Positions 1-39,656 of a stretch of 39,656 bases of DNA are shown one piece after another. Source of the stretch: Komagataeibacter melaceti (GTDB lineage: Bacteria > Pseudomonadota > Alphaproteobacteria > Acetobacterales > Acetobacteraceae); assembly GCF_003403295.1 (NCBI RefSeq), contig NZ_QUWV01000085.1, forward strand, positions 1-39,656, written 5' to 3'. The translations under genes were made by a program, and so were the position numbers. The notes under the pieces were generated by a model. That model did not search any database, was not told the DNA's origin, and saw nothing but the letters and a program-made list of their open reading frames with translations. The first letter of the stretch is position 1, and the number at the start of each line of letters is the position of its first letter.

Positions 1-1
1 C

Positions 2-97
2 ACCCGCCCCTCCCGCGGGCAGCGCAGGCGGCGGCTGGAAGACAAGCAGCATCGCAGCCGCATCAAGCAGGGCCGCAGCAGCAGCCACATCGACTGA
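2..97 (+). CDS. arfB: ArfB-like peptidyl-tRNA hydrolase, C-terminal end only
   Basis: This is an open frame from the window edge to a TGA at 95-97 that encodes 31 residues, with the rest of the gene outside the window. The tail is very basic: it has TRPSRGQ, then RRRRLEDKQHR, then IKQGR. It matches the conserved unstructured tail of ArfB (YaeJ), which enters the mRNA channel of stalled ribosomes while the GGQ domain releases the nascent chain. The GGQ domain itself cannot be seen here. The gene converges on the HAD gene, with 24 bases between the two stop codons. The identification rests on a short tail motif, so it is probable rather than certain. Confidence 0.7.
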   Translation, partial: TRPSRGQRRRRLEDKQHRSRIKQGRSSSHID

Positions 98-121
98 GCA
101 CGCCCCTGCATACCTGTGCGG

Positions 122-853
122 TCAGGCCGCGGCCTGCTTCTGCCCGGCCATGATGCGCCGCAGCAGCGGCACGAATTCCGACAGGTGACCGATACGGAAC
201 AGCCCCGGCCATTGCGGTGCGGGCTTGTCCAGATCACGCAGCAGCACGCAGGCCATGCCTGCCAGACGGGCGGCTTCCACCCCGGCATCGGAATCTTCCA
301 GAACGATGCAGTTGCCGGGCGGGATGTTGTCCTGCTCCGCTGCATACAGGTACAGGTCAGGCCGTGGCTTGGGCATGTTCAGGTCGCGACCTGAATGGAT
401 GCGGTCTTCTTCAAGCATCTGGTCCAGGCCGGTGCTGCTGAATTTGGCGTCCATCTCCGCCATGGAGGAATTGGAACCGATACGCACCGGCAGCCCCAGC
501 TGGAGCGTGGCCTGCAGCATGTCTTCCGCGCCGTCCACGGTCTGGGCATCGGTCTTCATCATGGTGACGATGCGGTTCTGCACGATCATATCCCAGTCAT
601 CGGGCAGCTCCTTGCCGCTTTCCCGGGCGATACGATCGCGAATCTTGGCCAGTTCACCACCGGTGAACAGCTTGTTTGCCTGCGCGTCCGTAATGTTCCA
701 GCCGTATTTTCGCGCTTCCTGCGCCATGATGGACGTGGAGAGATATTCCCCGTCGACCAGCACACCATCACAATCGAAAATAACCATGCGCAGTTTCCCA
801 TCAGGGCGCACGGCCGCGGGCAGTTGATTATCGGATTTGCTGTGTAAATTCAA
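122..853 (-). CDS. HAD-superfamily phosphatase (sugar-phosphate/phosphoglycolate phosphatase type)
   Basis: This is a cytosolic HAD subfamily IA hydrolase of up to 243 residues that dephosphorylates a small phosphorylated metabolite; the substrate cannot be read from sequence. Motif I is DCDGVLVDGE, with nucleophile D27 and acid/base D29. Motif II is GSNSS near residue 128, the lysine of motif III is in MPKPRPDLYL near 160, and motif IV is LEDSDAGVEAA near 186. The helical cap lies between motifs I and II. It resembles the YieH/YniC type in length and order. The longest start is a TTG at 853 behind a weak GGTAGGG. The ATG at residue 23 (position 787), just before motif I, would give a more typical family N-terminus, so the start is uncertain. 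It appears to be a single-gene unit with its promoter in the AT-rich gap upstream. Confidence 0.85.
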   Translation of the reverse strand: MNLHSKSDNQLPAAVRPDGKLRMVIFDCDGVLVDGEYLSTSIMAQEARKYGWNITDAQANKLFTGGELAKIRDRIARESGKELPDDWDMIVQNRIVTMMKTDAQTVDGAEDMLQATLQLGLPVRIGSNSSMAEMDAKFSSTGLDQMLEEDRIHSGRDLNMPKPRPDLYLYAAEQDNIPPGNCIVLEDSDAGVEAARLAGMACVLLRDLDKPAPQWPGLFRIGHLSEFVPLLRRIMAGQKQAAA

Positions 854-1176
854 AGTTCAGACCCTACCTTTCATGCACTTCCTACGCGCTGGATCACAAA
901 ACATATGGCGCCAGAAGTCATTTGACATAGATATGGTATGATTTTTGATATTGGAAGGATAAAATTTACAAATTTTTTCGATTTAATAAATAAACGTAAT
1001 TTTTAATTATTTATAATATTGTGATTTTTATTTAACAATATGTTCAGAATAAATACCCTGAATTCATTGTCTTTATTTTTTGATTACACAATTTCTCCAG
1101 ATACCATTACGGCCTGACCATGTATTCAGCATGGACAGGCCGTAATGTGTTCATGAACCGGACAGGATGGGTCCAC
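854..1176. other. AT-rich intergenic region, no gene seen
   Basis: This 323-base gap lies between the HAD gene start and the end of the efflux operon. Bases about 900-1100 are strikingly AT-rich compared with the GC-rich surroundings. It holds a plus-strand TTGACA at 922-927 with a TGATAT 18 bases later (946-951), a small dyad ATATTGT/ACAATAT (1016-1022 and 1035-1041), and the hairpin at 1106-1146. No coding frame with a ribosome-binding site was found. It presumably carries the HAD promoter on the minus strand. The plus-strand promoter-like element has no gene behind it. Confidence 0.5.
1106..1146 (-). terminator. Long hairpin at the end of the RND efflux operon
   Basis: There is a perfect 11-bp stem, ATTACGGCCTG (1106-1116) against CAGGCCGTAAT (1136-1146). 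It is extended past an A/A mismatch by CCATG/CATGG (1118-1122 and 1130-1134) around a 7-base loop. It sits 30 bases after the stop of the outer-membrane channel gene. No clear U-run follows on either strand, so it may be an mRNA-stabilising or Rho-assisted end rather than a classical intrinsic terminator. Confidence 0.55.
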
Positions 1177-2685
1177 TCACCCCTTATGGGCGGTCTGCTG
1201 CCCCGCACCCTTGGGCGCAGGCGGGACATAGGTGTGTTCCGTCCAGCCACCCCCCAGCGCACGATAGAGGGTGACAAGGTTCTGGTAGCGCGAAACGGCA
1301 ATGGATATCTGCCATTGCTGGGCCTGCAGCATGGAACGCTGGGACACCAGCGATGTCAGGTAGGAATCCGTCCCCGCCTGATAACGCAGCATGGCCAGCC
1401 GGTAGGCATCGGACGTGGTGGACACGTATTTGTCCATCTGCCCCGTTTCATCGCGATAGGTATCGCGTGCGGCCAGCGCGTCCGCCACCTCGCGGAAGGC
1501 GGACTGCACCGTCTTTTCATAAGCGGCCATCTTGGAGTCCCGCATGGCGCGCGAGGCCTTCAGGTTGCCGCTGTTCTGCCCCCAGTTGAGCAGGGGAACC
1601 TGCAACTGCGGGGAAACGCCCCACGTGGTCGCGGCGGAGGTGAACAGCTTGTGCGGCTGGAGACTGCTGATGCCGTCCGACGCGGTCAGCGTGATGCGGG
1701 GATAGAACGCCGCCTTGGCCGCGCCGATATCCGCATTGGCCGCCAGCAGGTCATGCTCGGCCGCCATGATGTCGGGCCGGTGCTCCAGCACCTCCGCCGG
1801 CAGGCCCGGCGGCAGATCCTTCATGATGGTCTGCTGCCCCAGCGGCTGGGCGGGCGGCAGGTTGTCCGGGATGGGCTGGCCGATCAGCAGTGTCAGCAGG
1901 TTTTCATCCTGCGCCACGCGCCTGCGTGATTCATCACGGAACGCCCCGCTCTGCGCAACCTGCGTTTCGGTCTGGCGCACGGTCATCTCGTCTGTCTCGC
2001 CATGGGCGAAGCGGGCCTTGACCATGTCCAGCGTCGCCTCCTGCGAGGCCATCGTATCATCGGACAGGCGTAGCTGTGCCTGGTCGCCCAGCCATGAGAT
2101 ATAGGCCGTCGCCACCTGCGATATGATGCTGATCAGCATGGCGCGGGCGTTCTCGCGCTGCATCAGCGCATGTTCCGCCGCCTCACGCGACAGGCTGCGG
2201 ATACGCCCGAACAGGTCGATCTCGTAGGACGAGACGCCAATGCCCATCTGGTAGTACTTGAACATGGGCGGGTTGCCGGTATCCAGACCCGGCGCGAAGC
2301 TCAGACCCGCGGCGCCGGATGGCCCCTGGAACATCGCTTCCCCCCCGCCGCCAATGGCGGGGAACAGGCTGGCATGCTGGATGGAGAACTGCCCCTGCGC
2401 GCGGCGTATGTCCGCCGCCGCCTGCCGCAGGTCCCGGTTTTCACGGATGGCGATGGCGATCAGCGCCTTAAGCCGTGGGTCGGTAAAGAAATCCGACCAG
2501 CCCAGGTCAGCCGCCAGCGGGTTTTCCACCACCGGGTCACCCGTATGGGCATAGGACGGCCATGTGGTGGCCAATGGCGGCGCGGGGCGCTTGTAATGCG
2601 GGATCATGGTGCAGCCCGCCAGCAGCATCGCCGCCATGCCGGCCGCACCGGCCCGCCTGAATGTGGAGAGGACGGTCATTGTCAT
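1177..2685 (-). CDS. RND efflux outer-membrane channel lipoprotein (OprM/NodT family)
   Basis: This 502-residue outer-membrane factor forms the TolC-like trimeric exit duct of a tripartite RND pump. The N-terminus is a lipoprotein signal peptide with lipobox LLAGC, the lipidated cysteine being C25. The GCTMIPHYKRP start of the mature chain is typical of OprM/CusC/NodT relatives. Two outer-membrane efflux repeats follow, with the family signatures SSYEIDLFGRIRSL near residue 155 and VPLLNWGQNSGN near 375. Length is normal for the family. Its ATG shares one base with the stop of the pump gene (TAATG at 2683-2687), indicating translational coupling. It is the last gene of the adaptor-pump-channel operon. 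The substrate is unknown. Confidence 0.93.
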   Translation of the reverse strand: MTMTVLSTFRRAGAAGMAAMLLAGCTMIPHYKRPAPPLATTWPSYAHTGDPVVENPLAADLGWSDFFTDPRLKALIAIAIRENRDLRQAAADIRRAQGQFSIQHASLFPAIGGGGEAMFQGPSGAAGLSFAPGLDTGNPPMFKYYQMGIGVSSYEIDLFGRIRSLSREAAEHALMQRENARAMLISIISQVATAYISWLGDQAQLRLSDDTMASQEATLDMVKARFAHGETDEMTVRQTETQVAQSGAFRDESRRRVAQDENLLTLLIGQPIPDNLPPAQPLGQQTIMKDLPPGLPAEVLEHRPDIMAAEHDLLAANADIGAAKAAFYPRITLTASDGISSLQPHKLFTSAATTWGVSPQLQVPLLNWGQNSGNLKASRAMRDSKMAAYEKTVQSAFREVADALAARDTYRDETGQMDKYVSTTSDAYRLAMLRYQAGTDSYLTSLVSQRSMLQAQQWQISIAVSRYQNLVTLYRALGGGWTEHTYVPPAPKGAGQQTAHKG

Positions 2686-5600
2686 TACTCTCCCTTTGCC
2701 CGTTCGGACATGCGCTGCACGCGGAACAGGCGCAGCACCACCACAAAGAACAGGGGCACGAAATAAACGGCCAGCAGGGTCGCGGTCACCATGCCGCCCA
2801 CCACCGCCGTGCCGATCGCGACACGGGCGGCAGAACCCGCCCCGGTAGCGATGGCCAGCGGAAACACACCCACCACGAAGGCGATGGAGGTCATGAGGAT
2901 CGGCCGCAGCCGCTCACGCCCGGCTTCCAGCACGGCCTCTTCCAGTGTCGCGCCGTTCTCGAAAAACGCCTTGGCGAATTCCACGATCAGGATGGCATTC
3001 TTCACCGCCAGCCCCACCGTGGTCAGCAGCCCGACCTGGAAATAGACGTCATTGGCCATGCCACGCAGCAGGGTCGCCACGATCGCCCCCAGCACCCCCA
3101 GCGGGATGACCAGCAGCACGGCGAAGGGAATGGCCCAGCTTTCATACAGCGCGGCAAGGCAGAACAGGATGACGATGGCCGCCAGCCCGTAAAGCGGGCC
3201 GGTCGCAGCACCTGACGCCATCTGCTCAAACGACAGGCCGGTCCATTCATAGCCTACGCCGGGCGGCAGCTTGGCGAGGATTTCCTTCATCGCGGCAATC
3301 GAATCACCCGAGCTGTAGCCCGCGGCAGGCTGGCCCAGGATTTCGTAGGCGTTGAGGCCGTTATAATCCTCCACCTTCTGCGGCCCGATCACCCACTGGC
3401 CGGATATGAAGGCGTTGAACGGCACCATGCCCCCCAGTGCGTTGCGCATGTACCATTTGTTCAGGTCATCAGGGATCATGCGGGCATCCGGCTCACCCTG
3501 GATATAAACCTGCTTCACACGGTCATCGCGCAGGAACTGGTTGACATAGATCGACCCCAGCGCCCCTTCGATGGTGGTGTTGATATCGGCAATCGTGACA
3601 CCCAGCGCATTCGCCTTTTCACGGTCGATCTCAAGATGGAACTGCGGCGCGTCCTCCATGCCATTGGGGCGCACGGCGGTCAGGCGGTGGTCCTTCGCCG
3701 CCATGCCCAGCACCATGTTGCGCGCCTGCAGCAGTTTCTCATGCCCCAGATGCCCACGGTCCTCCAGCTCCACATCGAAACCCGTGGCGTTGCCCAGTTC
3801 CAGCACGGCGGGCGGATTGATGGCGAAGATCTGCGCCACCGGGTCCATCCAGAAATGCATCATGACGCGCATGGCAATCGCTGCCGAGGACTGGGAGGCG
3901 GCGGGCCGCTCATCCCAGTCCTTCAGCCGGACGAAGAAAGCGCCCGCGCTCTGCCCCTGCCCTGCGAAGTTGAAGCCGTTCATGGAATAGACGGATTCAA
4001 CATTCCTGCCTTCGGTCTTGAGGATATAGTCACTAACCTTGCGGTTGACGGCGGCGGTCTCCTCCAGCGTGGAGCCGGGCGGCATCGTGACCTGACCAAA
4101 GATCAGCCCCTGGTCCTCATCGGGCAGGAAGCCGCCGGGCAGGCGCATGAACAGCCAGCCCACACCGGCGGTGATCAGCACGAACACCAGCATGGACAGC
4201 CCCGTATGCCCCAGCACGCGGGTCACCCCCTTCTGGTAGCCCTGTGTCAGGCGGGTGAAGTGGCGGTTGAACCACCCGGCAAGGCCGGTCGTCTTTTCAT
4301 GGGTGCCGGGCTTGAGCATGGTGGCGCACAGGGCCGGGGTCATGACCATGGCCACCAGCACCGACAGCCACATGGCCGAGACGATGGTGATGGAAAACTG
4401 CCGGTAGATCACCCCGGTCGAGCCACCAAAGGCCGCCATGGGCAGGAACACCGCCGTCAGCACCAGCACGATGCCGACCAGCGCGCCCGAAATCTCGTCC
4501 ATGGACTGACGGGCCGCATCGCGGGGGGAGAGGTTCTTTTCCGTCATCACGCGCTCGACGTTTTCCACCACCACGATGGCGTCATCCACCAGCAGGCCGA
4601 CAGCCAGCACCATGGCCAGCATGGTCAGGGTGTTGATGGAAAAGCCAAGGGCGGCAAGGATGCCGAACGTGCCCAGCAGCACCACCGGCACCGCGATGGT
4701 GGGGATGAGGGTGGCGCGGAAATTCTGCAGGAAGATCAGCATCACCACAAAGACGAGGGCAATCGCCTCGGCCAGCGTGATGATCACCTCCTTGATCGAC
4801 AGCACGATGAAGGGGGCGGTATCCAGCGGATAGACGGTCTTCAGCCCCGGCGGGAAAAACTGCTCGAGTTCATGGATCTGCGCACGCACCGCGTTTTCGG
4901 TCTGGAGCTGGTTGGCGCCGGGGGCGAGCTTCAGCGCCATGCCGGATGCGGGCATGTTGTTATAGAAGGAATGGGTATTATAGGTCTGCGGCCCCAGTTC
5001 CACGCGCGCCACGTCACGGATGCGCACCTGCGATCCGTCCTGCTGCACCTTGAGCAGGATCTTCTCGAATTCCTCGGGGGAATGCAGGCGGGTCGGCCCG
5101 ATAATGGTGGCATCCAGCCGCGCGCCCCTGGTTGCAGGCACCCCACCGAGTTCACCCGATGACACCTGGATGTTCTGCGTCTGGATGGCGGTCTGCACGT
5201 CGCCCACGGTCAGGCTGTATTTGTACAGCTTGGACGGGTCGAGCCAGATGCGCATGGCGTATTCCGCGCCGAACAGCGTGTGGTCGCCCACACCGGTCAC
5301 GCGGCTGAGGGGGTCGGAAATGTTCGAGGCCACATAATCGGCAATATCCGCGCCGGTCATGCTGTTATCGGTCGAGATGAAGGCTATGACCATCATGAAG
5401 TTCTTGACGGCCTTCGTGATGCTCAGCCCCTGTGCCGTGACTTCGGGCGGCAGCTTGGGCTGGGCAAGCTGCAGCTTGTTCTGCACCTGCACCTGCGCGA
5501 TGTCGGGATTGGTCCCCTGCGCGAAGGTCAGGTCGATTTCCATCTGGCCCGAGGCATAGGACTGCGCGGAAATATATTCCAGATGGTCGAGGCCGAACAT

Positions 5601-5810
5601 CTGCTGCAGGATCGGGCGCACCACCGTATCGTTCACCGTATCGGCCGAAGCACCGGGATAGGTGACCGAAATGGCGATCTGTGGCGGTGCGATGGCCGGA
5701 TACTGCGCAATGGGCAGGCGCAGGATCGACACCCCGCCCACCAGCATGATGATCAGCCCGATCACCCATGCGAAAACGGGGCGGTCAATAAAGAAGCGTG
5801 ACAGAGACAT
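2685..5810 (-). CDS. RND multidrug efflux pump, AcrB/HAE1 type
   Basis: This 1041-residue inner-membrane proton/drug antiporter is full length for the HAE1 family. The N-terminus MSLSRFFIDRPVFAWV is the classical first amphipathic and transmembrane segment. The proton-relay pair lies in GLLVDDAIVVVENVER near residue 407 (AcrB D407/D408), and the relay lysine lies in GLAVKNAILIVEFAK near 940. Twelve transmembrane segments and two large periplasmic loops are consistent with the pattern. It starts 6 bases after the adaptor stop and overlaps the channel gene start by one base. Drug, solvent or organic-acid export is possible; specificity cannot be assigned. No frameshift was seen. Confidence 0.95.
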   Translation of the reverse strand: MSLSRFFIDRPVFAWVIGLIIMLVGGVSILRLPIAQYPAIAPPQIAISVTYPGASADTVNDTVVRPILQQMFGLDHLEYISAQSYASGQMEIDLTFAQGTNPDIAQVQVQNKLQLAQPKLPPEVTAQGLSITKAVKNFMMVIAFISTDNSMTGADIADYVASNISDPLSRVTGVGDHTLFGAEYAMRIWLDPSKLYKYSLTVGDVQTAIQTQNIQVSSGELGGVPATRGARLDATIIGPTRLHSPEEFEKILLKVQQDGSQVRIRDVARVELGPQTYNTHSFYNNMPASGMALKLAPGANQLQTENAVRAQIHELEQFFPPGLKTVYPLDTAPFIVLSIKEVIITLAEAIALVFVVMLIFLQNFRATLIPTIAVPVVLLGTFGILAALGFSINTLTMLAMVLAVGLLVDDAIVVVENVERVMTEKNLSPRDAARQSMDEISGALVGIVLVLTAVFLPMAAFGGSTGVIYRQFSITIVSAMWLSVLVAMVMTPALCATMLKPGTHEKTTGLAGWFNRHFTRLTQGYQKGVTRVLGHTGLSMLVFVLITAGVGWLFMRLPGGFLPDEDQGLIFGQVTMPPGSTLEETAAVNRKVSDYILKTEGRNVESVYSMNGFNFAGQGQSAGAFFVRLKDWDERPAASQSSAAIAMRVMMHFWMDPVAQIFAINPPAVLELGNATGFDVELEDRGHLGHEKLLQARNMVLGMAAKDHRLTAVRPNGMEDAPQFHLEIDREKANALGVTIADINTTIEGALGSIYVNQFLRDDRVKQVYIQGEPDARMIPDDLNKWYMRNALGGMVPFNAFISGQWVIGPQKVEDYNGLNAYEILGQPAAGYSSGDSIAAMKEILAKLPPGVGYEWTGLSFEQMASGAATGPLYGLAAIVILFCLAALYESWAIPFAVLLVIPLGVLGAIVATLLRGMANDVYFQVGLLTTVGLAVKNAILIVEFAKAFFENGATLEEAVLEAGRERLRPILMTSIAFVVGVFPLAIATGAGSAARVAIGTAVVGGMVTATLLAVYFVPLFFVVVLRLFRVQRMSERAKGE

Positions 5811-5816
5811 CGGGGG

Positions 5817-6959
5817 TTATCCTGCCTTGGCGGTGGGGGATACATCCACCGGCGTCACCTTGTCGCCCGGATGAATCTTGAGCACGCCCTCGACCACCAC
5901 CCGTTCGCCATCCTTCAGGCCATCGGTCACAAGCCAGTTGGTGCCAATGGCCTGCTGCGTCACCACGGGGCGGATGCTGGCCTTGTTGTCAGCATCCACC
6001 ACCCAGACCTGCGCATCCCCGTGGGAATTACGCTGCACGGCTTCCTGCGGCACCAGCAGGGCGGTGGGGTCCATGCCCTCGGCAAGCTGGGCGTGGACGT
6101 ACATGCCCGGCAGCAGCAGGTGTTCGGGGTTGGGCATGACCCCACGCACCACGACCGTGGCCGTGGCTTCATCCACGTTCACTTCCGAGAATTCCATGCG
6201 ACCGGCGTGTTCATAGGTCGTGCCGTCTTCCAGCGTGATGCTGATGCTGGCGGCGTTGTCACCCACGCGGGTCAGCCGCCCCTGCGCCAGTTCGCGTTTG
6301 AAGCGCAGCAGTTCGGTCGCGGGCAGGTTCACGTCCACATAGATGGGGTCGAGCCGGGTCACGATCGCGACATTGTTGGTCTGGTTGACCGTAACCAGCG
6401 CGCCCACCGTCAGGATGGAACGCCCGATGCGCCCGGTAATCGGCGCGTTCATGTGGGTATAGCCCAGATCGACGCTGGCGCGCTCAAGCTGCCCCTTGGC
6501 CGAGAGGACATCACCCTGCGCCGCGCGCTCGGCGGCCAGGGCGTCGTCATATTCCTGCTGGCTTATGGCGTGCGCCTTGAGCAGCGGCCCGTAGCGGTTC
6601 AGCTTGGCGCGGGCCGTGACCTCGGTCCCCTGCGCGTGAAGGAGCTGGCCCTGCGCGACATCAACGGCGGCCTGATAGGTGCGCGGGTCGATCTGGTAGA
6701 GCTGCTGACCGGCCTTGACGTCCGAACCTTCGACAAACAGGCGCTGCATGATCACGCCGCTGACCTGCGGGCGCACCTGCGCGATTTCAAACGCCTCGGT
6801 ACGGCCCGGCAACTGGGTATGAATTTCCACCGGCTGGGTCCTGAGGGTTACGACCTTGACCGGCTGGGGGGGCATCTGGGGTGGGGCGGTGTGCCGCTGA
6901 CAGGCCGCGAGGCCAAGAATCAGAGCCGCCGGGGCTACGACACGGGAATAATGCATCAT
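5817..6959 (-). CDS. RND efflux periplasmic adaptor (membrane-fusion protein, AcrA type)
   Basis: This 380-residue lipoprotein adaptor links the RND pump to the outer-membrane channel. A signal peptide ends in a lipobox-like LGLAAC. The mature chain has the HlyD/AcrA order: a biotinyl-lipoyl barrel half (VRPQVSGVIMQRLFVEGSDVKAGQ in two parts around residue 65), an alpha hairpin rich in Ala and Gln (about 95-165), a second barrel half (YTHMNAPITGRIGRS), a beta barrel, and a membrane-proximal domain ending in VVVEGVLKIHPGDKV. The frame opens with TTG (6968) and GTG (6965) codons. The ATGs at 6959 and 6956 are more likely starts, but the ribosome site is weak. It is the first gene of the operon, divergent from the TetR gene. 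Confidence 0.93.
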   Translation of the reverse strand: MMHYSRVVAPAALILGLAACQRHTAPPQMPPQPVKVVTLRTQPVEIHTQLPGRTEAFEIAQVRPQVSGVIMQRLFVEGSDVKAGQQLYQIDPRTYQAAVDVAQGQLLHAQGTEVTARAKLNRYGPLLKAHAISQQEYDDALAAERAAQGDVLSAKGQLERASVDLGYTHMNAPITGRIGRSILTVGALVTVNQTNNVAIVTRLDPIYVDVNLPATELLRFKRELAQGRLTRVGDNAASISITLEDGTTYEHAGRMEFSEVNVDEATATVVVRGVMPNPEHLLLPGMYVHAQLAEGMDPTALLVPQEAVQRNSHGDAQVWVVDADNKASIRPVVTQQAIGTNWLVTDGLKDGERVVVEGVLKIHPGDKVTPVDVSPTAKAG

Positions 6960-7047
6960 GGTCACCAACCGGCTTACGTGCCGTTATATATAAAATGTTT
7001 CTGGATCGCGGCCGTGTTCCGTAACGAGCATGGCCGCCATAAGAAAG

Positions 7048-7068
7048 CCAAATAACGAAACTATTTGG
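7048..7068. promoter_or_regulatory. 21-bp dyad, candidate TetR operator for the efflux operon
   Basis: This is a perfect inverted repeat, CCAAATA (7048-7054) and TATTTGG (7062-7068), around a 7-base centre. It lies between the divergent adaptor and TetR gene starts, inside an AT-richer stretch. Size, symmetry and position are as expected for a TetR dimer site controlling both directions. Autoregulation and pump repression are inferred. Confidence 0.65.
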
Positions 7069-7152
7069 TTTTCAATGGATGGAAAACTATATCGTCTCCA
7101 TAAAGCGGTCAAGCAGGGCATCCACCCAAAAGTGGTCGGGATTAGATTACAA

Positions 7153-7842
7153 ATGAGCAGGAATGAGCACGAAACGCGATCATCGGCGCCAAACGGTTGT
7201 GACGGTGGGCGGCGTGGCCCCGGACGACCGCCGGAAATGGAGGAATGTGAACGCCGTGAGCGGATTCTGGATGCCGCAAGCGAGGTGTTGCAGAAATGCG
7301 GCTACCATGCCGCATCCATGGACCGGGTGGCGCAGCATTCCGGCATGTCCAAACGGACGCTGTACCAGATGTTCGAATCCAAGCAGGACCTGTTCCATGC
7401 GCTGGTCAGCAGCAGGCTCTTCAATTTCTCCCCCGACCGGTGCCACTACAGCGAAGACCCGGTTGAGGAACTGACCGAACTGCTCATGAACCTGGGGGAG
7501 ATCATCCTGCGCCCCGACCGCATGAGCCTGATCCGGGCGCTGATTACCGAATCACAGCAGTCGGAAGATATCCGCCACATCCTGACCAGCCTGCGCGCGG
7601 GCGGCAAGGACAACGTCCTGAACGCGTGGCTGACCTGCTACGTCCAGCGCAGGAATTACGTGGTGCATGACATATCCATGTACAGCAACATGCTGTTTGG
7701 CATGACCGTGGGCGACTTCATGCTGCAGAACCTTGCCTGCGCCTCGGAAATACCGGAACTCCTGCGCAACATGCGCCCGCGCTTCCACCATGCGGTGCGG
7801 ATTTTCCTGGCGGGCTTCGCCCAAGGGTGCGCCACGCCGTAA
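7153..7842 (+). CDS. TetR/AcrR-family transcriptional regulator
   Basis: This 229-residue DNA-binding regulator is divergent from the RND pump operon and is the likely local repressor. The N-terminal TetR helix-turn-helix runs from RERILDAASEVLQKCGY through SMDRVAQHSGMSKRTLYQMFESKQDLF, the standard family pattern, preceded by the basic GRRGPGRPP arm. The C-terminal helical domain is the ligand-binding and dimer part. An in-frame start at 7030 exists, but it would make the 7048-7068 dyad and an AT-rich stretch coding. The ATG at 7153 is therefore preferred on regulatory and family-length grounds. The gene converges on a small membrane-protein gene, with 5 bases between stops. Confidence 0.88.
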   Translation: MSRNEHETRSSAPNGCDGGRRGPGRPPEMEECERRERILDAASEVLQKCGYHAASMDRVAQHSGMSKRTLYQMFESKQDLFHALVSSRLFNFSPDRCHYSEDPVEELTELLMNLGEIILRPDRMSLIRALITESQQSEDIRHILTSLRAGGKDNVLNAWLTCYVQRRNYVVHDISMYSNMLFGMTVGDFMLQNLACASEIPELLRNMRPRFHHAVRIFLAGFAQGCATP

Positions 7843-7847
7843 AGGGC

Positions 7848-8360
7848 CTACAGCTTCTCGTGCATTTCCTGGCGGATCTGGTTGCACTTCTTGGTAAAGA
7901 CGCTCGCCTGTGATGCCGTCATGAAATTGATGATGAAGGCGCCGATCAGCGAACAGAACGACAGCAGGATCAGGCCCTTGCCGCCAAGGGTGATCACCGA
8001 ATCATAATACTCGGCCGAGTACCACAGCAGGAGAAGGCTCAGGATCGCGCCAAGGAACCCGAGGATGCCGGTGGAGCGGATGAGGGAATCCTCCTCATTG
8101 CTGAAGGTCGAGGACTCCCGCCACAGCAGGTAGAGCTTCTGGTTCATCTCCTCCACCTGGCTGTCATAGAGCTTCTGCTCCGCATCGGTCGCCTTGGTGG
8201 GCGACTTGCGGTGCATGTCGAGTTCCTGCTGTGCCTTGGCGAAGACATGCCTGCGCTCCTTGATGGCGGGCAGGCTGATATCCACGAAACTGAGAATAGC
8301 CACATTCAGGCCCGCCGATAACTGGACAATGGCCTGAAAATCACCCCACGTCTGACTCAC
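7848..8360 (-). CDS. Small membrane protein of unknown function
   Basis: This 170-residue protein is not assigned to a known family here. A hydrophobic stretch at about residues 10-33 is followed by a charged, probably coiled-coil segment (about 36-90, rich in K, E and Q with few prolines). Two clear transmembrane helices follow (about 96-115, GILGFLGAILSLLLLWY, and about 129-149, LILLSFCSLIGAFIINF), and a short basic amphipathic tail ends the chain. The layout suggests an inner-membrane protein with a cytosolic or periplasmic helical hairpin. It stands alone between the TetR gene (convergent) and the MYG1 gene (divergent), so context gives no function. Confidence 0.75.
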   Translation of the reverse strand: MSQTWGDFQAIVQLSAGLNVAILSFVDISLPAIKERRHVFAKAQQELDMHRKSPTKATDAEQKLYDSQVEEMNQKLYLLWRESSTFSNEEDSLIRSTGILGFLGAILSLLLLWYSAEYYDSVITLGGKGLILLSFCSLIGAFIINFMTASQASVFTKKCNQIRQEMHEKL

Positions 8361-8579
8361 GCGGTTTCCCCTCTCTCCTCACTAGCCTGTGCGCACGATA
8401 CAGGAGCCAAACCGCCAGCAGCAGAGCGCAAAAACGTTAGGCAGGGCTGCATCCATCACCATGGGTGGCCACGCGGCGCGCCGGGCGGGTGGCGGGTGAA
8501 GTCTGTTGTCTTGCCGCCGCCTTTGCGGCATGAGGGGGCACGATCAGGAATTCACTTTTATCTGTCAGCAGGTCTTGAG

Positions 8580-9602
8580 ATGCCAGAGTACACGCCCGTC
8601 GGGCTCGATAATGGGAACGCCCCCGTCCGGGCATTGACCCATTCCGGAAATTTCCATGCCGATGAGACGCTGGGCTATGTCATCCTGCACTACGCGCTTG
8701 CGCCCGAGGGCGACCTGCGCGGGCGTGTCCTTGGCACCCAGACCACCGACCGGCTTGATTTCGTACGCACGCGCTCACCCGAGCGCATCAGTGCCGCTGA
8801 CATCGTATTCGACGTGGGCGGCCGCTACGATCCCCCCGCCGGGCGCTACGACCACCACATGAAGGACAAGCCCCTGCGCGAGGACGGCACGCCCTACAGC
8901 GCGGCCGGGCTGCTGTGGAAGGATTACGGGATGGCCGCGCTGCGCAACATCCTGAAAACCCCCGTGGATGACGCCACGCTCGCCACGCTGTGGCAGGCCA
9001 TGGACAAATCCCTGATCCTGCCGATCGATCAGGACGACAATGGCGTGGTGAAGATGGGCAAGCTCTCCCTTGCCGATATCGTGTCGGCCTGCAGCCCGCC
9101 ATGGGACACCGCCGAACTGTATGGCAGGGATGAAGCCCGCGCGCGTGAGACGCTGGGCTTTGCCAATGCCGCACAGGCCGTTGCCGCGCATCTGGTCAAC
9201 ATGGTCGATCGTACGCGCGCGGGCCTCAAGGCGGTCAGCCGGGTGCTGGCGGCTTATGAGAAAGCGGAAGACAAGCGCATCCTGGTCATGGATACGGGCA
9301 TGCCCACCGAAAAGGTCATTTTTGAACATGACCTGCCTGTTGTGTATGTCGTCTCCCCCGCCGGGCCTGACCGCTGGAACGTAAAGGCCGTGCCCCCGGT
9401 GCGGGGCGATTTCGGGCAGCGTGTCTCCCTGCCCGAAGCATGGCGCGGGCTGGAGGGCGCGGCACTGGCTGCTGCGTCCGGTGTGCCGGATGCGGTTTTT
9501 GCCCACCCCGCGCGCTTCATCTGCGGTGCCGCAAGCCGGGAGGGCGCGCTGCGCATGGCGCAACTGGCGCTGGAGATTGATGCGGCATCAGAGACCGCAT
9601 AA
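8580..9602 (+). CDS. MYG1-family protein (UPF0160, DHH-like metal-dependent hydrolase)
   Basis: This 340-residue protein belongs to the MYG1/UPF0160 family, related to DHH phosphoesterases; eukaryotic MYG1 is described as a 3'-5' exoribonuclease. Visible signatures are THSGNFHADE near residue 20, FDVGGRYDP near 78, the YDHHMKD metal-site motif near 88, and SAAGLLWKDYG near 102. The C-terminal half carries WNVKAVPP and the closing FICGAASREGAL. A GTG at 8496 would add 28 residues without family character, so the ATG at 8580 was chosen. The ribosome site (CAGCAGG) is modest. A bacterial role is not settled; RNA or nucleotide hydrolysis is inferred from family. Confidence 0.88.
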   Translation: MPEYTPVGLDNGNAPVRALTHSGNFHADETLGYVILHYALAPEGDLRGRVLGTQTTDRLDFVRTRSPERISAADIVFDVGGRYDPPAGRYDHHMKDKPLREDGTPYSAAGLLWKDYGMAALRNILKTPVDDATLATLWQAMDKSLILPIDQDDNGVVKMGKLSLADIVSACSPPWDTAELYGRDEARARETLGFANAAQAVAAHLVNMVDRTRAGLKAVSRVLAAYEKAEDKRILVMDTGMPTEKVIFEHDLPVVYVVSPAGPDRWNVKAVPPVRGDFGQRVSLPEAWRGLEGAALAAASGVPDAVFAHPARFICGAASREGALRMAQLALEIDAASETA

Positions 9603-9625
9603 CCAGCCCCGGTCACACCGTTTTT

Positions 9626-10485
9626 TCAACCGGTCCTGCGTAGGGGCCGGAACGCCCGGGCGACCGCCATGGCACGGGCCTCGCGCAGCGTGTCCATGCT
9701 TTCCCCCTCCGCCTGCGTGATACCGGCGCAGGCGTTGCGCGCGATCTCCAGCAGGGTCGCCTTGGGATATACCTGCCCTGACCGACTGCCATGGGCGCAG
9801 TAGTCACAGGTGCAGACCTGCATCAGCAGGTCGTAAAGTGCGGGCGTGTCAAAGCCGCCGACCTGCTGCAACAGGTCGGCCACAGGCCCGGCCCGCACGG
9901 CCGAGACACGATGCACCCGCTCCACATCCGTACTGGCCATCAGAGCAAGGGTGCGACATTCCGGCGGCACGCCAAAACGTGTGCACAGCGCCTCGATCCG
10001 CGGGCGGGCGCGTTCGGCATGCCGGTAATGGTGTGGCAGGTGTTCAGGCGGGGAATCCACCTTGCCCACATTCATCACCAGCAGCGCGAAACGCACGCTC
10101 AGGGGGCCTGCCGCAATGCCGCCTCGTTCAGGGTTGCCAGCATATGCGCGCCAAGGTCGATTTCCCCCGGTTCGTCCGAAATCTGTGGCACGCCGAACAG
10201 GGCCGCCACATCTGGCAGGATTTCGCGCAGGCAGCCACATTCAAGCAGGGTGCGCAGCATGGTCGCCGGGGCGGGCGCCATCAGGCCACGGGCCAGTTCC
10301 GGCCAGATCAGCGATGCCGGGGTTGCGACCAGCGCGCCGGCCTCCATCTGCCCGAACATCCTGTCGAGGTCATCCTCCTCCGCTGTGCATTCCCCTTCGG
10401 CCAGCAGGGTAGCCAGACGCAGCACGCCCAGACCATGATGCGGCTGCACGAAATCTTCCATCCGGATTACGGGCCTGCGTGTCAT
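9626..10485 (-). pseudogene. Frameshifted CCA-enzyme-like protein: C-terminal part only, HD motif lost
   Basis: Two frames join into one about 286-residue protein if a single C is added to the five-C run at 10102-10106 (minus strand). Upstream of it, frame one ends ATLNEAALRQAP then stop; downstream, frame two continues LSVRFALLVMNVGKV. Together they follow the C-terminal region of E. coli-type tRNA nucleotidyltransferase: GLGVLRLATLLAE, LLECGCLREILPDVAALFGVP, GEIDLGAHML, FALL..GK, LPHHYRH, and a final KATLLEIAR. The nucleotidyltransferase head (about 130 residues) is absent. The HD pair expected in the CHDLGKG motif is replaced by MN. It may be a decayed gene, or an intact non-catalytic protein with a homopolymer sequence error. 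The start is taken at the ATG at 10485, where similarity begins. Confidence 0.7.
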
Positions 10486-10522
10486 GAAAGGACCCGTGCC
10501 CGCGTGACATGAACCTGTTGCA

Positions 10523-11056
10523 TCACGATATGCGGGCCTGAATGTCGGAGTGCGCATCCTGCATCACGCCTTCGGCCAGGGCCGCGATCACCGGCCAGCC
10601 GACCGCGCCGGAGGGATCGAGCATTTTCAGCGCCGCCAGCTTCCGCGCCGCGCTGTCTGGCCGGTTCTGCCGCAGGTTGATGAACGCCAGCGCCTTCAGC
10701 GTATATAAGGCAAAGCGGGCAGGCCCGTCAGGCAGCTCCGGTCCGGTCCACCACTGCCGCCAGTCCGTGCTCCATCCGGCCTGTCGCGCGGCCTCCCGCA
10801 GGCCGTCCTGCGCAACCATGTGCGCATCCTGCAGATTGCCCTGATAGGTATGGATTTTATAGAGGCAGAAATAGACCGCAAGCTGGTCGGGCGCAGCCCG
10901 CAGGGCCTGCCGGAACAGTGCATCGGCACGGGCGGGATCATCCCGGTAGGCAACAACCCCCTGCTGCAACAGCGCGTTGACCGGGGCAGGCAGAACGCCA
11001 AAATTGATTATGTCGGGTTCAGCAAACGTATCTGTCACGCGCGGTTCCTGTTGCAT
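10523..11056 (-). CDS. Tetratricopeptide-like protein of unknown function
   Basis: This is a 177-residue soluble helical protein. The segment from LLQQGVVAYRDDPARADALFRQALRAAPD to YFCLYKIHTYQGNLQDAHMVAQDGL has the length and spacing of two TPR-like helix pairs (small residues at helix contacts, A..LF..AL..AP). A Trp-rich loop (WSTDWRQWWTGPE) follows, then a further helix pair at ALAFINLRQNRPDSAARKLAAL that also looks TPR-like. No enzyme motif is visible. It ends 37 bases upstream of the CCA-enzyme-like gene on the same strand, so the two probably share a transcript. A scaffold role is inferred from the fold only. Confidence 0.75.
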   Translation of the reverse strand: MQQEPRVTDTFAEPDIINFGVLPAPVNALLQQGVVAYRDDPARADALFRQALRAAPDQLAVYFCLYKIHTYQGNLQDAHMVAQDGLREAARQAGWSTDWRQWWTGPELPDGPARFALYTLKALAFINLRQNRPDSAARKLAALKMLDPSGAVGWPVIAALAEGVMQDAHSDIQARIS

Positions 11057-11138
11057 CGCCTCATGCAGCCCTGACTGTTGTCAGGAAACAGGCCGCAAGA
11101 TCCATGCCACGGGGCGGGCGATCAGGAGTGCCGATAAT

Positions 11139-11196
11139 AAAAAATGCCTGACTGTCAGCCGCCCCCACCGGGGGCCGGACAAACAGCCAGGCATTT
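11139..11196 (-). terminator. Intrinsic terminator after the first TonB receptor gene
   Basis: An outer stem AAATGCCTG (11142-11150) pairs with CAGGCATTT (11188-11196). An inner GC stem GCCCCC/GGGGGC (11161-11166, 11170-11175) closes a 3-base loop. On the minus strand the stem is followed directly by a T-run (11139-11144), as expected 30 bases after the receptor stop. A plus-strand T-run (TTGGTTTTTT) is also present, so it may work in both directions. Confidence 0.85.
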
Positions 11197-11222
11197 GGTT
11201 TTTTCCGTCCTGAACGGAGGTA

Positions 11223-13682
11223 TCAGAAGTCGATCGACGTCTTGACGTAATACATGCCGCCACTGAAGCCGTAGGGGGAATAGGACGGATACTTCGACAG
11301 ACCCTGCTGCGAGTTGGCAATGCTGCGCGACACGCGGGTCGGGTACTTGTTGCCTATGTTGTTGGCGCCCACGCCAACGGTCCAGCGGGGGAATACCTTG
11401 TAGTCCACCTCCAGATTGGTGATGAAGGCCGGGTTCTGCTGGAACGGCACGCTGCCCGGTCCCGTCGGTGCGGCCATATAGACAATGGAGCCGTAACGCA
11501 TTTCCTGCGCGAAGACCGACCACTTGCCATACTGCCAGTTGACGCTGATCTGCTCGCGGTTCTTGGGGGCGGAATGGAGCACCATTTCCTTGGTGTATTC
11601 ATTCACCAGGTTGTTGCGGGCGGAACGGATCTCGTTATCCGAGAAGTTGATGCCCATGGCGAAGCGGAACTTGCCAAACCGGTGGGTGCGCAGGGTGTAA
11701 TCCGCGTTCAGGTCACCGCCAAAGGTCTGGGTGTTATACAGGTTGGCATAGTACGAAAGGGATGTCGCACTTTCCAGATTGGCCGCCTTCAGCAGCGACA
11801 TCAGCGTCGCGTCGTTCTGGTCCACCGTATAGGACTGGGTGCTGCCCAGACGGTCATTGATGGCGATGTAGTACAGGTTGCCGGTTATGTGGAAATCATC
11901 CACCGGCGTCGCATCAAGGCCGATCGTGTAGCTGCGGGAGTATTCGCCCTTCATGCTGCCCGAACCCAGGTATTTCGCGATCGCGCTGTTGGCGGGCACC
12001 TGGTCAACCGTATAGCCGGGATAGGGCGCTGAGTAGAAATAGGACATTTCACCCAGCGTCGGCGGCCGGTAGCCGGAATTGATGTTGGCCCGGATCGCCC
12101 AGCGCTTGTTGAAGTTGTAGCGCGTGCCGATGGAGCCGGTCTCGACCGTGCCAAGGTTGTTGTAGCTGGCCGCGCGCCCGCCCAGGGTCCATTCCCATTT
12201 CTCGGTAACAAAGAAACCGAGATTGACGAAACCTTCAAAAACATCACGGTTCTGGTTGGTGACGGCCATCGGCACGTTACCGGGGTGATCGGTCGCCCCC
12301 ACGCCGGACCATGATGAGGTCTCGCCCTGGGTCATCTGGAATGTATCGTGGCGGTATTCGGCACCGAATTTCAGGTTGATGTCCTTGGGCAGGAACCCGG
12401 TCCTGAACGAGCGCGACCCGCGCAGGCCGCTGGTCAGTTCGGACGAGATTGAAGAGCCGTCATAGAACGATGTCTGGGTGCTGCCGGGGATGGAGACGTT
12501 TTCGGAATCCTTGGTGCCATATGTCTGCGCATCGCGGCCGTAGGTGACATACGCATCCCACGCGAAACCGAACTTGCGCGTCCTGATCCCGTTATCCGTT
12601 TCAAAATCGTACTGGTCCATGGTGATGTAGGGCTGGTCACCATTGGGATAAAGTGACGTGTTGATCCACGTATCCCCAGTCGTCGCGGCGCGATAGGTTT
12701 CGGGCACGTTGGCGCGGCGGTGCGAGAAGGTGGACGTGCTGTAGAAACTGAACCCGCTGCCCATGGGCACGGACATGTTTTCGCTCAGTGTTTCCAGCGT
12801 GGTCTTGGGTATGCCCAGCCCGCGCTGCACATTGCGGTTTGCCGTCTCGTTACGCCCATCATCGAACAGGGTGCCGTAGAAATCCCCGCCGCGCGTTGTC
12901 GGCAACTGATGGCTGATCTGGGCCGCAAGGTCCAGGTAGCCGCCCTTGTTCCCCAGCGCCATGGCGTAGTTGGCCGAACCGTCAAGCGCCTGGCCATCAC
13001 CCGCGTAGTAACCGCTGTTCTTGAAGTTGATGCTGCCGCCATGCGTGTCACGCTTGAGCACGATATTGACGGCACCCGCAATGGCGTCCTGACCGTAAAG
13101 GGCGGAAGCGCCTTCGGTTATGACTTCGATATGGTCGATGGCCGAGATGGGAATGAGCGAAATGTCGCTCGGCTCACTGCCCCAGTTCGTGCCCGCGTTG
13201 GAATTGAAGTTGGCGCCGATATGGCGGCGATGGCCGTTGACCAGGATCAGCGTGTCATCGGGCGACTGGCCGCGCAGCTGCATGGTCTGGACAAAGGAGC
13301 TTGCGCCACCACCGGGCAGGGCGGCAGTGGTGATGGCCGGGTTGGCCTGCGCCAGCGCGGAAAGCACGTTGGTCTGGCCGGTTTTCAGCAGTTCCGCACC
13401 CGTCACGACCGTAACCTGCGTCGTGCTGTGCCGCGCGGTGCCCGGTGAGAAAACGGAATTGGTCGAATGCCCGCCCACATGAATGACTTCCGCCCCAGTC
13501 GCACGCACGCCCGCGGTCGCGGTGTGGGTGGCGGGGTGGACGACCTTCTTCTTTGTCACGGTCCTGTACTGTTTTTCAGGTACATCCGCAGATGATGTAG
13601 CGGCTTCACCAACAGCAGGCAGGACCGTGCCCAAGGCAACCCCAGCCACCAGATACAGCTTCCGTTTTGACAGGCCTACCAT
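11223..13682 (-). CDS. TonB-dependent outer-membrane receptor
   Basis: This 819-residue TonB-dependent receptor performs energised uptake of a siderophore or other ligand. A signal peptide (basic SKRKLYLV, then a hydrophobic core, cleaved near AVGEA) is followed by a linker. The plug domain shows VTVVTGAELLKTGQTNVLSAL, then MQLRGQSPDDTLILVNGHRRH, IDHIEVITEGASALYGQDAI and AGAVNIVLKRDT. The 22-strand barrel ends in YYVKTSIDF with the usual terminal Phe. An ATG at 13709 is possible, but the ATG at 13682 has a strong AGGGGG site 5 bases upstream (complement at 13686-13692) and starts right before the signal peptide. It is divergent from a Nac-like LysR gene, which may control it. The ligand is unknown. 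Confidence 0.9.
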   Translation of the reverse strand: MVGLSKRKLYLVAGVALGTVLPAVGEAATSSADVPEKQYRTVTKKKVVHPATHTATAGVRATGAEVIHVGGHSTNSVFSPGTARHSTTQVTVVTGAELLKTGQTNVLSALAQANPAITTAALPGGGASSFVQTMQLRGQSPDDTLILVNGHRRHIGANFNSNAGTNWGSEPSDISLIPISAIDHIEVITEGASALYGQDAIAGAVNIVLKRDTHGGSINFKNSGYYAGDGQALDGSANYAMALGNKGGYLDLAAQISHQLPTTRGGDFYGTLFDDGRNETANRNVQRGLGIPKTTLETLSENMSVPMGSGFSFYSTSTFSHRRANVPETYRAATTGDTWINTSLYPNGDQPYITMDQYDFETDNGIRTRKFGFAWDAYVTYGRDAQTYGTKDSENVSIPGSTQTSFYDGSSISSELTSGLRGSRSFRTGFLPKDINLKFGAEYRHDTFQMTQGETSSWSGVGATDHPGNVPMAVTNQNRDVFEGFVNLGFFVTEKWEWTLGGRAASYNNLGTVETGSIGTRYNFNKRWAIRANINSGYRPPTLGEMSYFYSAPYPGYTVDQVPANSAIAKYLGSGSMKGEYSRSYTIGLDATPVDDFHITGNLYYIAINDRLGSTQSYTVDQNDATLMSLLKAANLESATSLSYYANLYNTQTFGGDLNADYTLRTHRFGKFRFAMGINFSDNEIRSARNNLVNEYTKEMVLHSAPKNREQISVNWQYGKWSVFAQEMRYGSIVYMAAPTGPGSVPFQQNPAFITNLEVDYKVFPRWTVGVGANNIGNKYPTRVSRSIANSQQGLSKYPSYSPYGFSGGMYYVKTSIDF

Positions 13683-14038
13683 CGCATCCCCCTGAATACC
13701 GCCGGACATTCCGCAACGAACATGTGTCTGCGTATGATGCGTATCCGTTATGATTTGGCGTCATATGAATTATCAATATGTTGGGGCTGGATACGTTTCT
13801 TGATTATCTGGTTATGACTATATAACTGAAAAATCTTTGTATTTTTATTTTTAGGGCAATTTTAATCCCGTTTTTTACAAGTATCCGTCGTCAGGCGGCC
13901 ACATCGGCGCGTCACACGCGGGCTTATGTTGATTTTCCGAAACATGACGCTGAAATGTTCAATTTGTTGACGCTTTACGGAAATTCTCCTATTATCAATG
14001 CAATAAAGTCCATCGCGCATAACTAGAAGGAGTGTCCG
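13683..14038. promoter_or_regulatory. Divergent control region, TonB receptor / LysR
   Basis: This AT-rich gap of 356 bases separates two divergent genes. It contains the LysR promoter described separately, a 17-bp dyad TATGA-N7-TCATA (13749-13765) near the receptor start, and an AACAT/ATGTT pair upstream of the LysR promoter (in 13940-13960). A T-rich run (about 13828-13860) lies in the middle. These dyads are candidate binding sites for the LysR product, but none is proven. Confidence 0.5.
13967..13995 (+). promoter_or_regulatory. Sigma70-type promoter of the Nac-like LysR gene
   Basis: The -35 box TTGACG (13967-13972), a 17-base spacer and the -10 box TATTAT (13990-13995) form a near-consensus promoter. 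The following start codon is at 14039, with AAGGAG at 14027-14032. Confidence 0.7.
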
Positions 14039-14977
14039 TTGGATATACGGCGGTTGCAGGCATTTGTTAAAATAATTGACCTGGGCAGCATTTCCCGCGC
14101 TGCCGACCTGCTCAATATTGCCCAGCCCGCATTGAGCCAGCAACTGGCCACGCTGGAAAGTGTCTTCAAACAGAAACTGGTTATCAGAAGCAAAAGCGGG
14201 GTCACACCCACGACTGCCGGGGCCGAACTGTACCGCCACGCCCAGACACTAACCAAACAGTTCGATCGCGCCATGGTCGAGATCAGCCGTGGCGTGGGAC
14301 CACTGGTGGGCAAGGTATCGGTCGGGCTGTCACCCTACAGCGCCGGATCGACGCTGTCGGTCGAACTGCTGCGCCGCGTGCGTGAACGGCTGCCGGACAT
14401 AACCCTGCACCTGACCGAAAGTTTCGATGACATATACAGTGAACTGATCATGACGGGCCGGCTGGACATGGCCGTCATCCACGGGGCGGGACCGATCAAG
14501 GGCGTGATCTTCACCCCGCTGATGAAGGAGGAATTCTTCCTTCTCGCCCCCCAGTCACTGGAAATCCCGCAGGATGAGACGGGTGCGGTGCAACTGGCGG
14601 ACATTACGGATATTCCGCTGCTGCTGCCGCCCACGCACAACTTTGTCCGCAAGAGCGTTGACATGGCCTTCATGCGCAAGCAGCTCGAACCCCATATCGT
14701 TGCGGAAATAGAGGCGCTGAACACCCTGCAGGGCGCCATAGTCGAGGGGATTGGCAGCACCATCCTGCCATGGTCCGTCGCCAGTCGGATTGTCGTGCCC
14801 GACAGGTCGCGCATCTATCCGCTGCGCAACCCGGTCATACAGGAAGATGTATCGCTATGCGTGCCTGAAATCATCCCCGAGACGGAAGCCTCGGTCGCGG
14901 TGCGTGAACTGCTGATTGATCTGGCCCGGACAATGGCCGCCTCACGCAACTGGCCGGGCACGCAGGCCTCGACGTAA
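14039..14977 (+). CDS. LysR-family regulator resembling Nac (nitrogen assimilation control)
   Basis: This 312-residue LysR regulator has an N-terminal winged helix (MDIRRLQAFVKIIDLGSIS, AADLLNIAQPALSQQLATLE) with the RSKSGVTPT wing, followed by a two-lobe effector domain. The DNA-binding region and the segment VGKVSVGLSPYSAGSTLS resemble enterobacterial Nac, which adjusts nitrogen metabolism. This is recognised by eye and is not an orthology claim. The start is a TTG, supported by an AAGGAG site 6 bases upstream and by the N-terminal consensus. It is divergent from the TonB receptor and convergent on aspA, with only 4 bases between stops. Control of the receptor and aspartate genes is inferred. 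Confidence 0.88.
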   Translation: MDIRRLQAFVKIIDLGSISRAADLLNIAQPALSQQLATLESVFKQKLVIRSKSGVTPTTAGAELYRHAQTLTKQFDRAMVEISRGVGPLVGKVSVGLSPYSAGSTLSVELLRRVRERLPDITLHLTESFDDIYSELIMTGRLDMAVIHGAGPIKGVIFTPLMKEEFFLLAPQSLEIPQDETGAVQLADITDIPLLLPPTHNFVRKSVDMAFMRKQLEPHIVAEIEALNTLQGAIVEGIGSTILPWSVASRIVVPDRSRIYPLRNPVIQEDVSLCVPEIIPETEASVAVRELLIDLARTMAASRNWPGTQAST

Positions 14978-14981
14978 TACC

Positions 14982-16478
14982 CTACGCCACCTGCACGCCG
15001 ATATTGGGCCGGGTCAGGGCCTCGGGGCGCAAGATCTGCGCGAGCCGTTCCGGGGACAGGTGATTTTCCTCCACCACAAGCTCCGTGACCGTCCGGTTCT
15101 CGGCCAGGGCACGCCGGGCGATGGTGGAGCAGGTTTCATACCCCAGCACCGGTACCAGTGCGGTAATGATGCCGATATTGATGCCCGACAGGTATGCGCA
15201 CCGCTCGGGGTCGGCAACAATTCCGGCCACGCAGCGTGTGGACAGGGTATCGACAGCCGTGCGCAGTATTTTCAGCGATGAAAACAGGCAATAGCCAATC
15301 ATCGGCTCAAAGGGGTTAAGCTGCAACTGCCCGCCATCGGCACACATGCCAATGGTCGTGTCATGCCCCGCCACCAGATAGGCAACCTGGTTGACGGCTT
15401 CCGGTATGACCGGATTGACCTTGCCCGGCATGATGGAGGACCCCGCCTGCACGGCGGGCAGCACGATCTCGCCCAGCCCGGCCCGTGGCCCGCTGGAGAG
15501 CAGGCGCAGGTCGCTTGAAATCTTGGAAAGTTTCAGGGCCAGCCTTTTCAGCACGCCAGAAAACAGGACGAATGCCCCGACATCCGATGTCGCCTCGATC
15601 AGATCGGGCGCATGCGCCATGGGCCGCCCTGTCAGCGCGCGCAGTTCCGCCATCACGGCCTGTGCGTAACGCGGGTCGGTATTCAGCCCCGTCCCGATGG
15701 CGGTGCCGCCCAGATTGACCTGTTCAAAGGCACTGACATGCGCCTTCAGGCTCCTGATCTCGGTTTCCACCGCAATGCGGAAGGCATTGAATTCCTGCCC
15801 CAGCGTCATGGGAACGGCGTCGCGCAACTGGGTCCGTCCCACCTTCAAAATCGCGCCAAAGGCCTGCGCCTTTTCACCAAAGGCACGGGCCAGCCCCTCC
15901 AGCGCCGCGACCAGCGGGCCAGTCGCCAGCATGACCCCGAGGCGCAGCGCGGTCGGATAGACATCATTGGTGGACTGGGCCATGTTGACATGGTCGTTGG
16001 GGTGAACGAGCGCATAGGTTCCGGGCTTTTCGCCCATCATCACCAGCGCCGCGTTGGCTATGACCTCGTTGGCGTTCATGTTGGTGGATGTGCCAGCGCC
16101 GCCCTGCATGGCATCCACCACGAAATGGGCGTGATAGGCGGGGTTCCCCAGTATCTCGCTGCACGCGGCATCAATGGCCCCGGCCCGCCGCGCATCCAGA
16201 TACCCCAGCGCGTGATTGGCCCGCGCCGCCGCCTGCTTAACGCTGACCAGCGCCTGCACGAACTCCCCATATGTTCCGATCGGTATGCCGCTTATGGGAA
16301 AATTCTGTAGCGCACGCCATGTATGTATGCCCCACAGGGCATCTGCGGGAATGTCCGCCTCCCCCAGCAGGTCACGTTCCCTGCGGCTGGCCTGCCCGTC
16401 CTGCACGGGGTGCGGCGGCACCCCGGATGCGGGAAAGGGATCGGTGGCGTCTGCCGCATGGGAAGGGATGTTGAACAT
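14982..16478 (-). CDS. aspA: Aspartate ammonia-lyase
   Basis: This 498-residue member of the aspartase/fumarase superfamily reversibly converts L-aspartate to fumarate and ammonia. The signature GSSIMPGKVNP (with flexible-loop catalytic serine) is followed by EAVNQVAYLVAGHDTTI and QLQLNPFEPMIGY, close to E. coli AspA and unlike fumarase C. Other conserved blocks are QGGAGTSTNMNANEV, NDHVNMAQSTNDVYPTA, GRTQLRDAVPMTLGQEF and LRLLSSGPRAGL. The chain begins with an unusual hydrophilic extension of about 35 residues before RRERDLLGEADIPADALWG, where family members usually start. No strong ribosome site precedes the ATG. It is convergent with the LysR gene and divergent from an aspartate aminotransferase, giving an aspartate-fumarate-glutamate theme. 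Confidence 0.9.
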   Translation of the reverse strand: MFNIPSHAADATDPFPASGVPPHPVQDGQASRRERDLLGEADIPADALWGIHTWRALQNFPISGIPIGTYGEFVQALVSVKQAAARANHALGYLDARRAGAIDAACSEILGNPAYHAHFVVDAMQGGAGTSTNMNANEVIANAALVMMGEKPGTYALVHPNDHVNMAQSTNDVYPTALRLGVMLATGPLVAALEGLARAFGEKAQAFGAILKVGRTQLRDAVPMTLGQEFNAFRIAVETEIRSLKAHVSAFEQVNLGGTAIGTGLNTDPRYAQAVMAELRALTGRPMAHAPDLIEATSDVGAFVLFSGVLKRLALKLSKISSDLRLLSSGPRAGLGEIVLPAVQAGSSIMPGKVNPVIPEAVNQVAYLVAGHDTTIGMCADGGQLQLNPFEPMIGYCLFSSLKILRTAVDTLSTRCVAGIVADPERCAYLSGINIGIITALVPVLGYETCSTIARRALAENRTVTELVVEENHLSPERLAQILRPEALTRPNIGVQVA

Positions 16479-16858
16479 TAGGGCCTATCCGGGCTGGAGG
16501 GTCTTATCGGGTATTGAAGACCGCCGCCCATGGTCAGGCGACTGTGTTCACGCAATCTGAAAAAATGAATTCACGTTATCTGTAGTTCACGAATACAAAA
16601 ATATGGTCATCATATATTTTTATATTCACGACTGGAGCCAGAAATACTCAAGGGTTAACCCTGAATAATTCATGGGCGGCCATTCATGCCACGGGCGTTC
16701 TTTTGCGCCATCCCGATCCTATGGGCCTGCACCCACCTCTGCCCCATAGGATTGTTGTATGGGGTCAGACAATTTTCGGCGGTATCTAATACGTGCTGAA
16801 ACGATTTACCGTGTACCCAATACGCATGCGCGACATATCGAGATTGGAGAGACCGCCG
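16479..16858. promoter_or_regulatory. Divergent control region, aspA / aspartate aminotransferase
   Basis: These 380 bases between divergent genes contain three dyads. AAAAATAT/ATATTTTT lies at 16597-16604 and 16614-16621, and contains an ATA-N9-TAT arrangement at 16601-16615. A 12-bp palindrome AGGGTTAACCCT lies at 16651-16662. A 10-bp perfect inverted repeat ATCCTATGGG/CCCATAGGAT lies at 16716-16725 and 16743-16752. No coding sequence was seen. Both promoters must lie here; exact boxes are not clear. Confidence 0.5.
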
Positions 16859-18061
16859 ATGCCCGGCTTTGCAGATCGACTGAATGGAATAGGGATTTCG
16901 GCCTCTGCCGCCATGACCGACAAGGCCACGGCGCTGAAGGCGGAAGGCCTGAAAATCATCAGCCTTTCATCAGGGGAACCCGATTTCCCGACCCCGTCAC
17001 ATGTAGTGGACGCAGCGATTGCCGCCGCCCGCGCCGGTGACACCAAATACCCGCCGCAGGACGGCAAGCCGGCGCTGAAAAAAGCCGTTCAGGCCAAATT
17101 CCTGCGTGAAAACCATCTTGATTACGCGCTGGATGAAATTCTGGTCGCCAACGGCGCCAAGCAGATCATCTATGACGCCATGATGGCGACCATCAATCCG
17201 GGTGACGAGGTGGTCCTGCCCACCCCCTACTGGATCAGCTATGCCGACATCGCCCGCCTTGGCGGGGCCAAAATCGTGCAGGTGCCCTGCCCCGCCGCCA
17301 ACAACTTCCGCCTTTCGGCGGCGGATCTGGATGCGGCCATTACACCGCGCACCAAGTGGCTGGTGCTGAACTTCCCCAGCAACCCGACGGGCGCGTGCTG
17401 CCCGCGTCAGGAAATGGAGGAGATCGCCGCCGTCCTGCTGAAGCATCCGCATGTCTGGATACTGACGGATGATATTTACGAACACCTCATCTATGACGGG
17501 TTTGAGTTCTGCACGCTGGCGGAAGTCGAACCCCGCCTGAAGGAACGGGTGCTGACGGTCAACGGGGTTTCCAAAAGCTACGCCATGACCGGCTGGCGCG
17601 TGGGCTTCTGCGGTGGGCCGCGCAACCTGATCGCGGCCATGAACAACATGCAGGGCCAGTCCACCAGCGGCATCAACACCATTGCGCAGGCCGCAGCCGT
17701 AGCCGCGCTGGAGGGACCGCAGGACTTCCTTGCCCAGCGTGCTGCCGAATATCAGGCCCGGCGTGACCTGGTCGTGAGCCTGCTCAACGCCATCCCCGGC
17801 GTGCAGTGCCACACGCCACAGGGGGCATTCTATGTCTATCCTGATATTGCGGCATGTATTGGCAAGACGACGGCGGGTGGACGGCACATCGGGAACGATA
17901 CCGATTTCGTCATGGCCCTGCTGGAAGAAAAGCAGGTGGCTTCCGTTCAGGGGGCGGCTTACGGGATGAGCCCCTTCTTCCGCATTTCCTACGCGACCGA
18001 TACCGCAACCCTGCGCGAAGGCTGCAGGCGGATTGCGGAATTCGTCTCCACCCTGCGCTAG
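16859..18061 (+). CDS. Aspartate aminotransferase (PLP fold type I, subgroup I)
   Basis: This 400-residue cytosolic enzyme exchanges amino groups between aspartate and 2-oxoglutarate. The PLP-binding lysine is K239 in SKSYAMTGWRVGF. Other fold-type I marks are SSGEPDFPTP near residue 34, ANGAKQIIYDAM (phosphate-binding), PTPYWISY, NFPSNPTGA, and LTDDIYEHLIY before the Schiff-base lysine. The C-terminal FRISYAT motif has the carboxylate-binding Arg. It resembles the AatA/AspC-Ib type common in alphaproteobacteria. An upstream ATG at 16793 exists, but the ATG at 16859 has GGAGAG 7 bases upstream (16846-16851) and the family N-terminus. It stands next to divergent aspA, so aspartate can be transaminated or deaminated. 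A strong terminator follows. Confidence 0.93.
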   Translation: MPGFADRLNGIGISASAAMTDKATALKAEGLKIISLSSGEPDFPTPSHVVDAAIAAARAGDTKYPPQDGKPALKKAVQAKFLRENHLDYALDEILVANGAKQIIYDAMMATINPGDEVVLPTPYWISYADIARLGGAKIVQVPCPAANNFRLSAADLDAAITPRTKWLVLNFPSNPTGACCPRQEMEEIAAVLLKHPHVWILTDDIYEHLIYDGFEFCTLAEVEPRLKERVLTVNGVSKSYAMTGWRVGFCGGPRNLIAAMNNMQGQSTSGINTIAQAAAVAALEGPQDFLAQRAAEYQARRDLVVSLLNAIPGVQCHTPQGAFYVYPDIAACIGKTTAGGRHIGNDTDFVMALLEEKQVASVQGAAYGMSPFFRISYATDTATLREGCRRIAEFVSTLR

Positions 18062-18070
18062 AAAACAGAA

Positions 18071-18105
18071 ACCGGGGCGGTCCATATGGACCGCCCCGGT
18101 TTTTT
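18071..18105 (+). terminator. Perfect intrinsic terminator after the aspartate aminotransferase gene
   Basis: This 30-bp perfect palindrome (18071-18100) has half ACCGGGGCGGTCCAT followed by its exact complement, then a run of six Ts (18100-18105). It begins 10 bases after the stop codon. It is the clearest rho-independent terminator in the window. Confidence 0.95.
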
Positions 18106-18183
18106 GAACGCTACAAATAACAGCAAGCAGGGCTTGCATTTACTTTCCCGCCATCATGCAGGAAAGAAATACCCAAAATAAAG

Positions 18184-18651
18184 TCAGTCCTGATCGGGCC
18201 GTATCTGAAGGATTGCGGCCCCGTACCCCAGCAGTTCATCCGGCTGGGCCACGACCTGCTCCACCACGCCCCCCACCGGCGCCCTGACGGGCACCTGAAG
18301 GCTGCCCAGCGTCAGCAGGGCCACAACATCATCCTGTCCGACCGTTGCCCCCACCGGCGCGAACACACTGTCGCGCATGGGGTGGGTCAGGCACAGCTTA
18401 CCAAAATAGGGGGCACGGACCGTAACGGTCCCCTCCCCTGCTTCCGCCTGAGGCATGGCTGGTTCGGATGCCATGCCTTTTTCAACCGGGGCCGCCGCCG
18501 CAGGCACGCGGATGCGCAGCCGCAGGCCCGCGTCGTTGGAAAGCTCGAGCGAGTCCAGCCTGGCCTCGGCCAGCCATGTGGCGATCTGGCTGATTTCCCC
18601 CGGTTCGGGCAGCCTGTCGAAATCAGGAACCAGTTCTGGCGGGTTGCTCAT
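18184..18651 (-). CDS. Second AccB-like biotin carrier protein without the biotin lysine
   Basis: This 155-residue protein has the two-part AccB layout. An N-terminal helical segment (ISQIATWLAEARLDSLEL) is followed by a strand rich in Arg, a Pro/Ala/Glu linker (about residues 50-80), and a C-terminal biotinyl/lipoyl barrel (VRAPYFGKL, GQDDVVALL, VPVRAPVGGVVEQVV). Where active carriers have EAMKV or EAMKM, this has TLGSL, so the lysine is replaced by Ser117 and biotin cannot be attached at the usual place. Its ATG overlaps the stop of accC (ATGA, 18648-18651), so it is translationally coupled and last in the SDR-accB-accC operon. A structural or regulatory partner of the biotin complex is the best guess. 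It is intact, not visibly decaying. Confidence 0.85.
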   Translation of the reverse strand: MSNPPELVPDFDRLPEPGEISQIATWLAEARLDSLELSNDAGLRLRIRVPAAAAPVEKGMASEPAMPQAEAGEGTVTVRAPYFGKLCLTHPMRDSVFAPVGATVGQDDVVALLTLGSLQVPVRAPVGGVVEQVVAQPDELLGYGAAILQIRPDQD

Positions 18652-20015
18652 GATGCCGTTCTTTCCGCAAGCCATCGTTCAAGATAATGGATGTCCACCC
18701 CACCACGCTGGAAGTGCGGATCAGCCAGCAGGTCCTGATGCAGGGCGATGTTGGTGGCAACCCCTTCCACCCGCATTTCCGCCAGCGCGGTGCGCAGGCG
18801 CGCAATGGCTTCCGCGCGTGATGCGCCATAACCTATGACCTTGCCGATCAGGGAATCATAATAGGGCTGGACCGTGTAACCACTCACCACATGCGTATCC
18901 ACCCGGATGCCCGGCCCACCGGGCAGGTCCCAGCGCGTGATGGTGCCGGGGGACGGGACAAAGGTAAACGGATCTTCCGCATTGAGCCGACATTCAATGG
19001 CATGGCCGCGCAACCGGATGTCTTCCTGCCGGATACGCAATGCCTCGCCCTGCGCGATGCGCAACTGCTCGGCCACGATATCCACGCCGGTTATTTCCTC
19101 CGTAATCGGATGTTCGACCTGCACGCGGGTATTCATCTCGATAAACGCGAACACACCATCTTCATACAGGAACTCGAACGTGCCCGCGCCACGGTAGCCG
19201 ATCCGGCGGCAGGCCTGCGCGCAGCGTGCCCCGATTTCGGCAATGGTCTCGGGCGCGATGCCGGGGGGGGAGGCTTCCTCCAGCACTTTCTGGTGGCGCC
19301 GCTGGAGCGAACAGTCGCGCGCCCCCAGCCACAGCGCCGTGCCGTGGGTGTCACACAGCACCTGTATCTCGATATGGCGCGGCTTCTGCATGAAGCGTTC
19401 AAGGTACAGGGTCGGGTTACCGAATGCCTGCTGCGCTTCCTTGGCCGTAAGTGCCACCGCCTGTGTCAGGTCTTCGGCCCGTTCGACCACGCGCATGCCG
19501 CGCCCGCCGCCGCCGCCGGATGCCTTTACAATAACCGGGAAACCGACCTGCCGGGCAACGGCGTGCACATCTTCCATCGCGGCAGGCAGCGGCCCGTCCG
19601 ATCCGGGCACGCAGGGCACATTGGCGTCACGCATGGCCTGCTTGGCGGTGATCTTGTCACCCATCATGCGGATGGATGCCCCCGTCGGGCCAATGAAGGT
19701 CAGGCCCGCAGCTTCGACCGCATCCGCAAAATCAGCATTTTCCGACAGGAAACCATAACCGGGGTGAATGGCCGTGGCCCCCGTCATCCTGGCGGCCAGC
19801 AGCAGCCCGTCAGGGTCAAGGTAGCTGCGTGCGGCGGCAGCCGGGCCAATGCACAGGGCCACATCCGCCTCATGCACGTGCCGGCTGTCGGCATCCGCTT
19901 CCGAATACACGGCAACGGTTTCAAGGCCGAGCTGCCTGCATGCCCGCTGGATACGAAGGGCGATTTCGCCACGATTGGCGATCAGCACCCGTTTGAAACG
20001 CAACGTATCACTCAT
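18648..20015 (-). CDS. accC: Biotin carboxylase subunit
   Basis: This 455-residue ATP-grasp enzyme carboxylates protein-bound biotin with ATP and bicarbonate. The N-terminal domain has KRVLIANRGEIALR, HPGYGFLSEN (79-92) and FIGP. The ATP-grasp domain has K164 and the glycine loop SGGGGGRGM (166-174), LERF, RDCSLQRRHQKVLEE (233-247), and the EMNTRVQVEHP catalytic block (293-303). The C-terminal domain closes the fold. Length is normal. It overlaps accB by 4 bases (ATGA, 20012-20015) and the second carrier gene by 4 bases. No acetyl-CoA carboxyltransferase gene is nearby. Its divergent neighbours are pxpB and pxpC, which resemble the carboxyltransferase part of urea carboxylase. A non-acyl-CoA role is therefore likely, though the primary fatty-acid AccC cannot be excluded from one gene alone. 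Confidence 0.92.
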   Translation of the reverse strand: MSDTLRFKRVLIANRGEIALRIQRACRQLGLETVAVYSEADADSRHVHEADVALCIGPAAAARSYLDPDGLLLAARMTGATAIHPGYGFLSENADFADAVEAAGLTFIGPTGASIRMMGDKITAKQAMRDANVPCVPGSDGPLPAAMEDVHAVARQVGFPVIVKASGGGGGRGMRVVERAEDLTQAVALTAKEAQQAFGNPTLYLERFMQKPRHIEIQVLCDTHGTALWLGARDCSLQRRHQKVLEEASPPGIAPETIAEIGARCAQACRRIGYRGAGTFEFLYEDGVFAFIEMNTRVQVEHPITEEITGVDIVAEQLRIAQGEALRIRQEDIRLRGHAIECRLNAEDPFTFVPSPGTITRWDLPGGPGIRVDTHVVSGYTVQPYYDSLIGKVIGYGASRAEAIARLRTALAEMRVEGVATNIALHQDLLADPHFQRGGVDIHYLERWLAERTAS

Positions 20016-20449
20016 GCCAGACGGAACAGGGGTGTGCCTGCCTCCACTTCCGCGCCGTCCTCGACAAGGATTTCCGCAATCTGGCCAGCCTGCGTGGCCT
20101 TGACCGCATTGAACACTTTCATTGCCTCCACCAGTGCCACTTCCTGCCCGGGCTGCACATCCTGCCCCACCGTGACGTAAGGCGGCGCGCCGGGCGAAGG
20201 GGAGAGATGAACAATCCCGTACGAAGGCGCGGCAATAACCGGCACCTGCGCCGGGGCGGCTTCAGGCTGAGGTACTGCTGCGACACTTTCGCGCGGCCGG
20301 GCCGGGGCCTGCGCCCGCGCGGTGGCGGGAGCGGGCCGGGCCTCGCTGCGGGTTATGCGGATTTTCCGGCCATCGGCCTCGGCTTCAAGCTCCGTGATCG
20401 GGGCCTGTGCCAGCAGGTCTATCAGCCGCCTGATCTGGGAGATATCCAC
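20012..20449 (-). CDS. accB: Biotin carboxyl carrier protein
   Basis: This 145-residue biotin carrier has an N-terminal AccB-type segment (ISQIRRLIDLLAQAPITELE, basic strand GRKIRITR). A flexible Ala/Pro-rich linker runs about 35-75. The biotinyl domain follows, with SPSPGAPPYVTVGQ and the biotin site VEAMKVFNAV, in which K111 is the modified lysine. The segment usually written APMVGTFY is changed to AAPSYGIVHLS, which is less typical for a fatty-acid AccB. It begins 5 bases after the SDR stop and overlaps accC by 4 bases. It most likely carries carboxybiotin between AccC and a partner, here proposed to be PxpB-PxpC. Confidence 0.92.
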   Translation of the reverse strand: MDISQIRRLIDLLAQAPITELEAEADGRKIRITRSEARPAPATARAQAPARPRESVAAVPQPEAAPAQVPVIAAPSYGIVHLSPSPGAPPYVTVGQDVQPGQEVALVEAMKVFNAVKATQAGQIAEILVEDGAEVEAGTPLFRLA

Positions 20450-20454
20450 TGACG

Positions 20455-21210
20455 TTACGCCGGGTCAGACGACTTTTTTGCAAAATTGAGGCCACCCACC
20501 ACCTGCATGGTCGGCAGCACTTCCATGAAGCTGACGTTCATGCGCTGCGGCGCCAGCACGGCGAAGGCGACGGAATTGGCAATGTCTTCGGGCAGGAGTG
20601 ACTCGTATTCGTCAAAGAAGCGCTTCTTCGCTTCTTCCATGTTGCCAATCAGGCGACCGAACACTTCGGTTTCCACGCGGGCGGGGGAGACCTCCGTCAC
20701 ACGCACATGCCGCCCGTACAGGTCGCAGCGCAGCTGCTGGGAGAGCGAATGTACGCCCGCCTTGGTTGCATGATAGACCGTGTTGCCACCGGCAAAGGCG
20801 TAATGCCCGGCGATCGAGCTGATGTTGACGATATGCCCCCGGTCACGCTCGATCATGCCCGCCACGACCAGACGGGTCAGTTGCAGGACAGCGCGCAGGT
20901 TCACATCCACCAGCGCATCAATATCCTCGGGCGTGGTGTTCGTGATGTTGCCGGTGCGCGACTGCCCCGCGTTGTTGACCAGAATGTCGATCTCGAGCCC
21001 GCTGACCAGCGCCTCGATCCCGGCCTGGTCCGATACGCTGACCGCGTGCGGGATGCAGCCGGTTTCCTGCGCAAGCTGTGTCAGCCGCGCCGCGTCACGC
21101 GCGAGGGCATGCACCTGTATCCCGGCCTCGCTCAGCCTGCGGACGATTGCCGCCCCGATCCCCGAAGACGCGCCAGTGACAAGGGCGGTACGATACGGCT
21201 GATTGCTCAT
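20455..21210 (-). CDS. Short-chain dehydrogenase/reductase (SDR family)
   Basis: This 251-residue NAD(P)-dependent oxidoreductase is of the classical SDR type. The dinucleotide motif TGASSGIG lies at residues 12-19, NNAG near 84, the catalytic Ser in NISSIAGH, and the Tyr-Lys pair in YHATK near 151-155. The length is standard. It resembles the YdfG type that acts on 3-hydroxy acids such as serine or L-allo-threonine, but substrate cannot be fixed by eye. It is first in the operon with accB, accC and the lysine-less carrier (5-base gap) and divergent from the pxp operon, suggesting a step on a product or precursor of the same pathway. Confidence 0.88.
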   Translation of the reverse strand: MSNQPYRTALVTGASSGIGAAIVRRLSEAGIQVHALARDAARLTQLAQETGCIPHAVSVSDQAGIEALVSGLEIDILVNNAGQSRTGNITNTTPEDIDALVDVNLRAVLQLTRLVVAGMIERDRGHIVNISSIAGHYAFAGGNTVYHATKAGVHSLSQQLRCDLYGRHVRVTEVSPARVETEVFGRLIGNMEEAKKRFFDEYESLLPEDIANSVAFAVLAPQRMNVSFMEVLPTMQVVGGLNFAKKSSDPA

Positions 21211-21558
21211 GGTAATGGGACCCGATCCTGCAACAGAGAAGAAGAAAACTCCCGGCCCCGTGATACAGGCACCGGAAACAGAATATTCATTTCATGCTAG
21301 CCGGGGCACAATCACAGCGCCAAGAGCAGTTCGTTCTTACGCCATAACATAATACGATACCAACGCTTACCCCTTGAGCCATAAGATTATCCAATACCCT
21401 CACAACCAGAAATGCACTGGCTATCATTACCGCCACCGGCCATATCCTTGGGGCAGGCACCGGATGCCGCGACTCTTGTATCGTTACGGTTATGGTTTGA
21501 TTGCCGGACCCTGCCCCCTCCCGTGGCATGGCTGGCGCTGTTCCAGGGACTGTGGATT
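21211..21558. promoter_or_regulatory. Divergent control region, SDR-acc operon / pxp operon
   Basis: These 348 bases lie between the SDR start and the chosen pxpB start. They are AT-richer from about 21285 to 21420, with GCCATAA repeated in the same orientation at 21341-21347 and 21378-21384. An open frame runs from 21412 into pxpB, but its product before the family start shows no pxpB similarity. The promoters of both operons must lie here, and no clear operator dyad was seen. Confidence 0.45.
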
Positions 21559-22251
21559 TTGAACACGGATATCACGCGCAACGTGGGGCACAGGACGGAC
21601 GCGGCACCCACCATCAGCATGATCGGCACCCGCGCCATGCTGTTCGAAGCGCCCGGCGCCTTCACCATGGCCCATCAGCGCCGCATATGGGCATTGATGG
21701 AGGCCGCGCAGGCCCGGCCCGACGTGCAGGAACTCATTCCCGGTGTAACCAATCTCATGCTGGTGTTTTCCACCCCGCCGGAACAGCCCGGACATGTGGC
21801 CGACTGGCTGCGCCATGCATGGGAAACCCTGCCGGAGCGCCACATCAAGGGCCGCCTGTTTGAAATCGGCGTCCGTTACGGCGGCGCGCTGGGTGAGGAC
21901 CTGGCCGCGGTCGCGGCCCATGCGGGCCTGCCCCCGCAGGATGTCATTTCCATTCACCATGGTAGTGAATACACGGTCTGCGCCATCGGCAGCGCGCCCG
22001 GTTTTGGCTACCTGCACGGGCTGGACCCGCGCATCGCGACGCCACGCAAGGCCGTGCCCTCGCTTAAAATGCTGGCGGGAACGGTCACCATTGGCGGCAT
22101 GCAGGCCGGCATTTCCGCGCTGACCGGGCCAAATGGGTGGAATTCCATCGGTTATACCGAAATCTGCCTGTTCGACCCCCATCGGGAACCGCCCGCCCTG
22201 TTCGCGATCGGGGACCGGATCCGCTTCTACCCCGAAAGCATCGAACTGTGA
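21559..22251 (+). CDS. pxpB: 5-oxoprolinase subunit PxpB (KipI family)
   Basis: This protein of about 230 residues is one of three subunits of the prokaryotic ATP-dependent 5-oxoprolinase, which opens pyroglutamate to glutamate. Family blocks are ISMIGTRAMLFE near the start, QRRIWALMEAAQ, ELIPGVTNLMLVF, IGVRYGGALGEDLAAVAAHAGL split over residues about 120-145, SAPGFGYLHGL, and ATPRKAVPSLKMLAGTVTIGG. The start is uncertain: the frame is open from ATG 21412, but pxpB similarity begins near residue 66 of that frame. The TTG at 21559 is preferred because AGGGAC lies about 10 bases upstream; GTG 21583 and ATG 21619 are alternatives. It overlaps pxpC by a GTGA (22248-22251). Confidence 0.87.
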   Translation: MNTDITRNVGHRTDAAPTISMIGTRAMLFEAPGAFTMAHQRRIWALMEAAQARPDVQELIPGVTNLMLVFSTPPEQPGHVADWLRHAWETLPERHIKGRLFEIGVRYGGALGEDLAAVAAHAGLPPQDVISIHHGSEYTVCAIGSAPGFGYLHGLDPRIATPRKAVPSLKMLAGTVTIGGMQAGISALTGPNGWNSIGYTEICLFDPHREPPALFAIGDRIRFYPESIEL

Positions 22252-23255
22252 TTACGATCCTTGAAACATCCGCGCTGAACACGGTGCAGGATCTGGGCAG
22301 GCCGGGGTACCGCAACCTGGGCGTGGGCACATCGGGCGTGATGGACCATGTGGCACTTCAGGTTGGCAATATCCTGCTGCACAACCAGCCCGGTGACGCC
22401 TGCATCGAACTCCAGACCTATCCCTTCGTCCTCCGCTTCGAGACCGCGGGCAGCTTTGCCGTAACCGGTATCGACGCGGACATCACGCTGGACGGCACGC
22501 CCGTCCTGCCGTGGTCGGTCATGACGGCCGCGCCGGAACAGATGCTGCGGGTGGGGCAGCCACGTGCGGGCGCGCGGGGCTATGTGTGCATTGCGGGCGG
22601 GATTGACGTGCCTGTCGTGCTCGGGTCACGCAGCACCCAGTTGCGCGGCAGTTTTGGCGGAATGGACGGCCGACCGCTTGAAGCGGGTGATACGCTGAAA
22701 ACCTCCGGCGTGACTACTCCCGTGGCGGGATATGGTGCCGTGCCGCCCACCAGCATCCTTGCCGCGCCAGGCGGACAGGACAGCACCGTCATCAACCTGC
22801 GCGCCATCCCCGCCACCGATTACGCCCTGTTCACCGCGCAGGCGCATGAACGGCTGTGGCACACACAGTGGCGCATCACGCCACAGAGCAATCGCGTGGG
22901 CTACCGGCTGTCGGGCGCGCCGCTGGAACTGCACCAGCGGGTGGAACTGCGTTCCTACGGCATCGTGCCCGGCATCGTGCAGGTTCCCCCTGCCGGTGAA
23001 CCGATCGTGCAGCTTGCGGATGCCAATACCGCAGGCGGCTACCCCCGCATCGTCACGGTGATCGAGGCCGACCTGTGGCGGCTGGCGCAGGCACGTATTG
23101 GCGCGCGCATCCGTTTTCATGAATGCACGCACCAGCAGGGCGTTGCGGCGATGGCGCCGATTGAAGCCTATCTGGATGACCTGCGCATGATGGTGGCCCA
23201 TTACCGCAAATCCGCCCTGCGCCGCACCGGCGCGAAACCCGGAGACAAGGCATGA
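22248..23255 (+). CDS. pxpC: 5-oxoprolinase subunit PxpC (KipA family)
   Basis: This 335-residue partner of PxpB belongs to the biotin-dependent carboxyltransferase-like KipA family. Signatures are LETSALNTVQDLGRPGY near the N-terminus, GVGTSGVMDHVALQVGN, ELQTYPFVLRF, RAGARGYVCIAGGID, VVLGSRSTQLRGSFGG, then SNRVGYRLSGAPLE, and the closing IVQLADANTAGGYPRI. All are family typical. The GTG at 22248 is the start: it overlaps the pxpB stop and precedes the conserved N-terminus, whereas an ATG at 22137 lies inside pxpB and adds unrelated sequence. It overlaps pxpA by ATGA (23252-23255), so the three subunits are translationally coupled. Confidence 0.93.
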   Translation: MITILETSALNTVQDLGRPGYRNLGVGTSGVMDHVALQVGNILLHNQPGDACIELQTYPFVLRFETAGSFAVTGIDADITLDGTPVLPWSVMTAAPEQMLRVGQPRAGARGYVCIAGGIDVPVVLGSRSTQLRGSFGGMDGRPLEAGDTLKTSGVTTPVAGYGAVPPTSILAAPGGQDSTVINLRAIPATDYALFTAQAHERLWHTQWRITPQSNRVGYRLSGAPLELHQRVELRSYGIVPGIVQVPPAGEPIVQLADANTAGGYPRIVTVIEADLWRLAQARIGARIRFHECTHQQGVAAMAPIEAYLDDLRMMVAHYRKSALRRTGAKPGDKA

Positions 23256-24019
23256 AGATCGATCTCAATTCGGATATGGGCGAAGGCTTCGGGCGCTGGC
23301 GTATCGCGGATGATGACGGCCTGATGGATACCGTGTCCTCGGCCAACATCGCCTGCGGGTTCCATGCCGGTGATTACGCCATCATGAGCCGCACCGTGCA
23401 GCTTGCCAGGGAAAAGGGCGTTGCGATCGGCGCCCATCCCGGCCTGCCGGACCTGACCGGTTTCGGGCGGCGGACCATGAACGTGTCGGATGCGGACATG
23501 GAAGCGATGCTGGTCTATCAGGTTGGTGCGCTACAGGGCATTGCCACCCGCCATGGCCACCGTGTGACGCATGTAAGCTACCACGCCGCCTTCGGCACCA
23601 TGGCCAATGCGGATGAAGGGCTGGCCCTGCGGCTTGCCCGCGCCATTGCGGCACTTGACCCGGAACTGACGGTATTTTCCATGCCCGGCCAGTTGACCGA
23701 ACGCGCGGCGGAAAAGGCCGGGTTGCGTGTCCATACCCTGTTCCTGGCCGACCGGGCCTATACCACGGCCGGGACACTGGTGCCGCGCGGGCAGCCGGGG
23801 GCGGTCATTCATGACCTTGCCGCCGTGCAGGCGCGTGTCAGCCAGTTCCTGGAAGATGGCTCCGTTACGACCATTGACGGCGCGCGCCTGCCGGTAAAGG
23901 CGCGTTCCATCCTGGTGCATAGTGACACGCCGGGTTCACTGGAACTGGCCCGCGCCATCCGCACCCAGATCGAGGCCAGCGGCGCCACCCTGACCCCGGC
24001 CAGCCAGATCACGGACTAG
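23252..24019 (+). CDS. pxpA: 5-oxoprolinase subunit PxpA (LamB/YcsF family)
   Basis: This 255-residue TIM-barrel-like subunit completes the 5-oxoprolinase. The N-terminus KIDLNSDMGEGFGRW is the family hallmark. It is followed by VSSANIACGFHAGD, IGAHPGLPDLTGFGRR, and later the LADRAYTTAGTLVPR block and VHSDTPGS, which carry the conserved acidic, His and Lys/Arg positions of the active site. One deviation is SYHAAFGTMAN, where relatives more often have KPHGALYN: the Lys, Pro and Gly positions differ. This may alter the substrate. It is coupled to pxpC by a 4-base overlap and followed by a short repeat and a palindrome before the DMT transporter gene. Confidence 0.92.
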   Translation: MKIDLNSDMGEGFGRWRIADDDGLMDTVSSANIACGFHAGDYAIMSRTVQLAREKGVAIGAHPGLPDLTGFGRRTMNVSDADMEAMLVYQVGALQGIATRHGHRVTHVSYHAAFGTMANADEGLALRLARAIAALDPELTVFSMPGQLTERAAEKAGLRVHTLFLADRAYTTAGTLVPRGQPGAVIHDLAAVQARVSQFLEDGSVTTIDGARLPVKARSILVHSDTPGSLELARAIRTQIEASGATLTPASQITD

Positions 24020-24030
24020 ACCGACACCAG

Positions 24031-24050
24031 ACCGCGCAAGACCGCGCAAG
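24031..24050. repeat. 10-bp tandem duplication
   Basis: The unit ACCGCGCAAG occurs twice in direct succession (24031-24040 and 24041-24050), 11 bases after the pxpA stop. It is probably a replication-slip duplication with no evident function. Confidence 0.7.
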
Positions 24051-24078
24051 ACCACCATCGCCCCGAATGCGCGCAATG

Positions 24079-24096
24079 TGTTACGTTAACGTAACA
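24079..24096. promoter_or_regulatory. 18-bp perfect palindrome, candidate operator
   Basis: TGTTACGTT followed directly by AACGTAACA forms a perfect uninterrupted 18-bp palindrome. It is 75 bases upstream of the DMT transporter start, in the gap after pxpA. It is not followed by a T-run and lacks a loop, so it looks like a protein-binding site rather than a terminator. The regulator is unknown. Confidence 0.65.
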
Positions 24097-24170
24097 TGAC
24101 GGGAAGAAGGGTCACCGGTCCCCTTCCTGAAGCGCGCCCCGTTCCTGTCGTGCAGTGAGGTACGAACAAA

Positions 24171-25094
24171 ATGAAGCATGACCTGAAACGTGGCGCGTTA
24201 CTGCTGGCATCGGCCACCTTTTTCACGGCGGCCCTCAATGCCCTGCAGAAGCTGACGGGATCGACGCTGCCTGCGCTTGAGATCATTTTCTTCCGCAACC
24301 TGTTTTCCCTGCCCTTTGTCCTGCTGATCGCGGCGCGCACCACGATCGTGCTGCGCACGCACCATTTTGGCGGGCACCTGCTGCGTTCGGTGGTGGGGCT
24401 GGTCAGCATGATCATGGTGGTCATTACCGTGACCCGCCTGCCACTGGCCGAACAGCAGGTGCTGTCCTACACGCAGCCGCTGTTCCTTGTGCTGCTCAGC
24501 ATTCCGCTGCTCCATGAAAAACCGTCCCTGCAACGCTGGATCGCCGTTTCAATCGGGTTTTCCGGCGTCGTTGTGGTGGCAATGGGCAAGGGGCTGCTGC
24601 ATGGCGCGGCGGGTACGGTCGCGCACTGGGCCTATTTCGTGGCACTGGCGCAGGGGGCCGTGGGCGCGCTGACCACCATGCAGATCCGCCAGCTTTCCGC
24701 AACCGAAGCCAGCACCACGATCGCCCTGTGGCAGGCCATCCTCATGACCGTCATGACCGCGCTGCCGCTCCCCTTCATCTGGACCACCCCGTCCATGACC
24801 GATGCCGCATGCCTTGTCGCAGTGGGCGCGTTTGCCGGTATTGCGCAGGTTCTGCAGACGGAAGCCTTTGCCTCCGCACAGGTTTCGGCCATTGGCCCGT
24901 TTGCCTATTCGGGCCTGTTATGGGCCGGTCTGATCGGCTGGTTCGGGTTTGGCGAGGTGCCGGGCGTTGCGATGGTGCTGGGCGGGCTGCTGATCATCGG
25001 CTCGGGTGTGTGGATGCTCCGCCATGACCGGCCAGCGCAGAAACAGGCCGCGGTCGAGGGGACAATGGACACGGCCTCCGGCACGCAGGCGTAA
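24171..25094 (+). CDS. DMT-superfamily transporter (EamA type)
   Basis: This 307-residue inner-membrane protein carries two EamA repeats with ten predicted transmembrane helices in the usual five-plus-five pattern. The first repeat includes FFRNLFSLPFVLL and the end of helix four at VLSYTQPLFLVLLSIPLLHEKPS. The second ends with YSGLLWAGLIGWFGFGEVPG and a final helix. These are typical of drug/metabolite transporters that move amino acids or other small metabolites. A GAGGT lies about 9 bases before the ATG. It follows pxpA by 151 bases with a palindrome in between, so it may have its own control. Transport of pyroglutamate or a related compound is inferred from the context only. Confidence 0.88.
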   Translation: MKHDLKRGALLLASATFFTAALNALQKLTGSTLPALEIIFFRNLFSLPFVLLIAARTTIVLRTHHFGGHLLRSVVGLVSMIMVVITVTRLPLAEQQVLSYTQPLFLVLLSIPLLHEKPSLQRWIAVSIGFSGVVVVAMGKGLLHGAAGTVAHWAYFVALAQGAVGALTTMQIRQLSATEASTTIALWQAILMTVMTALPLPFIWTTPSMTDAACLVAVGAFAGIAQVLQTEAFASAQVSAIGPFAYSGLLWAGLIGWFGFGEVPGVAMVLGGLLIIGSGVWMLRHDRPAQKQAAVEGTMDTASGTQA

Positions 25095-25168
25095 GCCCGC
25101 GCATGCCCGTGGTCGCGTAAGCCGCCCCCACGTTTTCCATAACCAATGCACAGCAGGAGGCCTACAGC

Positions 25169-26419
25169 GTGACAACAGGTGAATCCGCCATCAATGCACG
25201 AAGCAGGCGTACCCTTCCTTCGCGCCATGTGTTCTTCCTCCTCGTGTTCCTTATGTACGTCATCAGCTACGGGGACCGCGCGGCGCTTTCCATCGCCCTG
25301 CCGACACTGGGAAAAGAGTTCACGCTCACGCCCGTGCAGATGGGGTGGGTTTCATCCAGTTTCCTGTGGTCGTATTTCCTGCTGAACCTGCCATCGACCA
25401 TCGTGCTGGATATGGTGGGCGCGCGCCTGATCGGCAGCGTGGCCGTGGGGCTGTGGTCTTTCGCCATGCTGCTGGGCGGCATGGCGCAGAACATCACGCA
25501 GTTCCTGCTGACCCGCGTTCTCCTTGGCGTGGGGGAAGCACCCACCTTTGGCGTGGGAGCCACGGTTGTCCGTTCATGGGCGCAGCCGCGTGAGCGGGGG
25601 TCGGTCATGACCATATTGCTGACCGGGATGCAGCTTGGCCTTGCGGGCGGCACACTGGCGGGGGCCTATCTCATTACCCTGTTCGGCTGGCGGTTCGAGT
25701 TCATGGCGCTGGGTGGCATCGGGATTGTCTGGGCCATCGTATGGTGGCTGGTCTATCGCAACCCGGTGGAGGGAACGGCCCAGTCCACAAGGACGCCCAT
25801 CTCGGTCAGGGAAATCAGGAGCCTGTTCCGCTCCCCCTCGTTCCTGGGGATACTGGCGGTACAGTGCACGCAGAACTACCTCAACTTCCTGGTCATGTCA
25901 TGGATGCCGCTCTACCTTATCCATGAACTGCACATCGACATTACGGGAACCGGCACGAGTACTGCGGCGTGTTACCTGTTCGCCGCCGTGGGGGCTGTCA
26001 TCATTGGCCGGATACTGGAGCGTATCGTGTTCCGCAACGGCATCCACCCTCCGCTGCGGCGCTATATTGTCGTCACCTGCCTTGTGGGGGCCGCGACAAT
26101 CGGCATCCTGCCGCATTTCCATTCCCTGCCGCCGATCCTGCTGGTGCTGTCCGGTGCGCTGGCCTGCCTGATTGCCGCCAATGGCGCGAACACCGCCCTG
26201 CTGACCGACCTGGTGGAAGATGGCCACAAAATTGGCGCCGTCACCGGCGTTACACTGACATGCAGCAATTCACTCGGCCTTCTGGCGCCCATCCTGACCG
26301 GGTACATCGTCTTCTACACCGGCAGCTTTGACATGGCATGGTACATGTGCGCGGCGGCCCTGCTTGTTGCCGCCGTGCTGTCAGCACTCATGGTCCGCAC
26401 ACCCATCCGGATGGGCTGA
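25169..26419 (+). CDS. MFS transporter, anion:cation symporter type
   Basis: This 416-residue major-facilitator protein has 12 transmembrane helices. The N-terminal YVISYGDRAALSIALP motif, the F..SYFLLNLPSTIVLDMVGAR segment at helix 2-3, and RVLLGVGEAPTFGVG near helix 4 fit the ACS family, whose members take up organic anions such as hydroxy acids, glucarate or phthalate-like compounds. The start is GTG at 25169 with AGGAGG (25155-25160) eight bases upstream, the best ribosome site in the region. It is 74 bases after the DMT gene and on the same strand, probably in the same unit, and a strong stem-loop follows. It could be the uptake system for the substrate of the pxp/acc genes; this is an inference. 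Confidence 0.9.
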   Translation: MTTGESAINARSRRTLPSRHVFFLLVFLMYVISYGDRAALSIALPTLGKEFTLTPVQMGWVSSSFLWSYFLLNLPSTIVLDMVGARLIGSVAVGLWSFAMLLGGMAQNITQFLLTRVLLGVGEAPTFGVGATVVRSWAQPRERGSVMTILLTGMQLGLAGGTLAGAYLITLFGWRFEFMALGGIGIVWAIVWWLVYRNPVEGTAQSTRTPISVREIRSLFRSPSFLGILAVQCTQNYLNFLVMSWMPLYLIHELHIDITGTGTSTAACYLFAAVGAVIIGRILERIVFRNGIHPPLRRYIVVTCLVGAATIGILPHFHSLPPILLVLSGALACLIAANGANTALLTDLVEDGHKIGAVTGVTLTCSNSLGLLAPILTGYIVFYTGSFDMAWYMCAAALLVAAVLSALMVRTPIRMG

Positions 26420-26473
26420 TCGGTTCGATATATATGCGGGATGCAGGGCTGACCCATCCCGCATACGAACCGA
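26420..26473 (+). terminator. Large stem-loop at the end of the pxp-transporter operon
   Basis: An outer stem TCGGTTCG/CGAACCGA (26420-26427, 26466-26473) encloses an inner 10-bp perfect stem ATGCGGGATG/CATCCCGCAT (26434-26443, 26455-26464). It starts at the base after the MFS stop codon. No T-run follows, only an AT-rich stretch. It is probably a transcript end or stabilising hairpin. The rest of the gap to 26626 holds only a weak GGGCCG/CGGCCC hairpin (26516-26537), perhaps serving the opposite strand. Confidence 0.6.
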
Positions 26474-26626
26474 AATATTATCGTTAATGAAATTATTGAC
26501 TGACTGAACCATAAAGGGCCGCCGAAAAAACCGGCCCAAGGATCACCACACAAATCCTGCAAAGTTTCTGGCAAAGATTTTTTTAAAAAGCTTAAGAAAC
26601 CACCAGCAGACTTACAAAACAGTCAC

Positions 26627-27583
26627 TCACCCCGACGGCAATACAACATGTGCCGGGACCTTGCCCGCAAGACAGTCCATGACCTGATGCACGCACATCA
26701 TCGCCATCCGGATCAGGGCTTCCTGTGTTGTGGCCCCCATATGCGGGGTCAGTATCATCGCAGGGCTGGAAAGTGCGGGTTCATCGGGCAACGGGGGTTC
26801 GTGGGGCATGACATCCAGTGCTGCCGCCGTCAGTTTCCCGGCCACGAGCCGGTCACGGAGTGCACGGGTGTCAATCGCACTGCCACGGCTTGTATTGACA
26901 ATAATGGCGTGGTTGCCGAGCAGGTCCAGATGATGCGCATCCAGCACCGGCTGGCCGGACGCATCGGCAGGGCGATGGAGGGAGACGACATCAGCCTGAC
27001 GGAGAAGATCCTCAAGGCTGGCAATCCGCTCCACGCCATGCGCCACGAATACATCATCCGGCACGCTGGGTGACCAGGCCCGCACCTTCATGCCCAGACC
27101 CAACCCGGCAATCCGGGCAACATCGCGCGCAATGGCCCCGAAACCCACCAGCGCCAGTGTCTTGCCATGCAGTTCGATCCCGGCTCCCTCGTAACGGAAA
27201 CCCCAGTTCCCGTTACGCACGGCGGCATCGGCCGCACATACCCTGCGGGCTGCCGCCAGCATGAGCGCAACCGTCATTTCAGCCACGGAACGGCTGTTCG
27301 CATTCACCGCGCGGGTAACATAAATGCCCCGCCGGGCGGCTTCCGCCACCGCGATCGCGTTTGTGCCGGACCCGTGGCAGGCAATGATGCGCAGCCGGGG
27401 TACGGCCGCCACGGCTGCGGCGCTGAAGCCGAGGTCACGGGTTATGATCGCTTCGGCATCACCAACCTCCGCAATAACGGCGTCCATGGTGGGCTGGCTG
27501 GCAAGGCGTGTATGGAAGCCCTGTTCCTGCAGGAACCGGATGGCTTCTGGGTGAATGGGCTGCGTGATGAAACATGTGCTCAT
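26627..27583 (-). CDS. D-isomer 2-hydroxyacid dehydrogenase (NAD-dependent)
   Basis: This 318-residue protein of the D-2-hydroxyacid dehydrogenase family interconverts a D-2-hydroxy acid and its 2-keto acid. Visible features are NANSRSVAEMTVALML before the NAD domain, the Rossmann motif VGFGAIARD (GxGxxA instead of the usual GxGxxG), VSLHRP, NTSRGSAIDTRAL with the substrate Arg, DVMPHEPPLPDEP with the catalytic Glu, and LTPHMGATTQEA with the catalytic His. All three catalytic residues are present. It is the last gene of the minus-strand block, 48 bases after the M20 hydrolase. It may reduce or oxidise the acid released by that hydrolase. The natural substrate is unknown. Confidence 0.9.
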   Translation of the reverse strand: MSTCFITQPIHPEAIRFLQEQGFHTRLASQPTMDAVIAEVGDAEAIITRDLGFSAAAVAAVPRLRIIACHGSGTNAIAVAEAARRGIYVTRAVNANSRSVAEMTVALMLAAARRVCAADAAVRNGNWGFRYEGAGIELHGKTLALVGFGAIARDVARIAGLGLGMKVRAWSPSVPDDVFVAHGVERIASLEDLLRQADVVSLHRPADASGQPVLDAHHLDLLGNHAIIVNTSRGSAIDTRALRDRLVAGKLTAAALDVMPHEPPLPDEPALSSPAMILTPHMGATTQEALIRMAMMCVHQVMDCLAGKVPAHVVLPSG

Positions 27584-27631
27584 GAAGCCAGATACCTGTC
27601 GGGCATGAAAAACGGAATACGGCCACAGGCC

Positions 27632-28924
27632 TCAGGGTCTTGCTGCACGCAGGCGCAGCAGTTCTTCCAGAATCCGTACGCCACACAGGAAGTCCCCGAT
27701 TTCCATGCTCTCATCGGGGTTATGGCTGCCATTTTCGTTACGGACAAACAGCATTTCGGTAGAGATGCCCTGCCCCGCGAATGTCGCGGCATCATGGCCC
27801 GCGCCGCTGGGCATTGAAAGTGCGGGGATATTCAGGCTGGCGGCAATCCGCTTCGCTTCGGCCTGAAGCCCTGCATCCATGACAGCGGGCGTGCTGCGCG
27901 TGCGCGGGCCGAGATCGACCGTTACATTATATGCGGCTTCGACCCTGCGCGCCTGTTCAATGACAAGGGCGTTCATCCGCTCCAGCAGGTCTTCATCACG
28001 CGAGCGGATGTCGATGACCAGTTCCAGCCTGCCGGGTACGGCCGCGAAATTGGCCTGCGCGGGATCGGTCTGGCATACGCCGAATGTCAGGGTCATTTCT
28101 TCCCCGCCAGCCTCGACCTGCCGCCATGCCGCGTGCAGCGCCATCATCATGTCCGCCCCCGCCATGACGGCATCGGACCGGAAGCGCCGGGGGGTTGCGC
28201 CGGAATGGGCGTACTGGCCATGGATGGTTACGGAACGGTAGCGGGTACTGCCGCAGATGCCGGTCACGATCCCGACCGGCACGTCCGCTTCCAGCAGGAC
28301 CGGACCCTGTTCAATGTGCAGTTCCACAAAACAGTCTATTTTCGCGGGCTGCAATACGGCGGCCTGTCCACACAAATCGGGCTGCGCACCGCAGGCCAGC
28401 ATGTGCTCACGCAGGCTGATGCCGTCATCGCTGCGCGGCGTGCGTAATGCCGGGGCATCAAGCAGGCCAAAGGCGGTCCGGCTACCCAGATAGGACAGGG
28501 GGAACCAGACGCTCTCCTCCGCGCGGGTTACGATCAGCGTGGTATCGCGCATGGGCTGGTAGCCTGCCCTGACCCATGCACACAGCACCAGAAGCCCGGC
28601 AACCGCTCCCGCCGCACCATCAAAATTGCCGCCACAGGGCACGGTATCCACATGTGAACCCGTCATGACGGCGGGCAGGTCGCGCATACGCCCCGGCAGG
28701 GTCACAAACAGGTTTGCGGCCCAGTCGCGCCGGATCTCAAGGCCATGTTCCCTGGCCACGGTCTCGAACAGGGCATGGGCAAGGTTTTCACCCTCCCCAT
28801 AGGACGGGCGCGTCATGCCCCGGCCATCAAAACCGATTTCATGCAGCCTGTCGAACATCCGGCGCGCCAGCCCGGAATCCGGGACCGGCGTGGAACATGC
28901 CGACGGCATCAGGGAACTGGCCAT
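27632..28924 (-). CDS. M20-family amidase of the hydantoinase/carbamoylase type
   Basis: This 430-residue metal-dependent amidohydrolase resembles N-carbamoyl-L-amino acid hydrolase, allantoate amidohydrolase and beta-ureidopropionase. Metal ligands are the His and Asp in GSHVDTVPCGGNFDGA (near residues 91 and 102), the Glu pair in TRAEES (near 136), the His in ELHIEQGPVL (near 190) and the terminal His in NGSHNPDESMEI. The dimerisation lid domain, with GQYAHSGATP, lies between. The substrate class is N-carbamoyl or ureido amino acids. The frame begins at a TTG (28930), but the ATG at 28924 with TAAGGA about 7 bases upstream is preferred. Only 9 bases separate it from the VOC stop, so the pair is coupled. 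Confidence 0.9.
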   Translation of the reverse strand: MASSLMPSACSTPVPDSGLARRMFDRLHEIGFDGRGMTRPSYGEGENLAHALFETVAREHGLEIRRDWAANLFVTLPGRMRDLPAVMTGSHVDTVPCGGNFDGAAGAVAGLLVLCAWVRAGYQPMRDTTLIVTRAEESVWFPLSYLGSRTAFGLLDAPALRTPRSDDGISLREHMLACGAQPDLCGQAAVLQPAKIDCFVELHIEQGPVLLEADVPVGIVTGICGSTRYRSVTIHGQYAHSGATPRRFRSDAVMAGADMMMALHAAWRQVEAGGEEMTLTFGVCQTDPAQANFAAVPGRLELVIDIRSRDEDLLERMNALVIEQARRVEAAYNVTVDLGPRTRSTPAVMDAGLQAEAKRIAASLNIPALSMPSGAGHDAATFAGQGISTEMLFVRNENGSHNPDESMEIGDFLCGVRILEELLRLRAARP

Positions 28925-28933
28925 GGTCAATCC

Positions 28934-29362
28934 TTACTGTTTTGCAAAAAGCAGGTGCATGTTCGCAAACGCCTTGAACTCCAGCGCATTACCCGCGGGG
29001 TCACAGAAGAACATCGTCGCCTGTTCCCCCGGCAGGCCGGCAAAGCGGATGGTGGGTTCCATGCCAAAGGTCACGCCATTGGCGCGCACCCGTTCGGCCA
29101 GGGCTTTCCAGTCATCCATGTCAAGGACGACACCGAAATGCGGGATGGGCACGTTATGGCCGTCAACCACGCCCTTGCCCTTCCCTTCGGTGGCATGACA
29201 GGCATCAGGGATCAGGTGGGTCACGATCTGGTGGCCGTACAGGTCGAAGTCGATCCATGTATCCGTGCTGCGCCCCTCGGGGCAGCCCAGCACGGTCCCA
29301 TAGAATGTCCGCGCGACGGCAAGGTCATCGACCGGGAAGGCGATGTGGAAGGGATTAGCCAT
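28934..29362 (-). CDS. VOC-family (glyoxalase/dioxygenase fold) protein
   Basis: This 142-residue protein has two beta-alpha-beta-beta-beta modules. The first starts [25 protein letters not shown] and the second [18 protein letters not shown]. The candidate metal ligands are H6, the His of the second module start ([10 protein letters not shown]) and the Glu of GNALEFKAF near the C-terminus. The gene lies just ahead of the M20 hydrolase and behind the CapA gene in the same strand block. VOC proteins include lyases, epimerases, dioxygenases and binding proteins, so no reaction can be named. The length is normal for a single two-module protein. Confidence 0.85.
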
Positions 29363-29473
29363 GAATACACCATAAAGTTATAAATAACGCCTTCATATCA
29401 CGTGGTTTTTCGGCGCAATAACGTGAATATATGACTTCATACGCAAGGAAATGTTTTCTATCGCGCATGGTTT
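29363..29473. promoter_or_regulatory. AT-rich spacer with a dyad before the VOC gene
   Basis: These 111 bases separate the CapA stop from the VOC start. They hold the inverted repeat TCACGT (29398-29403) and ACGTGA (29421-29426) with a 17-base spacer. The AT-rich character suggests an internal promoter for the VOC-M20-dehydrogenase genes, although read-through from CapA is possible. Confidence 0.4.
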
Positions 29474-30790
29474 TCAGCCCTGCTCCAGCACCAGTTTTTC
29501 ACCTTCGCGCCGGAAATGTGTCCCGTATGGGCGGCAGAGTGTTTCGAAACGGGCAAGGATGTCCTGCGCCTCCTGCCCGGTTGCAAGGAAGGGAAGCCCG
29601 CGACGGTGGGCAGCGCGGCCCAGACCGAGCGAGACCGGATGGATTTCCATGGATGCGAGATTGCCCGCATCATCGAATTCGCACACGGGCAGCAGCGTTT
29701 CCCAGAAACGACGGTCAGCGGGAAAGCCCTTCGTGTCGTTGCGGGTGCGTGTCTTGTAAACCTGATGGGGCGTTACTTCGGTGCCGACCTTGTAGAAAGT
29801 ATAGGAATCCTCGGGCAGCATATCGACCAGTTCGTTCTGTCCGATGAAGTTGCCAAGGCTATAGAAGATGGGTCTGCCCTTGTACATCTCCATGCCCTTG
29901 AGCAGGTGCTGCCCGTGGCAGGCCACAATGTCCGCGCCCTGGTCAATCACGTCACGCGCAAAGGCTTCCAGGAACTCTCCGGGTTTTTCCCAGCTTATAT
30001 CGCCGTTTTCGTCATAGCCGACTTCATGCGTATGCACGCTGACAATGACCACATCGGACACCACCCGTGCTTCACGCACCCAGCGCCCGATTTCCTCCAG
30101 ATCCCGTGCATCGGGCGTGGTGAAAATGCGTGTCTGCGCGCCCTCGACAAAACGGGTGCCGTCCAGTGTCAGCGTGCCTTCGGGCGCGGGATAGCCAAAG
30201 CCGAGCTTTATCTGCTCTTCCTTGATCCTTTCCAGCCCCAGCCCTGCCGAAACACTGCGGAGCATGGCGAACTCCTCCGGCCGGACCTGATAGGTCGTGG
30301 AAAAATGCAGCGGGTTGAGGCCGGGCCGCCCCTGCATGCTGCGGGTCTGGTCCGCCGCCTCCTGCCCACGGGCAAAGGTGGAGCAGCACGACAGCATTGA
30401 AACCGTGCCCTTCGGGTGGCTGTAATAGGCGGGGCGGCGCGCCTCCTCCAGTGTCAGGCCGACACCGGCGTACAAGATGTCGCGCCGTTTCAGTTCCGCC
30501 AGCGCGATCCGCAGGCCCGAGATACTGTAATCAAGGCAATGGTTCGTCGCCGCCGCAAACAGGTCAAACCCGGCCACGCGCAGTTCATCGAGTATCCACG
30601 GATGCGCGCTGAAATGCGACCCGCCATGATCCAGCGCCGGATCACCCTGATAGTCACCGGGCATGATTTCAAGGTTGGTGAACGAGGCATCACACGCGCG
30701 GATCATGTCGAACAGCGGCGCGCATACCGGGTCCACATCCGTGTTCAGCCGTCGCAGCACGATACTGTCACCCGTAAGGCAAACTTTCAT
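29474..30790 (-). CDS. CapA-family protein (poly-gamma-glutamate synthesis-type metallophosphatase fold)
   Basis: This 438-residue protein is of the PGA_cap/CapA family, a calcineurin-like metallophosphoesterase relative. Key motifs are the N-terminal LTGDSIVLRR, FTNLEIMPG, the ATNHCLDYS metal motif, VSVHTHEVGYDENG, ADIVACHGQHLLKGMEMYKG and IFYSLGNFIGQN. The chain begins directly with the catalytic domain and has no signal peptide or membrane anchor, unlike capsule CapA proteins. It therefore probably acts in the cytosol. No CapB or CapC genes are near. It lies between an MFS transporter gene (23 bases) and the VOC gene, in a catabolic setting. A hydrolytic or ligase-like role on gamma-glutamyl or other amides is possible but unproven. 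Confidence 0.88.
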   Translation of the reverse strand: MKVCLTGDSIVLRRLNTDVDPVCAPLFDMIRACDASFTNLEIMPGDYQGDPALDHGGSHFSAHPWILDELRVAGFDLFAAATNHCLDYSISGLRIALAELKRRDILYAGVGLTLEEARRPAYYSHPKGTVSMLSCCSTFARGQEAADQTRSMQGRPGLNPLHFSTTYQVRPEEFAMLRSVSAGLGLERIKEEQIKLGFGYPAPEGTLTLDGTRFVEGAQTRIFTTPDARDLEEIGRWVREARVVSDVVIVSVHTHEVGYDENGDISWEKPGEFLEAFARDVIDQGADIVACHGQHLLKGMEMYKGRPIFYSLGNFIGQNELVDMLPEDSYTFYKVGTEVTPHQVYKTRTRNDTKGFPADRRFWETLLPVCEFDDAGNLASMEIHPVSLGLGRAAHRRGLPFLATGQEAQDILARFETLCRPYGTHFRREGEKLVLEQG

Positions 30791-30813
30791 TTTCCGGTTC
30801 TTTCAACAGGGAA

Positions 30814-32112
30814 TTACAGAATTTCGGCAGGTATTTCGGTCGGGGCGGCAACCCCCGTGATGCTCCGGGTGACCGACCACAGGATGACCGCCCCGCAGGC
30901 GGCGACGATGCTCATGCACACCATGCCCGCGGCCATGGTTCCCGTAAGTGTGGTCAGCCTGCCCACGACCATGGGGCTGACAAAACCACCCCACAGCCCG
31001 ATGGCGTTGATCAGGGCGAAGCCACCCGTCGCGGCACTGCCCTGGAACACATTGGCGGCCAGCGCCCAGAACACGACATAGGCGGCATAGATTCCCGCCG
31101 TCGCACCGGCCAGAACGACAAGCTGGAGCGCGAGTATGTTGGGCAGCACCGTTGTCAGCAGGAAACACGCGCTTGCCAGGATAACCGGCGCGTAGCAGTG
31201 AAAGCTGCGTTCCTTCTTCCTGTCCGAACGCGCGCTCCAGTACGCCATGGACGCAACCGAGACGACATAGGGAAAGGACGAATACAGCCCCACCGCCACG
31301 GGTGAGTGAACGCCGGCATCATGGATCAGGGATGGCATCCAGAAATTCAGCATGTACATCCCGGCCATCAGCGCAAAAAACCCAAGTGACAGGAGATAGA
31401 TGGCGGGGTCGCGTATTACGGCGGAAAATTCCACATGCCGCACGTTCTCCCGCACGCTCCAGCGCGCGATGACCTGACGCTCCTGCGCGGACAGCCACGG
31501 GGCGTCATCAGGCGTGCGGGGCAGGACAAAGCACACCGTCAGGCCAAGCAGGACCGAAGGCAGCCCCTCAAGCACAAACATCCAGCGCCAGCCCGCAAGC
31601 CCGCCCACCTGATCGAAATGCGAAAGCAGCCACCCCGAGACCGGACCCACCACAATCCCGGCCAGTGGTAGCGAAAGCTGGTGCCAGAAAATAACGCCCG
31701 ACATCCGGTTCTCGGGGTACCAGCGCGCGAGGTAATAGGTGCAGGTGGGCGCGAAACCCGCCTCGAACACCCCCAGCAGGAAACGCAGGATGTAGAAGCT
31801 TTCCCGGCTGTGAATGAAACCTGTCGCGGCCGAGGTCATGCCCCACAGCACCATGATGCGGGCAAATGTCCGTGGCGCTCCCGCTTTCGAGGCCCACAGG
31901 CTGATCGGTATTTCAAACAGCACCAGCCCCACGAAGAAGATGCCGGCGGCAAAACCGAACTGTGCCGCCGTCAGCCCCACATCACGCGAGATATGGGCCC
32001 GGGCGAAACCCAGATTGGTGCGATCTATGCTGTCCATAAGATAGATCACGATAATCCAGGACATGATGCGCCAGTTCAGACGGTGGTAGAGTTTTGTCTG
32101 GATGTCTTGCAT
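30814..32112 (-). CDS. MFS transporter, anion:cation symporter (ACS) type
   Basis: This 432-residue major-facilitator protein has 12 transmembrane helices. YLMDSIDRTNLGFARAHISRDVGL is the ACS-family N-terminal pattern, then IFFVGLVLFEIPISLWASKAGA, RFLLGVFEAGFAPTCTYYLARWYP, and the helix 5-6 region before the cytosolic loop. Substrates in this family are organic anions and peptides such as tartrate, galactonate or dipeptides. An upstream ATG at 32298 would overlap the TonB receptor gene by about 100 bases, so the ATG at 32112 with a GGGACGG site just upstream was chosen. It follows the TonB receptor by 88 bases with a stem-loop between. Receptor plus MFS suggests uptake over both membranes. 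Confidence 0.9.
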   Translation of the reverse strand: MQDIQTKLYHRLNWRIMSWIIVIYLMDSIDRTNLGFARAHISRDVGLTAAQFGFAAGIFFVGLVLFEIPISLWASKAGAPRTFARIMVLWGMTSAATGFIHSRESFYILRFLLGVFEAGFAPTCTYYLARWYPENRMSGVIFWHQLSLPLAGIVVGPVSGWLLSHFDQVGGLAGWRWMFVLEGLPSVLLGLTVCFVLPRTPDDAPWLSAQERQVIARWSVRENVRHVEFSAVIRDPAIYLLSLGFFALMAGMYMLNFWMPSLIHDAGVHSPVAVGLYSSFPYVVSVASMAYWSARSDRKKERSFHCYAPVILASACFLLTTVLPNILALQLVVLAGATAGIYAAYVVFWALAANVFQGSAATGGFALINAIGLWGGFVSPMVVGRLTTLTGTMAAGMVCMSIVAACGAVILWSVTRSITGVAAPTEIPAEIL

Positions 32113-32135
32113 TGGCCCCGTCCCATTCCACAGTA

Positions 32136-32166
32136 GCTGGCCCCTCTGCACATGCAGGGGGCCAGC
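32136..32166 (-). terminator. Stem-loop between the TonB receptor and MFS genes
   Basis: The stem GCTGGCCCC (32136-32144) pairs with GGGGCCAGC (32158-32166). Past a bulged T it is extended by CTGC/GCAG around the 4-base loop ACAT. There is no T-run on the minus strand, and it is followed within 25 bases by the MFS start. It may protect the receptor mRNA or lower downstream expression rather than stop transcription completely. Confidence 0.5.
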
Positions 32167-32200
32167 GCCAGCGTCCGGATCATTCCGAAATCGTTGCGGA

Positions 32201-34549
32201 TCAGAAATTGTAGGCGAAGCGTCCCCCCACAAAGCGAGGCTGGCCGGAAATACCCATGTTGACCGTGGTCGCAAGCGTGCGGCTGACGATGTAGTCACGG
32301 TTGAGGATGTTCGTGGCGTAGGCCGTGACCGACCACGGGCCCCTGACCGGGCGGAAGGTCACGCTGCCATTCATCAGGAAATAGGACGGCAGCAGGTAGG
32401 CTCCTGTCCCGCGCGGCACGGTGTCCTGCGCGCCACGGTATGAATAGTCACCTTCCATGCGGATGGTATATTTGCGGAATACCGGCTTGGTCTCATAGGA
32501 AATGGTGCCGTTGAGCGTCAGCTTCGGGATGCCCATATCCGCACCGTTATAGCTGTCGGTAAAGGATTTCCACTGTCCGGTCCGGGCGTAATAGGCGCTG
32601 ACCGCCTGCACGTTCAGGACCTGGAAATCATCATACGTGCCGCGCTGGTAGCCAACATTCTGCGACAGTGTCAGCCCGCGGAACGGATGGGCGCTGATGG
32701 ACAGTTCCGTGCCGAAAATATGCGAGCGCGGCACATTGACGTAAGACCCGACCGTGCCCCAGTTGGGAACAAGGATATACGAGAAATACTGCTGGTCATG
32801 ATAGGAATCCCAGAACGCCGCACCGTTGATGCGCAGGCGGTGATTGAAGAACTCCGTCTTGAAACCGACTTCATACGCCATGAGCCATTCCGGCTTGAAG
32901 CCCGCCGCCTGCTGTTCCGTCAGGGTTGTATTGGCCGTAAAACCCCCCGGCTTCACGCCACGGCGGATATCGGCATACAGCATCACGTTGGGCTGGAGCT
33001 GGTAGTTGATACCCACCTTGCCTGAAAACTGGTTTGTCAGCGTGCCATGGTCCCCGAAGACCTGACTGTACGTCTTTGCCAGTGTCGTGGGGTTGTAGCG
33101 ATAGACGGCATCCTGCAGGAACTGCCGGTCATCGGTCTGGTGCTCAAGCCCGAAGATAAGGCGGAGCTTGGGCGTCAGGCTGTAAGTCAGGTTGGCGAAC
33201 TGCGCGAAATCCTGCTGCGGCTGGACATGCGCGCTGTTCTGGAAATAGTTCTTTCCCACACGGTCGGTGTAATCGAACCAGTTCTCACCCGATGCGCGCA
33301 CGCGGTTGTAATACATGCCCGCAACCCACTGGAGCCGGTCATCAAGCACCTTGCCCGACAGGCGGACTTCCTGTGAGAAAACATTCGTGCTGCCCGTAAG
33401 ATAACTGTCACCCGAGCGGACGGATTCAGCATCACGGTCGATATATTCATGCCGCTGCTGCTGCTGGAATGATGAAATCGTGGCCAGGTGCGCCCACCCC
33501 AGGTCACGATCCATGTTGAGGTTGATGCCCCACTGCACATCGTTATAGGACGGCTTGCTCTTGGGCGAGATGCCGAGAATTTTCGCGTATTGCGGGTTCA
33601 GGTTCCAGCCGGTGGCGTAGATGTCGCGGTCACGGGGGAGGATGTTGCTGTTATCCCCCAGAATGAAACCCGCATCCGCTTCGGATGAATCCTGTGACCA
33701 GTTACCCGTCAGCTTGATGTTCGTCTTGTCATCGGGCTGCCATGCCAGCTTGGCGCGCAGTGCGCCTTCGTTGGCGCGCCCGAGTGATTCCCCGTTATCA
33801 CGGTTGTAGCGGAACGCTCCGCCCTGCAGCATCTGCCCCGCAATGCGGAACTGGAGCCGGTCCGTGATCGGTGCGGAGACATAGAAATTGGTCTTGCTGC
33901 GGGCGTAGCTGGCAATATCTTCCGACACACCATAATGCAGGGTCTTGGTCGGGTCATTCGTCGTGATCCGGACCTCGCCCCCCGTATCTGCAAGGCCGTG
34001 CTCGAACCCGACCGGCCCCGGCTCCACGCCCACCGCAGCCACGTCGAACATCTGCCCCGAGCTCATGGCGGTAATCGTGTAGGGCACATCGTCAAAATAC
34101 GTCATGACGGATGACATGTTGTTCTGCGTATAATCCTGCATGCCGATGCCACGCAGGTAGTAATCGGGCACGTTGGACCCGCCTTCGGTCTGGATTGTCA
34201 GGTTGGGCACGAGGTTCTGGATATCCTCGACCGTGGTGACATGGTGGGTCACCAGTTCCTCGGCGGTGAGATTGGTGGTGTTGCCCGCCCTGTGCTGGTC
34301 CGCGCCAAAGCTGAAGGCGCGCCGCGCACGGGTTACGTGAATCTCCTCCGGCCCCGTCCGGGCATGGGCCTGTGTGGCCGCTGCCGCGTGGCGGCCCACA
34401 ACCGGGGTCTTGCGCTGTTTTTCATCCTGCACGGTTTCCGCCACCGCGCTGCCCAGGGGCAGGCACCCGGTACAGACGGACAACATCAGGAAACCACGGA
34501 AGGCATGCCCCATTACCGATTTCTGTCGCATATGCTGGACCGCAAACAT
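32201..34549 (-). CDS. TonB-dependent outer-membrane receptor with an unusual plug motif
   Basis: This 782-residue TonB-dependent receptor has a signal peptide (hydrophobic FLMLSVCTGCLPLGSAVA near residue 20-37), a basic linker, and a plug domain: LTAEELVTHHVTTVEDIQNL, LTIQTEGG, YYLRGIG. It then has FDVAAVGVEPGPVGFEHG, where most relatives have V-E-V-L-R-G-P-Q-G-T. A 22-strand barrel follows, ending in RFVGGRFAYNF with the terminal Phe. The frame opens with GTG at 34567, but the ATG at 34549 with AGGAG 6 bases upstream is the better start. It is the first gene of the minus-strand catabolic block, and the 34598-34621 dyad lies just upstream. The ligand is unknown. Confidence 0.9.
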   Translation of the reverse strand: MFAVQHMRQKSVMGHAFRGFLMLSVCTGCLPLGSAVAETVQDEKQRKTPVVGRHAAAATQAHARTGPEEIHVTRARRAFSFGADQHRAGNTTNLTAEELVTHHVTTVEDIQNLVPNLTIQTEGGSNVPDYYLRGIGMQDYTQNNMSSVMTYFDDVPYTITAMSSGQMFDVAAVGVEPGPVGFEHGLADTGGEVRITTNDPTKTLHYGVSEDIASYARSKTNFYVSAPITDRLQFRIAGQMLQGGAFRYNRDNGESLGRANEGALRAKLAWQPDDKTNIKLTGNWSQDSSEADAGFILGDNSNILPRDRDIYATGWNLNPQYAKILGISPKSKPSYNDVQWGINLNMDRDLGWAHLATISSFQQQQRHEYIDRDAESVRSGDSYLTGSTNVFSQEVRLSGKVLDDRLQWVAGMYYNRVRASGENWFDYTDRVGKNYFQNSAHVQPQQDFAQFANLTYSLTPKLRLIFGLEHQTDDRQFLQDAVYRYNPTTLAKTYSQVFGDHGTLTNQFSGKVGINYQLQPNVMLYADIRRGVKPGGFTANTTLTEQQAAGFKPEWLMAYEVGFKTEFFNHRLRINGAAFWDSYHDQQYFSYILVPNWGTVGSYVNVPRSHIFGTELSISAHPFRGLTLSQNVGYQRGTYDDFQVLNVQAVSAYYARTGQWKSFTDSYNGADMGIPKLTLNGTISYETKPVFRKYTIRMEGDYSYRGAQDTVPRGTGAYLLPSYFLMNGSVTFRPVRGPWSVTAYATNILNRDYIVSRTLATTVNMGISGQPRFVGGRFAYNF

Positions 34550-34872
34550 TCTGAACTCCTGCTCCACACCCCGACCAGAGCGACCAGATCGGAACCATTA
34601 TGTTGCGTATTCAGAACATAACTTTTCTTCAGAAAACAGGCATTAGTTCTTGGTTCAAAAGATATTAAAACTATGCAATAACGTTTTTAGTGATTCGCAA
34701 AAACGCCAAAAAGTGCCAAATATCAATGAGTACTTACTTCTTTACGCCCCTCGAAACATCATAAAAACCATATTTTGGCGAAGAACTTCACCCATGCTCG
34801 CATAGCCGGATACGGATTTCATATTATTATATCGTAACGTTCTATCCCCATCCCCTGTTACGGATCATACCC
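34550..34872. promoter_or_regulatory. Divergent control region, TonB receptor / AbgB-like hydrolase
   Basis: This AT-rich gap of 323 bases between divergent genes contains the 24-bp dyad at 34598-34621 and a widely spaced pair CGCCAAAA (34704-34711) and TTTTGGCG (34773-34780). A short GCCAAA also repeats at 34705-34710 and 34714-34720. No gene was seen. Both block promoters must be here. The two LysR genes further right are candidate regulators. Confidence 0.5.
34598..34621. promoter_or_regulatory. 24-bp dyad upstream of the TonB receptor gene
   Basis: This is a perfect 7-bp inverted repeat, TTATGTT (34598-34604) and AACATAA (34615-34621), around 10 bases. It lies 49 bases before the receptor start, inside the AT-rich divergent region. 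Size and position suit a dimeric repressor or activator site, possibly a LysR-type T-N-A box. Function is inferred. Confidence 0.5.
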
Positions 34873-36291
34873 ATGGAAATGCGTACCCTCGAAGAAATCG
34901 GCAGGCATGTGGATGCCGTGGCACCAGATGCGATCGCCCTGAGCGACGCCGTGTGGGAGACACCGGAACTCTGTTACGAAGAAGATCGTTCCTGCGCCCT
35001 GCATACCGCGATGCTCCACAAACAGGGCTTTGCCGTCACATCCCGGGTTGCGGGCATTGCCACCGCTGTCATGGGAGAAAGTGGCGCGGAAGGCCCGGTC
35101 ATCGCCTTTCTGGGAGAATATGACGCACTCCCCGGCCTTGCGGCGCAGGCGGGTGTCTGCCAGCCCCCCACCACCGGCGGCAATGGCCATGGGTGCGGCC
35201 ATAACCTGCTGGGGGCGGCTTCCCTCCTCGCCGCGACCGCCGTGCGGCGCTGGCTTGCAGCAATGGGCCTGCCGGGGCGGGTGCGCTATTATGGCTGCCC
35301 GGCGGAAGAAGGGGGCGCAGGCAAGGGCTTCATGGTCCGCGCGGGGGCGTTCGACGGGGTGGATGCCGCCATATCATGGCATCCGACTGCCTTCTGCGGC
35401 GTTCTTCCGCCTTCCTCGCTTGCCAATATGCGCATTGATTTCACCTTCAGGGGGCGCTCGGCCCATGCAGCGGCCAGCCCGCATCTGGGCCGCTCGGCGC
35501 TTGATGCGGCGGAACTCATGAATGTGGGGGTCAATTACCTGCGTGAGCACATGCTGCCGACATCGCGCATCCATTACGCCTATATCAACGTGGGCGGGAG
35601 TGCGCCCAATGTTGTCCAGTCCGAGGCGGTTGTGCGCTATTCCGTCCGGACGGAGGAACTGGCTGATCTGTTCGCACTGGCAGAACGAGTGAAACAGGTG
35701 GCGCAGGGCGCAGCACTCATGACCGGGACAACCGTGAGCAGCCACATAACGGGCGGGGTTGCCAACCTGCTGGCCTGCCCACCGCTGGAAAAAGTCCTGC
35801 ATGAAAGTTTCATGCATCTGGGCCCGCCTCCCTTTGGCGCGGCGGAGCAGGCTTTTGCCCGTGAAATCCAGCACACCCTTTCACCAGATGATATTGCCGT
35901 GGCCTTTGGACAGATCAGGCACAAACGGCGCGACATTGCACTGACGGATTTCATCCTGCCGCTTGATGGCAGCACATTTACCCTCGGCTCAACGGATGTG
36001 GGAGATGTAAGCTGGACAGTGCCAACAGTGCAGGCGCTGGGGGCAACCTGCGCCATCGGCACCCCGTTACATTCGTGGCAGATGACGGCGCAGGGCAAGT
36101 CATCCGTGGCGCATACGGGCATGATCCATGTTGCAAAAGCCATGGCGCTTACCGCGGCAAGGCTCTTTCTTTCCCCTTCCTTGTTGCAGCAGGCGCATGA
36201 GGACCACGCCCGCCGCCTGCGTGAACAGCCCTATATCTGCCCCATCCCCGCCGATACGCATCCACCAGCCCATGCCCGCCGGGCAGACTGA
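34873..36291 (+). CDS. M20-family amidohydrolase, AbgB/aminoacylase type
   Basis: This 472-residue metal-dependent amidohydrolase resembles AbgB (subunit B of p-aminobenzoyl-glutamate hydrolase) and amidohydrolases for N-acyl amino acids. Motifs are GEYDALPGLA, NGHGCGHNLLG with metal ligands (about residue 105), CPAEEGGAGKGFMV with the catalytic Glu pair, ISWHPT, RSAHAAASPHLGRSALDA in the lid domain, and GSTDVGDVSW plus TPLHSWQMT in the C-terminal part. The last 40 residues are Pro- and basic-rich and probably disordered. No abgA is adjacent, so it may work alone. It is divergent from the TonB-MFS-CapA block and followed by two LysR regulators. Confidence 0.9.
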   Translation: MEMRTLEEIGRHVDAVAPDAIALSDAVWETPELCYEEDRSCALHTAMLHKQGFAVTSRVAGIATAVMGESGAEGPVIAFLGEYDALPGLAAQAGVCQPPTTGGNGHGCGHNLLGAASLLAATAVRRWLAAMGLPGRVRYYGCPAEEGGAGKGFMVRAGAFDGVDAAISWHPTAFCGVLPPSSLANMRIDFTFRGRSAHAAASPHLGRSALDAAELMNVGVNYLREHMLPTSRIHYAYINVGGSAPNVVQSEAVVRYSVRTEELADLFALAERVKQVAQGAALMTGTTVSSHITGGVANLLACPPLEKVLHESFMHLGPPPFGAAEQAFAREIQHTLSPDDIAVAFGQIRHKRRDIALTDFILPLDGSTFTLGSTDVGDVSWTVPTVQALGATCAIGTPLHSWQMTAQGKSSVAHTGMIHVAKAMALTAARLFLSPSLLQQAHEDHARRLREQPYICPIPADTHPPAHARRAD

Positions 36292-36358
36292 TGCCCTGAG
36301 GGCCACCTTTGGGCACCATTACCGAGTTTCCGTCCCTCCAGAAGGAAAGATACCGCTC

Positions 36359-37255
36359 TTGGATACACGTTTTCTGGAAAGCTTCATTGCCATAGTGGAA
36401 CGTGGTTCCATAGCCGATGCCGCCCGCCATCTCGGGTTGACGCCGGCTGCCGTTGCACAGCGCATCAAGGCACTGGAAGACGAGATCAAACAGCCACTTC
36501 TGGTGCGCGCGGGACGCAACGTAACGCCCACGGCGGCGGGGCTGGGCATTATTGAAAAAAGCCGCCTGCTGATCAGGGGCGTGGAAGACCTGAAGGCGCT
36601 TGCCACCCATAACGAGTTTGCCGGGGAACTGAAAATCGGTGCGATCTCGACCGCCCTGACCGGCCTCCTCCCCTTCATGCTGCGGAAATTCTTTGCTGAT
36701 TATCCAAAAATCGACCTGCATGTGACACCGGGGCAGTCCATCAAACTGTATCACGACGTGGTGGAGGCGCAGCTTGATGGCGCGCTTATTGTCGAGCCGC
36801 CCTTTGCCATTCCCAAAACCTGCGGGTGGAAAAGGCTGCTGTCCGAACCGCTGGTCGTTCTGGCGCCGGAAAGCTGCACAGAAACAAACCCGCTGAAGAT
36901 CATAAAGGAAAACATGTTCCTTCGTTACGACCGCACACAGTGGGGCGGTCGGGTGGCGGATACGTTCCTGCGTGAAAACCGGATATTCCCGACGCAGCAA
37001 CTGGAACTGGACTCCCTTGAAGCAATTGCGCTGATGGTCAGCCAGAAGGTTGGCGTATCACTCGTGCCGGACTGGCTGCCGCCCTGGCCTGAGGGACTGA
37101 AAATCCGCAAGATCCCCCTTCCCGATACAACCCTGCAACGTCACATCGGCCTGCTCTGGCTCCATGCCTCGCCACATGCAACGCTGATCCGGCAGATGGA
37201 ACCCCTGCTGCTTCCCCGAAAGTCCCGTAACGCACCCGGCGCCAGCAGGCCATAA
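36359..37255 (+). CDS. LysR-family regulator, first of a tandem pair
   Basis: This 298-residue LysR regulator has a helix-turn-helix domain (MDTRFLESFIAIVERGSIA, AARHLGLTPAAVAQRIKALE), the wing RAGRNVTPTAAG, and an effector domain. The chosen start is TTG at 36359, because only there does the protein match the ATG start of the neighbouring paralogue residue for residue; AAGGA lies 12 bases upstream. A longer frame from 36128 runs through the end of the hydrolase gene and is not believed. It closely resembles the next gene (for example PLVV, YDR.QWGGR.AD, LELDSL.AIA, VSLVPDW, PWP.G, LRKIPLP blocks). It likely regulates the adjacent catabolic genes. Confidence 0.87.
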   Translation: MDTRFLESFIAIVERGSIADAARHLGLTPAAVAQRIKALEDEIKQPLLVRAGRNVTPTAAGLGIIEKSRLLIRGVEDLKALATHNEFAGELKIGAISTALTGLLPFMLRKFFADYPKIDLHVTPGQSIKLYHDVVEAQLDGALIVEPPFAIPKTCGWKRLLSEPLVVLAPESCTETNPLKIIKENMFLRYDRTQWGGRVADTFLRENRIFPTQQLELDSLEAIALMVSQKVGVSLVPDWLPPWPEGLKIRKIPLPDTTLQRHIGLLWLHASPHATLIRQMEPLLLPRKSRNAPGASRP

Positions 37256-37303
37256 GGCCGGGTCCGTCGCCTTTCCCCAGATATAACCCCCGAGAAAACA
37301 GCC

Positions 37304-38209
37304 ATGGATACGCGCTTCCTCGAAAGTTTCCTGATTGTGGTCGAGCAGGGCTCCATTTCCGGGGCGGCACGTCAACTGCAACTTACCCCCGCCACGATCG
37401 CCCAGCGCATCCGTACGCTGGAGCATGAAATCGGTTGCGCGCTAGTGCAGCGTGATGGCCGCAATGTCCACCCGACCGAAAACGGGCTGGCCATTCTTGA
37501 GCAGAGCCGCGCCATCATAACCGGCGTTCAGGACCTGTGCACCATCGCCTCCGGTCACGCCCCAGTCGGGAAGCTGAAACTCGGGGCCATATCCAGTGCG
37601 GCGCATGGTCTCCTGCCGCCTTACCTGAAGCGGTTTTTTGAAATCTTCCCCGGTATTGAACTGCACATCATGCCCGGTTCATCTTCCGTCCTGCATAATG
37701 CGGTGCTGGACGGGATTATTGATGCGGCCTTTATTGTCCAGCCGCCCTTTGAAATACCGCAGAGCTGTGTCTGGCAGACATTACGTTCCGAACCCCTTGT
37801 CGTAATCGCATCGGACAATATCAGGGAAACGGACCCGCATGAGATCCTGAGCAACAATCCATTCATCCGGTATGACCGGAACCAGTGGGGCGGGCGGCTG
37901 GCCGATGAATACCTACGCCGCAACGGCATATGGCCGCATGAACGCCTGGAGCTCGACTCCCTTGATGCCATCGCCATCATCGTCAATCAGGGAACGGGCG
38001 TATCCCTTGTGCCCGACTGGGCCCTGCCATGGCCGGATGGCGTACACCTGCGCAAGATCCCCCTTCCCCCACCTGCACCATGCCGGAACCTGGGTTTCCT
38101 GTCCCAACGCAACGCCCCGCGACGGCGTTTGATCAACAGGCTGCTGGAAATCCTCCAGACACCGCTGCCCGCAATGCAACCCGTGGAACTTCCACATGCG
38201 CAGACATAA
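37304..38209 (+). CDS. LysR-family regulator, second of a tandem pair
   Basis: This 301-residue LysR regulator has N-terminus MDTRFLESFLIVVEQGSIS, helix-turn-helix AARQLQLTPATIAQRIRTLE, wing QRDGRNVHPTENG, and a two-lobe effector domain with SSAAHGLLPPYLKRFF. It shares about half of its residues with the preceding regulator over its full length, by eye, so the pair arose by duplication. The start is a plain ATG, 48 bases after the first gene, with a weak ribosome site. Differences between the effector domains (the AISTALTGLL versus AISSAAHGLL region) suggest two related effectors. Targets are probably the receptor and hydrolase operons to the left. Confidence 0.88.
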   Translation: MDTRFLESFLIVVEQGSISGAARQLQLTPATIAQRIRTLEHEIGCALVQRDGRNVHPTENGLAILEQSRAIITGVQDLCTIASGHAPVGKLKLGAISSAAHGLLPPYLKRFFEIFPGIELHIMPGSSSVLHNAVLDGIIDAAFIVQPPFEIPQSCVWQTLRSEPLVVIASDNIRETDPHEILSNNPFIRYDRNQWGGRLADEYLRRNGIWPHERLELDSLDAIAIIVNQGTGVSLVPDWALPWPDGVHLRKIPLPPPAPCRNLGFLSQRNAPRRRLINRLLEILQTPLPAMQPVELPHAQT

Positions 38210-38221
38210 GCTGTTCCTGCC

Positions 38222-38244
38222 TTCACAGAGATTGCGTTTGTGAA
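38222..38244. promoter_or_regulatory. 23-bp dyad upstream of the DUF72 gene
   Basis: TTCACA (38222-38227) and TGTGAA (38239-38244) are separated by 11 bases. It lies between the second LysR stop and the DUF72 start, and could be a dimeric regulator site. It is a short repeat and could also occur by chance. Confidence 0.35.
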
Positions 38245-38298
38245 CGCATGAGCCGAGAGGTGTAATCCGCATATCGCTAATTACGGGAGGAAGTGCTC

Positions 38299-39045
38299 AT
38301 GTCCATTCGTACCAGTGTCGCTGGCTGGTCCATCCCTTCCGCCCTCGCCGGGCGATTTCCGGCAACCGGCACGCATCTCGAGCGCTATGGCGCATGTTTT
38401 TCAGCCGTCGAGATCAACAGCAGTTTCTACCGTCCTCACAGGCGCACCACCTATGAACGCTGGGCGGCGAGTGTGCCATCCGAATTCCTGTTCTCCGTCA
38501 AACTGCCCAGAACGATTACGCATGAACGTCGCCTGATTGGCTGTCAGCCGCTTATCGAACGCTTTGCCGAGGAAACGGACGGGCTGGGCAACAAACGTGG
38601 TCCCATTCTGGTTCAGCTTCCCCCAAGCTTTGCCTATCCCGGCGACATCGCTGAACAGTTCTTCAATGAATTAAGGTCCGCAATCACCAGCCCGATCGTT
38701 CTGGAGCCACGACATGCCAGTTGGTTCCAGCCGGAGATCGACCATATGCTGCAAAGGCTGCAGGTCTCACGGGTCGCGGCGGACCCGGCCAGGCCACCAG
38801 GCGCGGCACAACCGGGGGGCTGGCGCGGCCTTGCCTATTTCCGGCTACACGGCTCACCGCGCATCTATGAATCAACTTATGAAAAAGCGGCCATTGAAGC
38901 GCATGCGCAGGCTGTTGCTACATGCGACGCCCACGGCATTGATGTCTGGACGATCTATGACAACACCACTTACGGCGCGGCCGTACAGAACGCGTTTGAA
39001 CTTGAAGAAGCCCTGGTGCGCCGTAACAAACCTGAATCAGACTGA
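38299..39045 (+). CDS. DUF72 (YecE-type) protein
   Basis: This 248-residue protein of the DUF72 family has a TIM-barrel-like fold of unknown function. Family features are TSVAGWSIPS near the start, FSAVEINSSFYRPHRRTTYERWAA, FLFSVKLPRTITHERRL, GPILVQLPPSF, LEPRHASWF, and the closing YFRLHGSPRIYES followed by WTIYDNTTYGAAVQNA. The conserved EINSSFY and E-R-H blocks that form the putative active site are intact. The frame opens at a GTG (38293), but the ATG at 38299 has GGGAGG (38285-38290) eight bases upstream. It stands next to a WGR-domain gene on the opposite strand and no operon partner is visible. Confidence 0.92.
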   Translation: MSIRTSVAGWSIPSALAGRFPATGTHLERYGACFSAVEINSSFYRPHRRTTYERWAASVPSEFLFSVKLPRTITHERRLIGCQPLIERFAEETDGLGNKRGPILVQLPPSFAYPGDIAEQFFNELRSAITSPIVLEPRHASWFQPEIDHMLQRLQVSRVAADPARPPGAAQPGGWRGLAYFRLHGSPRIYESTYEKAAIEAHAQAVATCDAHGIDVWTIYDNTTYGAAVQNAFELEEALVRRNKPESD

Positions 39046-39121
39046 AAGTATGATGGTTGGGTATAGATTTCTGTTGAAATAAACGCCTCTGGAAATCAGG
39101 GAGCGGCAGCAAGTAATGTCA

Positions 39122-39385
39122 TCATCCCAATAACTGGTATCCCCGCCTTTGCCTGTAGCGAATAAGTGCTGCCAGTGCGTTCGCGGCCTCGCCTTCATTG
39201 GCATACAGATCCAACCGGATCGTACCTTGGGAACCAATGCGTCCCCAACGCCGCAACAGGGCCGCACCACCAAACAGGTCGGGCTGGATAGCCATGGCAT
39301 AATAGCGCCATTCATTCTTTTCAGGATGGATGCGCTGCATATAAGCGCGAAGCGGGAACAACGACATCTGGACTGCTGACGTCAT
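39122..39385 (-). CDS. Stand-alone WGR-domain protein
   Basis: This 87-residue protein is made almost wholly of one WGR domain. NEWRYYAMAIQPDLFGGAALLRRWGRIGSQG shows the defining W-G-R triplet. It is followed by RLDLYANEGEAANALAALIRYRQRRGY, the usual helix end with basic residues. In larger proteins (PARPs, MolR-like regulators) this domain binds DNA or nucleic acid, so a small DNA- or RNA-binding role is likely. The ATG at 39385 has GGGAG about 12 bases upstream, and the ATG at residue 7 (39367) is an alternative. It is convergent with the DUF72 gene, with 76 bases between stops. Confidence 0.88.
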   Translation of the reverse strand: MTSAVQMSLFPLRAYMQRIHPEKNEWRYYAMAIQPDLFGGAALLRRWGRIGSQGTIRLDLYANEGEAANALAALIRYRQRRGYQLLG

Positions 39386-39574
39386 GACGTTTCAAAGGCT
39401 CCCGAATAATGAAGCGCATACCTTAAAAGGCAGCTTTCATAATCGTGCGGATAAACCAGAATACACATGATACCAGATTTCGAAACAGTCAGGCGCATTA
39501 TTACCAGCGCCACACACCCACCTGCCACTCTGGAATTCTTTTACGAACAGTTCCATTTGTGGGCGCAGAACGCC

Positions 39575-39598
39575 AAAAGGCCGCTGACGCGGCCTTTT
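39575..39598 (-). terminator. Bidirectional intrinsic terminator beside the tRNA gene
   Basis: AAAAGGCCGC (39575-39584) and GCGGCCTTTT (39589-39598) form a perfect 10-bp stem around the TGAC loop, with A-run and T-run at its feet. On the minus strand it stops transcripts from the tRNA gene 22 bases upstream of it. On the plus strand it can also act. Confidence 0.85.
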
Positions 39599-39620
39599 AA
39601 GGTAATGATTTTATTGGATC

Positions 39621-39656
39621 TGGTTGCGGGGGCAGGATTTGAACCTGCGGCCTTCA
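39621..39656 (-). tRNA. tRNA-Met (initiator type), 3' part only
   Basis: Read on the minus strand, this is the 3' end of a tRNA: the tail of the anticodon arm, a T-arm with the GGTTCAAATCC signature, an acceptor strand CCCCGC, and an encoded CCA at the end (complement at 39621-39623). The run of bases resembles the initiator methionine tRNA of alphaproteobacteria. The anticodon lies beyond the right window edge, so the amino acid is an informed guess. The bidirectional terminator follows it on the same strand. Confidence 0.75.

Follow-up and report, generated by a model that had tools for sequence, protein, structure and literature searches.

Why does a genome of Komagataeibacter melaceti place a biotin carboxylase (BC) and its carrier back to back with PxpB, PxpC and PxpA, and do the products of the two gene sets work as one enzyme? 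The activity of PxpABC as described is an ATP-dependent hydrolysis that does without biotin, and PxpB and PxpC are carboxyltransferase homologues. The locus lies in the window, here the whole 39,656-nucleotide stretch of contig NZ_QUWV01000085.1 that was analysed, and the answer toward which we lean, if only a little, is a split biotin-dependent enzyme that would use an amide or lactam as nitrogen source.

Profile and open reading frame analysis found all of the reported genes at the locus (Table 1). A sequence-only reading of this DNA had listed AccC, AccB, a lysine-less carrier paralogue and an SDR on one side and PxpB, PxpC and PxpA on the other, and that content is confirmed, with coordinates. 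Its description of two divergent, tightly overlapping operons holds for the divergence, but the overlaps lie within the operons, between which there are some 370 bases: four bases are shared by accB and accC, by pxpB and pxpC (taking 22248 as the PxpC start) and by pxpC and pxpA, and 28 by accC and accB2, while 5 bases separate the SDR gene from accB. For PxpB, starts at 21583 (GTG) or 21619 (ATG) are likelier than one at 21412, since the long reading frame reaches the PxpB domain only at residue 67; for PxpC, 22248 is likelier than 22137. The extent first given, 18184 to 24019, takes in the genes of that reading but overlooked the flanking aminotransferase, aspartase, NAC-like regulator and two transporters, and the module extends beyond it.

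Table 1. Features of the locus and its flanks, with positions in the window and profile evidence.
Feature	Position	Strand	Evidence
LysR-type regulator, NAC-like	14039..14977	+	Pfam LysR; NAC model 300.6 bits, just below cut-off 309
Aspartate ammonia-lyase (aspartase) family	14982..16478	-	NF008909 663.5 bits, cut-off 510; aspA equivalog 574.9, below cut-off 681.2
Class I/II PLP aminotransferase, aspartate-transaminase-like	16793..18061	+	513.6 bits, below that model's cut-off 617
AccB2, full-length AccB paralogue without biotin lysine	18184..18675	-	Biotin_lipoyl 25.8 bits, cut-off 22.1
AccC, biotin carboxylase	18648..20015	-	TIGR00514 657.7 bits, cut-off 626.5
AccB, biotin carboxyl carrier with EAMK	20012..20449	-	Profile matches and motif
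SDR oxidoreductase	20455..21210	-	Closest NCBIfam model YdfG, 163 bits, cut-off 411
Intergenic region separating both divergent operons	21211..21582	.	About 370 bases
PxpB (CT_C_D)	21583..22251	+	PF02682; TIGR00370 173.8 bits, cut-off 145.55
PxpC (CT_A_B)	22248..23255	+	PF02626; sole match in own genome
PxpA (LamB_YcsF) with SYHAAFG	23252..24019	+	PF03746
EamA-family transporter	24171..25094	+	PF00892
MFS transporter	25169..26419	+	PF07690

Could such a gathering be fortuitous? Among the best 80 of 240 PxpC loci, taken as the related loci, eight core genes (accB, accC, accB2, pxpB, pxpC, the clade-type pxpA, the aminotransferase and the SDR) are together in 66, a count from which the distant canonical PxpA of one locus (L039) was left out, and because of this recurrence the gene set is not a chance one. 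The same eight stand together in 23 of 25 Acetobacteraceae loci, the aminotransferase is in 77 and the SDR in 71 of the best 80, and the distance matrices of the eight core proteins correlate (r 0.74–0.96, 74 loci). The LysR regulator, a member of a large family, has a tblastn match at 24/25 Acetobacteraceae loci and 67/69 others; the EamA-family and the MFS transporter are each in 24/25 Acetobacteraceae loci, and the aspartase is in 21/25 of these and 0/69 others. Flanks of the module hold an aspartase, an aspartate-type aminotransferase and an RraA-type decarboxylase/aldolase, the last being rejected as a core part since it is in just 44/80 loci and a search of the K. melaceti genome did not find it. 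Some members of the module have no dedicated AccBC. The Pantoea (L087) and Winslowiella (L090) genomes hold a single AccC frame of 460–461 amino acids together with fused frames of about 1200; no AccC was found on a Rahnella plasmid (L099; the plasmid alone was searched), nor any accC in the roughly 29 kb around pxpC in a further genome (G241), where AccB2, SDR and aminotransferase are present.

Are accB and accC of the window simply the acetyl-CoA carboxylase genes of fatty acid synthesis? They are not, because the genome holds a separate accB-accC pair (contig C113) and an accD (contig C64), and that candidate, which the sequence-only reading had itself named as one to check, is ruled out. 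The AccC of the window has the expected biotin carboxylase motifs, which we take to be the active-site ones, and scores above the TIGR00514 cut-off; it is 58% identical to the AccC on C113 and 62–69% identical to seven module AccCs from Rhizobiales, another alphaproteobacterium, Pseudomonas and Burkholderia.

How widely, then, does a biotin carboxylase accompany PxpC? Counting urea carboxylases, CT_A_B occurs in 102 of the 299 genomes drawn, and in a survey of 98 PxpC loci drawn without regard to the window there is a biotin carboxylase within 8 kb at 23, against about 1.5 expected on a rough chance estimate. These BC-linked loci fall at several places of the PxpC tree, so the acc-pxp adjacency recurs. 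At 74 of the 98, all outside the module class, PxpBC has no AccC within 8 kb, so a biotin partner gene is not obligatory for PxpBC. Records of Azospirillum, Haladaptatus, R. leguminosarum and Klebsiella show AccC and a carrier alongside pxpBC and pxpA, and those of Thermomicrobium (where BioY follows) and Lactiplantibacillus, in the stretches read, a carrier alone; two loci (L167, L183) have a BC-carrier fusion in a single run of genes that also includes pcp, DUF969, DUF979, pxpA and fused pxpBC. Lipoyl-type domains and chance reading frames within accC had raised the automatic tally of lysine-less carriers too high, and the class labels, which the PxpC tree uses, were cleaned by reading the stretches. 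Five survey loci were kept as module (L150, L164, L185, L192, L207); labels were set by hand as module for L027, L029, L030 and L091, as module relatives with no AccB2 in the stretch for L037, L058, L068 and L090, and as plain for L233, L224, L227 and L201; L102 and L107, with a carrier only, were classed as BC-linked, and L180, with a lysine-less carrier beside a canonical PxpA, as other BC-linked. A structure is also pertinent: PDB 9YX5, M. smegmatis MSMEG_0435-0436 bound to the long chain acyl-CoA carboxylase complex, has PxpBC homologues with the BC-carrier subunit AccA3, though that BC-carrier is shared with acyl-CoA carboxylases and no lysine-less carrier is among the chains returned. 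A genome paper reports, for one and the same species, additional BC and BCCP genes as well as pxpB-pxpC, and in its available text draws no link between them (PMC12427679); among the matches listed in the open literature no paper on the BC-pxpBC link or describing 9YX5 was found. The AccBC-PxpBC pairing is well supported, and partly known already.

What of the likeness to urea carboxylase? Kinship of PxpB and PxpC with its carboxyltransferase, as the sequence-only reading had it, is borne out by the CT_C_D and CT_A_B domains, and the parts of urea carboxylase (e.g., K. lactis 3VA7), namely biotin carboxylase, carrier and the urea-carboxylase-type carboxyltransferase families, are all in the window. 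They are, however, on separate genes, with PxpA adjoining, and the model for the fused enzyme, TIGR02712, is not reached (AccC 488.1 and PxpC 160 bits versus 1303.85). Carboxyltransferase residues constant in urea carboxylase also differ in the module, e.g., at PxpB 139, 162, 186 and 189. R162, G186 and Q189 are identical in 25/25 other BC-linked rows and 25/25 urea carboxylases, whereas in this clade the same positions are S in 88/93, N in 88/94 and N in 89/94; position 139 is S in this clade and F in 82/83 plain and 25/25 other BC-linked rows. While about seven BC-linked loci were still labelled module, the comparison gave no convincing set of residues that urea carboxylase shares with module PxpBC and plain PxpBC lacks; with cleaned labels, the urea carboxylase residues are shared by other BC-linked PxpB and not by module PxpB. 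Given the changes at R162, G186 and Q189, the module's carboxyltransferase is therefore not the closest to urea carboxylase.

Those lost PxpB residues suit a quite unlikely alternative, that two functionally separate units travel together, PxpBCA hydrolysing a lactam directly with ATP and AccBC serving elsewhere, e.g., in carboxylating a small acid that feeds oxaloacetate. Some gamma members with PxpBCA, AccB2, aminotransferase and SDR but no local AccBC fit it too. Yet the seven module records have no other carboxyltransferase annotated (annotation only), a Bradyrhizobium AccBC operon includes its own PxpBC pair, and contact is reported for the homologues in 9YX5; AccC and PxpC distances moreover correlate at 0.91, though common descent could give the same.

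Would the substrate be 5-oxoproline? The three subunit families of the PxpABC 5-oxoprolinase (E. coli ybgJKL, B. subtilis kipI-kipA-ycsF) are present and adjacent, and the AF2 model of the window's PxpC has a Foldseek match, 36% identical, in E. coli YbgK; but PxpC scores 281.1 bits against an NF045499 equivalog cut-off of 500, and the module adds the dedicated AccB-AccC, a lysine-less carrier, the aminotransferase and the SDR. PxpA scores above its subfamily cut-off, and its motif is SYHAAFG versus KPHGALY or KPHGMLY in canonical copies of the same alignment, with S and L in place of K110 and E164, which are kept in 65/65 plain PxpA rows, 19/19 other BC-linked rows and 1/5 module rows of the survey. 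The earlier claim of an altered PxpA thus stands as to positions constant elsewhere, but as a mark of biotin linkage the alteration is rejected, the 19 other BC-linked rows being canonical. The loss of the constant Lys and Glu, as read from the alignments, is a feature of this one clade, new here. Canonical PxpA at the other BC-linked loci, with pcp and DUF969/DUF979 as neighbours at two of them, together with that subfamily score, favours a biotin-linked 5-oxoprolinase carrying out the E. coli/B. subtilis reaction with activation from carboxybiotin, which we consider unlikely for this clade. Its PxpA is without K110 and E164, and in its PxpB S replaces F139 and, in most rows, R162; single-sequence profiles found no pcp, NRAMP, YcsI-like, DUF969 or DUF979 gene in the window; a second, canonical PxpA is about 9 kb away in two loci (L041, L045), and L039 has solely such a copy; the aspartase and aminotransferase would also be left unexplained. 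The substrate is probably not 5-oxoproline.

The most unusual part of the module is the lysine-less carrier. EAMK, present in AccB of the window, is missing from AccB2, and in an alignment of related loci the biotin lysine is in 0/86 AccB2 and 84/84 AccB rows, most module loci contributing one of each, with rows assigned by the better-scoring profile so that these counts partly reflect the sorting. AccB2 retains the AccB-type N-terminal region, its AF2 model matches BCCP folds, and hhalign gives 99.5% for it against AccB. A BCCP paralogue that keeps the N-terminal region and the biotinyl fold and lacks the biotin lysine, beside BC and a true BCCP, it resembles the plant BADC proteins, of which it appears to be a bacterial counterpart, new here; the setting with PxpBC is different, and interaction with BC and BCCP is putative. 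BADC is said to be unique to the plant enzyme in the available part of PMC11926652, where some bacterial acyl-CoA carboxylases are described as using another non-catalytic subunit as glue. Might AccB2, instead of being a scaffold, inhibit, competing with AccB for AccC and switching the complex off? This is compatible with the main reading but somewhat unlikely. Inhibitory models for plant BADC have been published and AccB2 retains the N-terminal region, but the same text argues for an assembly role instead (PMC11926652), and module members that lack a dedicated AccBC still have AccB2, which adjoins pxpA in Rahnella and Burkholderia records; this suggests a partner of Pxp.

On the split biotin-dependent enzyme that we prefer, AccC, with its intact motifs, would carboxylate AccB-bound biotin with ATP and bicarbonate, and the biotin arm would reach PxpB-PxpC, a step for which partner contact is reported for homologues in 9YX5. 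There, if the family is a guide, a urea-carboxylase-type carboxyltransferase would carboxylate the substrate at its amide or lactam nitrogen; PxpA would hydrolyse the ring or amide so activated, with loss of CO2 from the carbamate. AccB2, not biotinylatable, may be an assembly or gating subunit, as BADC is in plant plastid acetyl-CoA carboxylase, and the SDR, the aminotransferase and, depending on lineage, the aspartase or an oxaloacetate decarboxylase/aldolase could carry the product to aspartate or oxaloacetate, perhaps its point of entry. Of the earlier proposal of a biotin carboxylase coupled to lactam or amide opening, the AccBC-PxpBC linkage stands, on its recurrence and 9YX5, and the tie to an altered PxpA does not. 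The full picture, an amide- or lactam-opening biotin enzyme with an aspartate-type product, dedicated AccBC-PxpBCA and a permanently biotin-less AccB2 scaffold as an independent bacterial invention of the BADC principle, is possible but doubtful.

What is new, going by the sequences compared, would be the second carrier without a biotin lysine and this clade's PxpA with its constant Lys and Glu lost. There are PxpBC loci with a biotin carboxylase of their own, among them some that neighbour 5-oxoproline genes and one clade whose PxpA is altered, and such loci make carboxylation in the chemistry of the PxpB/PxpC family testable; the lysine-less carrier, for its part, offers a bacterial setting for learning what BADC-type decoy subunits do.

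The seven genes from which the sequence-only reading had assembled a split biotin-dependent amide or lactam carboxylase, at 18184-24019 of the window, are real, intact and in that place, and their adjacent overlaps, of 4 bases at three junctions and 28 bases at accC/accB2 (accB2 encoding an AccB paralogue without the biotin lysine), are the pattern expected of co-translated subunits. The module appears to reach beyond that range, with the aminotransferase, lyase, regulator and transporters of the table belonging to it too: among the 25 Acetobacteraceae loci fetched, EamA, MFS and regulator matches are each found in 24, and the lyase in 21. A tblastn comparison matched the window's M20 and PGA_cap genes to nothing among the related stretches that had been retrieved.

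Features of the window in and around the module
Feature	Position	Strand
Row of efflux-type genes (OEP, AcrB type, HlyD type)	1177-6968	
NAC-like LysR regulator	14039-14977	
Aspartase-family lyase	14982-16478	
PLP aminotransferase	16793-18061	
AccB2, AccB paralogue without lysine	18184-18675	minus
AccC		minus
AccB (EAMK)		minus
SDR		minus
PxpB		plus
PxpC		plus
PxpA		plus
EamA and MFS transporters	24171-26419	
2-hydroxyacid dehydrogenase, M20 N-carbamoyl-type amidase, PGA_cap/MslH-like protein, adjoining the module	26627-30790	

Does the acc-pxp adjacency recur, as the proposal would have it? It does. A PxpC scan gave 240 related stretches and the best 80 were kept, so the sample is one selected by likeness to the window, and gene presence was called from profile scores with thresholds of our own setting. 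In these best 80 of 240, pxpB and pxpC are present in 80, the aminotransferase in 77, accB2 and the NAC-like regulator in 76 each, a module-type pxpA in 75, accB in 74, accC in 73, the SDR in 71 and an RraA-type gene in 44; the eight-gene core (all but the regulator and RraA-type gene) is complete in 66, and those short of it include contig-end cuts (L034, L060) and apparent absences. At L074, accC is missing from its place. In annotated Rhizobiaceae plasmid records the order is accB-accC-accB2-pxpB-pxpC-pxpA-aminotransferase, with a LysR/NAC-type regulator on the opposite strand, an SDR, an amino-acid ABC transporter and a gene annotated 4-carboxy-4-hydroxy-2-oxoadipate aldolase/oxaloacetate decarboxylase, and in Bradyrhizobium a second PxpB-PxpC pair lies inside the AccBC operon (two pairs at L095, L075, L076 and L092). 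Compared over 74 loci, the distances of the eight proteins show correlations of r 0.74 to 0.96; high correlations would also follow from shared descent alone. A Gluconobacter frateurii stretch (L037) keeps pxpB-pxpC, transporters and aminotransferase and holds no module pxpA, accBC or SDR; it is perhaps a partly lost module.

CT_A_B is present in 102 of 299 Pseudomonadota genomes drawn, the window's among them. A survey of 98 PxpC loci, with up to 8 kb per side (six shorter owing to contig ends) and excluding three fragments, the window's own locus and any frame of urea-carboxylase size, has AccC in 23, chance expectation being about 1.5 by a rough hand estimate from 88 biotin carboxylase C-terminal domain matches across 19 genomes (about 103 Mb together) chosen for the module or its relatives. 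Hand-cleaned, the loci are 74 plain ones lacking a biotin carboxylase link, 19 linked ones with ordinary PxpA, and five of window type, one of which (L164) is without accC. A BioY profile, built from the sequence of Thermomicrobium where BioY follows pxpA, scores at two of the 19 linked loci (L155, L160) and none of the 74 plain. At L167 and L183 fused BC-carrier and fused PxpBC form one run with pxpA, pcp, DUF969 and DUF979, making these operons candidate biotin-dependent 5-oxoprolinases; pcp and DUF969/DUF979 also lie beside plain PxpABC in Streptomyces and several survey loci. A PxpC tree built from 196 thinned sequences gathers the window's clade in one place (76 plus 3 sequences at support 0.976) and scatters the other linked loci over several; class changes number 7, versus a mean of 92.7 in 200 label shuffles. 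The two branches nearest the root, L187 and L107 (the latter labelled by hand), are BC- or carrier-linked, which suggests that biotin dependence may be the older, ancestral state on this single rooting with urea carboxylases.

Had the genome held no other accB/accC, these would have been the fatty-acid genes. It has a second pair, which decides this refuting condition in the proposal's favour: the biotin carboxylase C-terminal domain matches twice, in the module AccC and on contig C113, there adjoining a biotinyl domain; AccD is on contig C64, and the window PxpC is the sole CT_A_B match. The window AccC is 58% identical to that of C113, 62-69% to seven same-module AccCs (Rhizobiales, another alphaproteobacterium, Pseudomonas, Burkholderia) and 77-92% to those of three Acetobacteraceae; being closer to module AccCs elsewhere than to its C113 counterpart, this AccC lineage travels with the module.

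The biotin-lysine column, in carrier rows assigned by the better-scoring profile, has K in 84 of 84 AccB rows and in 0 of 86 AccB2 rows (P 42, T 13, S 9, others). AccB2 is still laid out like AccB: its profile matches E. coli BCCP (4HR7_B, positions 14-147), hhalign aligns it with AccB at 99.5% probability, and its AlphaFold model (pTM 0.54; mean pLDDT 84.9, rising to >95 across the greater part of the C-terminal domain) resembles biotinyl domains at target TM-scores of 0.88 (1BDO) and 0.92 (4HR7_G). In the 299-genome draw its profile matches 281 genomes at 1e-6, ordinary AccB included; six genomes score above 90 bits, in every case with the carrier protein of a module locus and the window's among them, and the next two scores belong to biotinylated AccB. 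AccB2 is thus an old subunit that has been retained, even though it changes faster than any other of the eight proteins (mean distance 0.68). PMC11926652 describes the plant BADC proteins as BCCP-like, devoid of the biotin motif and acting as a glue that holds BC and BCCP together in their complex, and terms them unique to the plant enzyme. L180 falls in the branch of the PxpC tree that is sister to the window's clade (support 0.47). There, at 5279-5512 on the minus strand, a lysine-less carrier-type protein has an NRAMP gene and a PxpA of canonical type as neighbours; biotin-less carriers may occur outside this module too.

At PxpA profile positions 110/164 every plain survey row (65 of 65) and every linked one (19 of 19) has K/E, four of the five module rows have S/L (L150 has K/E), and the window has S and L. 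The remaining conserved acids and histidines are kept, which argues that module PxpA is probably active, on another substrate. A second PxpA, of canonical type, lies close by in L041 and L045, and in L039 a canonical copy is the only one. In PxpB, R162, G186 and Q189 are common to 25 of 25 other linked and 25 of 25 urea carboxylase rows, a possible mark of biotin-using carboxyltransferases, and are absent from the window's clade; plain PxpB has them only in part.

How might the parts act together? AccC and AccB would charge biotin, PxpBC would carboxylate an amide or lactam nitrogen, PxpA would hydrolyse the activated amide or lactam and AccB2 would help to keep the complex together. PDB 9YX5 is titled as the Mycobacterium smegmatis long chain acyl-CoA carboxylase complex with MSMEG_0435-MSMEG_0436 bound and lists chains of AccA3, MSMEG_0435 (a PxpC homologue) and MSMEG_0436 (a PxpB homologue), so by title and chain names BC-carrier/PxpBC contact is reported for homologues; a literature search found no paper on it. 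Neighbours of aspartate or oxaloacetate type, namely aspartase (Acetobacteraceae), an aspartate-type aminotransferase (nearly all loci) and oxaloacetate decarboxylase/aldolase (many Rhizobiales), suggest by family name that the product may enter there, and a regulator of NAC-like type is in keeping with a nitrogen source. Several points count against this reading. According to the introduction of PMC13274462, PxpBC is assumed to phosphorylate 5-oxoproline with ATP, which would give a route free of biotin. No dedicated AccBC was found to go with the module genes of Pantoea (L087), Winslowiella (L090), a Rahnella plasmid (L099) or G241, and such members may borrow the housekeeping pair or do without biotin; the genes missing at L074 and L037 and the PxpB residues absent from this clade weigh the same way; the gamma loci L099, L164 and L087, with local accB-accC absent, retain lysine-less AccB2, aminotransferase and SDR.

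The missing PxpB residues slightly lower our confidence, and a split biotin-dependent carboxylase with an amide or lactam hydrolase, AccB2 aiding assembly, is now favoured by a narrow balance. The observation behind the sequence-only reading stands, and its split-carboxylase idea holds in part, being in part already visible in the solved structure. The lysine-less carrier and altered PxpA set this clade apart as a new variant, worth a test at the bench.
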